Source of the DNA: Lunularia cruciata
Taxonomy: Eukaryota > Streptophyta > Marchantiopsida > Lunulariales > Lunulariaceae
Direction of reading: 5' to 3'
Length of the DNA stretch: 64,000 nucleotides
Assembly: GCA_948567375.1 (NCBI GenBank)
Contig: OX419762.1
Span: 31,253,465 to 31,317,464, forward strand
Program-made: the position numbers and the translations under genes
Notes under the pieces: generated by a model
The model's input: the letters and a program-made list of their open reading frames with translations, nothing else
Databases searched by the model: none
What the model was told of the DNA's origin: nothing
Shown here: positions 1-64,000 of the stretch, piece after piece
Position numbering within the stretch: the first letter of the stretch is position 1
Layout: the number at the start of each line of letters is the position of its first letter

Positions 1-83
1 ATGTAGTGGCAAGGATCAAGGTCTTATCAAGACTTTGTATCACCTTTCTAGCCTAGAATTGGAATTTTAGCTTTCCAAGTTTC

Positions 84-2437
84 ATGGCATAGATTACCGC
101 GAGTGATTGCAAGGATGGGCCAAAGCACAAAGGGAAGAGAGGAAATCTGGCTTGATGGACTGAGTCAGATTGGAGATTACTCTTGTGTAGAGAAGTAGGG
201 GAGGTAGGGGTTACCACCTTCTATTGGAAGTGTGATGCATCGGAAGAAACTGCCGAGGTTAAGAATTCTTTTAATTGACTGTGCACTAAGAATGGGTACA
301 AGGTGGATAGTTATAAAGACCTGGTGCGGAGAGGGATTGTGAGCATGAAAATGGCTATGTTCAAGCCAAAGAAAACCACTTATGTCATGATGCAATAGGC
401 AATGTTCTTTCACCAGATGTTTGCACAAGAAGTGATAGATTGGGCAAAGTGTCTGCACCAGCATGTGGGGTAGATGATTATGGGTTGGAGAATAAACATA
501 CAACCTCAATACTTCATATCCATTGTAGCTCACTTCTACTTTGGGCTGAATCTGCTAACTTTGGAGGAGAGACGTAGAATGTGGTCTCACTTTCACCTAG
601 ATCTATGCAAGGAAGCGGATGCGGATGAATGATATTACACAGAGCGGGTTCATGAAGAAGATGAGTATTAAATGAAGAGTGGGAAGGAGAAGATAGTGTT
701 AGTAGACATCTCCATGACCAAAAATCAAAGTAGACCTAAAGGAAAAACTGCATCAGTGCAACCGCAAAGGATACAAAAGCCTAACTTGAAGCCAATGTTG
801 ATAGAGGTGAAAGAGTTGACTTTGGAGGAGGAATCAGAAGGAGAAACCAAGTCTAAGGGAGGAGCCTCAAGAGGGGAAGAAGGGTTCACACTGTGGAGTG
901 AGGAATCAAGCAGTGGTAGTGAAGGAGAAGCTGAAGTCTAGCAATCGAGGGGAAGGGTTGTGCAAGCAAGAAGCCAAGTCCAAAGATGTCAACAACCAAG
1001 CGTGAGCATGTGAAGGAAGAAGAGGGTGTCTTGGTATGTCCACAAGGTGTCAAGGAGAAGAGACAAGTCAAGTCATTGGACCAAGTAAGGATACCATTGA
1101 GAAGGAGGAGAGCTTGGACAAAGAAACCTTGAAGATATAAAGATCATGTCTTCAAGGTAAGGCACCAATTGAAGAGTTACCTTCTGAGTGCAAAGATGGC
1201 AACAATAAGAAGTGTGATGGAGTGGAGTATTTTTTGAAGGTTGTATGCCCGTTTTTGATGTTTCTACAAAATAAGAAGGTAGAGATGGCAAGTGCTAATC
1301 TAAACATGACAAATGAATTAGCAATCATGACAAATGAATTAGCGATCGTGACAAATGAATTAGCAATTGTGATGAAGTGGAGTGCGGAGGCCTTGTTTTT
1401 GAGAAGTAAGCTAACAAGAGTAGAGATGGAAGCCAAAGAATAAGGTGGAGGTAGTTCTTTGGAGAAAAAACTCGGAATTTATGAGGAGGACTTGGTGAAA
1501 TGTAGAGAGGAAGTAAAGGAGAAGATGGCATTGGTCAAAGTGCTGAAGAGGGAAATTGCTGATGCATGAGTGGAGCTGATACATTCAAAGGGGAGTGCAG
1601 TAGTGATGGAGCAGGAGTTGGAGAGTATGAGGAAGAAGCGGAAGATAAGGACTAAGCTTGGCAACGAGAGTTAAAAAAGCGTAGTCTGGAGGAAGAACAA
1701 TTGCAAGGATTGTTGAGAGGAGCAAAAGATTAACTTGTACTGAACAAACAAGAGAAGGAAGCAATGAAGGTTGAGTTTGAGGACGAGTTGGTGATGTATT
1801 GCAATGAGCTAGAAGAGGAGAGAAAGAAAGAGAAAGTAGAGCCAAGTGTAGAGTCTGATGTAGTGGGAGCAATGGTAAATGAGTTGAGGATGATGCTCAA
1901 TATTGAAGTCAAAGGTAATTAAAGGAATCAAGACTACACAAGTTGAAGTTGTTGGTGCAAGAGACAAGGAAGAGGAAGGAAAAGGACACGAAGTTGAATA
2001 ATCTTTTGATTTGTTTGCAAGATTGTGTAGATAGGAAGATTTTAGAGGTAGGAGACAATATTTGTCTCAGATTAGATCTCATTAGATCAAACTTGGATAG
2101 ACTTCATTATGAGATAAAGTTAGAGAAGAAGTCCAAAGTAGTAGAAGTAGGAGTGCAAGTGTCATCAAATGAGTTATTTGAGACATTAAAGAGGAAGGGA
2201 TCAGTAGATAATGACATAGATAGAGTAGAGGGATGTGCAATTGTCGTTCATAGTGAAGAGATAGTAGAAATAGAAGATTTAGGAGTGGAATTAGAGAGAC
2301 CCAAAGAAGGAGAAGTGATAAAGGAGAGCATCGGGTTTAGAAGCCAAAGTAGAAGTAGACATTGGATTGGGGTAGTAACAGATTTGATATATGAAGAGGC
2401 AAATATGAAGGGATGCATTGTAATTTTTGATCTATAG
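84..2437 (+). pseudogene. LTR-internal coiled-coil ORF of family A, copy 1
   Basis: The reading starts at the ATG at 84, which all copies share in the context TTCATGGC. It ends at a stop at 2437, giving an ancestral length near 780 residues. Order: an N-terminal helical domain (about 84-660), an acidic Ser/Glu-rich linker (672-941), then long Lys/Glu/Leu-rich coiled coil (1000-2430). The last part, from 1943, is open for 164 codons and holds the best conserved block (VDRKxLEVGDNICLRLD). Frameshifts and stops break the rest. I recognise no known domain. It is not gag, pol or an envelope with membrane segments. The function is unknown; a structural or multimerising role is only a guess from the coiled coil. 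Confidence 0.65.
1306..1368 (+). repeat. Three 21-bp units encoding three 7-residue heptads
   Basis: Three near-identical 21-bp units (1306-1326, 1327-1347, 1348-1368) lie in frame in the coiled-coil ORF. They encode MTNELAI, MTNELAI and VTNELAI. The period equals one coiled-coil heptad, so each duplication lengthens the coil without breaking its register. Confidence 0.85.
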
Positions 2438-2490
2438 GTTGGTAAATTTGTTAGAGAATGGTATAGTTATTAGTAATTATCAGTGCTTTA

Positions 2491-2501
2491 CTATTTAAAG
2501 G
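2491..2501 (+). promoter_or_regulatory. TATA-like element after the A ORF
   Basis: CTATTTAAAGG sits about 55 bp after the ORF stop. It is kept in the copy near 58792 (CTATTTAAAGGAAG). It could be a second promoter in the LTR, downstream of the coiled-coil ORF. This rests on motif and conservation only. Confidence 0.3.
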
Positions 2502-3639
2502 AGGCATTTGTAGTCTTATGTTGTTCAACATTTGTAATTTTGAAGATCAACAAAGCAAAGTGTTGGTATCTTAGTGCTTGTTGCTTGAGCTTAATTCTGA
2601 GCATCAATTCTATGTTTGTGTTTATGAGTGTTTGGAGAATTTTGGAGTACAAGTTCATGTGCTTGTTGGATGTTGGATTCCACAGCCTTGATCTGTATTT
2701 TGTGTGTTTTTTCTTGAGTGAAGTGCAATCAAAGTAATGCCTTGATAAATCTGAGAGGAATTGTAGTGTTTGTAATATTCTGCATTGGTGAGTGCAGCAA
2801 TGGTTGATGCAAAGTAATTTTGATTGAGAAAGTTGTGCCTTCAATGGAGAGGTGGAACACATTTATGAGGTGAAGTCTTTTTGTAGTGAAGTAGCCATCT
2901 TCAGAAAAGTTTGAATCATCACAATCAAAGTTTGGTTGGAAAGATTGCATAATATTGTGATTATGGACTGATAATTGTGACAAGACTGTAATTAGTGCTT
3001 GTTAATCTCTTTTGGGCGTGGTTTCTACCAGAGAGATTAAAAAAAATCAAGAAAAACTACATTGTTACTTGTTACTTTGTATTTGACCATTTTTGACTTG
3101 TATCTTTGTGGGAACAAAATTTATTTACCTGGTTACCACAAAAGTGATACTTGTTGGGTTGTCACATATACCTTACATCTTATTACATTCAAGATTAGGA
3201 AGGAGTATTGGTAGCGTATGAAGTTTGTAGTGGTACTTCTACACTATGATGTCTTCTAGATTTGCCTTAGCTTGAACATCATAAGGTTCAATTTTATTGG
3301 ACCCAATGACAATTCAAGGATAACAGCAAGCTAGGAATTACTAATTAGGTTATCTAGCACCTTTGTTTAAGACACCTAAGAATAATTAGTCCCAAGATGG
3401 GAAGTTTATCAATAAAGTAGCCACAAAGCAACCTTTGGAGGAAGATAAGCCTATTGTTGTAGTGTGGATCAAGCCAATTGTGCATGGAAAATCTGATGAG
3501 GGTTGACCAAAAGCCTCATCAAAGCAATGGTTGATCAAATAGTTCAAGAGTTTACAGATGTGTTCTCAAATGATTTGCCAAAGGGATTACCCTTCAATCA
3601 TGGTATGCCCTTCAAGATTGAGTTATTGCTAGGAAGTAT

Positions 3640-4328
3640 TGTGAGCTGGTCTATCTCTCACTCAAGATGAACCTCTGATGGCTATTATGGTAACGCACCA
3701 TGGACTAAGAAGACAAGGAACTGCAACTCCATCATACTCCTCCAAGGCTAACACTCCAAGACTCAAGACATTGCTCACTAGAAAACTCAATGAGAGAGAG
3801 TTAGTTGCAAATCAAAAGATGACTAATACCTCCTCACCCTTAGTTTATAAACTTATGAAATAGTTATGCAGCAAAAATATTAATTGTTGGAGTAACTCAG
3901 TTACTAGGCTAAAAGTCAAATAAAGTTTAAAGTCTAAAGGAATATCTATACTCATAGGAATATTCTCCTAAGCATATGGTCTTATCTTGACCTCAACACT
4001 AAGTCAAAGATTCTTTCACATGGGATTTTCTTGGACTATAGAAGAATCTAAAACAAAAAGGCTTGTGGGTCTAAGAGTTCTCAACTCTTTCCTCAAAACC
4101 AAACATGTAGGAATAATCCCAAGTCAACACACTAGAATCTAAAATAATGGTGCTCATCTTTTCCACTTCTTCTAAAGTAAGGTCTCCTCTATCTTAACTA
4201 TGACTAACTATAACTAATCATGACTAATGTAGAACCATATTTTATCTCTATATAAATAGTATCTCTCAAGTACTTATAATATCAAATTAAATATCTCAAA
4301 AGCACATATATGCACAAATGGTTGTTAT
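3640..4328 (-). mobile_element. Solo LTR of family D, reverse
   Basis: It begins TGTGAGCTGGTC on the plus strand, the complement of the D LTR end GACCAGTTCACA at 7516. It runs to 4328 with the D start (ATAACAACC on the minus strand). The flanks are AGTAT (3635-3639) and AGTAC (4329-4333), a 5-bp duplication with one transition. It interrupts the E reverse transcriptase just before the Pro-rich entry segment (NRPIY in the intact copy near 14475). No internal D sequence is present. Confidence 0.8.
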
Positions 4329-4337
4329 AGTACTCTA

Positions 4338-5058
4338 GTGAGTAGACCAATCTATCGGCTCTCACCAAAGGAATTGAATGAGGTTGAAACAACATTGATG
4401 GAGTTGTTGGAAAAGGATTTTATATGCTATAGTACATCTCCTTTGGGAACACCTATACTATTTGTTCCAAAGAAAGATGAAGGACTTTGCTTCTATATTG
4501 ATTATTGTGGCCTCAATAAACAAACAATGAAGAATGCATATCTCTTGCCTCGAATTGATGATTTGCTTGATCAATTGAGTAGAGCACCATACTTCTGCAA
4601 GTTGGATCTCCAAAGCAACTATTGGCAAATTCCCATTGATAGAGAGGATGTGCAAAAGATTACCTTTTGCACAAGGTATGGGCATCTTGAATGGAGAGTT
4701 CTACCTTTTGGGCTCACTAATGCTCTAGCAGTCTTCATGGATTAGATGCATTGGATGTTGGATGGGCTATTGAATTGTTATGTGGTGGTTTTCTTGGATG
4801 ATATTTTAATCTATAGAAAGATGGAGGTAGAACATGCAGATCACATATGAGAAGTACTAAGATGACTACATCAATAGAAGTTTTACTACTAGAAGTCAAA
4901 GTGTACCTTTTGGCAAAAGGAAGTTACCTCTTTGGTCATAAGATCTCCTCAGAGGAGATCAAGATGGAAGAAAAAAGCAAAACCTTTACTGATTGGCCTT
5001 CTCCAAAAGATGCCACAAAAGTGGGGGAATTTAATGGATTGGCTAACTTTTACCAATG
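4338..5058 (+). pseudogene. E reverse transcriptase fragment
   Basis: An open stretch at 4338-4745 encodes a typical Ty3/gypsy reverse transcriptase start: LFVPKKDEG, IDYCGLNKQT, then KLDLQSNYWQI and LPFGLTNA. After an in-frame stop (4743-4745) the catalytic FLDD is readable at 4791-4802. The thumb/connection region follows with shifts to 5058. Compared with the family, IDYRxLN has R replaced by C. It is clearly dead. Confidence 0.85.
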
Positions 5059-6847
5059 ATTCACCCACTATTATGCTCATGTGGCCGCACCATTGACCAA
5101 CCTCTTAGGGAAGACCTCAAGCTTTTAGTGGACCACCAAGCACAAAGGAGCAATCTAGAAGCTGAAGCATATAGTGTCTTCAAGACCCATTCTTTGACCA
5201 TATGATCCTCAACTACCTTGTGTGGTTGATTTTGATGCTTTTAACTTTATGATTGGAGTTGTGTTGTAGTAGGGTTACATTGCCTTTATGTCTTGCTGAC
5301 TAAATACCACAAAAAGGAATTTCTCTACTCAAGATTGAGAACAACTAGCAATGGTATGGAGATATTATCTCTTGGAGGAACAAATGATCATGCAAACTAA
5401 TCATAAACTCTTGTTGCAAACATTACATTTGGAGCACATAAAGAGTCAACATCATTGATGAGGGGAAAAACTACAATTTTTTGACCTCAAACTTTAATAC
5501 AAACTCATATATTCCATGTCATCCCTGATGCCTTATCACAATAACCTGATTTGAAGGCTCTTCCTCTCATCACGACAATAGTTACAATAATGTTAGTTCA
5601 AATCAAGTCAAAAGTCCAAATCAAGTTTAGGACAACTTTACAACAAGATCTCTCCTTTCATATGATACAATGTCATCTTGCAACACATGACAAGGAATAA
5701 AACAAATTTTCCTTCAAGGAGGTCTTCTATTCCATTAGAATTGACTCTATATTCCAACCAAGGGTGATCTATGACTTGTGTGTCTTCAAGAAGCCCATCA
5801 CTTACCAATCAATGGTCACATAAGTGTGGACAAGACCTTGGGTACCCTACAATGCCAATGGTGGTGGCTCAACATGGCACAAGATGTTCAAGAGTTTGTT
5901 TAATATTGTGAGAACTACCAATACCACAAGGCCAACGACCAAAATTGAGTGGACTCCTTCAACCACTTCCCATACTAACTGCTTGATGGGAACATGTGAG
6001 CTTAGATCTCATCCCATCCTTGCCCAAGTCAAAGCAAGAGCATATAACAATTGTAGTATTTGTTGATAACCGAAGTAGCAAATCCATTTGGCACCTTTGA
6101 TATAGTGGATGCTCCAACATTTGCTCAGATCTACTTTGATAATGTCTTCAAGGCATCATCAGATACCTTGTGTATTCATCTTTGATGGTGATCTTGGATT
6201 CACTAGAAAATTGTGACAAGCATTCTTCTTGCTACTTGGCACCAAGCTTACTTTGTCCACTACCTATCATCCTCAAACTGATGGGCAAACTAAATATGCA
6301 AATTGCATCTTGGAGGATATGCTTCATGCCTTTGTCAATATTCACCATACCAACAAGGATGAATGTCTTACAATTGTTGAGTTTACTTACAATAATTTCA
6401 AATAGACAAGCACCAGATTCTCTCCCTTTTGCCTTAATTTTGGCCAAGACCTACTTGTTCCTGATTCCCTTCTTCCTCCTCTTCCATCTCATGTCCTTCA
6501 TACTTCTACCTTCTTGACTATGATATCCCAATCCCTATAACAAGCTAAATCATCATCTCCTTGTTGCTCAAAATTATCAAAAACAATACATGGACTAACG
6601 TTATTGTGATCTTACCTTTCAACTTGGTGATAAGGTCATGTTTTCTTCTAGTAACCTACCACTCCCACTTAATACTCAATTTCATAAACTTGCTCCTAAT
6701 TGGATAGGTCCATTTGGTGTCAGCCAAATAATTTCTCCTATTACTAATCAACTTGCCTTACCTTGTCATATACAAATTTACCTTTCCTTTCATGTTTCCA
6801 AATTGAAACCTTTAATCTCCAATCTATCTTCCTTTTCTTCTTGTGTC
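5059..6847 (+). pseudogene. E RNase H and integrase remnants
   Basis: All three frames carry pieces of the RNase H region (to about 5460) and integrase. The integrase C-terminal part reads KLAPNWIGPFGVSQI and then LPCHIQIYLSFHVSKLKP, the segment before a chromodomain. Many stops and frameshifts are present. The D LTR at 6848 cuts it off before the chromodomain. Confidence 0.75.
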
Positions 6848-7516
6848 TATACCATTTTTGCATGTATGTGCTATTGTGATATTTAGTTTGGTATTAAAAG
6901 TACTTGAGAGATATTCTTGATATAGAGAAAAAGGATGGTTCCAAATTAGTCATGATTAGCTAAAGTTAGTCATAGCTAAGATAAAAGGGACCTTACTTTA
7001 GAGGAAGTGAAAAGATGAGTACCATTATTTTGGATTCTAGTATACTGACTTAAGATTATTCCTACGTGTTTGGCTTTTGAGAAAAGAGTTGAGAACTCTT
7101 GGACCCATAAGTCTTTTTGTTTTGAATTCTTCTATAGGCCAAGGATAGCCCATGTGAAGGAATCCTTGACTTAATGGTTGGGTCAAGATATAACTATATG
7201 CTTAGGAAATATTCCCATGAGTATGGATATTCCTTTAGAGTTTTGACTTTATTTTACTTTTAGCCTAATAACTTGAGTTACTCTAGTAATTAATAACTTT
7301 GGTACATAGCTATATCACAAGTATATAAAGTAGGGTTGAGGAGATACTCATCAACATTTCATTTGCAACTATCTTTTTCATTGAGTTCTCTAGTGAGTAA
7401 TCATTTGAGTCTTGGAGTGTTAGCCTTGAAGTACTATGATGGAGTTGGGATTCCTTGGTGCATTCCCATAATAACCATTGGAGGTTTATATTGAGTGAGA
7501 GATAGACCAGTTCACA
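6848..7516 (+). mobile_element. LTR of family D, forward
   Basis: This 669-bp unit matches the reverse copy at 3640-4328, the split copy 17797-18124/29160-29520 and the worn copy 62487-63091. It ends GACCAGTTCACA. It carries a TATA box, TATATAAAG, at 7322-7330. It is probably the 5' LTR of the D element whose gag follows. No clear primer binding site follows at 7517. Confidence 0.75.
7322..7330 (+). promoter_or_regulatory. TATA box of the D LTR
   Basis: TATATAAAG lies about 190 bp before the LTR end. The split copy keeps the weaker TATATACTA near 29312. The position fits a U3/R boundary. Confidence 0.5.
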
Positions 7517-8247
7517 TTTTTGCTTTTATTGTTGAGATCTCTCTAAAAGGTAAGATAATGTTCCGCATACTATTCTATATTAGATAAAAAGAGGCTATGA
7601 GAGCTCACTTGGAGGGAAAATTAGGGGAAGAGAGCTGAACTTCTGTTAAAAACAAAGATTCATTTGTGTACCATTTAATTCATTATGATATGTTTGAGAT
7701 GATATTATACATCTTGTACACATGAGAGGATTTGGGAAAATTATGGGAGGTAGATTGCAGAATTTTGGAGATTATGGTGAATTTGGGCAAAAATTCAAGT
7801 TTACGATCTAGACTTGAAATTATGATGATGATACAATGATAACTTAGTAGACTCAGGTTATCTTCTAGTTAGTACATTTGAAATTATTGTTAGAGCTAGT
7901 ACATGCATTGAGCTAGAACTTTTGGAAATTGATAGGGTAAATTGCCCTCAAAATTGCATGCTCTCTAAACATTTGTATAGATTTTGTCATTTCTACATCT
8001 TGAATTGGATTGCCATGAAACTTTCCAAGAAAATTAAGTGGTGATTAGGCTACCTTTTGGCTCAAAAATCAAAGAGAGTTATAAAGAGAGTTATAAAGTT
8101 TTGAAGTGAGGAGGTGTGGTATTTAGACCAAATTTAGAAGATGTATGCTGAATAGAAATGTGCTTAGGCCAAATGGGTCAATAAAAAGATATGAAAATTT
8201 AGAATAAATTTTGAAGAGTGTGAAGAGGATCCAAAAGCATACATTAC
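7517..8247 (+). other. Untranslated leader of the D element
   Basis: This A/T-rich stretch between the D LTR and the first gag-like reading has no open frame of note. A 28-bp direct repeat containing GAGAAAAGAGTGATTTTATG occurs twice at about 8250-8300, at the leader/ORF border. Confidence 0.4.
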
Positions 8248-9872
8248 TTGGAGAAAAGAGTGATTTTATGTGGGGAGAAAAGAGTGATTTTATGTAGAGA
8301 GAAGAGACATAAGACAATTTCATATCCATTGACCTTTGAGAGAAAGAGATTGAAGGAAAAGAGAGGCTTACGTGACTTGGGATTGCATGTTGGACCTTCT
8401 TCACCAAGATTGGAACTAAGGAGATCTAAGACCAGGGAGTTGTGTGAGGTTTGTGGAATGGAAGGACTTCCAAAAGGACATGAGTGTAGTGGAGTTATAG
8501 CACTTTTGGAGAATTTGGTGAAAGATCTTGGAAAGAGTCTAAGTACAACTACAAAGAAACTACCACCTTCATCAACTATTCTCAAAATTAGTGACGGAGA
8601 TAATATTTCAAATTATTGATAAATTATCCATGAAGGTTTGATTAATATGTACTCTAAGATTTGATCTTGTAGTAGAAATCTTGGAACAACCTGAACCTTT
8701 TGTGTTCCCTAGGGTGGATTACTCTCAAATGATCATGCATATAGTCTATTAGTTATAGAGTGAGAAAAAAGAAAAAAAATATTGAGAAAAAAGAGAAAGA
8801 TAGTGAGAAATAAAGATGAGGAAACTTATGGTTTTCTATGGCAAGGATGGAGAAGATATGGTGGTATTTGTAAGAGAATTCAAGAGAGATTGCATAGGAA
8901 AAAATGAGAGGAGGAAGAATGAGTGGACCTCATTATTACTGGATTTCTCTGAGGATGTTGCACTTACATGGTATGAGTCAGAATACAAAAAGAGAGAGAG
9001 GAGAGATAGGCAAGAAGAGTCTTGGAAGAGTTTGACTATAGTAATCATTGAGAATATTATTCCAAATGAGAGTTATGAGAGGTCAATGAGTGAAATTACC
9101 TTCCTTGAGATGGAGATGGAGAGAAAGTGAGAGTCTATGCAAAAATAGTAGAGACGTTAGAGTCCAAGTTTATTATAGTATTGAAGAAGAGTGAGGATGA
9201 TATGGAGACTACTATGATTTCCATAAGAGCCATGCTCACCAATAATTTGGTGAGAGAGTTGAGACCACAAATTAGAAATAAGGTGAGATATGAAAGATCT
9301 TCTCCCAAGGTTGAAGCTATCAAGATTGCAATACATATGGAGGAGAGTTTGGAAGGAGATGAGAGTGGTTTGGTGGTGAAAGGGGTTGTGCATCCTCCTC
9401 AAGGCTACAAGTATGGTGGAACTTTTGATACTTTGGTGGCAAGAGTTACATTATAGTAGTAGCTCTGATTCTTGCACCTCTACCAAACAATCCACTTCAA
9501 ACCATCACAAAATCAACGTGCAATCTCAAGATCAATTTAGTACAACTATGGGAGAAGAGAGAGTTTGATCACAATCTGGAGAGAGGGCCTAGGAGTTATG
9601 GAAGATATCCATATAGAGTAGTCCAACCAACCAACAATTTCAATGATAGAAGTTGTTTTGGTTGTGGAAGAGAAGGTCACATCTAAAGGAATTATCCAAA
9701 TTCCACTTACCAAGGAGGAAGGTGTTTTGAAGGAGCCAATTGAGGGAAAAAGTGAGTTAGTGAAACCCAAGATGATTGAGAGCAAGTATGAGAACAAGGA
9801 GTGCTTAAACTCCAAAGGTCTTAATTTGGATCTTTTGGCACAAGAGAAAAATAGAGCTCATTTTGTAGAATA
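8248..9872 (+). pseudogene. D gag polyprotein remnant
   Basis: Three readings make up a gag: 8248-8619 (a Lys-rich start with CEVCGMEGLPKGHEC, a possible zinc-binding motif), 8816-9130 (retrotransposon-gag type helices, with ALTWYE near the centre) and 9127-9456. A CCHC knuckle follows near 9651 (CFGCGREGHI, then a stop, with the last Cys changed to Tyr). Then 9643-9873 is open in another frame. The reading stops where a reverse B element joins at about 9873. No D pol is present. Confidence 0.65.
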
Positions 9873-10722
9873 AGGTATACTCTCCCTTGCTCACTTTGGA
9901 TATACATAATCTTAATATGGAGTAGATTCAAGAATAGAAAGCAAGGTGCAAAAAATTGTCTTCTAGGACCATCCATCCCATCCTCTCTCTAAAAAATCCC
10001 CAATCTATTAATTGTATTGCTCTTTTCTCCCCTCAAAATTTCTCAATCTCAATAGCATGTGTTCCTCCAAGAGGGGTAATCCAATCACTTGGATTAAAAC
10101 ACCTACTCTAATACCATTGTAATGTTTTAAGGAAAAGAGAAACCCAAAGAAAATTACAAGAAAAAAACACAAGAGAAACACAAAACTTCATCCCTCAGTA
10201 CTTTGATGCTCCAAAAGAAGACCTTGTCTTTATTATATAGTAGAGGAAATCCACTCAAAAGGAGCTACACCCTTGTATTGAATAAATGGATTGGTAATAT
10301 GTCAACAAGCTCCACCCTTAGATTAGCTACATGGATTGGTGACATATCAATCCTTTTCCTATTTGGTTTGTCAAACTACTTTGATTAGAGAAAATATTTG
10401 GGAAATCTTCTTGTAAGAAGCTCAAAATAGCATGGATGAAGTACCATTGGAAAGCTCCCAATGAGACAAACAAGGGGGAGAAGGAGGTGAATTTATCTCT
10501 AAATGGGGAAATATGTTCATTTTTTAAGGTTTAATTCATTGGTTTAGGCCTCCAAAATAGTTCTGAAGTTTTGAAGGTGTTTAAGGCATGGGCCAAATTA
10601 GTAGAGGTATTATTTTGGTGATTTCTCTATCTTATTTACTTAGAACATTATATTAAAATCCCTCAATATATTACCAAGCCAATTTTCATCTCTAGATAAT
10701 ATGGTTAGCTAATGATATTACA
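9873..10722 (-). mobile_element. Old family B 5' end, reverse: leader, primer binding site, LTR
   Basis: On the minus strand an LTR runs from 10722 to 10118. Next come a primer binding site (10105-10116, complement of TGGTATTAGAGT) and about 230 bp of leader/gag start that aligns with 37447-37690. It is clearly more diverged than the other B copies. The rest of the element is missing, and it abuts D gag at about 9873. Confidence 0.7.
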
Positions 10723-10834
10723 CTTATAGTGATTATCTACTTGAGGTGATCTTTAAGGAGATTTTAGCAAAGTCAAAATCAAATCAAAATGTGCTTATAC
10801 TAACAAAATAGTTTTAGAAATTTTTTGATTATAA

Positions 10835-11509
10835 ATAGACAATCTAAAGGATCTTTTAAAATTTTGGCTAAGATCCACTTGTTTTAGATTCCATTCTTGC
10901 TCCTCTTTCATCTCATACTCCTCATACTTCTACCTTCTTGACTGCAATATTCCACTCTCTACAACAAGCCAAATCTCATCTCCTTGTGCTCAAAATTGTC
11001 AAAAAAATATGCATAACAACATCATTATGATCTCACCTTTCAAATTTTTGATAAGATCATGCTTTCCTCTAGTAACCTGCCTCTTCCACTTGATACCCAA
11101 GTTTGTAAACTTGATCCTAATTTGATAGGTCCTTTGATGTCACCCAAATCATTTCTCTTGTTTCTTATTGAATTGTCTTGCCTTATCATATGCAAATCCA
11201 CTAAATCTGTTATGTTTCCAAGCCAAAGTTGTTTCTAATCCATGTTCCTTTTCCATTTGTGTCCAACCCCTTCCTCCTCCACTCTCTATCAATGATCATG
11301 AGGAGTATGAAGTTAATTGTATCCTTGCATGTTTCTATATTCAACATGGCTGCCAACAAACATACTGAGTACAAAGTCCTTTTGAAAGGATATCCCCTTC
11401 ATGATACCACTTAAAAATCTCTTTCTCATCTCCAAAATGCACACACTGCCATCTAGGAGTTTTAAGCTTCCATGGTGATTAGGACATAACCAACTAGCGG
11501 TTAGGGAAT
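10835..11509 (+). pseudogene. E integrase tail with chromodomain remnant
   Basis: The sequence resembles 6390-6847 and then goes further. Near 11298-11460 a decayed chromodomain is readable: EEYEVNCIL, then YKVLLKGYPLHDTT, then HLQNAHTAI. A purine-rich tract (AGCGGTTAGGGAATA) precedes the LTR at 11511 and serves as the polypurine tract; the reverse element has the same tract at 15070-15085. The stretch 10723-10834 just upstream holds nothing I recognise. Confidence 0.7.
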
Positions 11510-11510
11510 A

Positions 11511-12013
11511 TGTAACAATATGGAGTTTATAGATGGGTTATTCAAGACTAACAAAGTAGCAAATATACCAAATTAGCTAAGAATTATAAGAGCATTCTAG
11601 AAGTATCTTGGAAGCTACTTAGTACCTTCTAAATATTGGGTAATATGCATACCAATTTGTGACTTCTAGGAGGAAGCTTCTTGGGAAACTTCCCAACTAA
11701 TTAGCTTGCATGCCAAGTAAGCGGTTTCTAGAAAGAAGCTTCTTGGGAAGCTTATTGACTAGTTTAGCTTATATGCCAAGTTGGCAGCTTCTAGAAGGAA
11801 ACTTCTTGAGAAGCTTCCTAGTTAGCTTGGCTTGCACTCTAAGAAAGTGACTTTTAAGAAGTTTCCTAAGAATTTTCTCAAGAGCCTTGTATGTTCCTTA
11901 TAAATACCAAAGCTCAAACTCATGCTAAACATATGGAGTTTCCCTGATTTAAGAGTCCCAATGTGATCTTCCACTCTAATCTTCCATTCTCTTATTTCTC
12001 CCCTTGGTCTTTT
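11511..12013 (+). mobile_element. Family E LTR, shared by two E elements
   Basis: It starts TGTAACAATATGGAG after an E polypurine tract, so it is the 3' LTR of the fragment at 10835-11509. An E leader/gag follows it, so it is also the 5' LTR of the element continuing to about 34510. A TATA box (TTATAAATA) lies near 11902. The LTR end and the primer binding site are deleted. The leader resumes with sequence that the reverse element has about 200 bp inside its LTR. Confidence 0.7.
11661..11880 (+). repeat. Minisatellite of about 63-bp units inside the E LTR
   Basis: About three and a half units begin near 11661, 11724, 11786 and 11849. Each carries an AAGCTTCTTGRGAAGCTT-like palindrome and a GCTTGCATGCCAAGT box. 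The same array occurs in reverse at about 14735-14960 and 31640-31880, so it belongs to the LTR. The unit number and exact units differ between copies. Confidence 0.8.
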
Positions 12014-12074
12014 ATGATGGACATGTTGCATCTATGTGTTAACTTAGATATTTGTAGATGTTTTGATAGAGTAG

Positions 12075-12801
12075 TGTAATACTCCGAGGACAAGAGCAGA
12101 GAGAAAACACAAATTGCACTCCCAAACATTCGATGCCCCAAGGGAGCACCTTCTCTTTATTATATAGACAAAGAGGATCTCCTCCAAGGAAGCTCCACCA
12201 TAGGATTAGGGACACAGATAGGTGACATGTCAGCAAGCTCCACCCTTGGATTACTTGCTTGGATGGGTGACATGTCTGGTCTAGGTCCTATCTGGTTGGT
12301 CAAACAAGCTTTGACTGGAGGGAATCTTTTAGGGAATCTTCTTGTAGGAATCTCAGAATCACGTGAGTAAGGTACCATTGGAAAGCTCTCGATGAGACAA
12401 AGCAGGGCTGGAAATTTTAGGGTTGGGGGACAAACATGCACATTTTCGTGGCCTAATTCATCCGTTTAGGCCTCCGAATTGCCTTCAAAGATTTCAGGCA
12501 TATTTTGGTTCCTACTCTATTAGTAGAAGTCCCCTTTTGGTGATACCTCTTTCTGATCTGTTTAGTCCATTATGTGTAACATCCTTCCAAATGTTACCAA
12601 ACCAATTCTCACCTTTAAATCATATGTCTAGTTATTGGTTCTAAGGTTCTCAAGTCTATTTTGGTTTTTGCTCTATTAGTAGAAGTACTCTTTTGGTGAT
12701 ACTTCTATCTTATCTAGTTTTACCATCATGTATAACATCATTCAAGATGTTACCAAACCAAATTTCACATCTAGATCATATGGCTAGCTCTTGGTATTAC
12801 A
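12075..12801 (-). mobile_element. Solo LTR of family B in E gag
   Basis: A complete 727-bp LTR (plus strand TGTAATACTCC to GGTATTACA) is flanked by perfect duplications AGTAG at 12070-12074 and 12802-12806. There is no internal sequence, so it is a solo LTR. Confidence 0.9.
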
Positions 12802-13055
12802 AGTAGTAGCCATAGCGGCAATGCTTAGAGTTATTATTGCTATGAAGCAATAAATCAAGCATCTTACTTGATTGTTGGAAGAACAAGACCATGAACAACA
12901 AAAGCATGTACAAAGAGTAAAAATTCAAAAAGAGAAGAACAAATCCAATTTCCAAAGCCCAAGGTATTTGAAGACAAGAATCTATCGGGCTCAATGATGA
13001 ATTTTGTGTTTATTGTTCACATTATTTTGAAGCTATAAATCTTCAAGATGAACAA

Positions 13056-13210
13056 AAATAGATCCAATTGGCTTGAAGCCAATTGGATGAAGTGGCAAAC
13101 TATGGTGGAAATTCCAAGTGGAGCAATTTGAATAGATCCAATAGGCTTGAAGCCAATTGGATGGAGTGGCAAAACTATGGTGGAAATTTCGAGTGGAGCA
13201 ATCTAACTGG
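13056..13210 (+). repeat. Tandem duplication of about 77 bp in E gag
   Basis: Two units begin near 13056 and 13132. The first contains the near-perfect inverted repeat ATCCAATTGGCTTGAAGCC followed by AATTGGAT, which could form a hairpin. Confidence 0.75.
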
Positions 13211-14589
13211 TAGTTTGTTATACCAATCTTGACATGAGAAGAATTCAAGAGTGCAATAATGGGGCAATTCCAAGCTATAAATACCACACAAGCTACATAA
13301 GATAGATTGGCAAAGTTAAAGCTGATTGGCTCTATAAGAAGCTACATCATTCAATTCTAGAACACCATAATGCAAATTCCAAATATACCAAAAGGTGAGG
13401 CTCTAGATCAATTTTTGAGGGGTTTAAAGTCATGCACTTGATTGGAAGAAACCATGTAGTTGGTTGAGCACTTTGGCTCCTTGGTTGCAACTACTTGGTC
13501 TCGACCTTGACCCTCACAGAACCTACCAACACATTACACATGGGTGGAGAAGCTGGTACCAATAGAGATTGATATCATCCAATAGAGATCACTTTGCATA
13601 ACACATAGAGAAAGATTAGGACAAAATGGTGGTAAGTTTTATTGTCACCAAATTAGACATCATATTTTTGAATGTCCACTCAAGAATAGATGACCTAAAA
13701 AAATTGCCCATATGGAGTTTGTGGAGCATGATGATCAAGGAAGCAAAGAATCTTAGTAGGAGAATTCAAGCCAACTATTGGGATCTTAATTAGTTCAATG
13801 GGATTGAAGGCTAGACCTATGTAAGTTTACTTTACTTGCAAGATATGGTATCTAATCATGGTTGTAGGATTTTAGTTCATTTTGGAAGTTTAGAGAATTG
13901 CATGTCCATGCATTAACAAAGGAATTAGGTATTCTTATCAAGCCAATAATTGGAAGTAGATTGATGATGACAAATGGTAGAAAAGGTTTTGCATTCTATA
14001 CATCACAACCTGTTACATTCAAGATTGGGAATGAGTATTTGGAGTTGTGAGATTTGTAATGGCGCCTCTACATTATGATATCATTCTAGGTTTACCTTAG
14101 CTTGAATATTATAAGATTCAATTTTATTGGACTTGATGATAAATTCAAGTACAACACTAAGGTAAGAATTACCAATAAGGTTGTCTAACACCTTTGAGTA
14201 AGACACCTAAGAATAGTTAGTCCTAAGATGAGAAGTTTATCAATAAAACAACCATAGAGTAAGCTTTGAAGGAAAATAAGCCTATTTTGTTGGTGTGGAT
14301 CAAGCCAATTATGCATGGATAATCTGATGAGGGCCAAAAACCTCATCAAAAAATGGTTGATCAAATAGTTCAAGAGTTTTTGGATGTGGTTTTGGATGAT
14401 CTGCCAAAGGGATTACTCTCTAATTCTGATATGCCCTTCAAGATTGAGTTGTTGCCAAGAAGTACTCCAGTGAATAGACCAATCTATTGGCTCTTGCCAA
14501 AGGAGTTGGATGAATTTCAAACACCATTGATGGAGTTGTTGGAGAAAGATTCATACAATATAGTACATTTCCTTGGGGAGCACTGATAT

Positions 14590-15069
14590 TGTAAAGGTTG
14601 AGATTGAGGAGAGAAATAAGAGAATGGAAGATTGAAGGGAAAAATCACATGGGGACAATTGAATGAGGGAAAATCCAAATGCTTAACATGAGCTTAAGCT
14701 TTGGTATATATAGAAAAATATACAAGACTCTTGAGAAGCTTCCTAAAAGTGGTCTACTTGGAATGCAAGCCAAGTTAACTAGGAAACTTCTCAAGAAGCT
14801 TCATTTTAGAAGCTACCTACTTGGCCCACAAGCTAAGCTAGCCAAGAAGTTCAACATAACCTTCCTTTTAGATGCTACTTGCTTGGCATACAAGCTAAGC
14901 TAGCTAGGAAAGTTCTTGGGAAGCTTCCTCCTTGGCATGCACATTACTCCATAGTTGGAAGGTGCCAAGTAGCTTCTTAGATGCTTCTAGAATATTCTTA
15001 GCTAATTTGGCATATTTGCTACTTTTTTGATCTTTTAATTAACTCATTGGTAAGCTCCATATTGTTACA
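14590..15069 (-). mobile_element. 3' LTR of the reverse E element
   Basis: About 480 bp, from TGTAAAGG to CCATATTGTTACA on the plus strand. It contains the minisatellite at 14735-14960. It pairs with 31504-31968. Confidence 0.85.
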
Positions 15070-16545
15070 TATATTCCCTCACCGCTAGTTGGTGATGTCA
15101 TTGTCACCATAGAGGCTTCAAATTCCTAGATAGCCATTTGTGCATTCTAGAGATGAGAAAGAGGTTCCTAAGTGGCATCATGAAGAGGATACCCTTTCCA
15201 AAGGACTTTTTACTTTGTATGTTGTTGGTGACTCCGTTGAATGTGGCAACATGCAATGATACAATCAACTTCATATTCCTTATGATCATTAATAAGGATA
15301 GGAGTAGGAGGAGGTTGGACACAAGAGGAAAAGAAGATGGATAAGGAACAAAGGGTTTCAACTTGGAAACTTGAAAAACAAAGTGGATTTGCATATGACA
15401 AGGCAAGGCAAGTCAATAAGCAACAAGAGAATGACTTAGGTGACATCAAAGGGTCCTTTCCAATTAGGAGAAAGTTTATGGATTTGGGTATCAAGTGGGA
15501 GAGGAATATTACTAGAGGAGATTATGACCTTATCATCAAGTTGAAAGGTGAGATCATGATGATGGTGGTTTACATATTATTTATGACAATTTTGAGCAAC
15601 AAGGAGATGAGATTTGGCTTGTTGGAGGGATTGAGATATGGTGGTCAAGAAGGTAGAAGTACTAGGGACATGAGATGGAGGAAGAGTAAAAAGGGAACCT
15701 AGAACAAGTGGATCTTGCCAAACTAAGGAAGAAAGGAGAATATCCAATGCTTGCATATTTGGAATTATTATTTGCAAACTCAACAACTACAAGACACTCA
15801 TCCTAGTTAGTATGGTGAACATTGGCAAAGGCATGAAACAAACCTTCCAAGGTGCAATTTTCTTGTTTGGTTTGTCCATCAATTTGAGGATGATAGGTCA
15901 TGAACAAAGCAAGCTTGGTGTTGAGTATCTAGAAGAACCTTTGCCAAAAGTTTCTAATGAATCAAGGATCACGGTCGGAGATGAGTACACAAAGCATCTC
16001 ATGATGCTTGAGGACATTGTTGAGGTAAATCTATGCCAATGTTGAAGCATCCATGATATCAAAGGTTGGTGCCAAATGGATTTGCTTACTAAGTTTATCC
16101 ACAAACACCATGATTGTTATGTGACCTTGCTTTGTCTTGGGCAAGGACGTGATAGGATCTAAGCTCATATGTTCCTATTGACCAAATGGAATGGGGAGTG
16201 GTTGAAGGACTCTACTTGGTTTTTGGTTGCTGGCCTTGTTGCATTGGCAGCACTCACAAGATCAAAAAAACTCTCAAACATCTTGTGCTATGTTGGGCCA
16301 CCACAATTGGTGTTGGAGGGTACCCAAGGTTTTGTCCACACCTGTGTGACCAACAATTGGTAAGTCATGGGATTCTTGAAGGTGCACAAGTTGGAGATCA
16401 CTCTTGGTTGGAACATAAATCTGGTTCTCATAGAATAGAAGGCCTTCCTTTAAAGATAAGGTATTGTACTCCTTGTTGCATACTACAAGATGACCTTGTA
16501 CCATCTAAAAGAAGCAATCTTGTTATAAAGCTATCCTAAACTCAA
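15070..16545 (-). pseudogene. E integrase and chromodomain remnant, reverse
   Basis: The best piece is 16504-16274: a zinc-binding start with GHTGVDKTL and LWWPNIAQDV, the usual HHCC region. The core is scattered in pieces at 15577-16104. The C-terminal part (15406-15104) holds MPCHMQIHFVFQVSKLKP and a broken chromodomain. Several frames are needed to read it, so it is not functional. Confidence 0.75.
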
Positions 16546-17796
16546 TATGGACTTTAGAGTCAATTGATACCATCATAATTGCCACCATCATGAGAGGAAG
16601 AGACTTCAAATCAGGTTATCATGACAAAGCATAGAGGATGAAATGAAACTGATTGGGTTTGTACTCAAGTTTTGTACTTGTTGCTCCAATTGATTATGTC
16701 AACTCTTCTTGTGCTCCTAATGTAATGTTTGTAACAAGGGTTTGTGATTGATTCACATAATTACTTGTTTTCCCAAGAGATAATGCTTCCATACCTTGGT
16801 GGCATAAACCAATGTTAGTTGATCTTGATCTTGGGCAGAGTTATTTATTTTGCAGTGTTTAGCCAATGTAACACAAAGAAAATGGGATGTAACCCATTTG
16901 GAAATTCCTATTGCAACATGACTCCAATAACAAACTTAGAAGCATTGAATCAACCACACAAGGTAGTTAAGAATCATATGGTTGTGGAATGGGTCTTGAA
17001 GTTGAACCATATGTTTCAACTTTTGGAATGTTTCTTTATGCTTGGTGGCCTGTTGAAAGCTTGTGTTCTTCTCTAAGAGGTCAATCAATGGTGTGGCCAT
17101 CAACATAATAGTGGATGAACCATCGGTAAAAACTTACCAATCCATTAAATGCTCTCAATTTTGTGGTATCCTTTGAGGTATGCTAATCAATAATGAGTTT
17201 ATTTTTCCCCTCTTCCATCTTGATTTCCTCTAATGAGACCTTATGATCCAAGAATGTAACTTCCTTATGCCAAAAGGCACACTTTGACTTCTTGTAGTAA
17301 AAGTTCCATTGCCATAGTTGTCTTAGGGCTTCTTGCACAGATTTCTGTGTTCTACTTCCATCTTGCTATAGATTAATATATTATCCAAGAATACCACCAC
17401 CTATTGATCCAATAGCCCATCCAACACCTGATGCATCTAATCCTTGAAATTATTAGAGCATTAGTAAGCTAGAACTCTCCATACAAAATGCCCATACCTT
17501 GTGCCAAATGTAATCTTTTGCATGTCCTCTCTATCAATGAGAACTACCAATAGCCGCTTTGAAGATCCAACTTGGAGAAGTATTGTGCTCCACTCAATTG
17601 ATTGAGCAAGTCATCAATTTGAGGCAAAGGATATGTATTCTTCACTATTTGTTTATTGAGGCCATGATAATCAATATAGAAGTGAAGTCATGCATCTTAC
17701 TTTGGAACAAATAATATCCATGCTCTCCAAGGAGATGTACTATATTGTATGAAATCATTCTCCAACAACTCTATGAATTTTATTTGAAGCTCATCC
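16546..17796 (-). pseudogene. E reverse transcriptase/RNase H remnant, reverse
   Basis: No long frame survives, but the minus strand aligns with 4329-5460 throughout. Recognisable pieces include the catalytic region near 17390 and the segment for [11 protein letters not shown] near 17610-17630. At 17796 a D LTR cuts it inside the sequence before the IDYxxLN block. The missing side is at 29521-29900. Confidence 0.75.
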
Positions 17797-18905
17797 TATA
17801 ACACCCATTTTTGCATATATATGCTATTGTGATGTTTAGTTTGATATTATAAGCACTTGAGAGATATTATCTATATAAAGATATAAGATGGTTCTACATT
17901 AGTCATGATTGGCTAAAGTTAGTCATAAGTAAGATAGAGGGGACCTTACTTTAAAAGAGGTGGGAAAGATGAGGATCACTATTTTGGATTCTTGTGTATT
18001 GATTTGGTATTATTCCTAGGTGTTTGGCTTTGAGGAAAGAATTGAGAACTCTTGGACCCATAAGACTTTTTGCTTCAAATTCTTTTATAATCCAAGGATA
18101 GTCCATATAATCTTTGACTTTGTGTGTGACAACCCGACTAGTCTCACTTTTGCGGTAATTAGGAAGTAAAGTTCATTCTCATAGAGATACGAGTCAGAAA
18201 TGGTCAAATACAATGTAAAACTAGTAACATTGTAGTTCTTCTTGGTTTTGTCTTTAATCTCTCAAGTATAAACCCTACCCAGAAGAGAGTAATAAGTACC
18301 AATTCACAGTCTCATCATAAATTAACACTCCATAATCACAATACCATCAAATCTTTCCAAACTAAATTTGATTGTGATGATTCATATTCTTCCAAAGTAG
18401 GCTACTACACTACAAAATGACTTCACCTCAGAATTATGTTCCACCTTTCCACTGAAGGTACAACTTCTTTGATCAAAATTGCTTTGTATCAACCCCATAT
18501 TGCACTCACAAATGTAGAATACTACCAACATTACAATTCCTCACGGATCTGTCAAGGTTTTCCTTTGATTGCCATCCACTCAAGATCAAACACACAAAAT
18601 TAAATCCGCAATGTAGAATCCAACATCTAACACTCTAACTCTCACTCTAACACTACATCTAACACACTAACAATCCAACATCCAACATATAACACTCTAA
18701 CACCTTTGAATTTTTCCACACACTCACAAACACACACAAATGAATGATACTTAGAATTAAGCTGAAATGATGAGCACTAAGATCTAGCACTTTGCTTTAC
18801 TCAACTTTAAAAATACAAATAATAAACAACATAAAATTGCAAATTCTTCCTTTACATAGGCTGAGCACTTCAATATTTATCTAAAAAGAATACTATTCTA
18901 CAACA

Positions 18906-20279
18906 ACTCTTCCAACCAACAAATCCAAAATGACAAACCACCTCTTCATATCTGCCTCTTCAATTCTCAAATGAGTTTCTAATCCAATCCAATGTCAACC
19001 TTGACTTTGGCTTCCAAATCCAATATTCTCCTAAGAATTTGTCCTTCTTTGAGTCTCTCTAATACAACTCCTACATCTTCTATTCTACTACTTCTTCATT
19101 CTAAACTACAATTGTAGACATGGGTATTCTATCTACTTTTTTATCTTCCAACCCACTGTGCTCTAATATCTCAGCAACTCACCGAAGACACTTGCACTCC
19201 TACTTCTACAACTTTAGACTTTGTATTCAACTTCATCTCACTATGAAGTCTATCTAAATTTGATCTAACAAAATCTAATCTGAGACATATATTGTCTCCT
19301 ACCTCTAACATCTTCTTATCTGCTCTATCTCTCAAGAAAATCATCAAACTATTCATATCTACATCTTTTGCCATCCTCCTCTGAGTTTCTTGCACAATCA
19401 GCTTCAACTCATGCACTCTTGCTTCTTCCAGCTTCCCTTCAGATTCTGTACTCACCATCGCTTTTAACTCCTTCATAATTGCTACTGCTCCATCTGATTC
19501 CACCATCAAAACTGCCTTCTCCTTACTTCTTTCCGCTTCTAACTTGTTCCGATACATCATCAATTCATCTTTGAATTCAGCCTTCAATGCCTCCTTCTCT
19601 TGCACATACTGAATTAATTGACCTTCAACTCCTCAAAGCAACTCCCGCAATCGTTCTTCCTCTCAAGTATGTTTTACCAATTCTTGTTGCCAAGCTTGGT
19701 CCTTCTCCATCGCACTCTTCTTTAAACTCTCCAACTCTTGTTCCATCACCACTGTAATCACCTTCAAGAGTATGATCTCAACTCGTACATCAAGAACTTC
19801 TTGTTTCATATGCTCAACCAATGCTTTCTCCTTCAATTCTTTGCTACATTTCAAGAAATTTTCCTGCAAGGCATCCAAGCTTTTCTTCCAAAGAACTGCC
19901 TCAGCCCAAAGTTCTTTGGCTTACTTCTCTCCTTGGGTTAGCTAACTCCTCAATGCCAAGGTCTCCTCACTCCACTTCTTCACTACATCCAACTCATCCC
20001 TCACTTTAGGATGCTGGTTCCTCAGATCTACTCTCTTTTGCTGCAAAAGCACCAACAAAGGACAGACAATCTTTGATAGGTACTTGACTCCACCATCTCT
20101 TCCTTCCTTGTCCAGTCTGACTTTGTTGCTGGCAGGCATCTCTTCCACTGGTGCCTCACTTTGAAGATGTGATCTTTGTATCTTTAACATTTTACCCTTT
20201 AAGTTCTCTTCTTCATTCTCAACGTTGTTGGGTCCGGCAACCACCACGTGAGTGCTCCTCTTCATACTTGCCACCCTTT
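18906..20279 (-). pseudogene. A-LTR coiled-coil ORF copy 2, C-terminal half
   Basis: Read from 20279 down. Open pieces are 20334-19942 (KGKMLKIQRSHLQ and the following linker), 19878-19663 and 19605-19171. The last holds the conserved block KKMLEVGDNICLRLDFVRSN and KSKVVEVGVQVSS, seen also near 2030-2160 and 58355. Heptad-like Lys/Glu/Leu composition predicts coiled coil. It continues from the N-terminal half at 28483-27477 across the B insertion. Confidence 0.65.
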
Positions 20280-20714
20280 TGTAATACTCAGAGGACAAGT
20301 CTTTCGAATAAAAAAAGGTCCAACTCAACACCACCTCTTATTTTAGACGCGTGATGAGAGAAAACACAAATTTCAGACTCAATCATCCGTGCCCCAAAGG
20401 AGCACCTTCTCTTTATCATATAGACAAAGAGGATCTCTTCCAAGGAAGCTCCACCATAGGATTAGGCACATAGATAGGTGACATGTCAGCAAGCTCCACC
20501 CTTGGATTACTTACTTGGATGGGTGACATATTGGTCATGATCCTATCTGGTTGGTGAAACAAGCTTTGACCAAAGAGAATCTTTTAGGGAATCTTCCTAT
20601 AGGAATCTCATAATCACGTGAGTGAGGTATCATTGGAAAGCTCTCAACTAAACAAACCAAGGAAGAGGATGGAAACCACTATGTGAGTTCTCCTCTTCAT
20701 ACTTGCCACCCTTG
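20240..20714 (-). repeat. Duplicated flank plus partial B LTR
   Basis: A 40-bp piece of the A ORF (ending CTTCATACTTGCCACCCTT) occurs at 20240-20279 and again at about 20675-20713. Each copy directly abuts a B LTR end (TGTAATACTC). Between them lies about 390 bp of a reverse B LTR end (20280 to about 20670), with a 50-bp insertion near 20300-20350. This is a tandem duplication of flank plus LTR, not a second insertion. Confidence 0.7.
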
Positions 20715-21456
20715 TGTAATACTCTGAGGACAAGAGAAGAGAGAAAACACAAATTTCACACTCAATCATCCGATGCTCCAAAGGAGCACATTCTCTTTAT
20801 TATATAAACAAAGAAGATCTCCTCTAAGGAAGCTCCACCATAGGATTAGGCACATAGATAGGTGACATGTCAGAAAGCTCCACCCTTGGATTACTTACTT
20901 GGATGGGTGACATGTTGGTCTTGATCCTATTTGGTTGGTCAAACAAGCTTTGACCAAAGAGAATCTTTTAGAGAATCTTCTTGTAGGAATCACATGGGTG
21001 AGGTACCATTGGAAAACTCTAAACTAGAAAAACTAGTGGGGAGGTAATTCTAGCCTTTCTATTGTTGGGAGGGGGAGGGGGGATGTTTGCACATTTTCAA
21101 AGCCTAATTCATCCGTTTAGGCCTCCAAAATTACCTTCACAGATTTTTAGGCATCTTTTGGTTCCTACTCTATTAGTAGAAGGCACTTTTTGGTGATACC
21201 TCTTTCTAATTTATTTAGTACATCATTTAAAACATCCTTCTAGATGTTACCAAACCAATTCTCACCTTTAAATCATATGTCTAGCTATTGGTTCTAAGGT
21301 TTTCAAGTCTATTTTGGTTTCTGCTCTATTAGTAGAAGTACTCTTTTGGTGATACTTCTATTTGATATATTTTTTCCATCATGTATAACATCATTCCAGA
21401 TATTACCAAATCAAATTTCATATAGAGATCATATAGCTTTAGCTCTTGGTATTACA
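20715..21456 (-). mobile_element. 3' LTR of the reverse B element
   Basis: 742 bp, TGTAATACTC to TATTACA on the plus strand. It is followed at 21457 by the complement of the polypurine tract AAAAGGAGGGAGG, which also precedes the LTR at 42564. Confidence 0.9.
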
Positions 21457-23510
21457 AACCTCCCTCCTTTTAAGATGCAACGTTTTTATTGTGCAATTGT
21501 TGCTCAAACGCTTGTAAATGCATGCTCAAACACTGGTGCATGTGTCAAATTGGAAACAGGCTCCCAGGATTACCTCATAGAGAAGGTAACCTTTCTATTA
21601 TACCAAATAGTCCACCCACAAATGGAGAGTACCACACATGCGTCTTTGGAGGATATGCTCCACTTCATATTCTTTGATGCCATCAATGAGTATCAAACAA
21701 GGTCAAAGGTCTTGTGTGGATGACAGTGGCCTGATCTGGGAGCATACTTACATAGTAGGGATATTGGATGGATCTTCATATATGGTGGTAGCCCAAGGTG
21801 ATAGGCCACAATGCCGACTCAATGAAGAATAGAAAAAAGCCCAATAAAATGAGGTTTGAGCTTACGAGGGTCAACTAAGGTGAGATGGTTGTAGAAAACC
21901 ACACCTGATCCCCAACATTGAACTCCATGTGCCTGCGGTGTGCATTGGCATACTACTTCTATCAATTTTGCACAATCTGAAATCTATGCTTGGCGCTCTC
22001 CACACCTTGTTGGATTCAAGAAACAAATGTGTTGACTGCATTGACCTTGGTAGCCACCGGATGGATCTTCATCAAGCTAGAAGATGTGAAGGAGTGCTCA
22101 CCATACATGAGGAAGAACAGAGTGACATGAGTGGATGCATTCATCAAATTTTTATAAGCAAATTCCACCAAGGTGTAATACTCCAAGGACAAGAGAAGAG
22201 AGAAACCACAGATTGCACACTCAAACATTCGATGCCCCAAGGGAGCACCTTCTCTTTATTATATAGACAAAGAGGATCTCCTCCAAGGAATCTCCACCAT
22301 AGGATTAGGGACATAGATAGGTGACATGTCAGCAAGCTCCACCCTTGGATTACTTACTTGGATGGGTGACATGTCTGGTCTAGGTCCTATCTGGTTGGTC
22401 AAACATGCTTTGACCGGGGGGAATCTTTTAGGGAATCTTCCTGTAGGAATCTCAGAATCACATGAGTAAGGTACCATTGGAAAGCTCTCGACAAGAAAAA
22501 GCAGGGGAGAGAGAAGGCCAACCTTTCCTCTGTTTGGGGGGGGGGGACTTGCTTATTTTTGAGGCCTAATTCATCCGTTTAGGCCTCCGAAATTGCCTTC
22601 AAAGATTTCAGGCATATTTCGGTTCCTACTCTATTAGTAGAAGTCCCCTTTTGGTGATACCTCTTTCTGATCTGTTTAGCTTATCATGTGTAACATCCTT
22701 CCAGATGTTGCCAAACCAATTCTCACCTTTAATCATATGTCTAGCTATTGGTTCTAAGGTTCTCAAGTCTATTTCGGTTTCTGTACTATTAGTAGAAGTA
22801 CTCTTTTGGTGATACTTCTATCTGATCTATTTTGACCATCATGTATAACATCATTCTAGATGTTACCAAACCAAATTTCACATCTAGATCATATGGCTAA
22901 CCCTTGGTATTACACAAGGGGATTAGGGTGTCCCACCTTTCTTGCTTTTCTAAAGTGAAGCCGTGCAACATGTCTTCAATAGTGCAATTCACCTACTTTA
23001 TTTTTCCATCTACTTGTGGGTGGTAATTTGTAGACATGGTCAACTTGGTGACATGGTCAACTTGGTTTTGAAGAAACCAAAAAGTGTTTGCCAAAACAAA
23101 CTGGTGAATTGAGTGCCTCTATCAATGATGAGTGCTCAAGACAAGCCATGGTGAGAGAAGACTACATCTAAGTGTAATTTGACCTAGTTGTGGAGCGGTC
23201 ACATCCTTGGTGGTAGGGTGTACATGAATCATTTTGCTGAGCCGGTCCACAAAGACCACAATGGAGTCAAACCCTTAGATGGTCTTGGGTAATTCATAGA
23301 TGCAATCTATACTCACCTGTTCCTAACGTTGTGTAGGAGTGGAAAGACGTTGAAGGAGCCATGAAGGAGCTTGATTAGAAGCTTTGTTTTGTTGATAAAG
23401 TAGGCAATTGTATATGTAGTCCATGTTGCTGCTCATCTTGGGCCAATAATAATGGGGTTGGATTGCTTCCAAGGTCTTGTCCACTCCGACATGACCTACA
23501 ATGGTCAAAT
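21457..23510 (-). pseudogene. B integrase and chromodomain remnant, reverse, split
   Basis: Minus-strand fragments match the forward element: TIVGHVGVDKTLEAIQPHYYWPKM (zinc-binding start, 23508-23430) and a core in pieces. LVEFAYKNLMNAST and LMYGEHSFTSSSLMKI lie at 22180-22060, where a solo LTR (22174-22914) splits the core. The C-terminal chromodomain at about 21480-21900 is badly worn. It is dead. Confidence 0.8.
22174..22914 (-). mobile_element. Solo LTR of family B inside B integrase
   Basis: 741 bp with perfect duplications CAAGG at 22169-22173 and 22915-22919. The family has inserted into its own copy. Confidence 0.92.
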
Positions 23511-23699
23511 CATGACATTTTGCTAGAATGGTGGTGCATAATTTTGGGACATTTAGGATCCATAATTTGCCATCATGAAAGGTGAGTCATTGGGTGCTGG
23601 TGACACCTTTGGATGATTGTGCTCCTATAATCTATGGATCAGTTTTTGTAGCAACTAGAATCTCTGGCCAAAATTCAAGGTTAATCTTAACCACTACCA

Positions 23700-24880
23700 C
23701 CTAATTTTTTGCCATTGGCATGCGGGTGAATGCATCTGCAAGTTGCTTATTACTTCCACGTAGGTGATTGTCATGTTGAAGCATTATTGCCACTCTGCCC
23801 ACCAAATCTGGTGATGAGATAGATCTTTCTATGTCTCTACGTAGACTAGAGATTTGTGGTCTATCTCTACTACAAATGCCTTCTCGCCCAGATAGTGCTT
23901 CCAATGCTTGGTTGCAAGGATAATGGCCAACTCTTCTTATTCTGTGGTGGGATAGTTGCACTCTGTCGGTAACAACTTTCAAGAGAAATATGCAATTAGA
24001 TACAATCCATCATGCCACTCTTGTTGTAGGACTGCTCCTATTGCTATGCCTAATGTATCTATAGCCAACTTGATTGGACGTTTTGGTCATACCCTTTCAA
24101 GATTGGTGCATGTAGCAAGGCAGCTTTCAATTCTTGAAAGTCCAACTCTTGAAAGGTTTCCCATGTCCACTTCTTCCCCTTGCTAAGTAGTGTCATTAAA
24201 GGTTGTGCAACCTCGGAGAAGTCCTTGACAAATTGATGATAGAATCCTGTCAACCCCAAGAAGCTCTTGAGTTGAGTCTAACCTTATGGGGCACTCCATT
24301 TTTGAATGACCTTTATTTTATCTGTCAATACTTGAATGCCTTCTGCACTTACTCTATGCCCTAAGTAGTTTACTTCAGACCTTGCCAAACTCACACTTTG
24401 AGATTTTGGCATACAATCAATTATGTCTTGGAATCTCAAGGACTTCTCGTAGATGCTATTTTTGTTTTGTCATTGTGCTACTATATACTAAGATGTTGTC
24501 TAGGAAGATGATAACAAAATTTTCCAAGAATGGACAAAATATGTCATTCATTAGACTCATAAACATAGTAGGTGCATTGGTGAGGCCAAAAGGCATCACA
24601 AGATACTCAAAGTGGCCATTCTTGGTTTGAAAGGTAGTTTTGTACATATCCTCCTCTACAATTTGGATTTGATTGTAACCGCTCCGTAAGTCCAATTTGG
24701 TGAAGTATCTTGCTCCATGGAGTTGATCAAATAGGTCATCCATGCAAGGTAAGGGGTATTTGTTCTTCACCATTTGCTGATTGAGATCCCAATAGTCAAT
24801 GCACATGCGCATTATACCATCCTTCTTCTTCAAAAACAAGACAAGAGCCCCATATGGTGATACAATGGGTTAGGTTTTGC
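23700..24880 (-). pseudogene. B reverse transcriptase and RNase H remnant, reverse
   Basis: 24839-24456 is open: [37 protein letters not shown], and the catalytic FLDD in [12 protein letters not shown]. There the second Asp has become Asn, so the active-site pair is lost. 24259-24059 gives LTGFYHQFVKDFS. RNase H pieces lie at 23982-23701. The codon order and sequence follow 39943-41090. Confidence 0.85.
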
Positions 24881-25138
24881 AACATCTACTCAATTTGAGT
24901 CTTATACTCCTCCAACTCATGAGGTGATAGGCAATATGAGGCCTTACAAGGAGGTGTCTTCCTTGGAAGTGTCTCAATTTTATGCTCTACTCTCTTTTTT
25001 GGTGGTAATCCTAAAGGTAGATCATTGGGAAAGACATCTTGAAACTCATCCACCACATCCTTCAATTTCTCACAAATTTGTCCATTGAGTTCTACACTCT
25101 AGACTTCTCTTATTAGACCCATGAAGCTTTTATCGCTC

Positions 25139-25983
25139 TCACAAATAGCTACCATCCCTATGACCATCCCTACCAAGAGGTAGTTCTTGCCTGTGTGATT
25201 TTTCTTTAATACCAATGATTGACCATTGGTAGGTTCTCACTACTTTCTCCCAACAATCTACCATAGGGTTGTAATGCTCCATCCATGGCATACCTAAGAT
25301 TGCATTATAACGAGCTAATTGTATCACTCGCCACTCAATTGCTTCTTGACATTCTCCTACAAAGAGTGTTACCTATCTAGGTAATGATTCAATCCTCTTT
25401 GTTTGCCCATTGAGTAACTCTACTTCTTTGCTCTTGTCTCTCTCTAGATCCATTCCCAATCTTATTGCAACAAAGTGAGACAAGAAATTCTCTATTGCTC
25501 TCAAATCTATTAATACTCTCACTTGATTGCCTTCTAGGACTCCATTCATGACAATCAATTGTGAGGTTACCTTTTGGGACCTTTGCATGCTCGTCTTCTT
25601 CCTTCCCTTGCTTCTTTGCTTCCTTATTGAGCCAGTAAGGCCGTAAGGTTCATTTACTGGCTATCTTTGTTTTCCAAAGTGATTTCCGCATCCTACTCTT
25701 CAATACGTCTCTCCATGGTGTTCAAACATTGCCTATATGAAGGCCAAGGGCCTCTAGGGAGACAAGCACAAAAATTGGTAGATATGTGCTCAATATGGCC
25801 ACAATTGTAACATCAATGTTGTTCTCCTTGAGTTCCTTCTCCTTGTGAGACTCCATCCCATCTGCTCTGTAAAGCCCTTCCCAAGTCTAGCAATTACTTT
25901 ATGTTCTCCACCTCAAATTACTCGGTTTCAATAGTTCATGCTCTTCCAAGAGGACTGATCCACTCTCTTGGACTAAAACACTT
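25139..25983 (-). pseudogene. B protease with gag remnant, reverse
   Basis: 25588-25373 reads MQRSQKVTSQLIVMNG and VRVLIDLRAIENFL, the place of the protease active site (normally D-S/T-G; here the Ser and Gly are lost). 25327-25139 continues with YNAILGMPWMEHYNPM. A zinc knuckle remnant (CYNCGHIEHIS) lies near 25810. Between it and the leader almost all of gag is missing. The join at about 25851-25860 has GATGGA on both sides of the equivalent full sequence. Confidence 0.8.
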
Positions 25984-25995
25984 TCTCTAATACCA
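25984..25995 (-). promoter_or_regulatory. Primer binding site, initiator-Met type
   Basis: TCTCTAATACCA is the complement of TGGTATTAGAGA. It differs from the intact site at 37448 (TGGTATCAGAGC) by C-to-T type changes. It lies one base from the 5' LTR. Confidence 0.75.
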
Positions 25996-25996
25996 T

Positions 25997-27476
25997 TGTA
26001 ATACTCCGAGGACAAGAGAAGAGAGAAAACACAGATTTCACACTCAATCATCTGATGCCCCAAAGGAGCACCTTCTCTTTATTATATAGACAAAGAGGAT
26101 CTCCTCCAAGGAAGCTTGTAATACTCTAAGGACAAGAGAAGAGAGAAAACACAGATTTCACACTCAAACATTCAATGCCTCCAAGGAGCACCTTCTCTTT
26201 ATTATATAGAAAAAGAGGATCTCCTCCAAGGAAGCTCCACCATAGGATTAGGGACACAGATAGGTGACATGTCAGCAAGCTCCACCCTTGGATTACTTAC
26301 TTGGATGGGTGACATGTCTGGTCTAGGTCCTATCTGGTTGGTCAAACAAGCTTTGACCAGAGGGAATCTTTTAGAGAATCTTCTTGTAGGAATCTCAAAA
26401 TCACGTGAGTAAGGTACTATTGGGGAAAGCTCTCAACGAGACAAAGCAAGGGAGGGAAGGCAGCCTTCCCTTAGTTGGGGGAAAAATGTGCATATTTTTG
26501 AGGCCTAATTCATCTGTTTAGGCCTCCGAAATTGCTTTCAAAGATTTCAGGCATATTTTGGTTCCTACTCTATTAGTAGAAGTCCACTTTTGGTGATACC
26601 TCTTTCTAATCTGTTTAGTCCATCATGTGTAACATCCTTCTAGATGTTACCAAACCAATTCTCACCTTTAAATCATATGTCTAGCTATTGGTTCTAAGGT
26701 TCTCAAGTTTATTTCGGTTTCTACCCCATTAGCAGAAGTATTCTTTTGGTGATACTTCTATCTGATCTATTTTGACCATCATGTATAACATCATTCTAGA
26801 TGTTACCAAACCAAATTTCACATCTAGATCATATGGCTAGCTCTTGGTATTACCAAGCTCCACCATAGGACCATAGGAGTAGGCAGATAGATAGGTGATA
26901 TGTTAACAAGCTCCACCCTTGGAACACTTATTTGGATGGGTGACATGTTTGTCTTGATCCTATCTGGTTGGCCAAACAAGCTTTGACCATAGAGAATCTT
27001 TCATGGAATCTTCTTGTAGGAATCTCAAAATCACGTGGATGAGGTACCATTGGAAAACTCTCAACTAGACAAACTAGGAGGGAAGGAAAGCCAACCTTTC
27101 TTTTATTGAGGGGGAGCCTTGAATATTTTTGGGTCCTAATTCATCCGTTTAGGCCTCCAAAATTGCATTCAAGCATATTTCAATTCTTACTCTATTAGTA
27201 GAAGTCTCCTTTTGGTGATACCTCTTTCTAATTTATTTAGTACATCATGTGTAACATCCTTTTAGATGTTACCAAACCAATTCTCACCTTTAAATCATAT
27301 GTCTAACTATTGGTTCTAAGGTTTTCAAGTCTTTTTTGGTTTCTGCTCTATTTGTAGAAGGACTCTTTTGGTGATAATTCTATCTGATTTATTTTGTCTA
27401 TCATGTATAACATCATTCCAGATGTTACCAAACCAAATTTCACATTGAGATCATATGGCTAGCTCTTGGTATTACA
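25997..27476 (-). mobile_element. 5' LTR of the reverse B element, split by a solo LTR
   Basis: The parts 25997-26116 and 26855-27476 join into one LTR around the solo LTR 26117-26854. The outer end is ATTACA at 27476 with the element's duplication CCTTG beyond it. Confidence 0.88.
26117..26854 (-). mobile_element. Solo LTR of family B inside a B LTR
   Basis: 738 bp with perfect duplications AAGCT at 26112-26116 and 26855-26859. The terminal base is changed (TATTACC instead of TATTACA), so the TG end on the minus strand is lost. Confidence 0.9.
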
Positions 27477-28483
27477 CCTTGGAAAGATTAAGGCACCTTC
27501 TCCTACACTACCGTCTCCTAGCTCATCAGCTGGTAGCTCTAGACATGGCTTATTTCCTCCTTCCATCTGGTCGATCACCTCATGGAACTCTTGTTCTTCT
27601 TCTCTAGCAATACCTTTTCTTGATTGCTGAACTTTGGCTTCTCCCTCACTGCCACTGCTTGACTCTTTGCTCCAGAGTGTAAATTCTTCTTCAACTCTTG
27701 AGGCTTCTCCTCTTGACTCTGTGCCTCCTTTTGACTCTTCTTCCATAGTTGCTTCTTTCACTTCCACTGGTGCGGGCTTTGGATTGAGTCTTTGTATCTT
27801 TTGAGGCTGCACCATTGTCATTTTTCCTTTGGGTTTATTTCTCTTTCTTGGCATAGGGATGTCTGTTGCCACTATCTTCTCCTTCCTAGTCTTCAGGTAG
27901 TAGTCATCTCCTTCATGAACCCGCTCAATGAAATACTGTTCATTCCCATCTACATCTCTTTGCAAATCAGGGTGAAAATGGGACACCATCTGTCCTCTCT
28001 CCTTTGAGCTCAATAGGTTGAGCCTGAAGTAGAAGTGGGCTGCAAAGGATATGAAGTAGTGGGGCGGCATATACATTCTCCAACTAGTGATCATTTGCCC
28101 CACTTGTTGGTGCAAACACTTTGTCAAGTCAACCGCTTCTCCTGCAAACATCTGATGGGAAAACACTGCTTGTTGCATTGTTATATAGGTGGTTCACTTT
28201 GGCTTGAACATAGCCATCTCATGCTCACCATCCTCTTTGCCCTAGATCCTTGTAGTTATCCACCTTGTACCTATTCTTGATGCGAGGTCTACTAAAAGAG
28301 TTCCTCACCTCAGCAATTTCTTTCAAAGCATCACACTTTCAATAGAAGGTGACACCACCTACCTCTCTTGCTTCTCTTCCTAAGACTAATCTCCAATCCA
28401 ACTCAATCCATCAAGCCAGATTTCCTCTCTTTCCCTTGTGCTTGGGGCCCATCCTTACAATTGTAGGCAATGATCTTTGCCAT
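27477..28483 (-). pseudogene. A-LTR coiled-coil ORF copy 2, N-terminal half
   Basis: It starts at the ATG at 28483. The best open stretch is 28178-27459 (239 codons, the last few in the B LTR): a helical domain (PHYFISFAAHFYF, HFHPDLQRDVDGNEQYF), a basic stretch, then an acidic linker with EEEFTLWSKESSSGSEGEA. This is the longest surviving reading of this domain in the window. I do not recognise a known family. The upstream leader (28484-29159) aligns with 34969-35702. Confidence 0.7.
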
Positions 28484-29159
28484 GAACCTTGGAAAACTAA
28501 AATTCCAGTTCTAAGCCAAAAATGTGATGTGAAATCTGGACAAGACTTTGATCCTTCCCACTACATCTAATTGGTGAATTGCAAGACCCCTCATCACACT
28601 CTATTTGTTTCCCTTTAGGGCATCATGTGCTTCCTCACTCTTTGCTTTTGAAAGATCAAACTCAAGACTCTAACCCACTCTTCTTGCATACTCATAGTTT
28701 GCATTCCTTTGGGTTGACTTTGAATAGGATCATGATACCTTCTAAACAATGCAGTGCTTCTCCAACAAAATCTTAATTTTTAATCCTTTGCTGATCGATC
28801 ATTCTTTAGTCAATTCTTTGTTTACCCACCAATTATATAGGTTGGTTTCTTGTCACTTTCAAGATTATCTTGGTCTTGAGGTAGTCACCTTCTTCCTACA
28901 TACTTTCTTGATTGGCAAAACCCAAGGAAAAGTTGTTGCCTGTTCTTTGAATGAAGTTGCACATCTTGATACAAAGTCCTCTATTATTGGCTTCAAACTT
29001 CCATTTGTCCCAAGCCCTTCTATCTTTGATCCAAGATCAACTTTGGGTTTACACCAAAACACATGGTTCTTTGTGTTTATTCCCCGTTTAGCCCTTCTTT
29101 GGCTCTACTAATGCACTTCTTCCTTAAAACTCAAAAGAATTAAAAGTGTGGATATCACA
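28484..29159 (-). other. Start of the A LTR, upstream of its ORF
   Basis: Non-coding. It aligns with 34969-35702 and 55600-56365. The outer end TGTGATATCC matches TGTGGTACACAC at 34969, which is what defines the LTR start. Plus-strand open frames here are chance. Confidence 0.65.
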
Positions 29160-29520
29160 TAGTGGTTGAGTCAAGATAAGACCACATGCTTAGGAGAATA
29201 TTCCCATGATTATGCATATTCCTTTAGACTTTAGACTCTATTTGACTTTTAGCCTAGTAACTTGAGTTACTCTTTTAATTAGTAACTTTGGTGCATAACT
29301 ATTTTACAAGTATATACTAGGGGTAAAGAGTGACTCATCATCCTTTCATCTGCAATTATCACTCTCTCATTGAGTTCTCTAGTGAGCAATGGTTTGAGTC
29401 TTGGAGTGTTAGCCTTGGAAGAGTATGATGGAGTTGGGGTTCTTTTCCTTCTTAATCCATGGTGCATTACCACAATAGCCATCAGAGGTTCACCTTGAGT
29501 GAGAGAAAGGCCGGCTCATA

Positions 29521-30440
29521 GTCCATTTCCTTTGGTGAGAGCCAATAGATTGGTCTATTCATTGAAGTACTTCTTGGTAATAACTCAATCTTGAAGGGCA
29601 TACCGCGATTGAAGTGTAATCCCTTTGGCAAATCTTCCGGAAACATATATGAAATCCTTGAACTATTTGATTAACCATTGCTTGATGATGCTTCCATCCC
29701 TCCTTAGATTCACCATGCACAATCGGCTTGATCCACATCATAGAAATAGACTTATCTTCCTGCAAAGCTTGCTCTATGGTTGCTTTACTAATAAACTTTC
29801 CATCTTGGGACTTAACTTCCTTCAAAGCTTGCTCTATGGCTACTTTCTTGACAAACTTCCTATCTTGGGACTGATTATTCTTAAGTGTCTTACTCCAAGG
29901 TGCCAAACAACCTAATAAAAAAAATTCCTACCTTAGTGTTGTACTTGAAATTATTATTGGGTCCAATCAAATTGAACTTTATAATGTTCAAGCCAAGGTA
30001 AATCTAGAATTATATCATAGTGTAAAGGTACCACAAAAACCCTCATACATTCCATATACTCCTTCCTAAATCTTGAATGTACTAGGATGTGAGGTACTGA
30101 ATACAAAACCCTTTCTATCATCCACCATCATCAATCTACTTCCAATTACTAGCTTGATAGGAATATTTAATTCTTTTGCTTATTGCAAGGACATGTAATT
30201 CTCCAAACTTCTAGAATCCATTAAAATCCTACAACCATGATCAGATATCATACCTTGCAAGTGAAGCAAACTTGCATGGGCCGAGCCTTCAATCCCATTA
30301 GAACTAATCAAATTCCTAGTATGTGGCTCAAAATCTCTTGCTAGGATTCCTCATTTCCTTGATTATTTTGCTCCACTAACTCCATTTGGGCAATTTGTTG
30401 AGGTCATCCATTCTTGAGTGGACATTAAGCAATACAATGT
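29521..30440 (-). pseudogene. E protease and reverse transcriptase start, reverse
   Basis: 29906-29559 is open and covers the protease to reverse transcriptase linker. It holds an in-frame repeat: SQDRKFVKKVAIEQALKEVK and SQDGKFISKATIEQALQEDK. Worn protease sequence lies at 29930-30300 and the zinc knuckle region at about 30430-30470 (CFNYHQIGHCIA). It continues at 17796 beyond the D insertion. Confidence 0.75.
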
Positions 30441-31490
30441 CCAATTTGGTGATAATTAAAACAAATGTCATTTTCTCATAATGTTTCTCTATCTACAATG
30501 CCAAGTGGTCTTAGTTGGATGGCATCACTCTCCTTTGGTGCAAGCTTCTCCACCCGTGTGTAGTGTATTGGTAGGTTTTGTAGAGGTTGAGGTTGAGATC
30601 CAGTTGTTGCAACAAAGGAATCAAAGTACTCAGCCAACTCCATGGCTTCCTCCAAGAGTTTTGGCTCTCACATAGTCACCTCTAATTTGGTTTGTGACTT
30701 CAAGCCCCTCACAAATCAATCTAGAGCTTCATCTTCCAATATATCTAGAATTTACATGATGGTGTTTTAGATGCGGATGTAGCTTCTTATAGAACCAATC
30801 TATTTCAATTGTGCCAACCTATATTGTGTAGCTCATGTGGCATTTATAGGTTGGAATTGACCAATTATTGTGCTCTTGAATTCTACCCATGTCAAGATTG
30901 GTGCAACAAATTGCCATTCAGATCAGTCCACTCTGAATTGCCAATATAGCTTTGCAACTCCATCTAATTGGTTAGAAGCCAAGAGACTCTATTTCCATTC
31001 ATCTTGAAGATTTGTAGTTTCAAAATAACATTTGCAATTAAACAAAAAATTCTCCATGACACTAGGGAGTTTCTTGCCTTCAAATACCTTGGGCTTCAAA
31101 AATGGATTTGCTCTTCTCCTTCTCAAAATGATGCTCTCTCTACATGCTCTTGTCTTTGATGATCTTGTTCTTCCAACTATCAAGTAAGGTGCTCAATTTG
31201 TTGTTGCATGGCAATGATAACCTTGAGCATTGCTGCCATAACTACTACTTTATCAAACTACTTATAATTGATCTAAGTTAACATATAGATCCAACACGAC
31301 CACCGTTCTCCAAAAGATACTAAAACACCATGGGTTCATTAGACAAGGTGATCGCATTCAAAAAAAATTTCCCAAAGTGTAAGATGATGATCTGAGTGCA
31401 ATGATGCTTGGGTAGTACATGGACACAAAAATCCCAATGGTTTGGTGGAAATGGATTTGGTGTTCCATAAATTTCACCCATCATATTCTT
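30441..31490 (-). pseudogene. E gag remnant, reverse
   Basis: 31183-30989 is open: a gag-core type segment with FLKPKVFEGKKLPSVMENFLFNCKCYFE. The first part, to 31490, is leader and gag start, shared with 12014-12074 and 12802 onward. Frameshifts and stops are frequent. Confidence 0.7.
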
Positions 31491-31502
31491 GCTCTAATAC
31501 CA
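31491..31502 (-). promoter_or_regulatory. Primer binding site of the reverse E element
   Basis: GCTCTAATACCA is the complement of TGGTATTAGAGC, one C-to-T change from the initiator-Met site. It is separated from the LTR (31504) by one base. Confidence 0.8.
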
Positions 31503-31503
31503 A

Positions 31504-31968
31504 TGTAAAAGCTCAAGATCAAGGAGAGAAATAGGAGAATGGAAGACCAAAGTGGAAAATCACATTGGGACACTTGAATGAAGGAAACTCTAAATGCTTA
31601 ACATGAGCTTAGGCTTTGGTAATTATAGGGAAATAAAACTTCTCAAGAAGCTTCCCTAAAAGTAGCTTGCTTGGAATGCAAGCCAAGTTAACTAAGAAGC
31701 TTCTCAAGAAGCTTCCTTCTAGAAGCTACCTACTTTGCATGCAAGCTAAGCTTCCCAAGAAACTTCCTTCTAGAAGCCACTTACTTGGCATGCAAGCTAA
31801 GCTAGCCAAGAAGCTTCCCAAGGAGCTTCCTCCTTGGCATTCATATTACCTAACAGTTGGAAGGTGCCAAGTAGCTTCCTAGATGCTTGTAGAATATTCT
31901 TAGCTAATTTGGCCTATTTGCTACTTTGTTAGTCTTGTTAACTCATTGGTAAGCTCCATATTGTTATA
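31504..31968 (-). mobile_element. 5' LTR of the reverse E element
   Basis: 465 bp, TGTAAAAGC to ATTGTTATA on the plus strand. It carries the minisatellite at 31640-31880. It pairs with 14590-15069. Confidence 0.85.
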
Positions 31969-34345
31969 AATACTATTTGTTCCAAAGAAGGATGGAGGAT
32001 TTTGCTTTTGTATTGATTACCATGGCCTCAATAAGAAAATAAAGAAGAATGCATATCCTTTGCCTCAAATTGATGATTTGCTCAATCAATTGAGTGGTGC
32101 ACAATACTTCTCCAAGTTAGATCTCTAAAGCAGTTATTTGAAAATTCTCATTGATAGAGAGGATGTCCAAAAGACTACCTTTCGCACAAGGTATGGGCAT
32201 TTTGAAATGAGATTTTTGCCTTTTTGGCTCACTAATATGCCAATAATCTTCATAGACCAAATGCATTGGGTGTTGGATGGACTATAGATTAGTATATGGT
32301 GGTGTTCTTGGATGATATTTTAATCTTTAGCAAGAGAAAGGCAGAACATATAAATCATGTGCAAGAAGTCCTAAGACAACTACATCAATGGAAGTTTTAC
32401 TACAAGAAGTCAAAGTGTACCTTTTGGCAAAAAGAAGTTACCTTCTTGGATCATAGGATCTCATCAAAGGGGATCAAGATGGAAGAAGAGAAAATCAAGG
32501 CCATTAGTGATTGGCCTACTCAAAGATTACCACAAAAGTGCAGGCATTTATTAGATTGGCAAGTTTTTACCAATGATTCATCTACTATTATGCTCATGTA
32601 GCCACACCATTGACCAACCTTTTGAAGAAGACCTCAAGCTTTCAGTGGACCACCAAGCACAAAGAAGCATTCCAAAAGCTTAAACATATAGTGTCTTCAA
32701 GACCCATTCTTCAACCATATGATCCTCAACTACTTTGTGTGGTTAATTTTGATGCTTCTAACTTTGCCATTAGAGTTGTGTTGTAGCAAGAATTTCCATA
32801 TGGGTTACATCTCATTGCCTTTGTGTCTCACCAGCTAAACATTGCAAGAAAGAATTCTCTACTTGAGATCAAGAACAACTAGCAATAGTATATGCCACCA
32901 AGGTATGGAGGCATTATCTCTTGGAGAAACAAGTGGCCATGCAAACCAATCACAAACCCTTATTTTAGACATTACATTTGGAGCACATGACTAGTCAACA
33001 TCATTGATGAGAGGAACAAATATAGTTGTTTGACCTCAAACTTGAGTAAAACCCAAAAGGTTCTAATTCATCCCTAATACCCTATCATGATGTCCTAATT
33101 TGAAGTCTCCTCCCATCATCATGGTGGAAATTATGACAGTGTCAATCAACTCAAACTCCAAATCAAGTTAAGGATATCTTTACAACAAGACCCTTTCTTT
33201 CAGATGGTACAAGATTGACTTGTAGCACACAACAAAGAATAAAACACCTTCTCTTTCAAGGAAAGCCTTCTATTCTATGAGAACCGGATCTATGTTCTAG
33301 CCAAAGATGACCTACAACTTGTGCATCTTCAAAAAGCCATGACTTACCAATACCTTGTCACATGGATGTGAACAAGACCTTGGGTACCCAACAACAACAA
33401 TGGTGGTGGCCCAACATGGCATGCAAGGTTTGAGATTTTGTCCAAGATAAAGCAAAGTCACATAACAATTGTGGTGTTTATTGATACGCTTAATAAGAAA
33501 ATCTATTTGGCACCAACCTTTGATATAATGGATGCTCCAACATTAGCCTAGATCTACTTTGACAATGTCTTCAAGCATCATCTGATGCCTTTTGTACTGA
33601 TCTCAAACCATGATCCTTGATTCACTTGAAAATTTTGGCAAGCACTCTTCTAGCTACTTGACACCAAACTTGCTTTGTCCATGGCCTATTATCCTCAAAC
33701 TGATAGAAAAATTGAATGTGCAAATAAAACCTTGGAGGTTGTTCTTTGTGCCTTAATCACAATTCACTATACCAACTAAGATGAATATCTTGCAGCTGTT
33801 GAGTTTGCTTACAATAATTCCAAACATCCAAGCACTTGATTCTCTCCTTTCTTCCTTAATTTTGGGCAAGACCCACTTTTTCTAGATTCTATCCTTTCTC
33901 TTCTTCCATCTCATGTCCCTCATACTTCCATTTTCTTGACCACAACATCCCAATCCTTAAAACAAGCAAAATCTCATCTGCTTGTTGCTCAAAATCATCA
34001 AAAACAATATGTGGACCAATGTCATTGTATCTTACATTTCAACTTGGTGATAAGGTCATGCTTTCTTCTCGTAACCTATCCTTCCCACTTGATACCCAAG
34101 TTTGTAAACTTGCTCCAAATTGGATAGGCCCATTTGATGCCACCCAAATCATTTTTCCTATTGCTTATTGACTTGCCTTGCCTTGCCTTGCTTTGCCTTT
34201 TCATATGCAAATCCACCTTGTATTTCATATTTTCAAGTTGAAACTCTTTGTTTCTAGTCCATCTTCCTTTTTCTCTTGTGTCCAACTCCCTCCTCTTCCC
34301 ATCCCTATCAACAATCATGAGGAGTATGAAGTTGAAGGTGGCCTT
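31969..34345 (+). pseudogene. E pol, second forward copy, right part
   Basis: It resumes the reverse transcriptase cut at 14589: [34 protein letters not shown]. The catalytic FLDD is at 32305-32316 inside an open stretch (32296-32601). RNase H follows to about 33080 and integrase from about 33180. The integrase tail (34178-34345) reads LPFHMQIHLVFHIFKLK and then EEYEVE, the first residues of a chromodomain whose remainder is deleted. Shifts and stops are spread throughout. Confidence 0.8.
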
Positions 34346-34510
34346 TGGGAACCTTCTTAAGAAGCTTCTCAAGAGCCTTGTATGTTTCCCTATAAGTACC
34401 AAAGCCTAAGCTCATGCTACACATTTGGAGTTTTCCTCATTCAAAAGTCCCAATGTGATCTTTCACTTTGATCTTTTGTTCTCCTATTTCTCTTCTTGGT
34501 CTTTTATAAA
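34346..34510 (+). mobile_element. Remnant of an E 3' LTR
   Basis: Only the part from the last minisatellite unit (AAGAAGCTTCTCAAGAGCC) to the LTR end region is present. It matches 11850-12013. It is joined directly to the broken chromodomain, so the polypurine tract and the first part of the LTR are lost. Confidence 0.65.
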
Positions 34511-34968
34511 TCTCCTTGCCAAAGGTCTTGTAATTTCCTTCCTCTTCCTTGAAGGCCTTGTCAATACTTTGCCTTGGGTTAGTGTCCAAGAAATTGGTAT
34601 CAAGTTCCTTGATTGCTTGGATAACCATCATTCCTCCTAACAAGTCACAAAGTAGCTATCCATAACAAAATGGACATTAAACTCTTGTAGTTCTTTCATG
34701 GTAAGTCTATCTCTAGGTAGAAATGGAGGGAAAAGAGCACCAAGTAGTATTGCTCCTTCTCACCAAAGATGTTGTATATCTATTGCATGTAGTCATGGAA
34801 GATGCACATCTAATCAACTTCCTCTCCAACAAAAGATTTTCAAGGAATATCACATGGCTCATTACATTAATAGGTTAATAGAGAGGTACCCATTTTACTT
34901 GAAACAACTTCATCACCTCTATTGCAATGGCTTTCTTTGCCAAGTTTCAATAATGGGCTAAAGACCAT
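34511..34968 (+). other. Unassigned flank of the A element
   Basis: No recognised family and no open frame longer than about 90 codons. It ends ACCAT (34964-34968), the target duplication of the A element. It is therefore continuous with 59465 onward before that insertion. Confidence 0.6.
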
Positions 34969-35347
34969 TGTGGTACACACATTTTTTTGGTTTTGTTATA
35001 TTTGAAGAAGTGTATAGTCAAAGACGGATAGAACCAAAATGGTGACAAAAGAAGGAGAATTTTGTCTTTGGGTCAAACCCAAAGTAGTTTACTTTGTGTT
35101 AAGAAAAGAAGAACTCAAATCGGATTTGTCACTAGAGAAGCCTAAAGTAAGGAAACTTCACCTTGGGGTGATCAACCCGATATAAAGACAGAGTAACAAT
35201 TTTCCTTTGGCTTTGCCAACCAAGAACATACAAGAGAAAATGGTTAAGGCATGAGCATGATAAAATTGACAATGACAAGAGGAACACATGCAAAATGTGT
35301 GATTATCAAGTGAAGAGTGACTAAAGGATGACTGCACAATGAAGACC

Positions 35348-35354
35348 TATAAAA
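35348..35354 (+). promoter_or_regulatory. TATA box candidate upstream of the A-LTR ORF
   Basis: TATAAAA lies about 350 bp before the ORF start. It is kept at 56012-56018 in the 3' LTR in the same context (CTATAAAACT). In the copy at 28484-29159 the site is worn. If it is the promoter, transcripts would begin upstream of the ORF. Confidence 0.4.
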
Positions 35355-35702
35355 CTAAGACTTCATAGAAGGACTTTCAAAATGCCACGCAAGTATCCTA
35401 TGCTACTAAGTAGTTGTTCCTTAGTAGTGCTTGTTATAAAGCCAACCAAGAGTTCAATGCTTAAGAATCCTAAGGGAGTTAGAATTTGATATCCAAGAGG
35501 CGGAAGAATTATCTTCCAGATACCAAGTATGAGAGATCGCATAATGTCAATGAAAGGAGGGGAGGGGGGGAAGAAGAGTCCTTCACTTGCAGTGAGAAAT
35601 CTTGCAATTTGGAGGTTAGATGTTATAGCAAGGATCAAAGTCTTGAGCAGACTTTAGATCACTTTTTGGACTTGGAATTGGAACTCAAGTTTTCCAAGCT
35701 TC

Positions 35703-36706
35703 ATGGCAAAAATAGCTGCAAGTAATTGTGAGGAGGATCAGGAAGAAGAAGGGAAAAGAGGCAATCCAACTTGATAGACAAAGTTGGATTGGAGACTAGT
35801 CTTGGGGAAAGAGGCTGGTGAGGAAATCAGAGCTACATTCATGAGAAGGGAGAGTCTACAAAAGAGACTACAAAAATCCACAATTCCTTTAGTGCTTTGC
35901 ATGGAAAGAACATGTACAAAGTAGATACCTATCAAGACCTGGTAAGGCAAAGTATTGTCAGGGTGATGATGGCAATCTTCAAGCTGAAGCAAACCACTTA
36001 TATGATGAAGCACCTGGTTGCGTTCTTTTAGCAGACATTTGTAGGAGATTTAGTTGAATTGGGCAAAGCGCTTTCACCAACAAACAAGGTAAATCATCTA
36101 GAATTGGAGAGACAGATTGTGGCCACACTACCTAGTGTTGTTCTTAGCACATTTTTACCTCAAGTTAAACTTGTTGAGTGTAGAAGAGAGATAGAAGATG
36201 ATGCCACACTTCCACTCAGACTTGGGAAGAGAAGCGGATGTAGAAGAGTAGCAATAATGTGCCACTTTCAAAGTAGCAACAACCACTTTGCCAAGACAAG
36301 ACAACAAAAGAGAGTGGTATTGAAGATCCAAAAGACAAAGAAGCAAAGTAGACCAGAAGAGATGGTGTCTCCACTATAGCTATGGAAAATAAGGAGGTTG
36401 GTGCCAAGGCACAGAGTCATCTTGAGAGACCAGATGTTAGGTGAAGAATCAAAAGGAGAAGCCAAGGACAAGTTAGAGGACTCAGTGGAAGAAGAAGAAG
36501 CAACACTCATGTTGCAGAGTGAGGAGTCGAGTAGTGGGAGTGATGGAGAACCAGAGGTGCAACAGCCATTGGAATAAGTGGATGAGGAGGATGATCAAGA
36601 GTTCTATGCGGCAATTGACCACATGGAAGGAGGAGATATTCTGTGTTTGGAGTTGCCTATTGTGAAAATAGAAGAGTAGAGACACAAAGAATTGAGGTTG
36701 GTGTTT
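35703..36706 (+). pseudogene. A-LTR coiled-coil ORF copy 3, N-terminal half
   Basis: It starts ATGGCAAAAATAGC at 35703. All three frames are needed: a helical domain up to about 36200, then an acidic linker readable near 36480-36640 (EEEATLMLQSEESSSGSDGE). The B element interrupts at 36706 in the sequence for VFPQGT, and the reading resumes at 53246. The corresponding copy 4 sequence reads through the same point without a break. Confidence 0.65.
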
Positions 36707-36725
36707 TGTAATACCAAGGGTTAGC

Positions 36726-37014
36726 CATATGATCTAGATGTGAAATTTGGTTTGGTAACTTCTAGAATGATGTTATACATGATGGTCAAAATAGATCAGA
36801 TAGAAGTATCACCAAAAGAGTACTTCTACTAAAAGGGCAGAAACCGAAATAGACTTGAGAACCTTAGAACCAATAGGTAGACATATGATTTAAAGGTGAG
36901 AATTGGTTTGGTAACATCTAGAAGGATGTTACACATGATGGACTAAACAGATTAGAAAGAGGTATCACCAAAAGGGGACTTCTACTAATAGAGTAGGAAC
37001 CAACATATGCCTGA
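36726..37014 (+). repeat. Two diverged 155-bp tandem units in the B U3
   Basis: The units start CATATGATCTAG (36726) and CATATGATTTAA (36881). They share GGTTTGGTAACWTCTAGAA and TATCACCAAAAG. All B LTRs here carry both, so the duplication is old. Confidence 0.75.
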
Positions 37015-37355
37015 AATCTTTGAAGGCAATTTTGGAGGCCTAAACGGATGAATTAGGCCTTGAAAATGTACAGATTCCCCCCCAATGGAGGAGAGGCTGG
37101 CCTTCCCTCCCCCTCCCCCGATTTTTCTCGTCAAGAGCTTTCCAATGGTACCTTACTCATGTGATTCTGAAATTCCTACAGGAAGATTCTCTAAAGTTTC
37201 CCTCCGGTCAAAGCTTGTTTGACCAACCAGATAGGACCTAGACTAGACAGGTCACCCATCCAAGTAAGTAATCCAAGGGTGGAGCTTGCTGACATGTCAC
37301 CTATCTGTGTCCCTAATCCTATGGTGGGGCTTCCTTGGAGGAGATCCTCTTTGTC

Positions 37356-37365
37356 TATATAATAA
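37356..37365 (+). promoter_or_regulatory. TATA box of the B LTR
   Basis: TATATAATAA is present in most B LTR copies. In the 3' LTR of this element the C insertion falls exactly in this motif. Confidence 0.6.
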
Positions 37366-37447
37366 AGAAAGGTGCTCCCTTGGGGCATTGAATGTTTGAG
37401 TGTGCAATCTGTGTTTTCTCTCTTCTCTTGTCCTCGGAGTATTACAA

Positions 37448-37459
37448 TGGTATCAGAGC
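37448..37459 (+). promoter_or_regulatory. Primer binding site for initiator tRNA-Met
   Basis: TGGTATCAGAGC, the standard plant initiator-Met site, starts one base after the LTR. Confidence 0.95.
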
Positions 37460-37586
37460 AAGTGTTCTAGTCCAAGAGAGTGGATCACCCCTCTTGGAAT
37501 AGCACAAACTACTGAAATTGAGTAATTTGAGGTGGAGAACATAGAGTAATCGCTAGACTTAGGAAGAGCTTTAGGGAGCGGATGGG

Positions 37587-39090
37587 ATGGATGTGCCGAG
37601 GGGACAATTTCCCACACCTAGCTTTCCATTTTCAAACCCATTTCACATCAAGGTTATGTACATCCAGCGTGAGCAAATGAGGGTATCGCTAGTTTATCAC
37701 TTTAGTGCAGAATTCATGGACAGAGTGATGAACTCACCAAACCCGGTGATTCTACCTGTGGTGGTATATGACAGAGAGTGGGATTTGACGATCTACATTC
37801 TATTATGATAATATAGATATGAATGTCCCAAATCCTCTCCCTTTCAACACTCAAGTAGAAATCCATTATGTAGTGAGGCCGAAAGTGATGTTTAGAGATT
37901 TTGTGGTTGGGAATTTTGGTGAGGAGTATTATCAACGAGTGATAGCTTCTGAGGTCCCAATGGTAGTTCCAATAGTTCATGCGCCTTCCAGAGTGATTAT
38001 ATTGACTCTGTATTGAAGTAGACGTTAGCAATTGGGTGTTGCAGGAACCATGGATCCGTAGTTGCAAGAGCTGGTGCAAGGAATGCAAGGGATGTTGAAT
38101 GAATTTTGAGAGATTAAGATGACCATGGAGACATTACAAAGTCAAGTGCAGATCCTCAAGAACGATCAAGCCATGCAAGGAGAAGAGCCGTCTCAAAACC
38201 CAGTACCTACGACCGAAGTACTTGGAGAGGCACCCGTGCCTACAAACCCTATCAACGATGAAGCCACATTGCTACTCCGGATGAAGAAGACCTACAACAT
38301 CGAGCCTTACAAGGGGTAGCATACGATGAGAGTAGTGGAAAATTGGATTTTGAGAATGAATTGATATTTCCGATTGTTCTCAAAAAAGATCATAGAGCAT
38401 GCTTCAGGCGTGTTTGCATGTGGGTACTTGACCGATAAAGCGCTCACATGGTATGATGCTTGGGAATGATCCATGCTGGCCGAGAGAAGGGAGGTCACAT
38501 GGACAGCAATGCAAGAAGGGCTGCTGAAGAATTTCCAATTGGTGGATTCTGTGCAGATGGCTCGAACCCGACTATGGGGATTGAGACAGAAGAATAGCGT
38601 ACTAGAGTATGTGGAGGCATTTCTGGATCTACAAGTTGCAATTACCGACATGAGTCCAGCAGAGGCTCTTGACAATTTCAAACAAGGGTTGAATGAGCGG
38701 ATTTGCCAAGAAGTCATGGTGCAAAACCCTCGCACGGTATTTGAAGCCATTGCTTGTGCACAGAGAATAGCAGGAGCATTAGGTGGAGGTGAAGGAGTAG
38801 TTCCACCTCAACATTATTGGGCAGAAATGCCACACATGGGTGGACCAGTACCGATGGAATTGGCCAACCTTCAATTCCAAGATCGAGGAGCACGGCCGCT
38901 TCAAGGGGAGCGGGGACGGGTAGAAGAACAAAGAGATGGAGTCCCACGAGGAGAAGGGACTCAAGGAGAACAACGTCGTTGTTACAATTGTGGCCGTATT
39001 GGGCACATATCTACCAATTGTCGCACTCGTTTCCCTAGGCCCTCGGCCTTCGTACAGGCGATCTTTGAACAACATGGAAAGGCACATTGA
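37587..39090 (+). pseudogene. B gag
   Basis: An ATG at 37587 begins the leader part. After a shift near 37810 the remainder reads in one frame (37819-39090) with a few stops. The core of the gag domain is in 38473-38780 (LWGLRQKNSVLEYVEAF, ALDNFKQGLNERI). A perfect CCHC zinc knuckle CYNCGRIGHISTNC lies at 38979-39020. Gag packs RNA in the virus-like particle. Its stop at 39088-39090 is in the same frame as protease. Confidence 0.85.
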
Positions 39091-39126
39091 AGAGGAGGAG
39101 GTGGAAACCACTTTGGAAAACAAAGA

Positions 39127-39720
39127 TTGCCAATAAATGTACCTCGTGGCCTTACTTGCTCAATAAGGAAGCAGAGAAGCGAGGGAAGGAAGAAGAATAA
39201 TGTGCAAAAGGCAACCTCACAATTGATTGTCGTGAATGGAATCCTAGAAGGTAATCAAGTGAGAGTATTAATAGATCCGAGAGCAACAGAGAATTTCTTG
39301 TCTTGCTCTGTTGCAATAAGATTGGGAATGGATCTAGAGAGAGATGGACATGAAGAAGTAGAGTTACCAAATGGGCAAACAGAGAGGATTGAATCATTAC
39401 CTACACGGGTAACCCTCTCTGTAGGAGAATATCAGGAAGTAATTGAGTGGCGAGTGATATAGTTAGCCCATTATGATGCAATTTTAGGCATGCCATGGAT
39501 GGAGCAGTACAACCCAATGGTGTATTGGAGGAAGAAAGTAGTGAGAACCCACCAATGGTCAATCATTGGGGTTTAAGAAAAATCACACAAGCAGAAACTG
39601 CCTCTATATGTCGTAGGGACGACAACTGTCTGTAAGACTGATAGATGTTTTATGGGTCTAATAAGAGAAGTTCAGAGTGCACAACTTGCTGGACAAATTC
39701 CTAAGAAATTGAAGGATGTG
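39127..39720 (+). pseudogene. B protease
   Basis: Residues 30-56 of the open stretch read TSQLIVVNG and VRVLIDPRATENF. This is the aspartic protease active site with DSGA changed to DPRA (Asp codon at 39274). The second part, YDAILGMPWMEQYNPM, follows a stop (39460-39462). It would cut the Gag-Pol polyprotein; here it is inactive. Confidence 0.85.
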
Positions 39721-41180
39721 GTGGATGAGTTTCAAGATGTCTTTCCCGATGATCTACCCTCATAATTACCACCTAAAAGGCGAGTAGATCACAAAATAGA
39801 GACACTCCCGGGGAAGACACCAACTTGTAAGGCCCCATATTGCCTATCCCCTCATGAGTTGGAGGAGTGTAAGACTCAAATTGAGGAGATGCTACAGAAA
39901 GGGTTCATTTAACCTAGCGTATCACCATATGGGGCTCCTGTCTTGTTTGTGAAGAAGAAGGATGGTACAATGCGTATGTGCATTGACTATCGGTGTCTCA
40001 ATCAGCAAACAATGAAGAACAAATACCCCTTACCTCGCATGGATGACCTGTTTGATCAACTCCATGGAGCGAGATACTTCACCAAACTGGACTTGCGGAG
40101 CGGTTATAATCAAATCCAAATTGCAGAGAAGGATGTGTACAAAACTGCCTTTTGAACCAAGTATGGCCACTTTGAGTATCTTGTGATGCCTTTTGGCCTC
40201 ACCAATGTGCCTGCCACTTTCATGAGCCTAATGAATGACATATTTCATCCATACTTGGATAAGTCTATTATTGTCTTCTTGGATGATATCTTAGTATATA
40301 GTAGCACGATGACAGAACACAAACAACATCTACAAGAGGTCCTCCAGATTCTAAGACAGAATCAGTTGTACGCCAAAATCTCAAAGTGTGAGTTTGGCAA
40401 GTCTGAAATAGACTACTTAGGGCATAGAGTAAGTGCAAAGAGCATTCAAGTATTGACCGATAAAATAGAGGTCATTCAAAAATGGAGTGCCCCAGAAGAT
40501 CAGACTCAACTTAAGAGCTTCTTGGGGTTGACGGGATTCTATCGTAGATTTTTCAAGGACTTCTCCAAGGTTGCATAGCCTTTAACGGCACTACTTGGTA
40601 AGGGGAAGAAGTGGACTTGGGGGACCGCACAAGAGTTGGCCTTTCAAGAATTGAAGGCCACCTTGCTACATGCACCAATCTTGAAGTGATATGACCCAAA
40701 ACGTCCAATCAAGTTGGCTATAGATGCATCAGGCATAGCAATAGGAGTAGTCCTACAACAAGAGTGGCATGACGGATGGCATCCAATTGCATATTTCTCT
40801 TGAAAGTTGTTACCGGCAGAGCGCAACTACCACACCATAGAACAAGAAGAGCTGGCCATTGTTCTAGCAACCAAGCATTGGAAGCACTACCTGGGCGAGA
40901 AGGCATTTGTAGTAGAGACAGACCAGAAACCTCTAGTCTACCTCGAGACGTAGAAGGATCTATCTCGTCGCCAAATTTGGTGGGCAGAGTGGCGACAACA
41001 CTTCAACATGACAATCACCTACGTGGAAGGTAAGAAACAACTAGCAGATGCATTCACCCGTATGCCAATGGCCAACAACTTGGTGGCAGAGGTTAAGATT
41101 AACCCTGAATTCTGGCAAGAGATTCTAGCTACTACAAAAATTAATCCACAGATTGTAGAAGCGTAATCGTCCAAAGGTGT
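39721..41180 (+). pseudogene. B reverse transcriptase and RNase H
   Basis: Same frame as protease with scattered stops. Reverse transcriptase blocks: [43 protein letters not shown], and the catalytic FLDD at 40276-40287 ([11 protein letters not shown]). Then [16 protein letters not shown]. RNase H has KLAIDASGIAIGVVLQQ and ERNYHTIEQEELAIV, with acidic residues in place, and VETDQKPL. At least six in-frame stops (for example 40153-40155 and 40576-40578), mostly from CAA/CAG/CGA type codons. Confidence 0.9.
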
Positions 41181-42330
41181 CACCAGCACCCAAGGACTCA
41201 CCTTTCGAGATGGCAGATTATGGATCCCAAATGTCCCTGACTTATACACCACCATTCTAGCAGAATGTCATGATTCGGCCATTGCAGCTCATGTCGGAGT
41301 AGACAAGACCTTGGACAATCAAGCGCCATTACTATTGGCCCAAGATGAGCAACAACGTAATGGACTATGTGCGTAGTTGCCTACTTTGTCAACAGAACAA
41401 AGCCTCTAATCAAGCTCATGCAGGGCTCCTTCAACCTCTCTCCACTCCTTCCCAACATTGGGAACAAGTGAGTATGGATCTCGTCTGCAAATTACCCAAG
41501 ACCACCTCAAGGTTTGACTCCATTGTGGTCTTTGTGGACCGGCTCAGCAAAATGATTCATGTACGCCCTACCACCAAGGAGGTGACCGCTCCACAACTAG
41601 CTCAACTATACTTAGATGCAGTCTTTGCTTACCATGGCTTATCTAGAGTACTCATCACCGATAGAGGCACCCAATTCACCAGTTTGTTTTGGCGAACACT
41701 CTTTGGTTTCTTCAAAACCAAGTTGGCCCTGTCTACAGCTTACCACCCACAAACAGATGGCCAAACAGAGCGGGCTAATCGCACGATTGAAGACATGTTA
41801 CGCGGCTTCACCTTAGAAGAGCAAGAGAGGTGGGACACCCTACTACCGTTGGTGGAATTTGCTTACAACAATTCAGTGAATGCCTCCACCCAGGTCACTC
41901 CGTTCTTCCTCATGTATGGTGAGCATCCCTTCACACCTTCTAGCTTGATGAAGATCCGTCCAGTGACAACCAAGGTTGATGTAGTCAACACATTTGTTTC
42001 TAGAATCCAACAAAGTGTGGAGAGCGCCAAGCATAGGTTACAGATTGCACAAAATCAACAAAAGCAGTATGCTGATGCACACCGTAGGCACATGGAGTTC
42101 AATGTTGGGGATCAAGTTTGGCTATTGACAACCAACCTCACATTAGTTGGATCTCGTAAGCTCAGACCTTGTTTTATTGGGCCTTTCTCTATTCTTCGTC
42201 GCATCGGCACTGTGGCCTATCATCTTGAGCTACCACCACACATGAAGATCCATCTAGTGTTCTATGTCTCCCTCCTACGCAGATATGCTCCCCAATCAGG
42301 CCAAGGTCCTTCCACACAAGACATTTGACC
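41160..42330 (+). pseudogene. B integrase
   Basis: The zinc-binding start (HDSAIAAHVGVDKTL) is followed by a 1-base shift near 41318. Then 41345-42328 is open for 327 codons: CLLCQQNK, catalytic Asp45 (VSMDLV), Asp105 (LITDRGTQF) and Glu141 (DGQTERANR), so a complete DD35E triad. Then the GPF/Y region FIGPFSILRRIGTVAYHLELP. This is the best preserved enzyme domain in the window. Confidence 0.93.
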
Positions 42331-42550
42331 TTGTCCGACACTCATTGATGGCACAAAGGAATATGAAGTGGAGCGGATTCTCCAAAAACGCATGCGTGGT
42401 ACTCGCCATCCGTGGGTGGAATATCTAGTACAATGGAAAGGTTACCTCCTCTATGAAGCAACCTGGGAACCCGCTGCCAATTTGGCACATGCATCGGTGT
42501 TGGTACAAGCATTTGAGCAACAATTGCGCAACGAGGACGTTGCGTCTTAA
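42331..42550 (+). pseudogene. B chromodomain
   Basis: After one stop, YEVERILQKRM, then EYLVQWKGYLLYEATWEP and a C-terminal helix. This is a classical chromodomain at the integrase C-terminus, which in chromoviruses is thought to guide insertion to marked chromatin. The reading stops at 42548-42550, right at the polypurine tract. Confidence 0.9.
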
Positions 42551-42563
42551 AAGGAGGGAGGTC
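42549..42563 (+). promoter_or_regulatory. Polypurine tract of B
   Basis: AAAAGGAGGGAGGTC directly precedes the 3' LTR (42564). It overlaps the pol stop codon. Confidence 0.85.
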
Positions 42564-43214
42564 TGTAATACCAAGGGTTAGCCATATGATCTAGATGTGA
42601 AATTCGGTTTGGTAACTTCTAGAATGATGTTATACATGATGGTCAAAATAGATCAGATAGAAGTATCACCAAAAGAGTACTTCTACTAATAGGGCAAAAA
42701 CCAAAATAGACTTGAGAACCTTAGAACCAATAGGTAGATATATGATTTAAAGGTGAGAATTGGTTTGGTAATATCTGGAAGGATGTTACACATGATGGAC
42801 TAAACAGATTAGAAAGAGGTATCACCAAAAGGGGACTTCTACTAATAGAGTAGGAACCAACATATGCCTGAAATCTTTGAAGGCAATTTTGGAGGCCTAA
42901 ACGGATGAATTAGGCCTTGAAAATGTGCAGATTCCCCCCCAATGGAGGAGAGGCTGGCCTTCCCTCCCCCTTGCTTTGTCTCATCAAGAGCTTTCCAATG
43001 GTACCTTACTCATGTGATTCTGAGATTCCTACAGGAAGATTCTCTAAAAGATTCCCTCCGGTCAAAGCTTGTTTGACCAACCAGATAGGACCTAGACTAG
43101 ACAGGTCACCCATCCAAGTAAGTAATCCAAGGGTGGAGCTTGCTGACATGTCACCTATTTGTGTCCCTAATCCTATGGTGGGGCTTCCTTGGAGGAGATC
43201 CTCTTTGTCTATAT
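42564..43214 (+). mobile_element. 3' LTR of forward B, first part
   Basis: It matches 36707-37360. It is broken at CTATAT (43214) inside the TATA box by element C. It continues at 53155-53245. Confidence 0.93.
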
Positions 43215-43666
43215 TATCACGCCATTTGTAGTTCCGCATCTAGCTGCTCCGACACTAGAGTTCCAATGATAGTAGTTAGAGTTATTCTAGTAGTTTCTCA
43301 AGGACAACTTTCCGACAATCTGATTTGGTGTTCGGGGTACTGACTTCATGGTGGGGCCCATCATCACTTTGCACCGTTCGCACCGTCGAGTGTGCCGTCA
43401 GCGGGACCGTTAGGGTTCCAGTGCTAGCTCGAGTCCAGGGGGGTATAGTTTCGAAGTGAGCTCTAGCGAGTTCACTTCTCTGATGTTGAGCCTTCAAGTT
43501 CCTAGCTATGGTGGACAGAGGCCGGCGAGCATCACCTGGATTCTCTATGCTTGAGTGGGTGTGGCTTGATTGTAATCAGTGCCTAGTTGTTGGCAGCTTT
43601 TAGAGTGACAGATGAAGTACTGATCTGAGTTGAGTTGAGTTGAGAGTGTTAAGCAATCTGATTACA
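43215..43666 (+). mobile_element. C LTR lacking its first part (left end)
   Basis: It aligns with 52600-53048 with about 6% difference by my count. It ends GATTACA. No good primer binding site follows; ATCAGAG at about 43666 is at most a damaged initiator-Met site. Confidence 0.85.
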
Positions 43667-45019
43667 TCAGAGAAGTGAAGTCAGGGGGAAATCGGGTGTA
43701 GGAACGTTGAGTGTTGGTGGTATCTCCAAGCTCGATGGATCGTGGTAGCTCGATTCAAGTTATGTGTTTCCCTAGTGTGCAAAAGCTCGTTCAAGTGATT
43801 CAGATTTGGCAGTTAGGCGGTTGGTGTGCGGAAGCGCTGGCCAAATTTTGAGCAAAGAAAGAGCAATTTTCAAGCAGTGTTGTGATTTTGAGCAAAGAAA
43901 GAGCAATTTTCAAGCAGTGTTGTGATTTTGAGCTCAGGAGGTGAAGGCAGGACCAATTTGCTACGAGTTGGGCTCGGAAAGTGAAATTGAAGGTGGAGTT
44001 GGGAAGCTCTTCTCATGAAATTGTGATTTGGAAAAACCCGTTTTGTCAATTTGGCTTGAGTGGAAAGTTAGCGGAGGATTTGACAGACAGCCATCTTTAG
44101 GGTTTATGTCAGATTTTACGTCAAATTTACATCAAATTTTGAGCCAGATTTAGAGGAGTTTTTGCTGTGTGGCCAGATTTGGAGGAGTTTTGCTAGTTTG
44201 GAGGACTTTTGCAGATTTGGAGAAGTTTCACCAATTTTGGAGGAGGTTTTGAAGTGGCAACAAGAAAGGCTGAATTTTGGCATTTTGAGGCATAGGGCTG
44301 TGGGCTATGAGAGGCTATGAAGGCCTAGAAGGGCCAGCTAGAGGCTAGCTAGTTTAGAGTAGATCTTGGTCATTGGTTGGCAAAATCTGCCTTTCTTGCT
44401 AGATTGTGCGCAATAGGGTTTGACCCCTAGATCTCTTGTTCCTAGACTGGTGCCCTAGCCAACTGGTCCACCCTCACTTGTTGTCCTAGTGACTGCGCCA
44501 CTGTTATCTATACACATGTAGCTTTGGCTAGGAGAGGCAGTTTGATCCCATTCTTGGTGATCGTGGTAGCTTAGGATTTAGATACGAACTGCTCTTATGT
44601 CAAATGCCAAATGGTGGTAGAGTCAGTCCCCTGTTGTGTTATGAGATGGAGGGTTTTTGTTTAGATTTCTTTTGATTGGATCCCCTCCATTCTTTGCTTC
44701 TTGTTTGTGCACCACGTTTGTGTGCGGTGCCTTGACTTTTGAGCGTTGGTGCTCTGGTGTGCTCTTGATGGTGTGGCTGGAGTGATGACCAGTCAAACTA
44801 CCTTTGTTTCTCTTTGGTGAGGCAGGAAGTGATGACCTGCAAACCGTGAGAGTGCATGTTATGATGGTAGGTTATAGGTTGCCTTTCCCCTAGTGTAGTT
44901 ATCTCGGTTAGAGTTACATTAGTGGGTGGTGTCTAGTTGGTGTTGGCACGTGGTGGTGTTGGCACTTGGTGGGGCACTTGCGGTTGCAGTTGGTGGTTCG
45001 GGTTTGCTGTTGTAGTTAT
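43667..45019 (+). other. Leader of element C
   Basis: Non-coding, about 1.35 kb. It has a 40-bp direct repeat (units from 43845 and 43885) and several TTTGGAGGAGTTT-like boxes at 44140-44260. Confidence 0.6.
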
Positions 45020-47204
45020 ATGGTCACGACGGAGTTCTTTGGAGATTCTAGAGGAGTTAGCCCTGTAGTACGCAGTGGGTTTACTCGGAGTGGTGCTCGA
45101 TATCAGCCTGTATCTCAAATCCCACTAAGGGAGGAGATTGACTCTGAGTTAGAGTTCAACACAAGAGCTGATTCAGTTGAGAGTGCACTTGGTGTGTCCC
45201 GCACCGTTGTTGTGGGACATGGACGAGATTTATGGAGCCTCCAAAGGCCCTAGGTGTTACTTTGGTACAGTGGGTACCATTGAGTTGGATGACTTCATCC
45301 AGGAGTTTGATAGTTGGTGTGATCTGCAGCAGATGCGGAACCCGACTTTGTTCACACCCTTCATGGCATGGAAGGGGTTGTTCCAGCATCTGGAAGGTCC
45401 GCCGATGGATGACTACTATGAGTTCAAGAGAGCTCATTTGGAGGAGATTGAGTTATGGAGACAGTATTGGTCTCCACACTATGTCTCCATCACTTCAGGC
45501 TCGATGGCCAGGAGTCGATCGACTGTACCCACGAGTTCTAGCTCAAGTAGAGTTGGTGGAGCTAGTGGAGGTGCACTAGCTGGAGATAGTGCTACTACGA
45601 GTGGAGGTACCGCTGCAAGAGGTGGGGTGGTACCGGGGTTTAACCCCATGGTAGAGTTCTTCCTGTGTTTGAGGCAGAACTACCAAGGAGTGCGGACCGA
45701 CAAGTTGAGAAGCTTGCAGGAGTTCCAGCGGAAGGCTGGAGAGAGCCTACGCGAGGCATACACTCGCATGAGGCGGCTGATCAGTTTCACTTAGGGAGTT
45801 ACTGAGGCCGAGGCAGTCTAGTTTTGGTATGGGATACTGGACAAGGAGTTGCGACGTAGAGTTTGTGATGCTACGTTGTTGCAGGCTACTTCGCCCACTT
45901 TGGCAGTAATCTTTGGTTTGGCTAAGCGTATTGAGCTCAACATGGTGGAGGAGAGAGTGGTGACATTTGGATTTGGTAGAGAGACCTCATCCACGGTTGT
46001 GACTTCTTCTAGAGTGCAACAGAGTGCACCACGCCTAGTTGGTTTTTGAGGACAGGGTGGACAGCCTAGATCCTATGGAGCGAGTGGAGGGCCTAGTGGA
46101 GTTAGACCCTTACCCTCATTTTTGGGTCAGCAGCAGCCAGTGAGTGGTGGTGTTGCTTGTTGGACTTTTGGTGGACCTCACCATAGGAGAGAGTGTACTC
46201 AGGGCAGCGGACCTGATAACTTTGGTGCATCACAGCCAGCACAGAGGCAGTGTGATCACTGCCACAGATTTGGTCACACTAGTGACCGGTGTTTCGACCT
46301 ACACCCGGAGTTACGGAGTGGTAGGGCTGCTATGGCAGGTAGTAGAGGAGCTCTAGTTCATGGAGGATGATGTGGTAGAGGTGGTGGTAGAGGATCTACA
46401 CCTAGTAGGGGTGCAATACCTGCCCTTACTTCTGACATAGCTATGGCTACTCAGATTGAGAAGTTGGAGCAGAGATTGGCTAGTATGGCTATTGCTCAAA
46501 GGAGATCAGATTTGGGGGCTGAGGCTTCCACCTCATATGCTGGTGATAGAGATGCTTTGGACTTCATGTGCACAGCAGCACAAGTGGATGCATCTGCAGC
46601 AGTGACTAGGAGTGCAATACGTGCTCCAGAGCCTAGAGGAGCATCAGTGGAGTTGGACCTACAAAGAGGAGAGGTTGGGAGATAGGTCAAACTTCCCCAG
46701 TCTTTCACGCTATTTGAGGCATTGCAGACGACATCCATGGTTCCTAGATGTCCTAGTGCAGGTGTGGTAGGTGGTGATGGAGTACATGATGGACTACCTA
46801 CTAGTCAGCCACCTACTACTACACAAACTGAGTCTAGCATGATGTTGGGGGTGGCTTAGCTGATTATGCGGCATCCTTTATTTTCAGCCAGTGACATCTT
46901 TACATTGGGAGTTGACCCAGCCCCAGTATTCCGGTTGGCTGCCACGTTGTGTGAGAGTAGGGATGGTGCAGTTCCTATTACTAGAGCAGAGGTGGTTGGT
47001 AATGGAGCTGACTTGTTTGAGGAGCATGGGATCCGTTCAGCGACCAATGGTTTATGGCAGGCAGCAGCGGCTAGACTAGAGGAGTTGCCAACTAGACCAA
47101 CCTTTGAGAGAGCGCGGTTTACACCTGGTGTTGTCCTATTGGATAACCAGAGGGGGGATCTTTCATTTGGTGGGACCTTCAGGGAAGGTCTATACACCAC
47201 ATAG
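45020..47204 (+). pseudogene. C gag
   Basis: It begins at about 45020 and shifts frame near 45180-45220. One frame with few stops then runs from 45177 to 47204. The N-terminal part has DDFIQEFDSWCDLQQMR. A Ser/Gly-rich linker is followed by a gag core with FFLCLRQNYQGV, LQEFQRKAGESLREAYTRMRRL. A zinc knuckle CDHCHRFGHTSDRC lies near 46254, preceded by a worn second one (CWTFGGPHHRREC). A long tail of about 270 codons follows the knuckle before protease begins in the +1 frame at 47104-47204. Confidence 0.8.
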
Positions 47205-47820
47205 AGTCTTGTTAGACTCTGGTGCGCAGCCCCTTATGTTGGGGAAGGCTACAGTTGTCGGTCTGGAGTTACGGAAGACCGATGTGGAGAGGTGTCCATT
47301 TCAGATCCAGACATCTCTTGGTGGTGGTTCGACATAGTACATCACACGTGGAGAGCTTGTTGTTTAGGTTCAGCCTGGTCATCTGATTGATAGCTCGGTG
47401 GTGAGAGCTCAGGCTATTGCGACGATAGCTGAGTCATATGATGTGCTAGTTGGAGGAGCAGTGTTATACCCTATGGGTTTCAGCATTGACTATTGGGAGG
47501 AGACAGCCTCTTATAGACCTGGTTGGCAGTCTGGTGAGGGACAGGTATGTCACCTACCAATACGCTTCAGTAGTGGCAGTCTTGGCTCACTACAGTCCGG
47601 GACCATGGTAGCATCAGTTTTAGCTTTCAGCGGTGCAGTCACTTGGCTTGGTGACTTGTTGGAGGGGAATGCCCATGCAGAGAATACTTCAGTACCAGAG
47701 GAGATCACTCGGCTTTGGAGTACAAGTGGGATTGTTCCATCCACCTTGGATGTTCCATTGTGGAGTTCAGAGGAGGCATTGCAGCAGCATGCAGATCAGT
47801 TGGTGCAGTAAGCTTGGAGT
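47104..47820 (+). pseudogene. C protease region
   Basis: In the pol frame, VLLDSGAQPLMLGK has an intact DSGA active site (Asp codon 47215-47217). About 70 codons later LVGGAVLYPMGFSIDYWEE resembles the second half of a retropepsin. About 110 residues of unassigned linker follow up to the methyltransferase. It overlaps the end of gag by about 100 bases in another frame, so +1 frameshifting or a secondary indel is possible. Confidence 0.8.
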
Positions 47821-47879
47821 GGAGCGTTCGTACCATCAGGAGATGAGTGTGAGGGTGAGCCTCCAGAGGCAATTGCTTT

Positions 47880-48885
47880 GATACCTCTGGATACCACACT
47901 CATTGCTTGGCAGTATCCAGTAGAGGGGATATGCCTATTGGAGTTGTTTGGTGGGATCAGCACCGGACTAGCTGCGGTGTTACAGGCGGGTATTTGAGTA
48001 CAGAGGTACTTGTATGTAGAGAGAGATGAGACTGCTAGGCGAGTCACTCTACATCATGTGGCACACTTGGCCTATCGGTATCCGGAGTTATTATTGATGT
48101 CAGCAGTCAAAGGTTACCAGAAGGCCTTACCAGGAGACATTTCCTTATTGGGGGCGCATGACCTAGAGAGACATGGGCCTATTCACTTGGTGATTTTTGG
48201 ATGGCCATGTTAGGGACATACACGTGCGGGCCGCGGTTTGGGTCTTTAGGATCCTTGTTCTGGTGTGTTTTGGGAGATGTTACGTATACTACAACATCTC
48301 CAAGTTCATCAGTCTATTTCTCCAGCTTACCTTTTGGAGAACGTTCCATTGATGGGTGATTCTCGCACTAGAGTGGTGGCAAGTACACATCATATCCATT
48401 CATGGATGGGACCTGCTGTATTGTTAGATGCAGCCAGAGTGGGATCACGGGCTCATCATCTTTGTCTTTGGTGGACACACCTCTTACCCAGAGAGGTTCT
48501 ACAGTGTAGTTATGATGGGATTTAGCAACTAGACCACATTCTTGTTGATGATATCTTGGATGTTGGACGTCAGTCTCAGACAGTGGTAGTGGCTGATAGG
48601 TCACCTATGGCAATGGTGAACCTAGTTGGACAGCCTAGAGTTGCATTTCCCACACTCATGAGTTTCCCAAGCTCTCATGCTTTTCAAGAGAGAGGACCTG
48701 GACTTGTTTGGGACTCACAGTTACAGCATTTGGTGGAGCCCAATGCTGATGAGAGAGAGCGGGCGATGGGTTTTTGCACCAGTATTACCGCTGTTCCAGC
48801 AGTGTCAGAGGCATCTAGGTGTCAGGTGTTAGGTCAGGCTATGGACCCGAACTGTTTGACCTAGATTGTGAGCCTTGGCTTGGCA
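47880..48885 (+). pseudogene. C5 cytosine DNA methyltransferase domain inside C pol
   Basis: In the same frame as protease and reverse transcriptase, the C5-methyltransferase blocks follow in canonical order. Motif I, LELFGGISTG (47938 on), binds the methyl donor. Motif IV, FGWPC then a stop in place of Q then GH (48196-48219), carries the catalytic Cys. An AGRGLG stretch follows. Motif VI is LLENVP (ENV at 48337-48345). A VIII-like block, VGSRAHHLCLWW, is near 48440. Motif IX/X-like sequence is ERERAMGF (48760-48783) and VLGQAMDP (48829-48850). The span of about 330 residues fits a complete catalytic domain with target-recognition region between VIII and IX. Stops are at 47998, 48211, 48250, 48523 and 48862. 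It would have methylated cytosine in DNA; the present copy is dead. Confidence 0.85.
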
Positions 48886-49320
48886 GAGCAGCGTAGGATG
48901 CGCTTGATAGGCATCACCACTCGGACACTTGTGAGCCTTGTGCCTATCAAGACGATTCAGGCACATGCTGGGGGCGATGGACCGAGTGGACAGGGTATTC
49001 TTGGGACACATCCAGTAGCTACTAGGGAGAGTGGTCTACTTGGAGTCCATCCAGGTGAGCGTGGGCTACTTGGATTACACCCTTGGTCCACATGGGATGC
49101 AGCTAGAGGACGTGTGGAGCTTGCAGCCAGAGTGGAGGGAGTTTTTCACACAGAGGTTGAGACCTCTAGTGGTCGGAAGCATGACACTATTGCTCCCAAG
49201 GGCCCAGTGTAGCAGCCAGTCAGTACGTCTTCGACTCCTACTACAGTTACAGAGGATACTTGGGAGCCAGATCTTGGACCCAAGCTTACTGGAGAGGAAA
49301 GACGGAGGGTTTAGAGGTTC
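48886..49320 (+). pseudogene. C pol linker between methyltransferase and reverse transcriptase
   Basis: About 140 codons, mostly open (48868-49212), with three related segments GLLGVHPG, GLLGLHPW and ILGTHPV suggesting a short internal repeat. No known domain. It leads into EERRRV and the reverse transcriptase. Confidence 0.5.
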
Positions 49321-50340
49321 TTGAGGAGTCACACGAGTTGTTTTGCCTTCAACATGAAGGATTTGGGTGCTCTGAAGGGACCAAGTATACGGATTGAGCT
49401 GACTAGCGACACACCAGTTTTCCGACGTCCTTATTGATATAGTGATATGGAGAGGACATTGATTCAGAGCCGGAGTAGTGACCTTTTTGAGGCTGGTTTG
49501 GTGGAGATTTCACATGGAGAGTATGCATCAATGACAGTGATGCTAGCCAAGAAGGATATGCATGGCAACTATACAGATAGGCGGATGTATGGAGATTACC
49601 GTCCTATCAACCGATAGACCAAGGCTGATCGGTATGCCATGCCTACACTGGAGGAGATTTTTGATGCGATTGGGCACGCAAAGGTCTTCAGTACTTTGGA
49701 TCTTCGAGCGGGATATCATCAGTTGCCGATCAGGGAGGAGGATAAGTCCAAGACAGCATTTTGGGCTATTGATCCTCACGGCAAGGATGTGTTATATCAG
49801 TGGAGGTTCTTACCATTTGGGTTGAAGATCGCTCCCGCTAAGTTCCAAAGGGTCATGGATAGGATCCTAGCTGGATTAGATTTTGCTTGATGCTATATTG
49901 ATGACATTTTGGTTTATAGCACTATTGTGGAGGAGCATGAGAGACAGTTGTTGGAGGTGTTTGAGAGGTTGAGATCTCATGGACTCAAATTACATCTTGG
50001 GAAGTGTAGGTTCTTCCACGAGCAGGTTGAGTATTTGGGTCACACTATCTACCCCGGAGGACTTGGTGTCCAGCAGACCAAGGTGGAGGCTATTGCACGT
50101 ATTCCTCGGCCTACGGATGTGAGCAGAGTGCAAGCATTCCTTGGGTTGGCAAAATTCTATCGCCGCTATGTTAGAGGATTTAGTGCCATTGCCAAGGCCT
50201 TGACAAAGCTGACCAAGCTTACACAGGAGTGGTGTTGGGGAGATGAGCAGGAGAGAGCTTTTGTAGAGCTCAAGGAGAGGTTGACATCTGCTCCTATTTT
50301 GAGGAGACCGATCAGGGACGACCATTTTAGGTTCACACTG
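49321..50340 (+). pseudogene. C reverse transcriptase
   Basis: Same frame. Blocks: VMLAKKDMHGNY, MYGDYRPINR, YAMPTLEEIFDAIG, STLDLRAGYHQLPI, FLPFGLKIAPAKFQRVMD, and the catalytic YIDD at 49894-49905 (YIDDILVYS) just after a stop at 49888-49890. Then KCRFFHEQVEYLGHTI and FLGLAKFYRRYVRGFS. It is a Ty3/gypsy type. The RPINR version and the tail differ from B, E and A. Confidence 0.9.
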
Positions 50341-51060
50341 ATTGGAGTATGTTGGGGCTTGGAGCGGTGCTCACCCAACATGATGATGAGGAGAAGGAGT
50401 TTGTGGTGGCCTATGCTAGTCGCTCCAACAATTCAGTGGAGGCAAAGTATAATTCATATGAGGGAGAGTGCTTGGCAGCAGTTTGGGCAATAGAACATTT
50501 CCGATGTTACCTATTTGGTAACCCCTTCACTCTCATCATTGATCATCAGCCGTTGAAATGGTTGATGGAGCCCGACAAGCTTTCAGGGAAGCTTGCATGA
50601 TGGGCTCTGATTTTACAAGAGTATGATTTACGATTGTTCACAGACCTGGAGTGGTGAACCGTGATGCAGATGGGTTGAGTAGAAACCCATGTCCCAGCCA
50701 GCAGGATTAGACCGGAGCACGTTAGCATGGTGAGACAGATGAGGAGATGGTGCCAGGTTGGCATGCATCGGCCTTTCTGTGTATATTTGTAGAGGCTTTG
50801 GTGGTATCTCTCTCAGCACATACAGGAGGATTTATTGAGGTCACAGATCCAAAGAGTGAAGATATTGGTACAGTTCAGCGAGACATTCATGATGATGTCT
50901 TAGTGATGGACTATCTTTGCACTAGTGTTGTGGGTGGCACAGTTGGGGCCAAGGAGAGAGACCGTGTTCTTCAGCAAGCCAAACGGTTCAGATTGGAGGG
51001 TAGACACCTTTTGTGTGTATGGGAGGATGGTAGAGTGCGAGTAGTACCACTTCCATCACA
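50341..51060 (+). pseudogene. C RNase H and spacer
   Basis: A shift near 50340 moves RNase H to another frame (50349-50600): LGAVLTQHDDE, SYEGECLAAVWAI, FTLIIDHQPLKWLM. A second shift follows. 50747-51070 is an open spacer before integrase. Confidence 0.8.
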
Positions 51061-52020
51061 GAGACCATAGTGGTCCGTCATGCTCATGAGGAACTAGGAA
51101 ATTTAGGAGTAAAGCGTACATATAGCTTACTCCAGAGTCATTATTGGTGGCGCGGTATGTAGACCAAGGTATAGTAGTTTGTTGCCAGATGTGTGGTTTG
51201 TGACCAAGTTAGAGCATCATTCAATGCTCCTACGCCACAGTTACACCCATTACCTATCATGGGATTGGGTTACCGTTGGAGTTTGGACTTTGCCGGACCT
51301 TTACTGCTGACTGTGAGACATCATCGGTATGTTTTGGTGATGGTGGAGCACTTCTCCAAGTGGATTGAGTTGGTGGCACTTCTTGACAAGTCTAGTGAAG
51401 GGACAACTTACTCGTTCTCGGATCGAGTTCTTAGTCATTTTGGTGCACCAGCTGAGGTATTGACTGATCAGGGTACAGAGTTCTTGGAGGAGTTTCAGGT
51501 CTTGTGTGACAAGGCTTTGATTGATCATCGTACTACATCCCGAGATCACCTTGAGGCAGATGGCTTAGCAGAAAGAGTGGTTCAGTCGGTGAAGAGAGGA
51601 TTGCAAAAGTATGGTTTGCAGAGAGGCCACTTGGGAGATTGGGATCTCTAGTTACCTTGGTTGGCCATGGGCTATCAGTTCAGCCGGCAAGCCTCCTTAG
51701 CATCCTTCTCTCCATACTTTATACTCTATGGAAAAGATCCAGATTTACCTGCAGCCATTCGTTGAGATGCTATTGTAGTTTTGGACTTGGATGACCCCAA
51801 TGTATGGATGAGCGCATGTTCTCAGCGGGCAGAGATCTTTCGGAGAGTGATGCCAATGGCCTTTGAGAACTTGGCAATTGCTTTGCATAGAGATACTTTA
51901 CGCTATGCTACCATTCGAGGAGGAGGTTATAGACCCTTGATCCGTCAATTTCATCCAGGCGACTATGTATATCTACAGTAGACAACACCGACGACACTTG
52001 ATGTTTCTACAGGCCGCACT
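51061..52020 (+). pseudogene. C integrase
   Basis: Back in the pol frame. The catalytic core has Asp (RWSLDFAGP, codon 51286), Asp (VLTDQGTEF, codon 51466) and Glu (DGLAERVVQ, codon 51571), with 34 residues between the last two, so DD35E is complete. Open stretches are 51193-51651 and 51781-51981. The zinc-binding start (51061-51192) is broken. The C-terminal part, RQFHPGDYVYL, is the usual beta-rich region. Confidence 0.88.
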
Positions 52021-52023
52021 ATC

Positions 52024-52323
52024 TTGAGAGTGCGTGAGGTTTTTCCATCTGGAGTCCTTGTGTTAGAAGGACGTTATGGTGTTGTTTGGAAGGATCATGT
52101 GCGCAATTGTGCGCCATGCCACCTTCCAAACATTGATGGTACTATGGACCCAAGCTTGGCACTTGTACGTGCAGGCTTGAGGTGTATGTTATGTGGCTCT
52201 TCTGGTGGAGCTGCTACTATGTTAGTGTGTGATAGCTGTTCGAGAGGATGGCATATGGCATGTATGACTCCTCCCCTCACGGTGGTTCCTCAAGGACAGT
52301 GGTTATGTCCTAGATGTACTTGA
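52024..52323 (+). pseudogene. PHD finger at the C-terminus of C pol
   Basis: 100 codons without a stop. After the end of integrase (VFPSGVLVLEGR), residues 54-98 form a complete C4HC3 zinc finger: C54, C57, C69, C72, H77, C80, C95, C98, with the typical CDSCSRGWHMAC, PP and W93 of a histone-H3-reading PHD. It occupies the place of a chromodomain. Stop TGA at 52321-52323. All eight ligands are intact. Confidence 0.9.
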
Positions 52324-52492
52324 CCTGTAGCTAGTTCATTCTTTATATGGTATAGATTGCAGACAGGCGACTAACAATAGGGCTCCATAGCACCCGGCCT
52401 CTTGATCTTTGCCCATTAGAGGGTATACCATATACTTAGAGTAGATGGCTATCTGGAGTTAGAGGGACCTAACCGCCAGCTAGGGGGGCGAT
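52324..52492 (+). other. 3' untranslated part and polypurine tract of C
   Basis: Non-coding. It ends AGGGGGGCGAT right before the LTR start TGTGGCAC at 52493. The G-run is a likely polypurine tract. Confidence 0.6.
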
Positions 52493-53048
52493 TGTGGCAC
52501 TTTAGAGTCTATGTATGACTTATGTGTGAGTTGTGTTTTTATAGTGTATGATGTTGACAGCGATGTATGTTGTGTAGCGATGTATATACGCACAACAGCT
52601 ATCACGCCATTTGTAGTTCCGCATCTAGCTGCTCGGACACTGGAGTTCCAGTGATAGTAGTTAGAGTTATTCTAGTAGTTTCTCAGGGACTACTTTCCGA
52701 CAATCTGATTTGGTGTTCGGGGTACTGACTTCACGGTGGGGCCCACTGTCACTTTGCACCATTTGCACCGTCGAGTGTGCCGTCAGCGGGACCGTTAGGG
52801 TTCTAGTGCTAGCTCGAGTCCAGGGAGTATAGTTTTGAAGTGAGCTCCAGAGAGCTCACTTCTCTGATGTTGAGCCTTCGAGTTCCTGGCTATGGTGGAC
52901 AGAGGCCGGCGAGCGTCACCTGGATTCTCTATGCTTGAGTGGGTGTGGCTTGACTGTAATCAGTGCCCAGTTGTTGGCAGTTTTTAGAGTAACATATCAA
53001 GTACTGATCTAAGTTGAGTTGAGTTGAGAGTGTTAAGCAATCTGATTA
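52493..53048 (+). mobile_element. Full 3' LTR of C
   Basis: About 556 bp, TGTGGCACTTTAG to CAATCTGATTA. The final CA seen at 43665-43666 is missing here, where the next LTR piece starts. The U3 start follows the G-rich tract. Confidence 0.85.
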
Positions 53049-53049
53049 T

Positions 53050-53154
53050 TGTGGCACTTTAGAGTCTATGTATGACTTATGTGTGAGTTGTGTTTCTATA
53101 GTGTATGATGTTGACAGCGATGTATGTTGTGTAGCGATGTATATACGCACGACA
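53050..53154 (+). mobile_element. First 105 bp of a second C LTR (right end)
   Basis: It matches 52493-52597 with two differences and stops at ACGACA. It directly abuts the preceding LTR end, a head-to-tail LTR-LTR join such as two-LTR circles have. Confidence 0.88.
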
Positions 53155-53245
53155 ATATAATAAAGAGAAGGTGCTCCCTTGGAGCATTGAATTTTTGAGT
53201 GTGCAATCTGTATTTTCTCTCTTCTCTTGTCCTCGGAGTATTACA
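53155..53245 (+). mobile_element. 3' LTR of forward B, last part
   Basis: It matches 37357-37446, starting with the ATAT duplication and ending GTATTACA. The B target duplication TGTTT follows. Confidence 0.93.
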
Positions 53246-53735
53246 TGTTTCCACAAGGAACCAAAACAAAGAAGAATGAGCAATTGGTCATAGCAAGACC
53301 GAGTAAAGTGGAAGGCAAAGATGATAGCTTGGAAGAGGTTACTCTAAAGGTACAAAGATCAAGACTTCAAAGTAAGGTGTTGGTTGAAGATGCACCAAAG
53401 CAAGCAGCTAGTAAAGGCAAAGATGAGGAGGAAGAAGAAGATTTTGGGAAAGTAGTCTACTTGTCTAAGATTGTCTGTCCATTGCTATGGATATTGAAGA
53501 AGAAGGAAGAGATGAGGAAGGATCATTTGGAGGTAAAGGATGAACTATAGGTTGTGAAGTATTTGAGTTAAGAGATTGTGCAATTGAGTGAGAAGTTAAT
53601 TGAAGGAGAGAAGCAAGCTTAAGCACTTTTGGTGGACAAAGTACTATGAAAGAAGAGATTTCAGGACTTGCATGAGTCTTAAGAGATTTTGAAAATTCTG
53701 AAAATATTGAAGACAATCACTTCAAACAAGTTGGC
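53246..53735 (+). pseudogene. A-LTR coiled-coil ORF copy 3, second part, truncated
   Basis: It resumes the ORF cut at 36706: FPQGTKTKKNEQ, then EEEEDFGKVVYLSKIVCPLL (compare 57363-57610), followed by broken coiled coil to about 53735. There it is joined to pol. The remaining roughly 1.7 kb of the LTR is missing. Confidence 0.7.
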
Positions 53736-55597
53736 AGGATACACTGCTCTATTTATAGAGTACTTGGATGTATTTGCCTAGTCGATTGATCAAATGTTGG
53801 GTATTCCATGCCAATTTGGAGTACATCAGATTGATCTAGTTGAAGGTGCAGGTCCGGTGCATCAACAACAATATCAACTGAACCCAAAGTACTCACTCTT
53901 GGTGAAAGATGAAATTGACAAATACTTAGGGGCTGAAATACTCTTTCCTATCTTGAGCAATGAGTGGGTGGACCCATTGTCATTTTTCTAAAGAAGAAGA
54001 CTAGGAAGATTTGAGTGTGCCAAGACTTTCACAAATTGAATGTAGTCACAAGAAAGGATCATCATCCCTTACCTTTTACCAATACAATTTTGGACCAAGT
54101 AGCTGGTCATCCTTGCTATAGCTTTCTTGATGGATTTTCAAGCTATAATCAAGTATAAATTTGAGAAGAAGACAAGGACAAAACCATATTCATTATCAAT
54201 TGGGGCACTTTTGCTTACAATCAAATGCCCTTTAGGTTGTGTAATGCTCTCGCTACTTTTTAGCATATGATGAAATGCAATCTCCAAAGATTTTTTGCAC
54301 AAATTTGTGGAAGTCTTCATTGATGATTTTTGTGTTTTAGGGCAAAGAGAAGTACAGTTAGATTACCTTTGCCAAACTTTTGAAAGCTGTCATTTTGCCA
54401 GCTTGTTATTACACCTGAAGAAATGCTTCTTTGCAATGAAGGAAGGTATTTTTGGGGGCATGGGGTCTCAAGCCAAGGTATTGAAGTTGATGTCAAGAAG
54501 GTGAAAGTCATCTCAGCCTTGGAATCCCCTAAAACATTTAGGAGTTGAAGGCCTTCTTGGAACATGTTGGATACTATAGACTCTTTTTACAAACTATGCA
54601 ATGCTTGCTGCACCCCTAACAAAGCTTCTGAAGAAGTCCAAAGACTACTTGTGGGAAGTAGAACAAGAAGAAGCTTTCCAAGTATTGAAGAAGAAACTAG
54701 TTGAAGCACCAATTATGAGGGTCCAAAATTGAGATGCCTCTTTTCATGTGTATGTGGACACTTTGTCCATGACAATCAGAGTTGTTTCAAGTCGGAAGGA
54801 CAAGAAGAAGAAAAACTACCCAATTTACTATGCCAACCAACAACTTTCAATTGCAAACCAGAATTATTCAACGATTAAAAGAGAAGCACTCGGAATGGTG
54901 TATGCTTGCAAATGGTTTTTCCACTATTTATTGGGATATAGGTTTGTCTTTTATGTGGACCATTATGCTCTACAACATTTGGTAAAGAAGGTAGATTTGT
55001 TTGGGTGAATTGCAAGGTGGATCTTGTTGTTACAAGAATTCACATACACTATACAAGTTAGGAAAGGAGCTTCACATACAAATGCAAAATTGTTATCCAG
55101 GTTGGAAACTCAAGACAAAGACTTGGAAGTTGATGATCAATTTCCTTCAAAGAGCTATTTCATTTGATGGCAATACAAAGTACAAGGTATGCGGCAAAAT
55201 ATCACTATCTGCATACTTGCCATTGTTTTGAGGGACTAAACCCAAGGTAGAGGGCAGTCTTCCTCAGGAAGATGGGACCATACTAGCTAAAACACAACAT
55301 TTTTTTAAAAAATAGGCAGAGACAAAGTATTTTGGAGATGCTTGGAGGCATGCAAAGTCAAAGTAGTAATTGAATCCTTACACTTGGAAGCATTAGGAGT
55401 ACACTATGCCTTGAAGAATACTATAAAGAAGATTCTTTCATTGGGGTACTAGTTGCCTACAATGTACAAGGACACTCACGCCCATATCCACAATTGTGAT
55501 GCCTATCAAAGAACAAGAAAGCAGATGGCTACTTCTCAATGGCCTTTGAGACCAATTTTTCCATTAGCTCTATTCAAGAAATGCCCACAAAGCTAAA
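53736..55597 (+). pseudogene. A pol: reverse transcriptase, RNase H, integrase start
   Basis: NPKYSLLVKDEIDKYL and SNEWVDPL begin the reverse transcriptase. DHHPLPFTNTILDQVAGH, then the catalytic FIDDF (54316-54330) and NYSTIKREALGMVYA (RNase H) with FVFYVDHYALQHLV. An integrase zinc region (HIHNCDAYQRTRKQM, near 55486-55530) is cut off at PLALFKK. The RxDHHPLPF and FIDDF forms are like the Athila/Tat branch, not chromoviruses. Gag, protease and the integrase core are absent. Confidence 0.8.
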
Positions 55598-55784
55598 GGT
55601 TGGTGGTTTTGGTTTTGTTATATTTTGAAGAAGGATTGTATAGTCAAAGTAAAATTGAACCCAAATTGTGAAATGAAGGAGAATCATGTCTTCGGGTTGA
55701 ACTCAAAGTAATTTACTTTGTGTCAAGAAAAGAAGAACTCGGATCTGATTTATCACTTGATTTATCTGATTTATCTGATTTATC

Positions 55785-55842
55785 TTGGTTTGATCACCCC
55801 AAGGCAAAGTAAAGCAACTTTGCCTTGGGGTGATCAAACCAA
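55785..55842 (+). repeat. Perfect 26-bp inverted repeat with 6-base loop
   Basis: Arms 55785-55810 and 55817-55842 are exact reverse complements around AAAGCA. Just upstream TGATTTATC occurs four times in tandem (about 55748-55785). The 5' LTR (near 35165) has only one arm. Confidence 0.92.
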
Positions 55843-56365
55843 TGCAAAGATAGAGTAACAACTTTCCTTTGGGTTTGCCAACCAAGAACATACAAGCAAA
55901 AAAATAGCTAAGGTGTGAGTGGGATAAAATTGGCAATGATAGGAGGAATGCAGGCAAAATGTGTGATTATCAAGTGAAGAGTGACTAAAGAATGACCGCA
56001 CAGCAAAGAACTATAAAACTGATACTTTGTCAAGGCAATTTTGAAATATCATGCAAGTATCCTATGCCACTAAGTAGTCATCCCACAATAGTGCATGTTA
56101 CAAAGCCAGCCAAGAGTTTGATGTTTGAGAATTATGAGGGAAGTTAGAATTTCATGTCCAAGAGATGGAAGAAATATCTTCCAAATACCAAGAGTGAGAT
56201 TGCACGATGCCAATGTGAAGAGGGGGGGGGGAGAGGGAAGAGTCCACCACTCATAATTACAAATCCTGTGATTCAGAGGTAGATGTTATAGAAAGGATCA
56301 AAGTCTTGAGTAGACTTTGGATCACATTTCTAACCTGGAACTGGAACTTGAGTTTTCTAGGTTTC

Positions 56366-58680
56366 ATGGCAAAAATAGTTGCAAGTAATTGTGAGAAGGG
56401 TCCAAAAGAAGAATGGAAGAAAGGCAATCCGGCTTGATAGACAAAGTTGGATTGGAGACTAGTCCTGAGGAAAGAGGCTAGTGAGGAAACCGGAGCTACA
56501 TTCCACAAGAAAGGAGAGTCTACAAAAGAGACTGCAAAAATCCATAATTCCCTTAGTGCTTCGTGTACAAAGAACATGTACAAACTAGATACCTATCAAG
56601 ACCTGATAAGGCAAAGTATTGTTTGAGGTAATGATAGAAATCTTCAAGCCGGAGCAAACCACTTATGTGATGAAGCACCAAGCCGTGTTCTTCCACAAAA
56701 TGTTTGCAAGAGAACCGGTGAATTGGGCAAAGTGCTTTCACTAGCAAACAAGGCAAATGGTCTGGAATTGGAGAGAAAGATCACCGCCATACTACCTAGT
56801 GCTATTTTCAGCACATTTCTACCCTGGGTTGAACTTGTTGAGTGCATAATAGAGACAAAAGATGGTGTTTCACTTTGACCCAGACTTGAGAAGAGAAGTG
56901 GATGTAGAAGAGCAATAGTACATCCACCAGATTTGAAGTAGCAACAACCACTTTGCCAAGACAAGACAACAAAAGAGAGTGGTGGTGAAGATCCCAAAGA
57001 CAAGGAAGTGAAGTTGACCAGAAGAGATGGTGTCTTCACTATAGCCACAAGAAACAAGGAGGTTGGTGCCGAGGCACAAGGTCATCTTGAGAGACCAGAC
57101 GTCGGATGAAGAATCAGAAGGAGAAGCCAAAGACAAGTCATAGGACTCAATGGAAGAAGAAGAAGCAAAACTGATGTTGCAGAGTGAGGAGTCGAGTAGT
57201 GGGAGTGATGGAGAACCCAAGGTGCAATGGCTATTCAAGGAAGTGGCTGAGGAGGAAGATTGAGAGTTCCATGTGGCAATTGACCGCATGGAATGATGAA
57301 ATATTCCATGGTTAGAGTTGCCTACGGTGGAAATAAAAGAGTAGAGAGACAAAGAGTCAAGGTTGGTGTTTCCACAAGGAACCAGAACAAAGAAGAATGA
57401 ACAATTAGCCAAAGTAGGACTGAGTAAAGCAAAAGGTGAAGATGACAGCTTGGAAGATTTTGCTCTGAAGATTCAAAGATCAAGACTTTGGAGTAAGGTG
57501 CCAATTGAAGAAGCACTAATGCAAGCAACGGGCAAAGGTAAAGACAAGGAAGAAGAAGAAGAAGATTTTGGGGAAGTAGTCTACTTGTCTAAGATTGTCT
57601 ATCCATTGCTTCAAATATTGAAGAATAAAGAAGGAAGAGATGAAGAAGGATCATCCAAAGATAAAGGATGAACTGTAGGTTGTGAAGTATATGAGTGAAG
57701 AGATCATGGAATTGAGGGAGAAGTTAGCCAAAGGAGAGAAGCAAGCTGAAGAGCTTTGGGTGGACAAAGTATTACGACAGAAGAGATTTGAGAATCTGCA
57801 TGAGTCTTTTGAGAAGTGAGGAAGCAAGCTTGAGAGGCAAGCCAAAGAGTTGAGTATGCAAAAGACAGCTTGAGAGTAGTTTAAGGGTGAATTTGATGAA
57901 GTGCATATTGAGGTCATACATTCAAAAGTAACTGCAGTTGTGATGAAGCAAGAGTTGGAGAGTTTGAAGTCAATGGCAGTACAAAAGGATAAAGCCTGGC
58001 AGCGGGAGTTAGCAAGGAGGAACAGAGAAGAAGAGCAATTGCAAGGACTTGTCATAAATGTAGAATCCCAACTTGTCCAATACATGGAGGAGAAGTAAGC
58101 ATTCAAAGTTGAGTTTGAAGATGTATTGTGAAGATTTGTAGGTGAAGAGAGCTCTCAAGATCATACATCAAAGCAAGTAGGGGGACTAGAAGAAAAGCTC
58201 AGTGCAATATTAAAAGCCAAAGCCAAAGCCAAAGCAAAGGTAGAAGAAGTATGCTTGCACAAGTTGAAGTTGTTAGTGCTGGAGACTAGAAGGAGAAAAG
58301 TGAAGGATAGAGATCTGAACAATCTTCTGATTTGCCTACAAGACCAAGTAGATAGAAAGATGATAGAGGTAGGAGACAATATTTGTCTCACATTAGATTT
58401 AGTTACATCTGAGTTAGAGCAGATTTGGAGGAACATGAAGGTATGAAGCCAAGGCCAAGTAAGAGAAGTAGGAGTGCAATTGTCTTTGGAGGAGTTATCT
58501 GAGCAATTAGGAGTAAGTGGGAAGGAAGATAGAATATCCATGTCTGCAATTGTAGCTCAGATTGAAGAGATGGTAGCAATAGAGGAAGAATTGGTAGTAG
58601 AGAAGTCCAAAGTACAAGGGGTAAAGGAAGTTACATGGGGTTTAGAAGAAGAGGTTGAAATTGGATTGGATTCATAACCA
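56366..58680 (+). pseudogene. A-LTR coiled-coil ORF copy 4
   Basis: It starts ATGGCAAAAATAG at 56366. The most complete, uninterrupted copy, though with shifts. The acidic linker (about 57150-57280) is followed by 57363-57671 (KKNEQLAKVGLSKAKG, EEEEEDFGEVVYLSKIVY), coiled coil 57690-58240 including 57901-58098, and the conserved block at 58255-58446 (CLQDQVDRKMIEVGDNICL). The last open part is 58474-58677. Predicted all-helical, no membrane segment. Unknown function. Confidence 0.7.
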
Positions 58681-59464
58681 ATTTGAGATATGAATTGATA
58701 GTTATGAAGTTATGAAGAGTGGGTTGCCATTTTGGATCTGGAGATTGTTAGGAAATGATATATTAGTTAGATAATTGTTGAAATGATTTGCCTATTTAAA
58801 GGAAGCATTCATCGTGTGTTGTTGTTCAATATTTATATTTTCAAAGTTGAGTAAATCAAAGTGTTGTAACTTAGTGCTCATCATTTCAGCTTAATTTTGA
58901 GTACCAATCCTATGCGTGTTTGTGAGTGTTTGGAGAATTTCAAAGTGCAAGTCAATGAGATTGTTGGATGTTGTATTCCACAACTCTGATTTCATTCTAT
59001 GTGTTTGATCCTAAGTGGATAGCAATCAAAGCAATTCCTTGACAGATTTGAGGTGAATTTTAGTGTTGGTAGTATTTTGCATTGGTGAGCACAATACGGG
59101 GTTGATGCAAAGCAATTTTGATCAAGGAAGTTGTGCCTTTAGCGGAGGGGTGAAACACAATTGTAAGGCAAGATTGTTTCATAGTGAAGTAGTCTTCTTT
59201 GGAAGAATCTGAACCATCACAATCAAGATTGTTTGGAAAGATTTGATAGAGTTGTAATTATGAGTGTTAATTTATGAGGAGATTGCAAATCAATGCTTGT
59301 TACTCTCTTTTGAGTGTGGTTTCTACATGAGAGATTAAAATTCCAACCAAGGATAACTGAATTGTTATTGTTACTTTGTATTTGACCATTTCTGATTCAT
59401 ATCTCTATGGGAATGAACTTTACTTACTAATTACCACAAAAGTGATATTTGTCAGACTGTCACA

Positions 59465-59988
59465 ACCATCCTTCTTTGGTAGGTTGTATGAGGTGAAGAA
59501 CTTTATCAATTGGAATCCAAATTCCTTTTTCAACATATTGAGAATTGAGGTATGACTACCTTCTTTACTTGTATTGTCTCTAAGGACTTGTCACCTATGT
59601 ACTTCCATCTAGTCCTATAATTTCCCCAAAGATGCCTTGGTGCTGGTTTTGCACACTTTGTATCTCTTAGGCAATGGCTTTTAATGTGTAATTCCAATCC
59701 CATAGTAGTAAAGGAAGATGACACCTATGAGAGAGCACTCCAAGCTACTACCTACTATCTATCAATTGCTAAATTGCAAAGGTTCAAGGGCTTGCTTTTC
59801 TCTTTCCCTTTAAGACTACTCTAAATACCATCACAAAGACTCTAGACAAATAATTACTCCCAAAAATTGCACTCCTCAACCAATCATTTACATTTCACTC
59901 AAACTCATAAAGTGAAATTCTTAAATCACTATTTCCATACCTTTTTCACTACCAACTCTGGCTCTGAGATTAGATTAAACTTACAATA

Positions 59989-59990
<2 letters not shown>
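59465..59990 (+). other. Unassigned flank right of the A element
   Basis: It starts with the duplication ACCAT and continues the host sequence of 34511-34968. No family or open frame of note. Confidence 0.5.

Positions 59991-60044
<54 letters not shown>
59991..60044. repeat. (AT)n microsatellite followed by (AG)n
   Basis: About 22 AT units (59991-60034), then AG units to 60044. Confidence 0.97.
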
Positions 60045-60063
60045 CATCCAACGTGAAGCCAAG

Positions 60064-60210
60064 GCTCTAATTTATCACTTGTTAATATTTCTTTAGTCTC
60101 TTTTCTCACATGTTTTGGCATCTTGTTAGGTACAACAAGGAGCTCTAATTTATCACTTTTTAACATTTGGAGTCTATTTTCTCACATGTTTTGCATCCTA
60201 TTAGGTGCAA
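60064..60210 (+). repeat. Tandem duplication, period about 78 bp
   Basis: Two units begin GCTCTAATTTATCAC at 60064 and 60142 and share TTTTCTCACATGTTTT. Non-coding. Confidence 0.8.
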
Positions 60211-61639
60211 ATAGTCATCTTCCAAAAGTACTATAATCTTTGATGGGATTTAAAATTTCTTCCTTTTTGCCAAACTTCTTTTGTTGTCAAATTCTTTTGG
60301 ATGAAAGTTCCTTCACAGCACAATTCCTTCAGCTTATAGTCTTCTCATAGAAAAAGAAATTTTTTGGTTAACTATGATTTTCTCCATGAAGGAATAAAAA
60401 ATAAAGGAATGCCTCCCAATTAAAAATTTACTTCTTTTCCCTGAGTTTTTCTCTTGAGTATGATTATGGGAACCACATACCATATAAAAATAAAAAGTGA
60501 GGTAAAAGAAAGAAGAATAAAATATTTCGAAAATTTAAAGTATAGTACATACCTAGTTGGAGTACTTATACCACTAATCAACACAAAAAACCATACAATA
60601 TTCAAGGAAGAAGCTTACAATAGATCATTTCTTCATCTTAAAGCAATAATAAAAATAAAATAGGTTTTATATGGTAATCACAAGGCTAATGTCATAGAGG
60701 GTCTATTCATAAATTTGAATTTTACCTTGGGGAAGGAAGTTAGGAGTTGTTTGAGTTCTTCAAAAAAAGGGTAAAGGAGAAAGCAAAATAGAAGCTTCAT
60801 TATCATTGAGATAAATGATGTAACACCAATACTAATGGAGGCTTTGTATATGCCTCGACAATTGATGTGAGGTTTAATGGTCAAAATATCAAAGATAAAT
60901 TTATTGTTGGAAGATTGATGGTGAGTATGCTGGAGAGATCAATGAAGAATTTGGGGTTTATACCTTCTAGACCTTTAATATTTATGTTGAGCAAGGTAAA
61001 AATGCAACAATTTTGATTAATGGGTGTGATGGATGAGATGGTAGTTTTGGTTATGAGAGTATGAAAGCTTAGAGTTTCCAAGTCTTGAAAGATTCTAGCT
61101 ATGATTTGGTACTTGGAAGGATATGGTTGATTTGTAGTTTGAAGAATGGATTGATGGCTTAGCTGATATTTCCAAATTGATCTATCAATCAATCATTCAA
61201 ATGTACCATTATTTGATTATCAAGACTTTGATTATATCCAAAAGAAAGAGCTCTACATGTGAATACAAGCATAAAAAAAATACCTCTTTAAAAGAAGATG
61301 AATTTGAATTTGAGTTCAATTAGAATATGTATCTTTTGTATGCTATGGATTTTATGCCTAAGTAAGAGGTTTTGAAAGAACCTAATAAATCACCATTGAC
61401 ATTTAAGGAGATAGCAAGGAGATTTTTTACCCTTTAGTATGATCCAAAAAACAAGATGGAAGTGATATAAGATATCCAGATATTTTTCACAAGTACATTC
61501 AAAATGCTACTTTTAGTCATAAGGATCTCAAGGAAATCACCTTGGAGTAGCATTAGATAGAAAGGATTTATATATAAGCTAAGTGAGAAGCGGAGAATTG
61601 ACATAGGGGTCCTCTCAATAAAATCCCAAGAAAACATTG
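60211..61639 (+). other. Worn sequence, probably Ty3/gypsy pol upstream part
   Basis: No long frame. Because recognisable integrase follows at 61640 and an LTR at 62487, this is probably the older part of that element's pol. I could not assign reverse transcriptase motifs with confidence. Confidence 0.35.
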
Positions 61640-62330
61640 TTATATTATGGTAGTGATTGATTACATTACAAAGTGTTTTGATACTAGACTATAAAGAGAC
61701 AAGAAAGAAGATGAAGTTTGCAAATTTCCTTATGAATACATCATTATTAACTTTGATTGCCCTTTGGAATTAGATTTTGATTTTGGATAAGAGTTTGCAA
61801 AGCATCACCATAACCATGATATTTCTTTATCATAAAAAGTTGATTATATTCTATAAGCCAAACTCAAATGGATTGGAAGAGAAAATACATCAAACCTTTT
61901 GTAGGACTTTGGCTAAATATGTGGAAAGAGAGTGGACTAAACAACATTAGTACAAGAGAATTGATATGGTTTTATATATGATATCATGAAGACACATATA
62001 TGATACAAGATAGTCTCTATTTCATTTTCTGTATATGATTGGCTCTAATTACCTATTCACTTTGATTATCCTACCCTCCAAAGCAGTCATTGAAGTTAAA
62101 GAAGGTACTAAGAGGTAATGAAAAGGAATCAAGATCATGGAATTAGAGGAGGAAAGAAATTTGTTATGATTCAAGTGGAGAAAGCTTAAAGGAAGCAATG
62201 GAAAGCTATATAAGAGGCAAGGGAAGAAAAAGGTAGAATATTTCAAGGAAGTTTATTGTGTAATATTGTTTAATCCATTTGATTCAAGAGAGTGTAGAAG
62301 AAATTTTTACCTTAGTACTTTAGAATTTTC
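61640..62330 (+). pseudogene. Integrase relic of an old Ty3/gypsy element
   Basis: Read with stops: VVIDYITKCFDTR (the first Asp region), IIINFDCPLELDFDFG (second Asp region), then NGLEEKIHQTFCRTLAKYV (the Glu region, usually NGQVE). Order and spacing fit integrase, and decay is severe. Confidence 0.55.
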
Positions 62331-62486
62331 ATTTTGAGGAAGGTTTGGGGTAATCAAACCTATGATCTCAAGGAATTGAAAGAAATACACTTTGATAAGA
62401 TCAACCATTATAAGTTGAATTTGTCATATATAAGAAAAAGAGAGACCTTCAATTCAAAGACAAAGTGAAATTTTTGTCCAAGTAAA

Positions 62487-63091
62487 TGTTACAACCATTG
62501 GTACATGTATGTTCTATTTGGTCTTAGCTAAGATAGTTATGGTATAATATAGATGAGTTTGAAAAATTGAGCATCATCATTTTTGGATTTTAGAGCATTA
62601 ACTTTTTTTTATTATTAGATATTTGAGTTTGAGGAAAAAGCTTGGAACTCTTGGTTACATAAGTCTTTTTGGTGTGTATTTTCCTATTGTCCAAGGGTTG
62701 CACAAGTGAAGGAATCATTGACTTGGTTACTTTGTCAAGATAAGAATTTATGCTTTTAAAGATTATTCTTATAAATTTGGATATTCTTTTAGACTTAGAT
62801 GAGTTTTGTAAGTAAGTTTAGTTACTCTGGTACTTTATAACCTTTTGGTATAAGAAGTTTTTAAATTAATAAACAAGAATAATCATCTTTTTTTTTCTAA
62901 CTATCTTTTATAACTATCTTTTATTTTAATTGATTCCTCTCCTAAACAATATCTTATGTCTTGCAGGTGTGCTGAAGTTAGCCTTGGATGAATGTCATGG
63001 AGTTTGGTTCCATACACAAACTCTTGGATTCGTTAGTCCATAGTGTCCTTCAAAGATTTTTGTTGATGGACACTAGGCAGGCTGGCTCACA
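62487..63091 (+). mobile_element. Old D-like LTR
   Basis: It starts TGTTACAACCATTGG (D start) and ends GGCTGGCTCACA (D end GACCAGTTCACA). The middle shares GAACTCTTGG..ACATAAGTCTTTTTG and TTAGCCTTGGATGAATGTCATGGAG with 6848-7516. No matching flank, as expected for a 3' LTR whose element extends left. Confidence 0.65.
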
Positions 63092-64000
63092 TATTCCCAC
63101 TAAATTAATATTACCAAGCACTTTCTCTTTCTCCCGTAGATTAATAGTGAGAAATCCAACAACTCATGCCTTAGAAATAACAATGAGAGCATAAATCTCT
63201 TAATAAGTATATGAGTATGTCATAAGTATTTGATGTCTTGGGATCTGATGTTTGTCTAAGGTCATTATATCTATCTCGACATAATTTGAGGATATAAATA
63301 GATCTGGTTTCCGGCATGATCCTTAACTGCAGTTGGATTCGTTCTGGCACACTGACAACCTGGATTTGACATGCGTTCATACAAACGGACGGCATGTAGA
63401 ATGCGTGCGGGAGACAGACGGAATGGGGCGACGAGAATGCAGCCCAACCCTAGAGTGTAGACAGGATGGTTATTAGCCAGTATCTAGAATAAGTTACAGC
63501 TTCATGCGAGCATGTTATGTCTATATAATCCTGATGGTCAACGAAAAGGTGAGTTTCCAACATTGTCTCTTGGTTTAGTTGAGTAATATTTTGTCTCCTC
63601 AAAGTGGAGGAAAAATCATTCGTGGAACTTCTCACTCAACTGAATGCAATCTCAGACTCACTGAGTTGTCACGATTTTCACATTGCTGATCTCACATTGT
63701 TTGTCACAGATTGATTTCGACGTAACCCCCGTTAGTTCTGATATCTCATCATAGCTTCTGTCTTAAATTTAGCCTCAATTTGTGCTAATGCGTCCAGGAT
63801 GTTAATGAGGCGTGGAGCAGTTTTGGGAGAAAGTGGCGGCTTCGAGATGCTTGCATGACAGGGAGGATGTTTTTCTGGGGTTTTGCCAAAGAGTTCTTAC
63901 CCAGGTATTTTAATCAAATCTCAGTAGCAGCGTTTCCTGGCCCAGACAGATGTGAGCTTTTCTGTAAACTAAGAAAGCCTTATTTCAAAATGGGTTTTGG
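63092..64000. other. Possible low-copy DNA at the right edge
   Basis: It matches none of the repeat families in the window and holds many more CpG dinucleotides (63300-63450 and 63780-63860) than the retrotransposon region. A TATAAATA lies at 63293-63300 and TATATAAT at 63522. No convincing open frame or splice pattern can be assigned, and it could also be another, unrepresented repeat. Confidence 0.4.

What the first reader, a model, noticed from the sequence alone, without database searches (positions are those of the whole stretch)
47880..48885. A cytosine-5 DNA methyltransferase inside the pol of a plant Ty3/gypsy element
Seen: motifs I (LELFGG), IV (PC), VI (ENV), a VIII-like block and IX/X-like blocks in order, in the same frame as an upstream DSGA protease and a downstream YIDD reverse transcriptase. 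It is therefore one polyprotein, not a host gene caught by chance. Known: methyltransferase-bearing retrotransposons have been reported, as I recall, in dinoflagellates and charophyte algae. I know of none described from vascular plants. Inference: such an element could alter the methylation of its own DNA or of host DNA, interacting with the silencing system that normally represses it.
Basis: partly seen in the sequence, partly recalled or inferred. Interest (0 to 1): 0.93.

Follow-up and report, generated by a model that had tools for sequence, protein, structure and literature searches.

The report
Liverwort retrotransposon carrying a DNA methyltransferase
A jumping gene that is repeated many times in the genome of a liverwort (probably Lunularia cruciata) carries its own DNA-methylating enzyme inside its gag-pol coding region; relatives of the enzyme occur in other liverworts and in mosses, whereas the published cases we found were in algae and dinoflagellates.

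Summary

It is a repeated family: all 20 further copies fetched carry the domain (picked by it, so biased), unbroken in 12. Marchantia, Riccia, Calypogeia and Sphagnum encode relatives.

The host is a bryophyte, very likely Lunularia cruciata, not a vascular plant. DNMT3-bearing gypsy elements are known from the charophyte Klebsormidium, so the kind is known.

Not found in the papers read:
- a land-plant host;
- the MTase ending a gag-protease-MTase ORF1, before a shared in-frame UAG CAR YYA and the RT-to-PHD ORF2;
- 4-bp duplications (13 of 15 testable loci) around an A-coding-B-A-B unit, fitting a DDE integrase that opens a circular two-LTR DNA at an internal palindrome;
- a second architecture with the MTase after RNase H.

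Activity, readthrough and the circle are inferred. Whether MTase-less copies exist was not tested, because the genome tool stopped answering.

The parts
43211..43214 (.). left copy of the 4-bp target-site duplication ATAT
   Evidence: sibling repeats in the window hold the unduplicated site
43215..43664 (+). repeat A1 (450 nt; left end TATC here, TGTC in most other copies)
   Evidence: 93.8% identical to A2
43665..43682 (+). primer-binding-site position (CATCAGAGAAG...), directly after A1; matching tRNA not established
45153..46370 (+). gag region with zinc-knuckle-like cysteines (broken here)
   Evidence: Pfam Retrotrans_gag only below cut-off (E 0.1)
47203..47478 (+). protease region, DSGAQP
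   Evidence: motif read by eye; no Pfam hit obtained
47890..48918 (+). C5-methyltransferase, DNMT3-like, motifs in unrearranged order; five stops in this copy
   Evidence: unbroken copies and a homolog:
49210..49218 (+). in-frame UAG CAG CCA between MTase and RT; UAG-CAR-YYA readthrough-type signal found in 20 of 21 loci
49393..50707 (+). reverse transcriptase (YIDD about 49894) and RNase H
51178..51648 (+). DDE integrase core (rve)
52183..52317 (+). PHD finger at the integrase C-terminus, end of ORF2
   Evidence: (PF00628, 7.4e-12)
52481..52491 (+). polypurine-tract-like TAGGGGGGCGA before B1
   Evidence: read by eye
52492..52597 (+). repeat B1 (106 nt)
52590..52608 (+). B1-GC-A2 junction; reads GACA-GC-TGTC (palindrome) in 9 of the 17 loci where it was read, ACA-GC-TATC here
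52600..53048 (+). repeat A2
53049..53154 (+). repeat B2, right end of the element (..CGACA)
53155..53158 (.). right copy of the target-site duplication ATAT

Best explanation
A multicopy, recently mobile Ty3/gypsy family of a liverwort carries a DNMT3-type de novo cytosine MTase as the last domain of its Gag-protease-MTase protein. Shown from sequence: the domain order, the unbroken MTase frames, the shared UAG CAR YYA, the A-coding-B-A-B unit and its 4-bp duplications. Inferred: (1) most ribosomes stop after the MTase, so it is made at Gag level and packed with it; a minority reads through UAG to make RT-RNase H-integrase-PHD. (2) The MTase methylates CG in the element's own new cDNA inside or near the particle; a simple advantage would be that the cDNA looks like host heterochromatin instead of foreign DNA. 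(3) Reverse transcription from the position after A1 and from the purine tract before B1 gives BA-internal-BA. Its ends are joined (the A2|B2 junction) and integrase opens the circle at the B-GC-A palindrome, which leaves A-internal-BA-B with a 4-bp duplication. (4) The PHD finger steers integration by reading the histone H3 tail.
For: MTase identity: (the 50 Foldseek rows shown are all entries of the DNMT3 family). Repeated family: (123 scored hits of 2161 candidates, host genes included). MTase constraint like RT: N/S of shared changes 0.36 against RT 0.32, integrase core 0.31, gag 0.37. Readthrough: UAG CAG CCA/CTA/TCA in 19 of 20 fetched loci and the window, CAR YYA being the six essential nucleotides after the TMV UAG (PMC2754532, passages). 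Unit and ends: A1, B1, A2, B2 all present in 15 of 21 loci; exact 4-bp duplication in 13 of 15 testable. Circle: the A2|B2 junction joins the LTR end to the LTR start, and in L021 it holds five extra bases equal to those after A1. Old linkage of MTase to gag-pol.
Against: No activity is shown. In the passages read of PMC5890265, yeast methylation is reported for SymbioDIRS-Dnmt3 and DNMT3A, not for the Klebsormidium enzyme. Of the 12 unbroken MTase frames, four (L013, L024, L027, L028) have a changed residue in a motif block. Copies mutate mainly by transitions, most often per site in CG and CHG, so the host still methylates them. Changes inside CAR YYA are what C-to-T decay would give anyway. 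Five Marchantia predicted proteins (P0006, P0008, P0011, P0013, P0014) and a Sphagnum one (P0025) join MTase and RT or RNase H in one gene model, so a stop between them is not shown there. The PBS-derived bases occur in one copy only, and that copy (L021) lacks a target duplication. The purine tract and PBS are read by eye. N/S 0.36 is weaker than the <0.2 published for relatives, and the integrase C-terminus with PHD shows 0.54 on few changes.
Confidence: 0.6

Rival explanations
1. The MTase works in trans on host chromatin (decoy, saturation or misdirection of host methylation) rather than on the element's own cDNA.
For: Gag-level production would yield much free enzyme (inference from the ORF1 position). 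Host DNMT3, DRM and CMT-like exons are present as competitors (named by eye; DNMT3 borne out).
Against: Copies still decay most per site at CG and CHG, so silencing is not escaped. No nuclear targeting was looked for.
Confidence: 0.2
2. The domain is kept for a non-DNA role (tRNA primer or genomic RNA methylation, or structure).
For: RNA methylation was suggested for SymbioLINE-Dnmt (PMC5890265, passages).
Against: Sequence and predicted fold match DNMT3 best; no DNMT2 chain is among the listed rows.
Confidence: 0.12
3. One-off or degenerate host-gene capture with no role.
For: The window copy is dead, and pairwise dN/dS is only 0.38.
Against: Unbroken domain in 12 of 20 fetched copies; relatives in four further named bryophyte genera, joined to gag or RT in Marchantia and Sphagnum; MTase and RT about equally constrained; retro MTases group apart from host DNMT3.
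Confidence: 0.03
4. The split repeats arise without a circle: an unusual linear strand-transfer scheme makes A-internal-BA-B directly and integrase uses its ends.
For: TG..CA-like ends and 4-bp duplications are ordinary for integrase.
Against: The purine tract lies before B1 and A1 ends at the PBS position, so standard steps give BA-internal-BA. The extra bases at A2|B2 in L021 fit end joining.
Confidence: 0.3

Closest known systems
KnitGypsy-Dnmt3 of the charophyte Klebsormidium nitens (de Mendoza et al. 2018, PMC5890265)
   Same: DNMT3-class, unrearranged MTase inside a gypsy Pol ORF; repeats arranged as in DIRS elements; intronless, several copies, conserved MTase
   Different: Land-plant hosts; MTase in ORF1 before a UAG CAR YYA; PHD finger after integrase; exact 4-bp duplications shown. 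The words PHD and readthrough do not occur in that main text; its figures and supplement were not seen, and its sequences could not be compared.
SymbioDIRS-Dnmt3 of dinoflagellates (PMC5890265)
   Same: DNMT3-type MTase in Pol; A-coding-B-A-B repeats
   Different: DIRS element with a tyrosine recombinase; here a DDE integrase and target duplications
Host DNMT3 of bryophytes (MpDNMT3a/b; Lunularia exons at L001, L004)
   Same: MTase class and motif order
   Different: Host genes, split by introns in the Lunularia exons read; a separate group in the tree (100/99)
Readthrough gypsy candidates of rice (RIRE2, cited in PMC2754532) and TMV-type UAG CAR YYA
   Same: In-frame stop in the polyprotein frame (for RIRE2 only the citation was seen); the same six-base context as TMV
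   Different: Here the stop separates the MTase, not only Gag, from RT

Membership tests
DNMT3-bearing Ty3/gypsy (KnitGypsy-Dnmt3 kind) | DNMT3-class MTase, motifs in unrearranged order | tested here: met
DNMT3-bearing Ty3/gypsy (KnitGypsy-Dnmt3 kind) | MTase in the same coding region as gypsy RT, RNase H and DDE integrase | tested here: met
   in frame, with one UAG between MTase and RT
DNMT3-bearing Ty3/gypsy (KnitGypsy-Dnmt3 kind) | DIRS-like A-coding-B-A-B repeats | tested here: met
   all four repeats in 15 of 21 loci
DNMT3-bearing Ty3/gypsy (KnitGypsy-Dnmt3 kind) | MTase under purifying selection (published Ka/Ks < 0.2) | tested here: inconclusive
   pairwise 0.38, shared changes 0.36; about as low as RT but above 0.2, and decay after insertion inflates it
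DNMT3-bearing Ty3/gypsy (KnitGypsy-Dnmt3 kind) | Common descent with the Klebsormidium elements | not testable with these tools
   no sequence named Klebsormidium among the listed hits (120 of 216 listed; 120 of 1401 listed)
DNMT3 (eukaryotic enzymes) | Falls inside the DNMT3 clade | tested here: inconclusive
   retro MTases, plant DNMT3 and other (mostly unnamed metagenome) MTases are three separate groups in an unrooted tree
DRM methyltransferases | Rearranged motif order | tested here: not met
   order I-IV-VI-VIII-X
DIRS retrotransposons | Tyrosine recombinase, no target duplication | tested here: not met
   rve found, no tyrosine recombinase hit up to E 0.1 in ORF1 of L009 or ORF2 of L013; 4-bp duplications
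Chromoviruses | Chromodomain after the integrase | tested here: not met
   a PHD finger stands there, no chromodomain hit
UAG CAR YYA readthrough cassettes | Measured readthrough | not testable with these tools
   motif present, no downstream RNA structure beyond chance (z 0.83); needs a reporter

The most novel reading that the evidence does not exclude
An old group of land-plant and unassigned (metagenome) gypsy elements makes a DNA methyltransferase in Gag-like amounts by placing it before a leaky stop, and integrates not the linear cDNA but a circular two-LTR DNA opened at an internal palindrome by a DDE integrase with a PHD reader. That would be a life cycle between LTR elements and DIRS elements, in which the element writes 5mC on its own DNA before it enters the genome.
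Probability: 0.4. Interest if true: 0.85.

Novelty: new variant of a known kind. Interest (0 to 1): 0.64.

Why it matters
[quoted passage not shown] liverworts and mosses are land plants, so as written this needs correcting, while its tracheophyte part is untouched. Marchantia polymorpha, a genetic model, encodes relatives, so the question why a retrotransposon would carry the enzyme that silences retrotransposons becomes testable there. The repeat anatomy also poses a replication problem: how a gypsy integrase uses DIRS-like split repeats.

Tried and rejected
Rejected: vascular-plant host (genome size, contig sizes, best named homologs); recent capture of the host's DNMT3 (trees); DIRS element (integrase and target duplications); one-off capture. 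A viral-contig scan with the MTase alignment gave two weak loci (34% and 24% identity) which I did not open. Rfam and tRNA scans of the window gave nothing, and the tRNA scan of four loci gave none, so the PBS was not matched to a tRNA. Folding the RNA after the stop of one copy gave no structure beyond chance. CpG observed/expected did not separate this family (0.39-0.48 in 21 loci) from a neighbouring gypsy element (0.47). A second MTase-like C-terminal stretch in metagenome relatives reached only E 0.16 in Pfam, in one of three proteins scanned. The RT tree does not settle whether all MTase-bearing RTs are one clade: the split from the window's other gypsy RTs has 58/81 support. Literature: ten searches over an open-licence library; none of the listings or passages opened described such an element in a land plant, but subscription papers, preprints, figures and supplements were not seen.

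Not done: an RT-based, MTase-blind survey of the genome. Genome requests after one search did not complete.

Full report
WHAT IS THERE. The window lies at C12:31253465-31317464 of an assembly of 565,766,749 bases in 74 contigs; the eight contigs that I met are 60-85 Mb. One paper gives Lunularia cruciata as 565.6 Mbp (PMC12885004, passages). Another gives 580 Mb for its own assembly, and reports Ty3/Gypsy bursts and a small U chromosome in that liverwort (PMC9985172, passages). The named best homologs are from Marchantia. I take the host to be L. cruciata; this is an inference.

THE ELEMENT. Two repeats, A1 at 43215-43664 and A2 at 52600-53048, are 93.8% identical. A second repeat of 106 nt stands before A2 (B1, 52492-52597) and again after it (B2, 53049-53154). 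Sibling repeats elsewhere in the window hold the uninterrupted target, and the insert 43215-53154 is flanked by ATAT on both sides. The unit is therefore A-coding-B-A-B. Pfam finds RT, RNase H, the integrase zinc domain and core, and a PHD finger; the protease DSGAQP and gag zinc knuckles are read by eye. The PHD finger's best PDB matches are CHD4, PHF12, KMT2D and KDM5-type readers.

THE FAMILY. A Pfam search of the host gave 123 scored hits among 2161 candidates, host genes included; the tool calls such counts lower bounds. I fetched 20 of these places as 10-kb stretches, mostly those with long open frames, so they are not an unbiased sample. All 20 have MTase and RT sequence. The MTase frame is free of stops and gaps in 12 of 20, and in eight of these the five motif blocks that I checked are unchanged. 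All four repeats are present in 14 of 20 plus the window; the others are cut by the fetch limits, truncated or rearranged. Ends read TGTC...GACA in most, and a perfect 4-bp duplication flanks 13 of 15 testable loci; L013 and L021 have none, and six loci are not testable. A1/A2 differ by 0.2-10.1% in 15 loci, the window by 6.0%. Of 187 differences 158 are transitions, and per available site CG (58/34) and CHG (53/41) exceed CHH (47/143), as expected of host-methylated copies.

READTHROUGH. In 14 of 20 fetched loci an open frame of 250 codons or more ends at the same UAG; in eight of 20 one of that length starts right after it in the same register. The longest stop-to-stop frames are 1428 codons before and 1037 after it; by comparison with P0003 the first protein probably begins near its codon 99. 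The stop is UAG CAG followed by CCA, CTA or TCA in 19 of 20 fetched loci and in the window; L026 lacks the stretch. CAR YYA is reported as the essential six bases after the TMV UAG (PMC2754532, passages). C-to-T decay alone would keep YYA, so the variants are weak evidence; the shared stop between two long frames is the stronger evidence.

SELECTION. Over 190 pairs (L026 left out) mean dN is 0.023 and dS 0.061, ratio 0.38. For changes shared by two or more copies N/S is 0.36 (MTase), 0.32 (RT), 0.31 (integrase core), 0.37 (gag), 0.37 (linker and protease), 0.43 (tail after the MTase) and 0.54 (integrase end with PHD, few changes); for singletons 0.60, 0.55, 0.73, 0.52, 0.74, 0.81 and 0.98. The MTase is held about as tightly as RT. 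Recurrent deamination can pass for shared changes, so the values lie on the high side.

RELATIVES. The first protein search returned 52 proteins, led by Marchantia polymorpha (74% identity); it includes Sphagnum fallax. The second returned 216, of which 120 were listed, including Calypogeia fissa, Riccia sorocarpa, Marchantia paleacea and Sphagnum troendelagicum. Domain maps of 53 long predicted proteins show two main orders. In one the MTase follows gag and protease and precedes RT: bryophytes, and metagenome proteins P0015-P0017 and P0019-P0022, which also end after the MTase. In the other RT-RNase H-MTase-integrase-PHD share one frame (P0026-P0050, P0052, P0053, as far as each reaches). P0051 and P0054 have the MTase before RT. 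Against a uniform two-ORF picture, five Marchantia gene models and one of Sphagnum join MTase and RT or RNase H in one predicted protein.

TREES. A careful tree of 64 rows (four long or partial rows of the first, 68-row tree left out) puts 38 retroelement MTases on one side of a branch (100/100), 12 plant DNMT3s incl. a Lunularia exon model on another (100/99) and 14 other MTases on a third (98/97); over the 22 rows that I labelled, the two domain orders need one change (first tree). In it Lunularia lies outside Marchantia, Calypogeia and Sphagnum, which is not the host order, so old sister families or transfer are possible. The RT tree supports each order as a group (three bryophyte rows and the window copy 100/100; 18 rows 99/97) but not their union.

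INTEGRATION MODEL. A purine tract stands before B1, and A1 ends at the PBS position. Textbook reverse transcription (recalled) would give BA-internal-BA. The integrated form equals that DNA joined end to end and opened between B and A, at GACA-GC-TGTC (exact in 9 of 17 loci), with loss of the two central bases and a 4-bp target duplication. The A2|B2 join is the same in the other loci where both sides were found; L021 has five extra bases identical to those that follow A1, as in imperfect two-LTR junctions (that comparison is recalled). This is an inference from anatomy.

WHAT IS KNOWN. de Mendoza et al. 2018 (PMC5890265; first of seven parts of the text and passages) describe DNMT3 in a Gypsy element of Klebsormidium with DIRS-like repeats, and in dinoflagellate DIRS elements; their yeast assay showed CG methylation by the dinoflagellate enzymes. 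A 2025 paper repeats the streptophyte and dinoflagellate cases (PMC12344493, passages). An opinion paper states absence from land plants (PMC6338049, passages). A plant LTR-element survey has no occurrence of methyltransferase or PHD in its main text (PMC6317226). So the kind is known, while host range, ORF placement, stop signal, PHD finger and duplication evidence are not described in what I read.

LIMITS. No expression, activity or methylation data; biased copy sample; no Klebsormidium sequence; genome tools unanswered.

Noticed in passing
window 38300-42400, with repeats at 36695-36994 and 42552-42851 (96%): A neighbouring Ty3/gypsy element (gag-like ORF 38470-39090, RT 39805-41067, integrase ORF 41303-42328) in which no MTase was seen; the element studied here is inserted into the repeat at its right.
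   Followed up: partly
window 35237-36561 and 55901-57226: Direct repeats 79-90% identical, about 20.66 kb apart, enclosing the other elements: they look like the two ends of an older element that took in several nested insertions.
   Followed up: no
window 54015-55101: A very divergent RT (long branch in the RT tree) directly right of the MTase element.
   Followed up: no
proteins P0026, P0030, P0048 (unnamed metagenome contigs): MTase-bearing gypsy relatives with a further C-terminal stretch; in P0030 and P0048 it holds DPWAGT-like and TSPW/TSPH-like motifs (read by eye), perhaps a second (amino-) methyltransferase. Pfam gives only a D12-class hint in P0030 (E 0.16) and none in the other two.
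   Followed up: partly
L020 ends; L026 left end: L020 sits inside the 3' non-coding part (preB) of another copy of its own family; L026 has a rearranged A-B-A left end.
   Followed up: no
L001 (C7:31989837-31990154), L004 (C1:51668693), L002, L003: Host exons read by eye as two DNMT3 genes, one DRM with rearranged order and one CMT-like gene; L001 is 64% identical to MpDNMT3b.
   Followed up: partly
protein P0075: A member of the retroelement MTase group is deposited as a bacterial MAG protein (Candidatus Obscuribacterales), perhaps a mis-binned eukaryotic contig.
   Followed up: no
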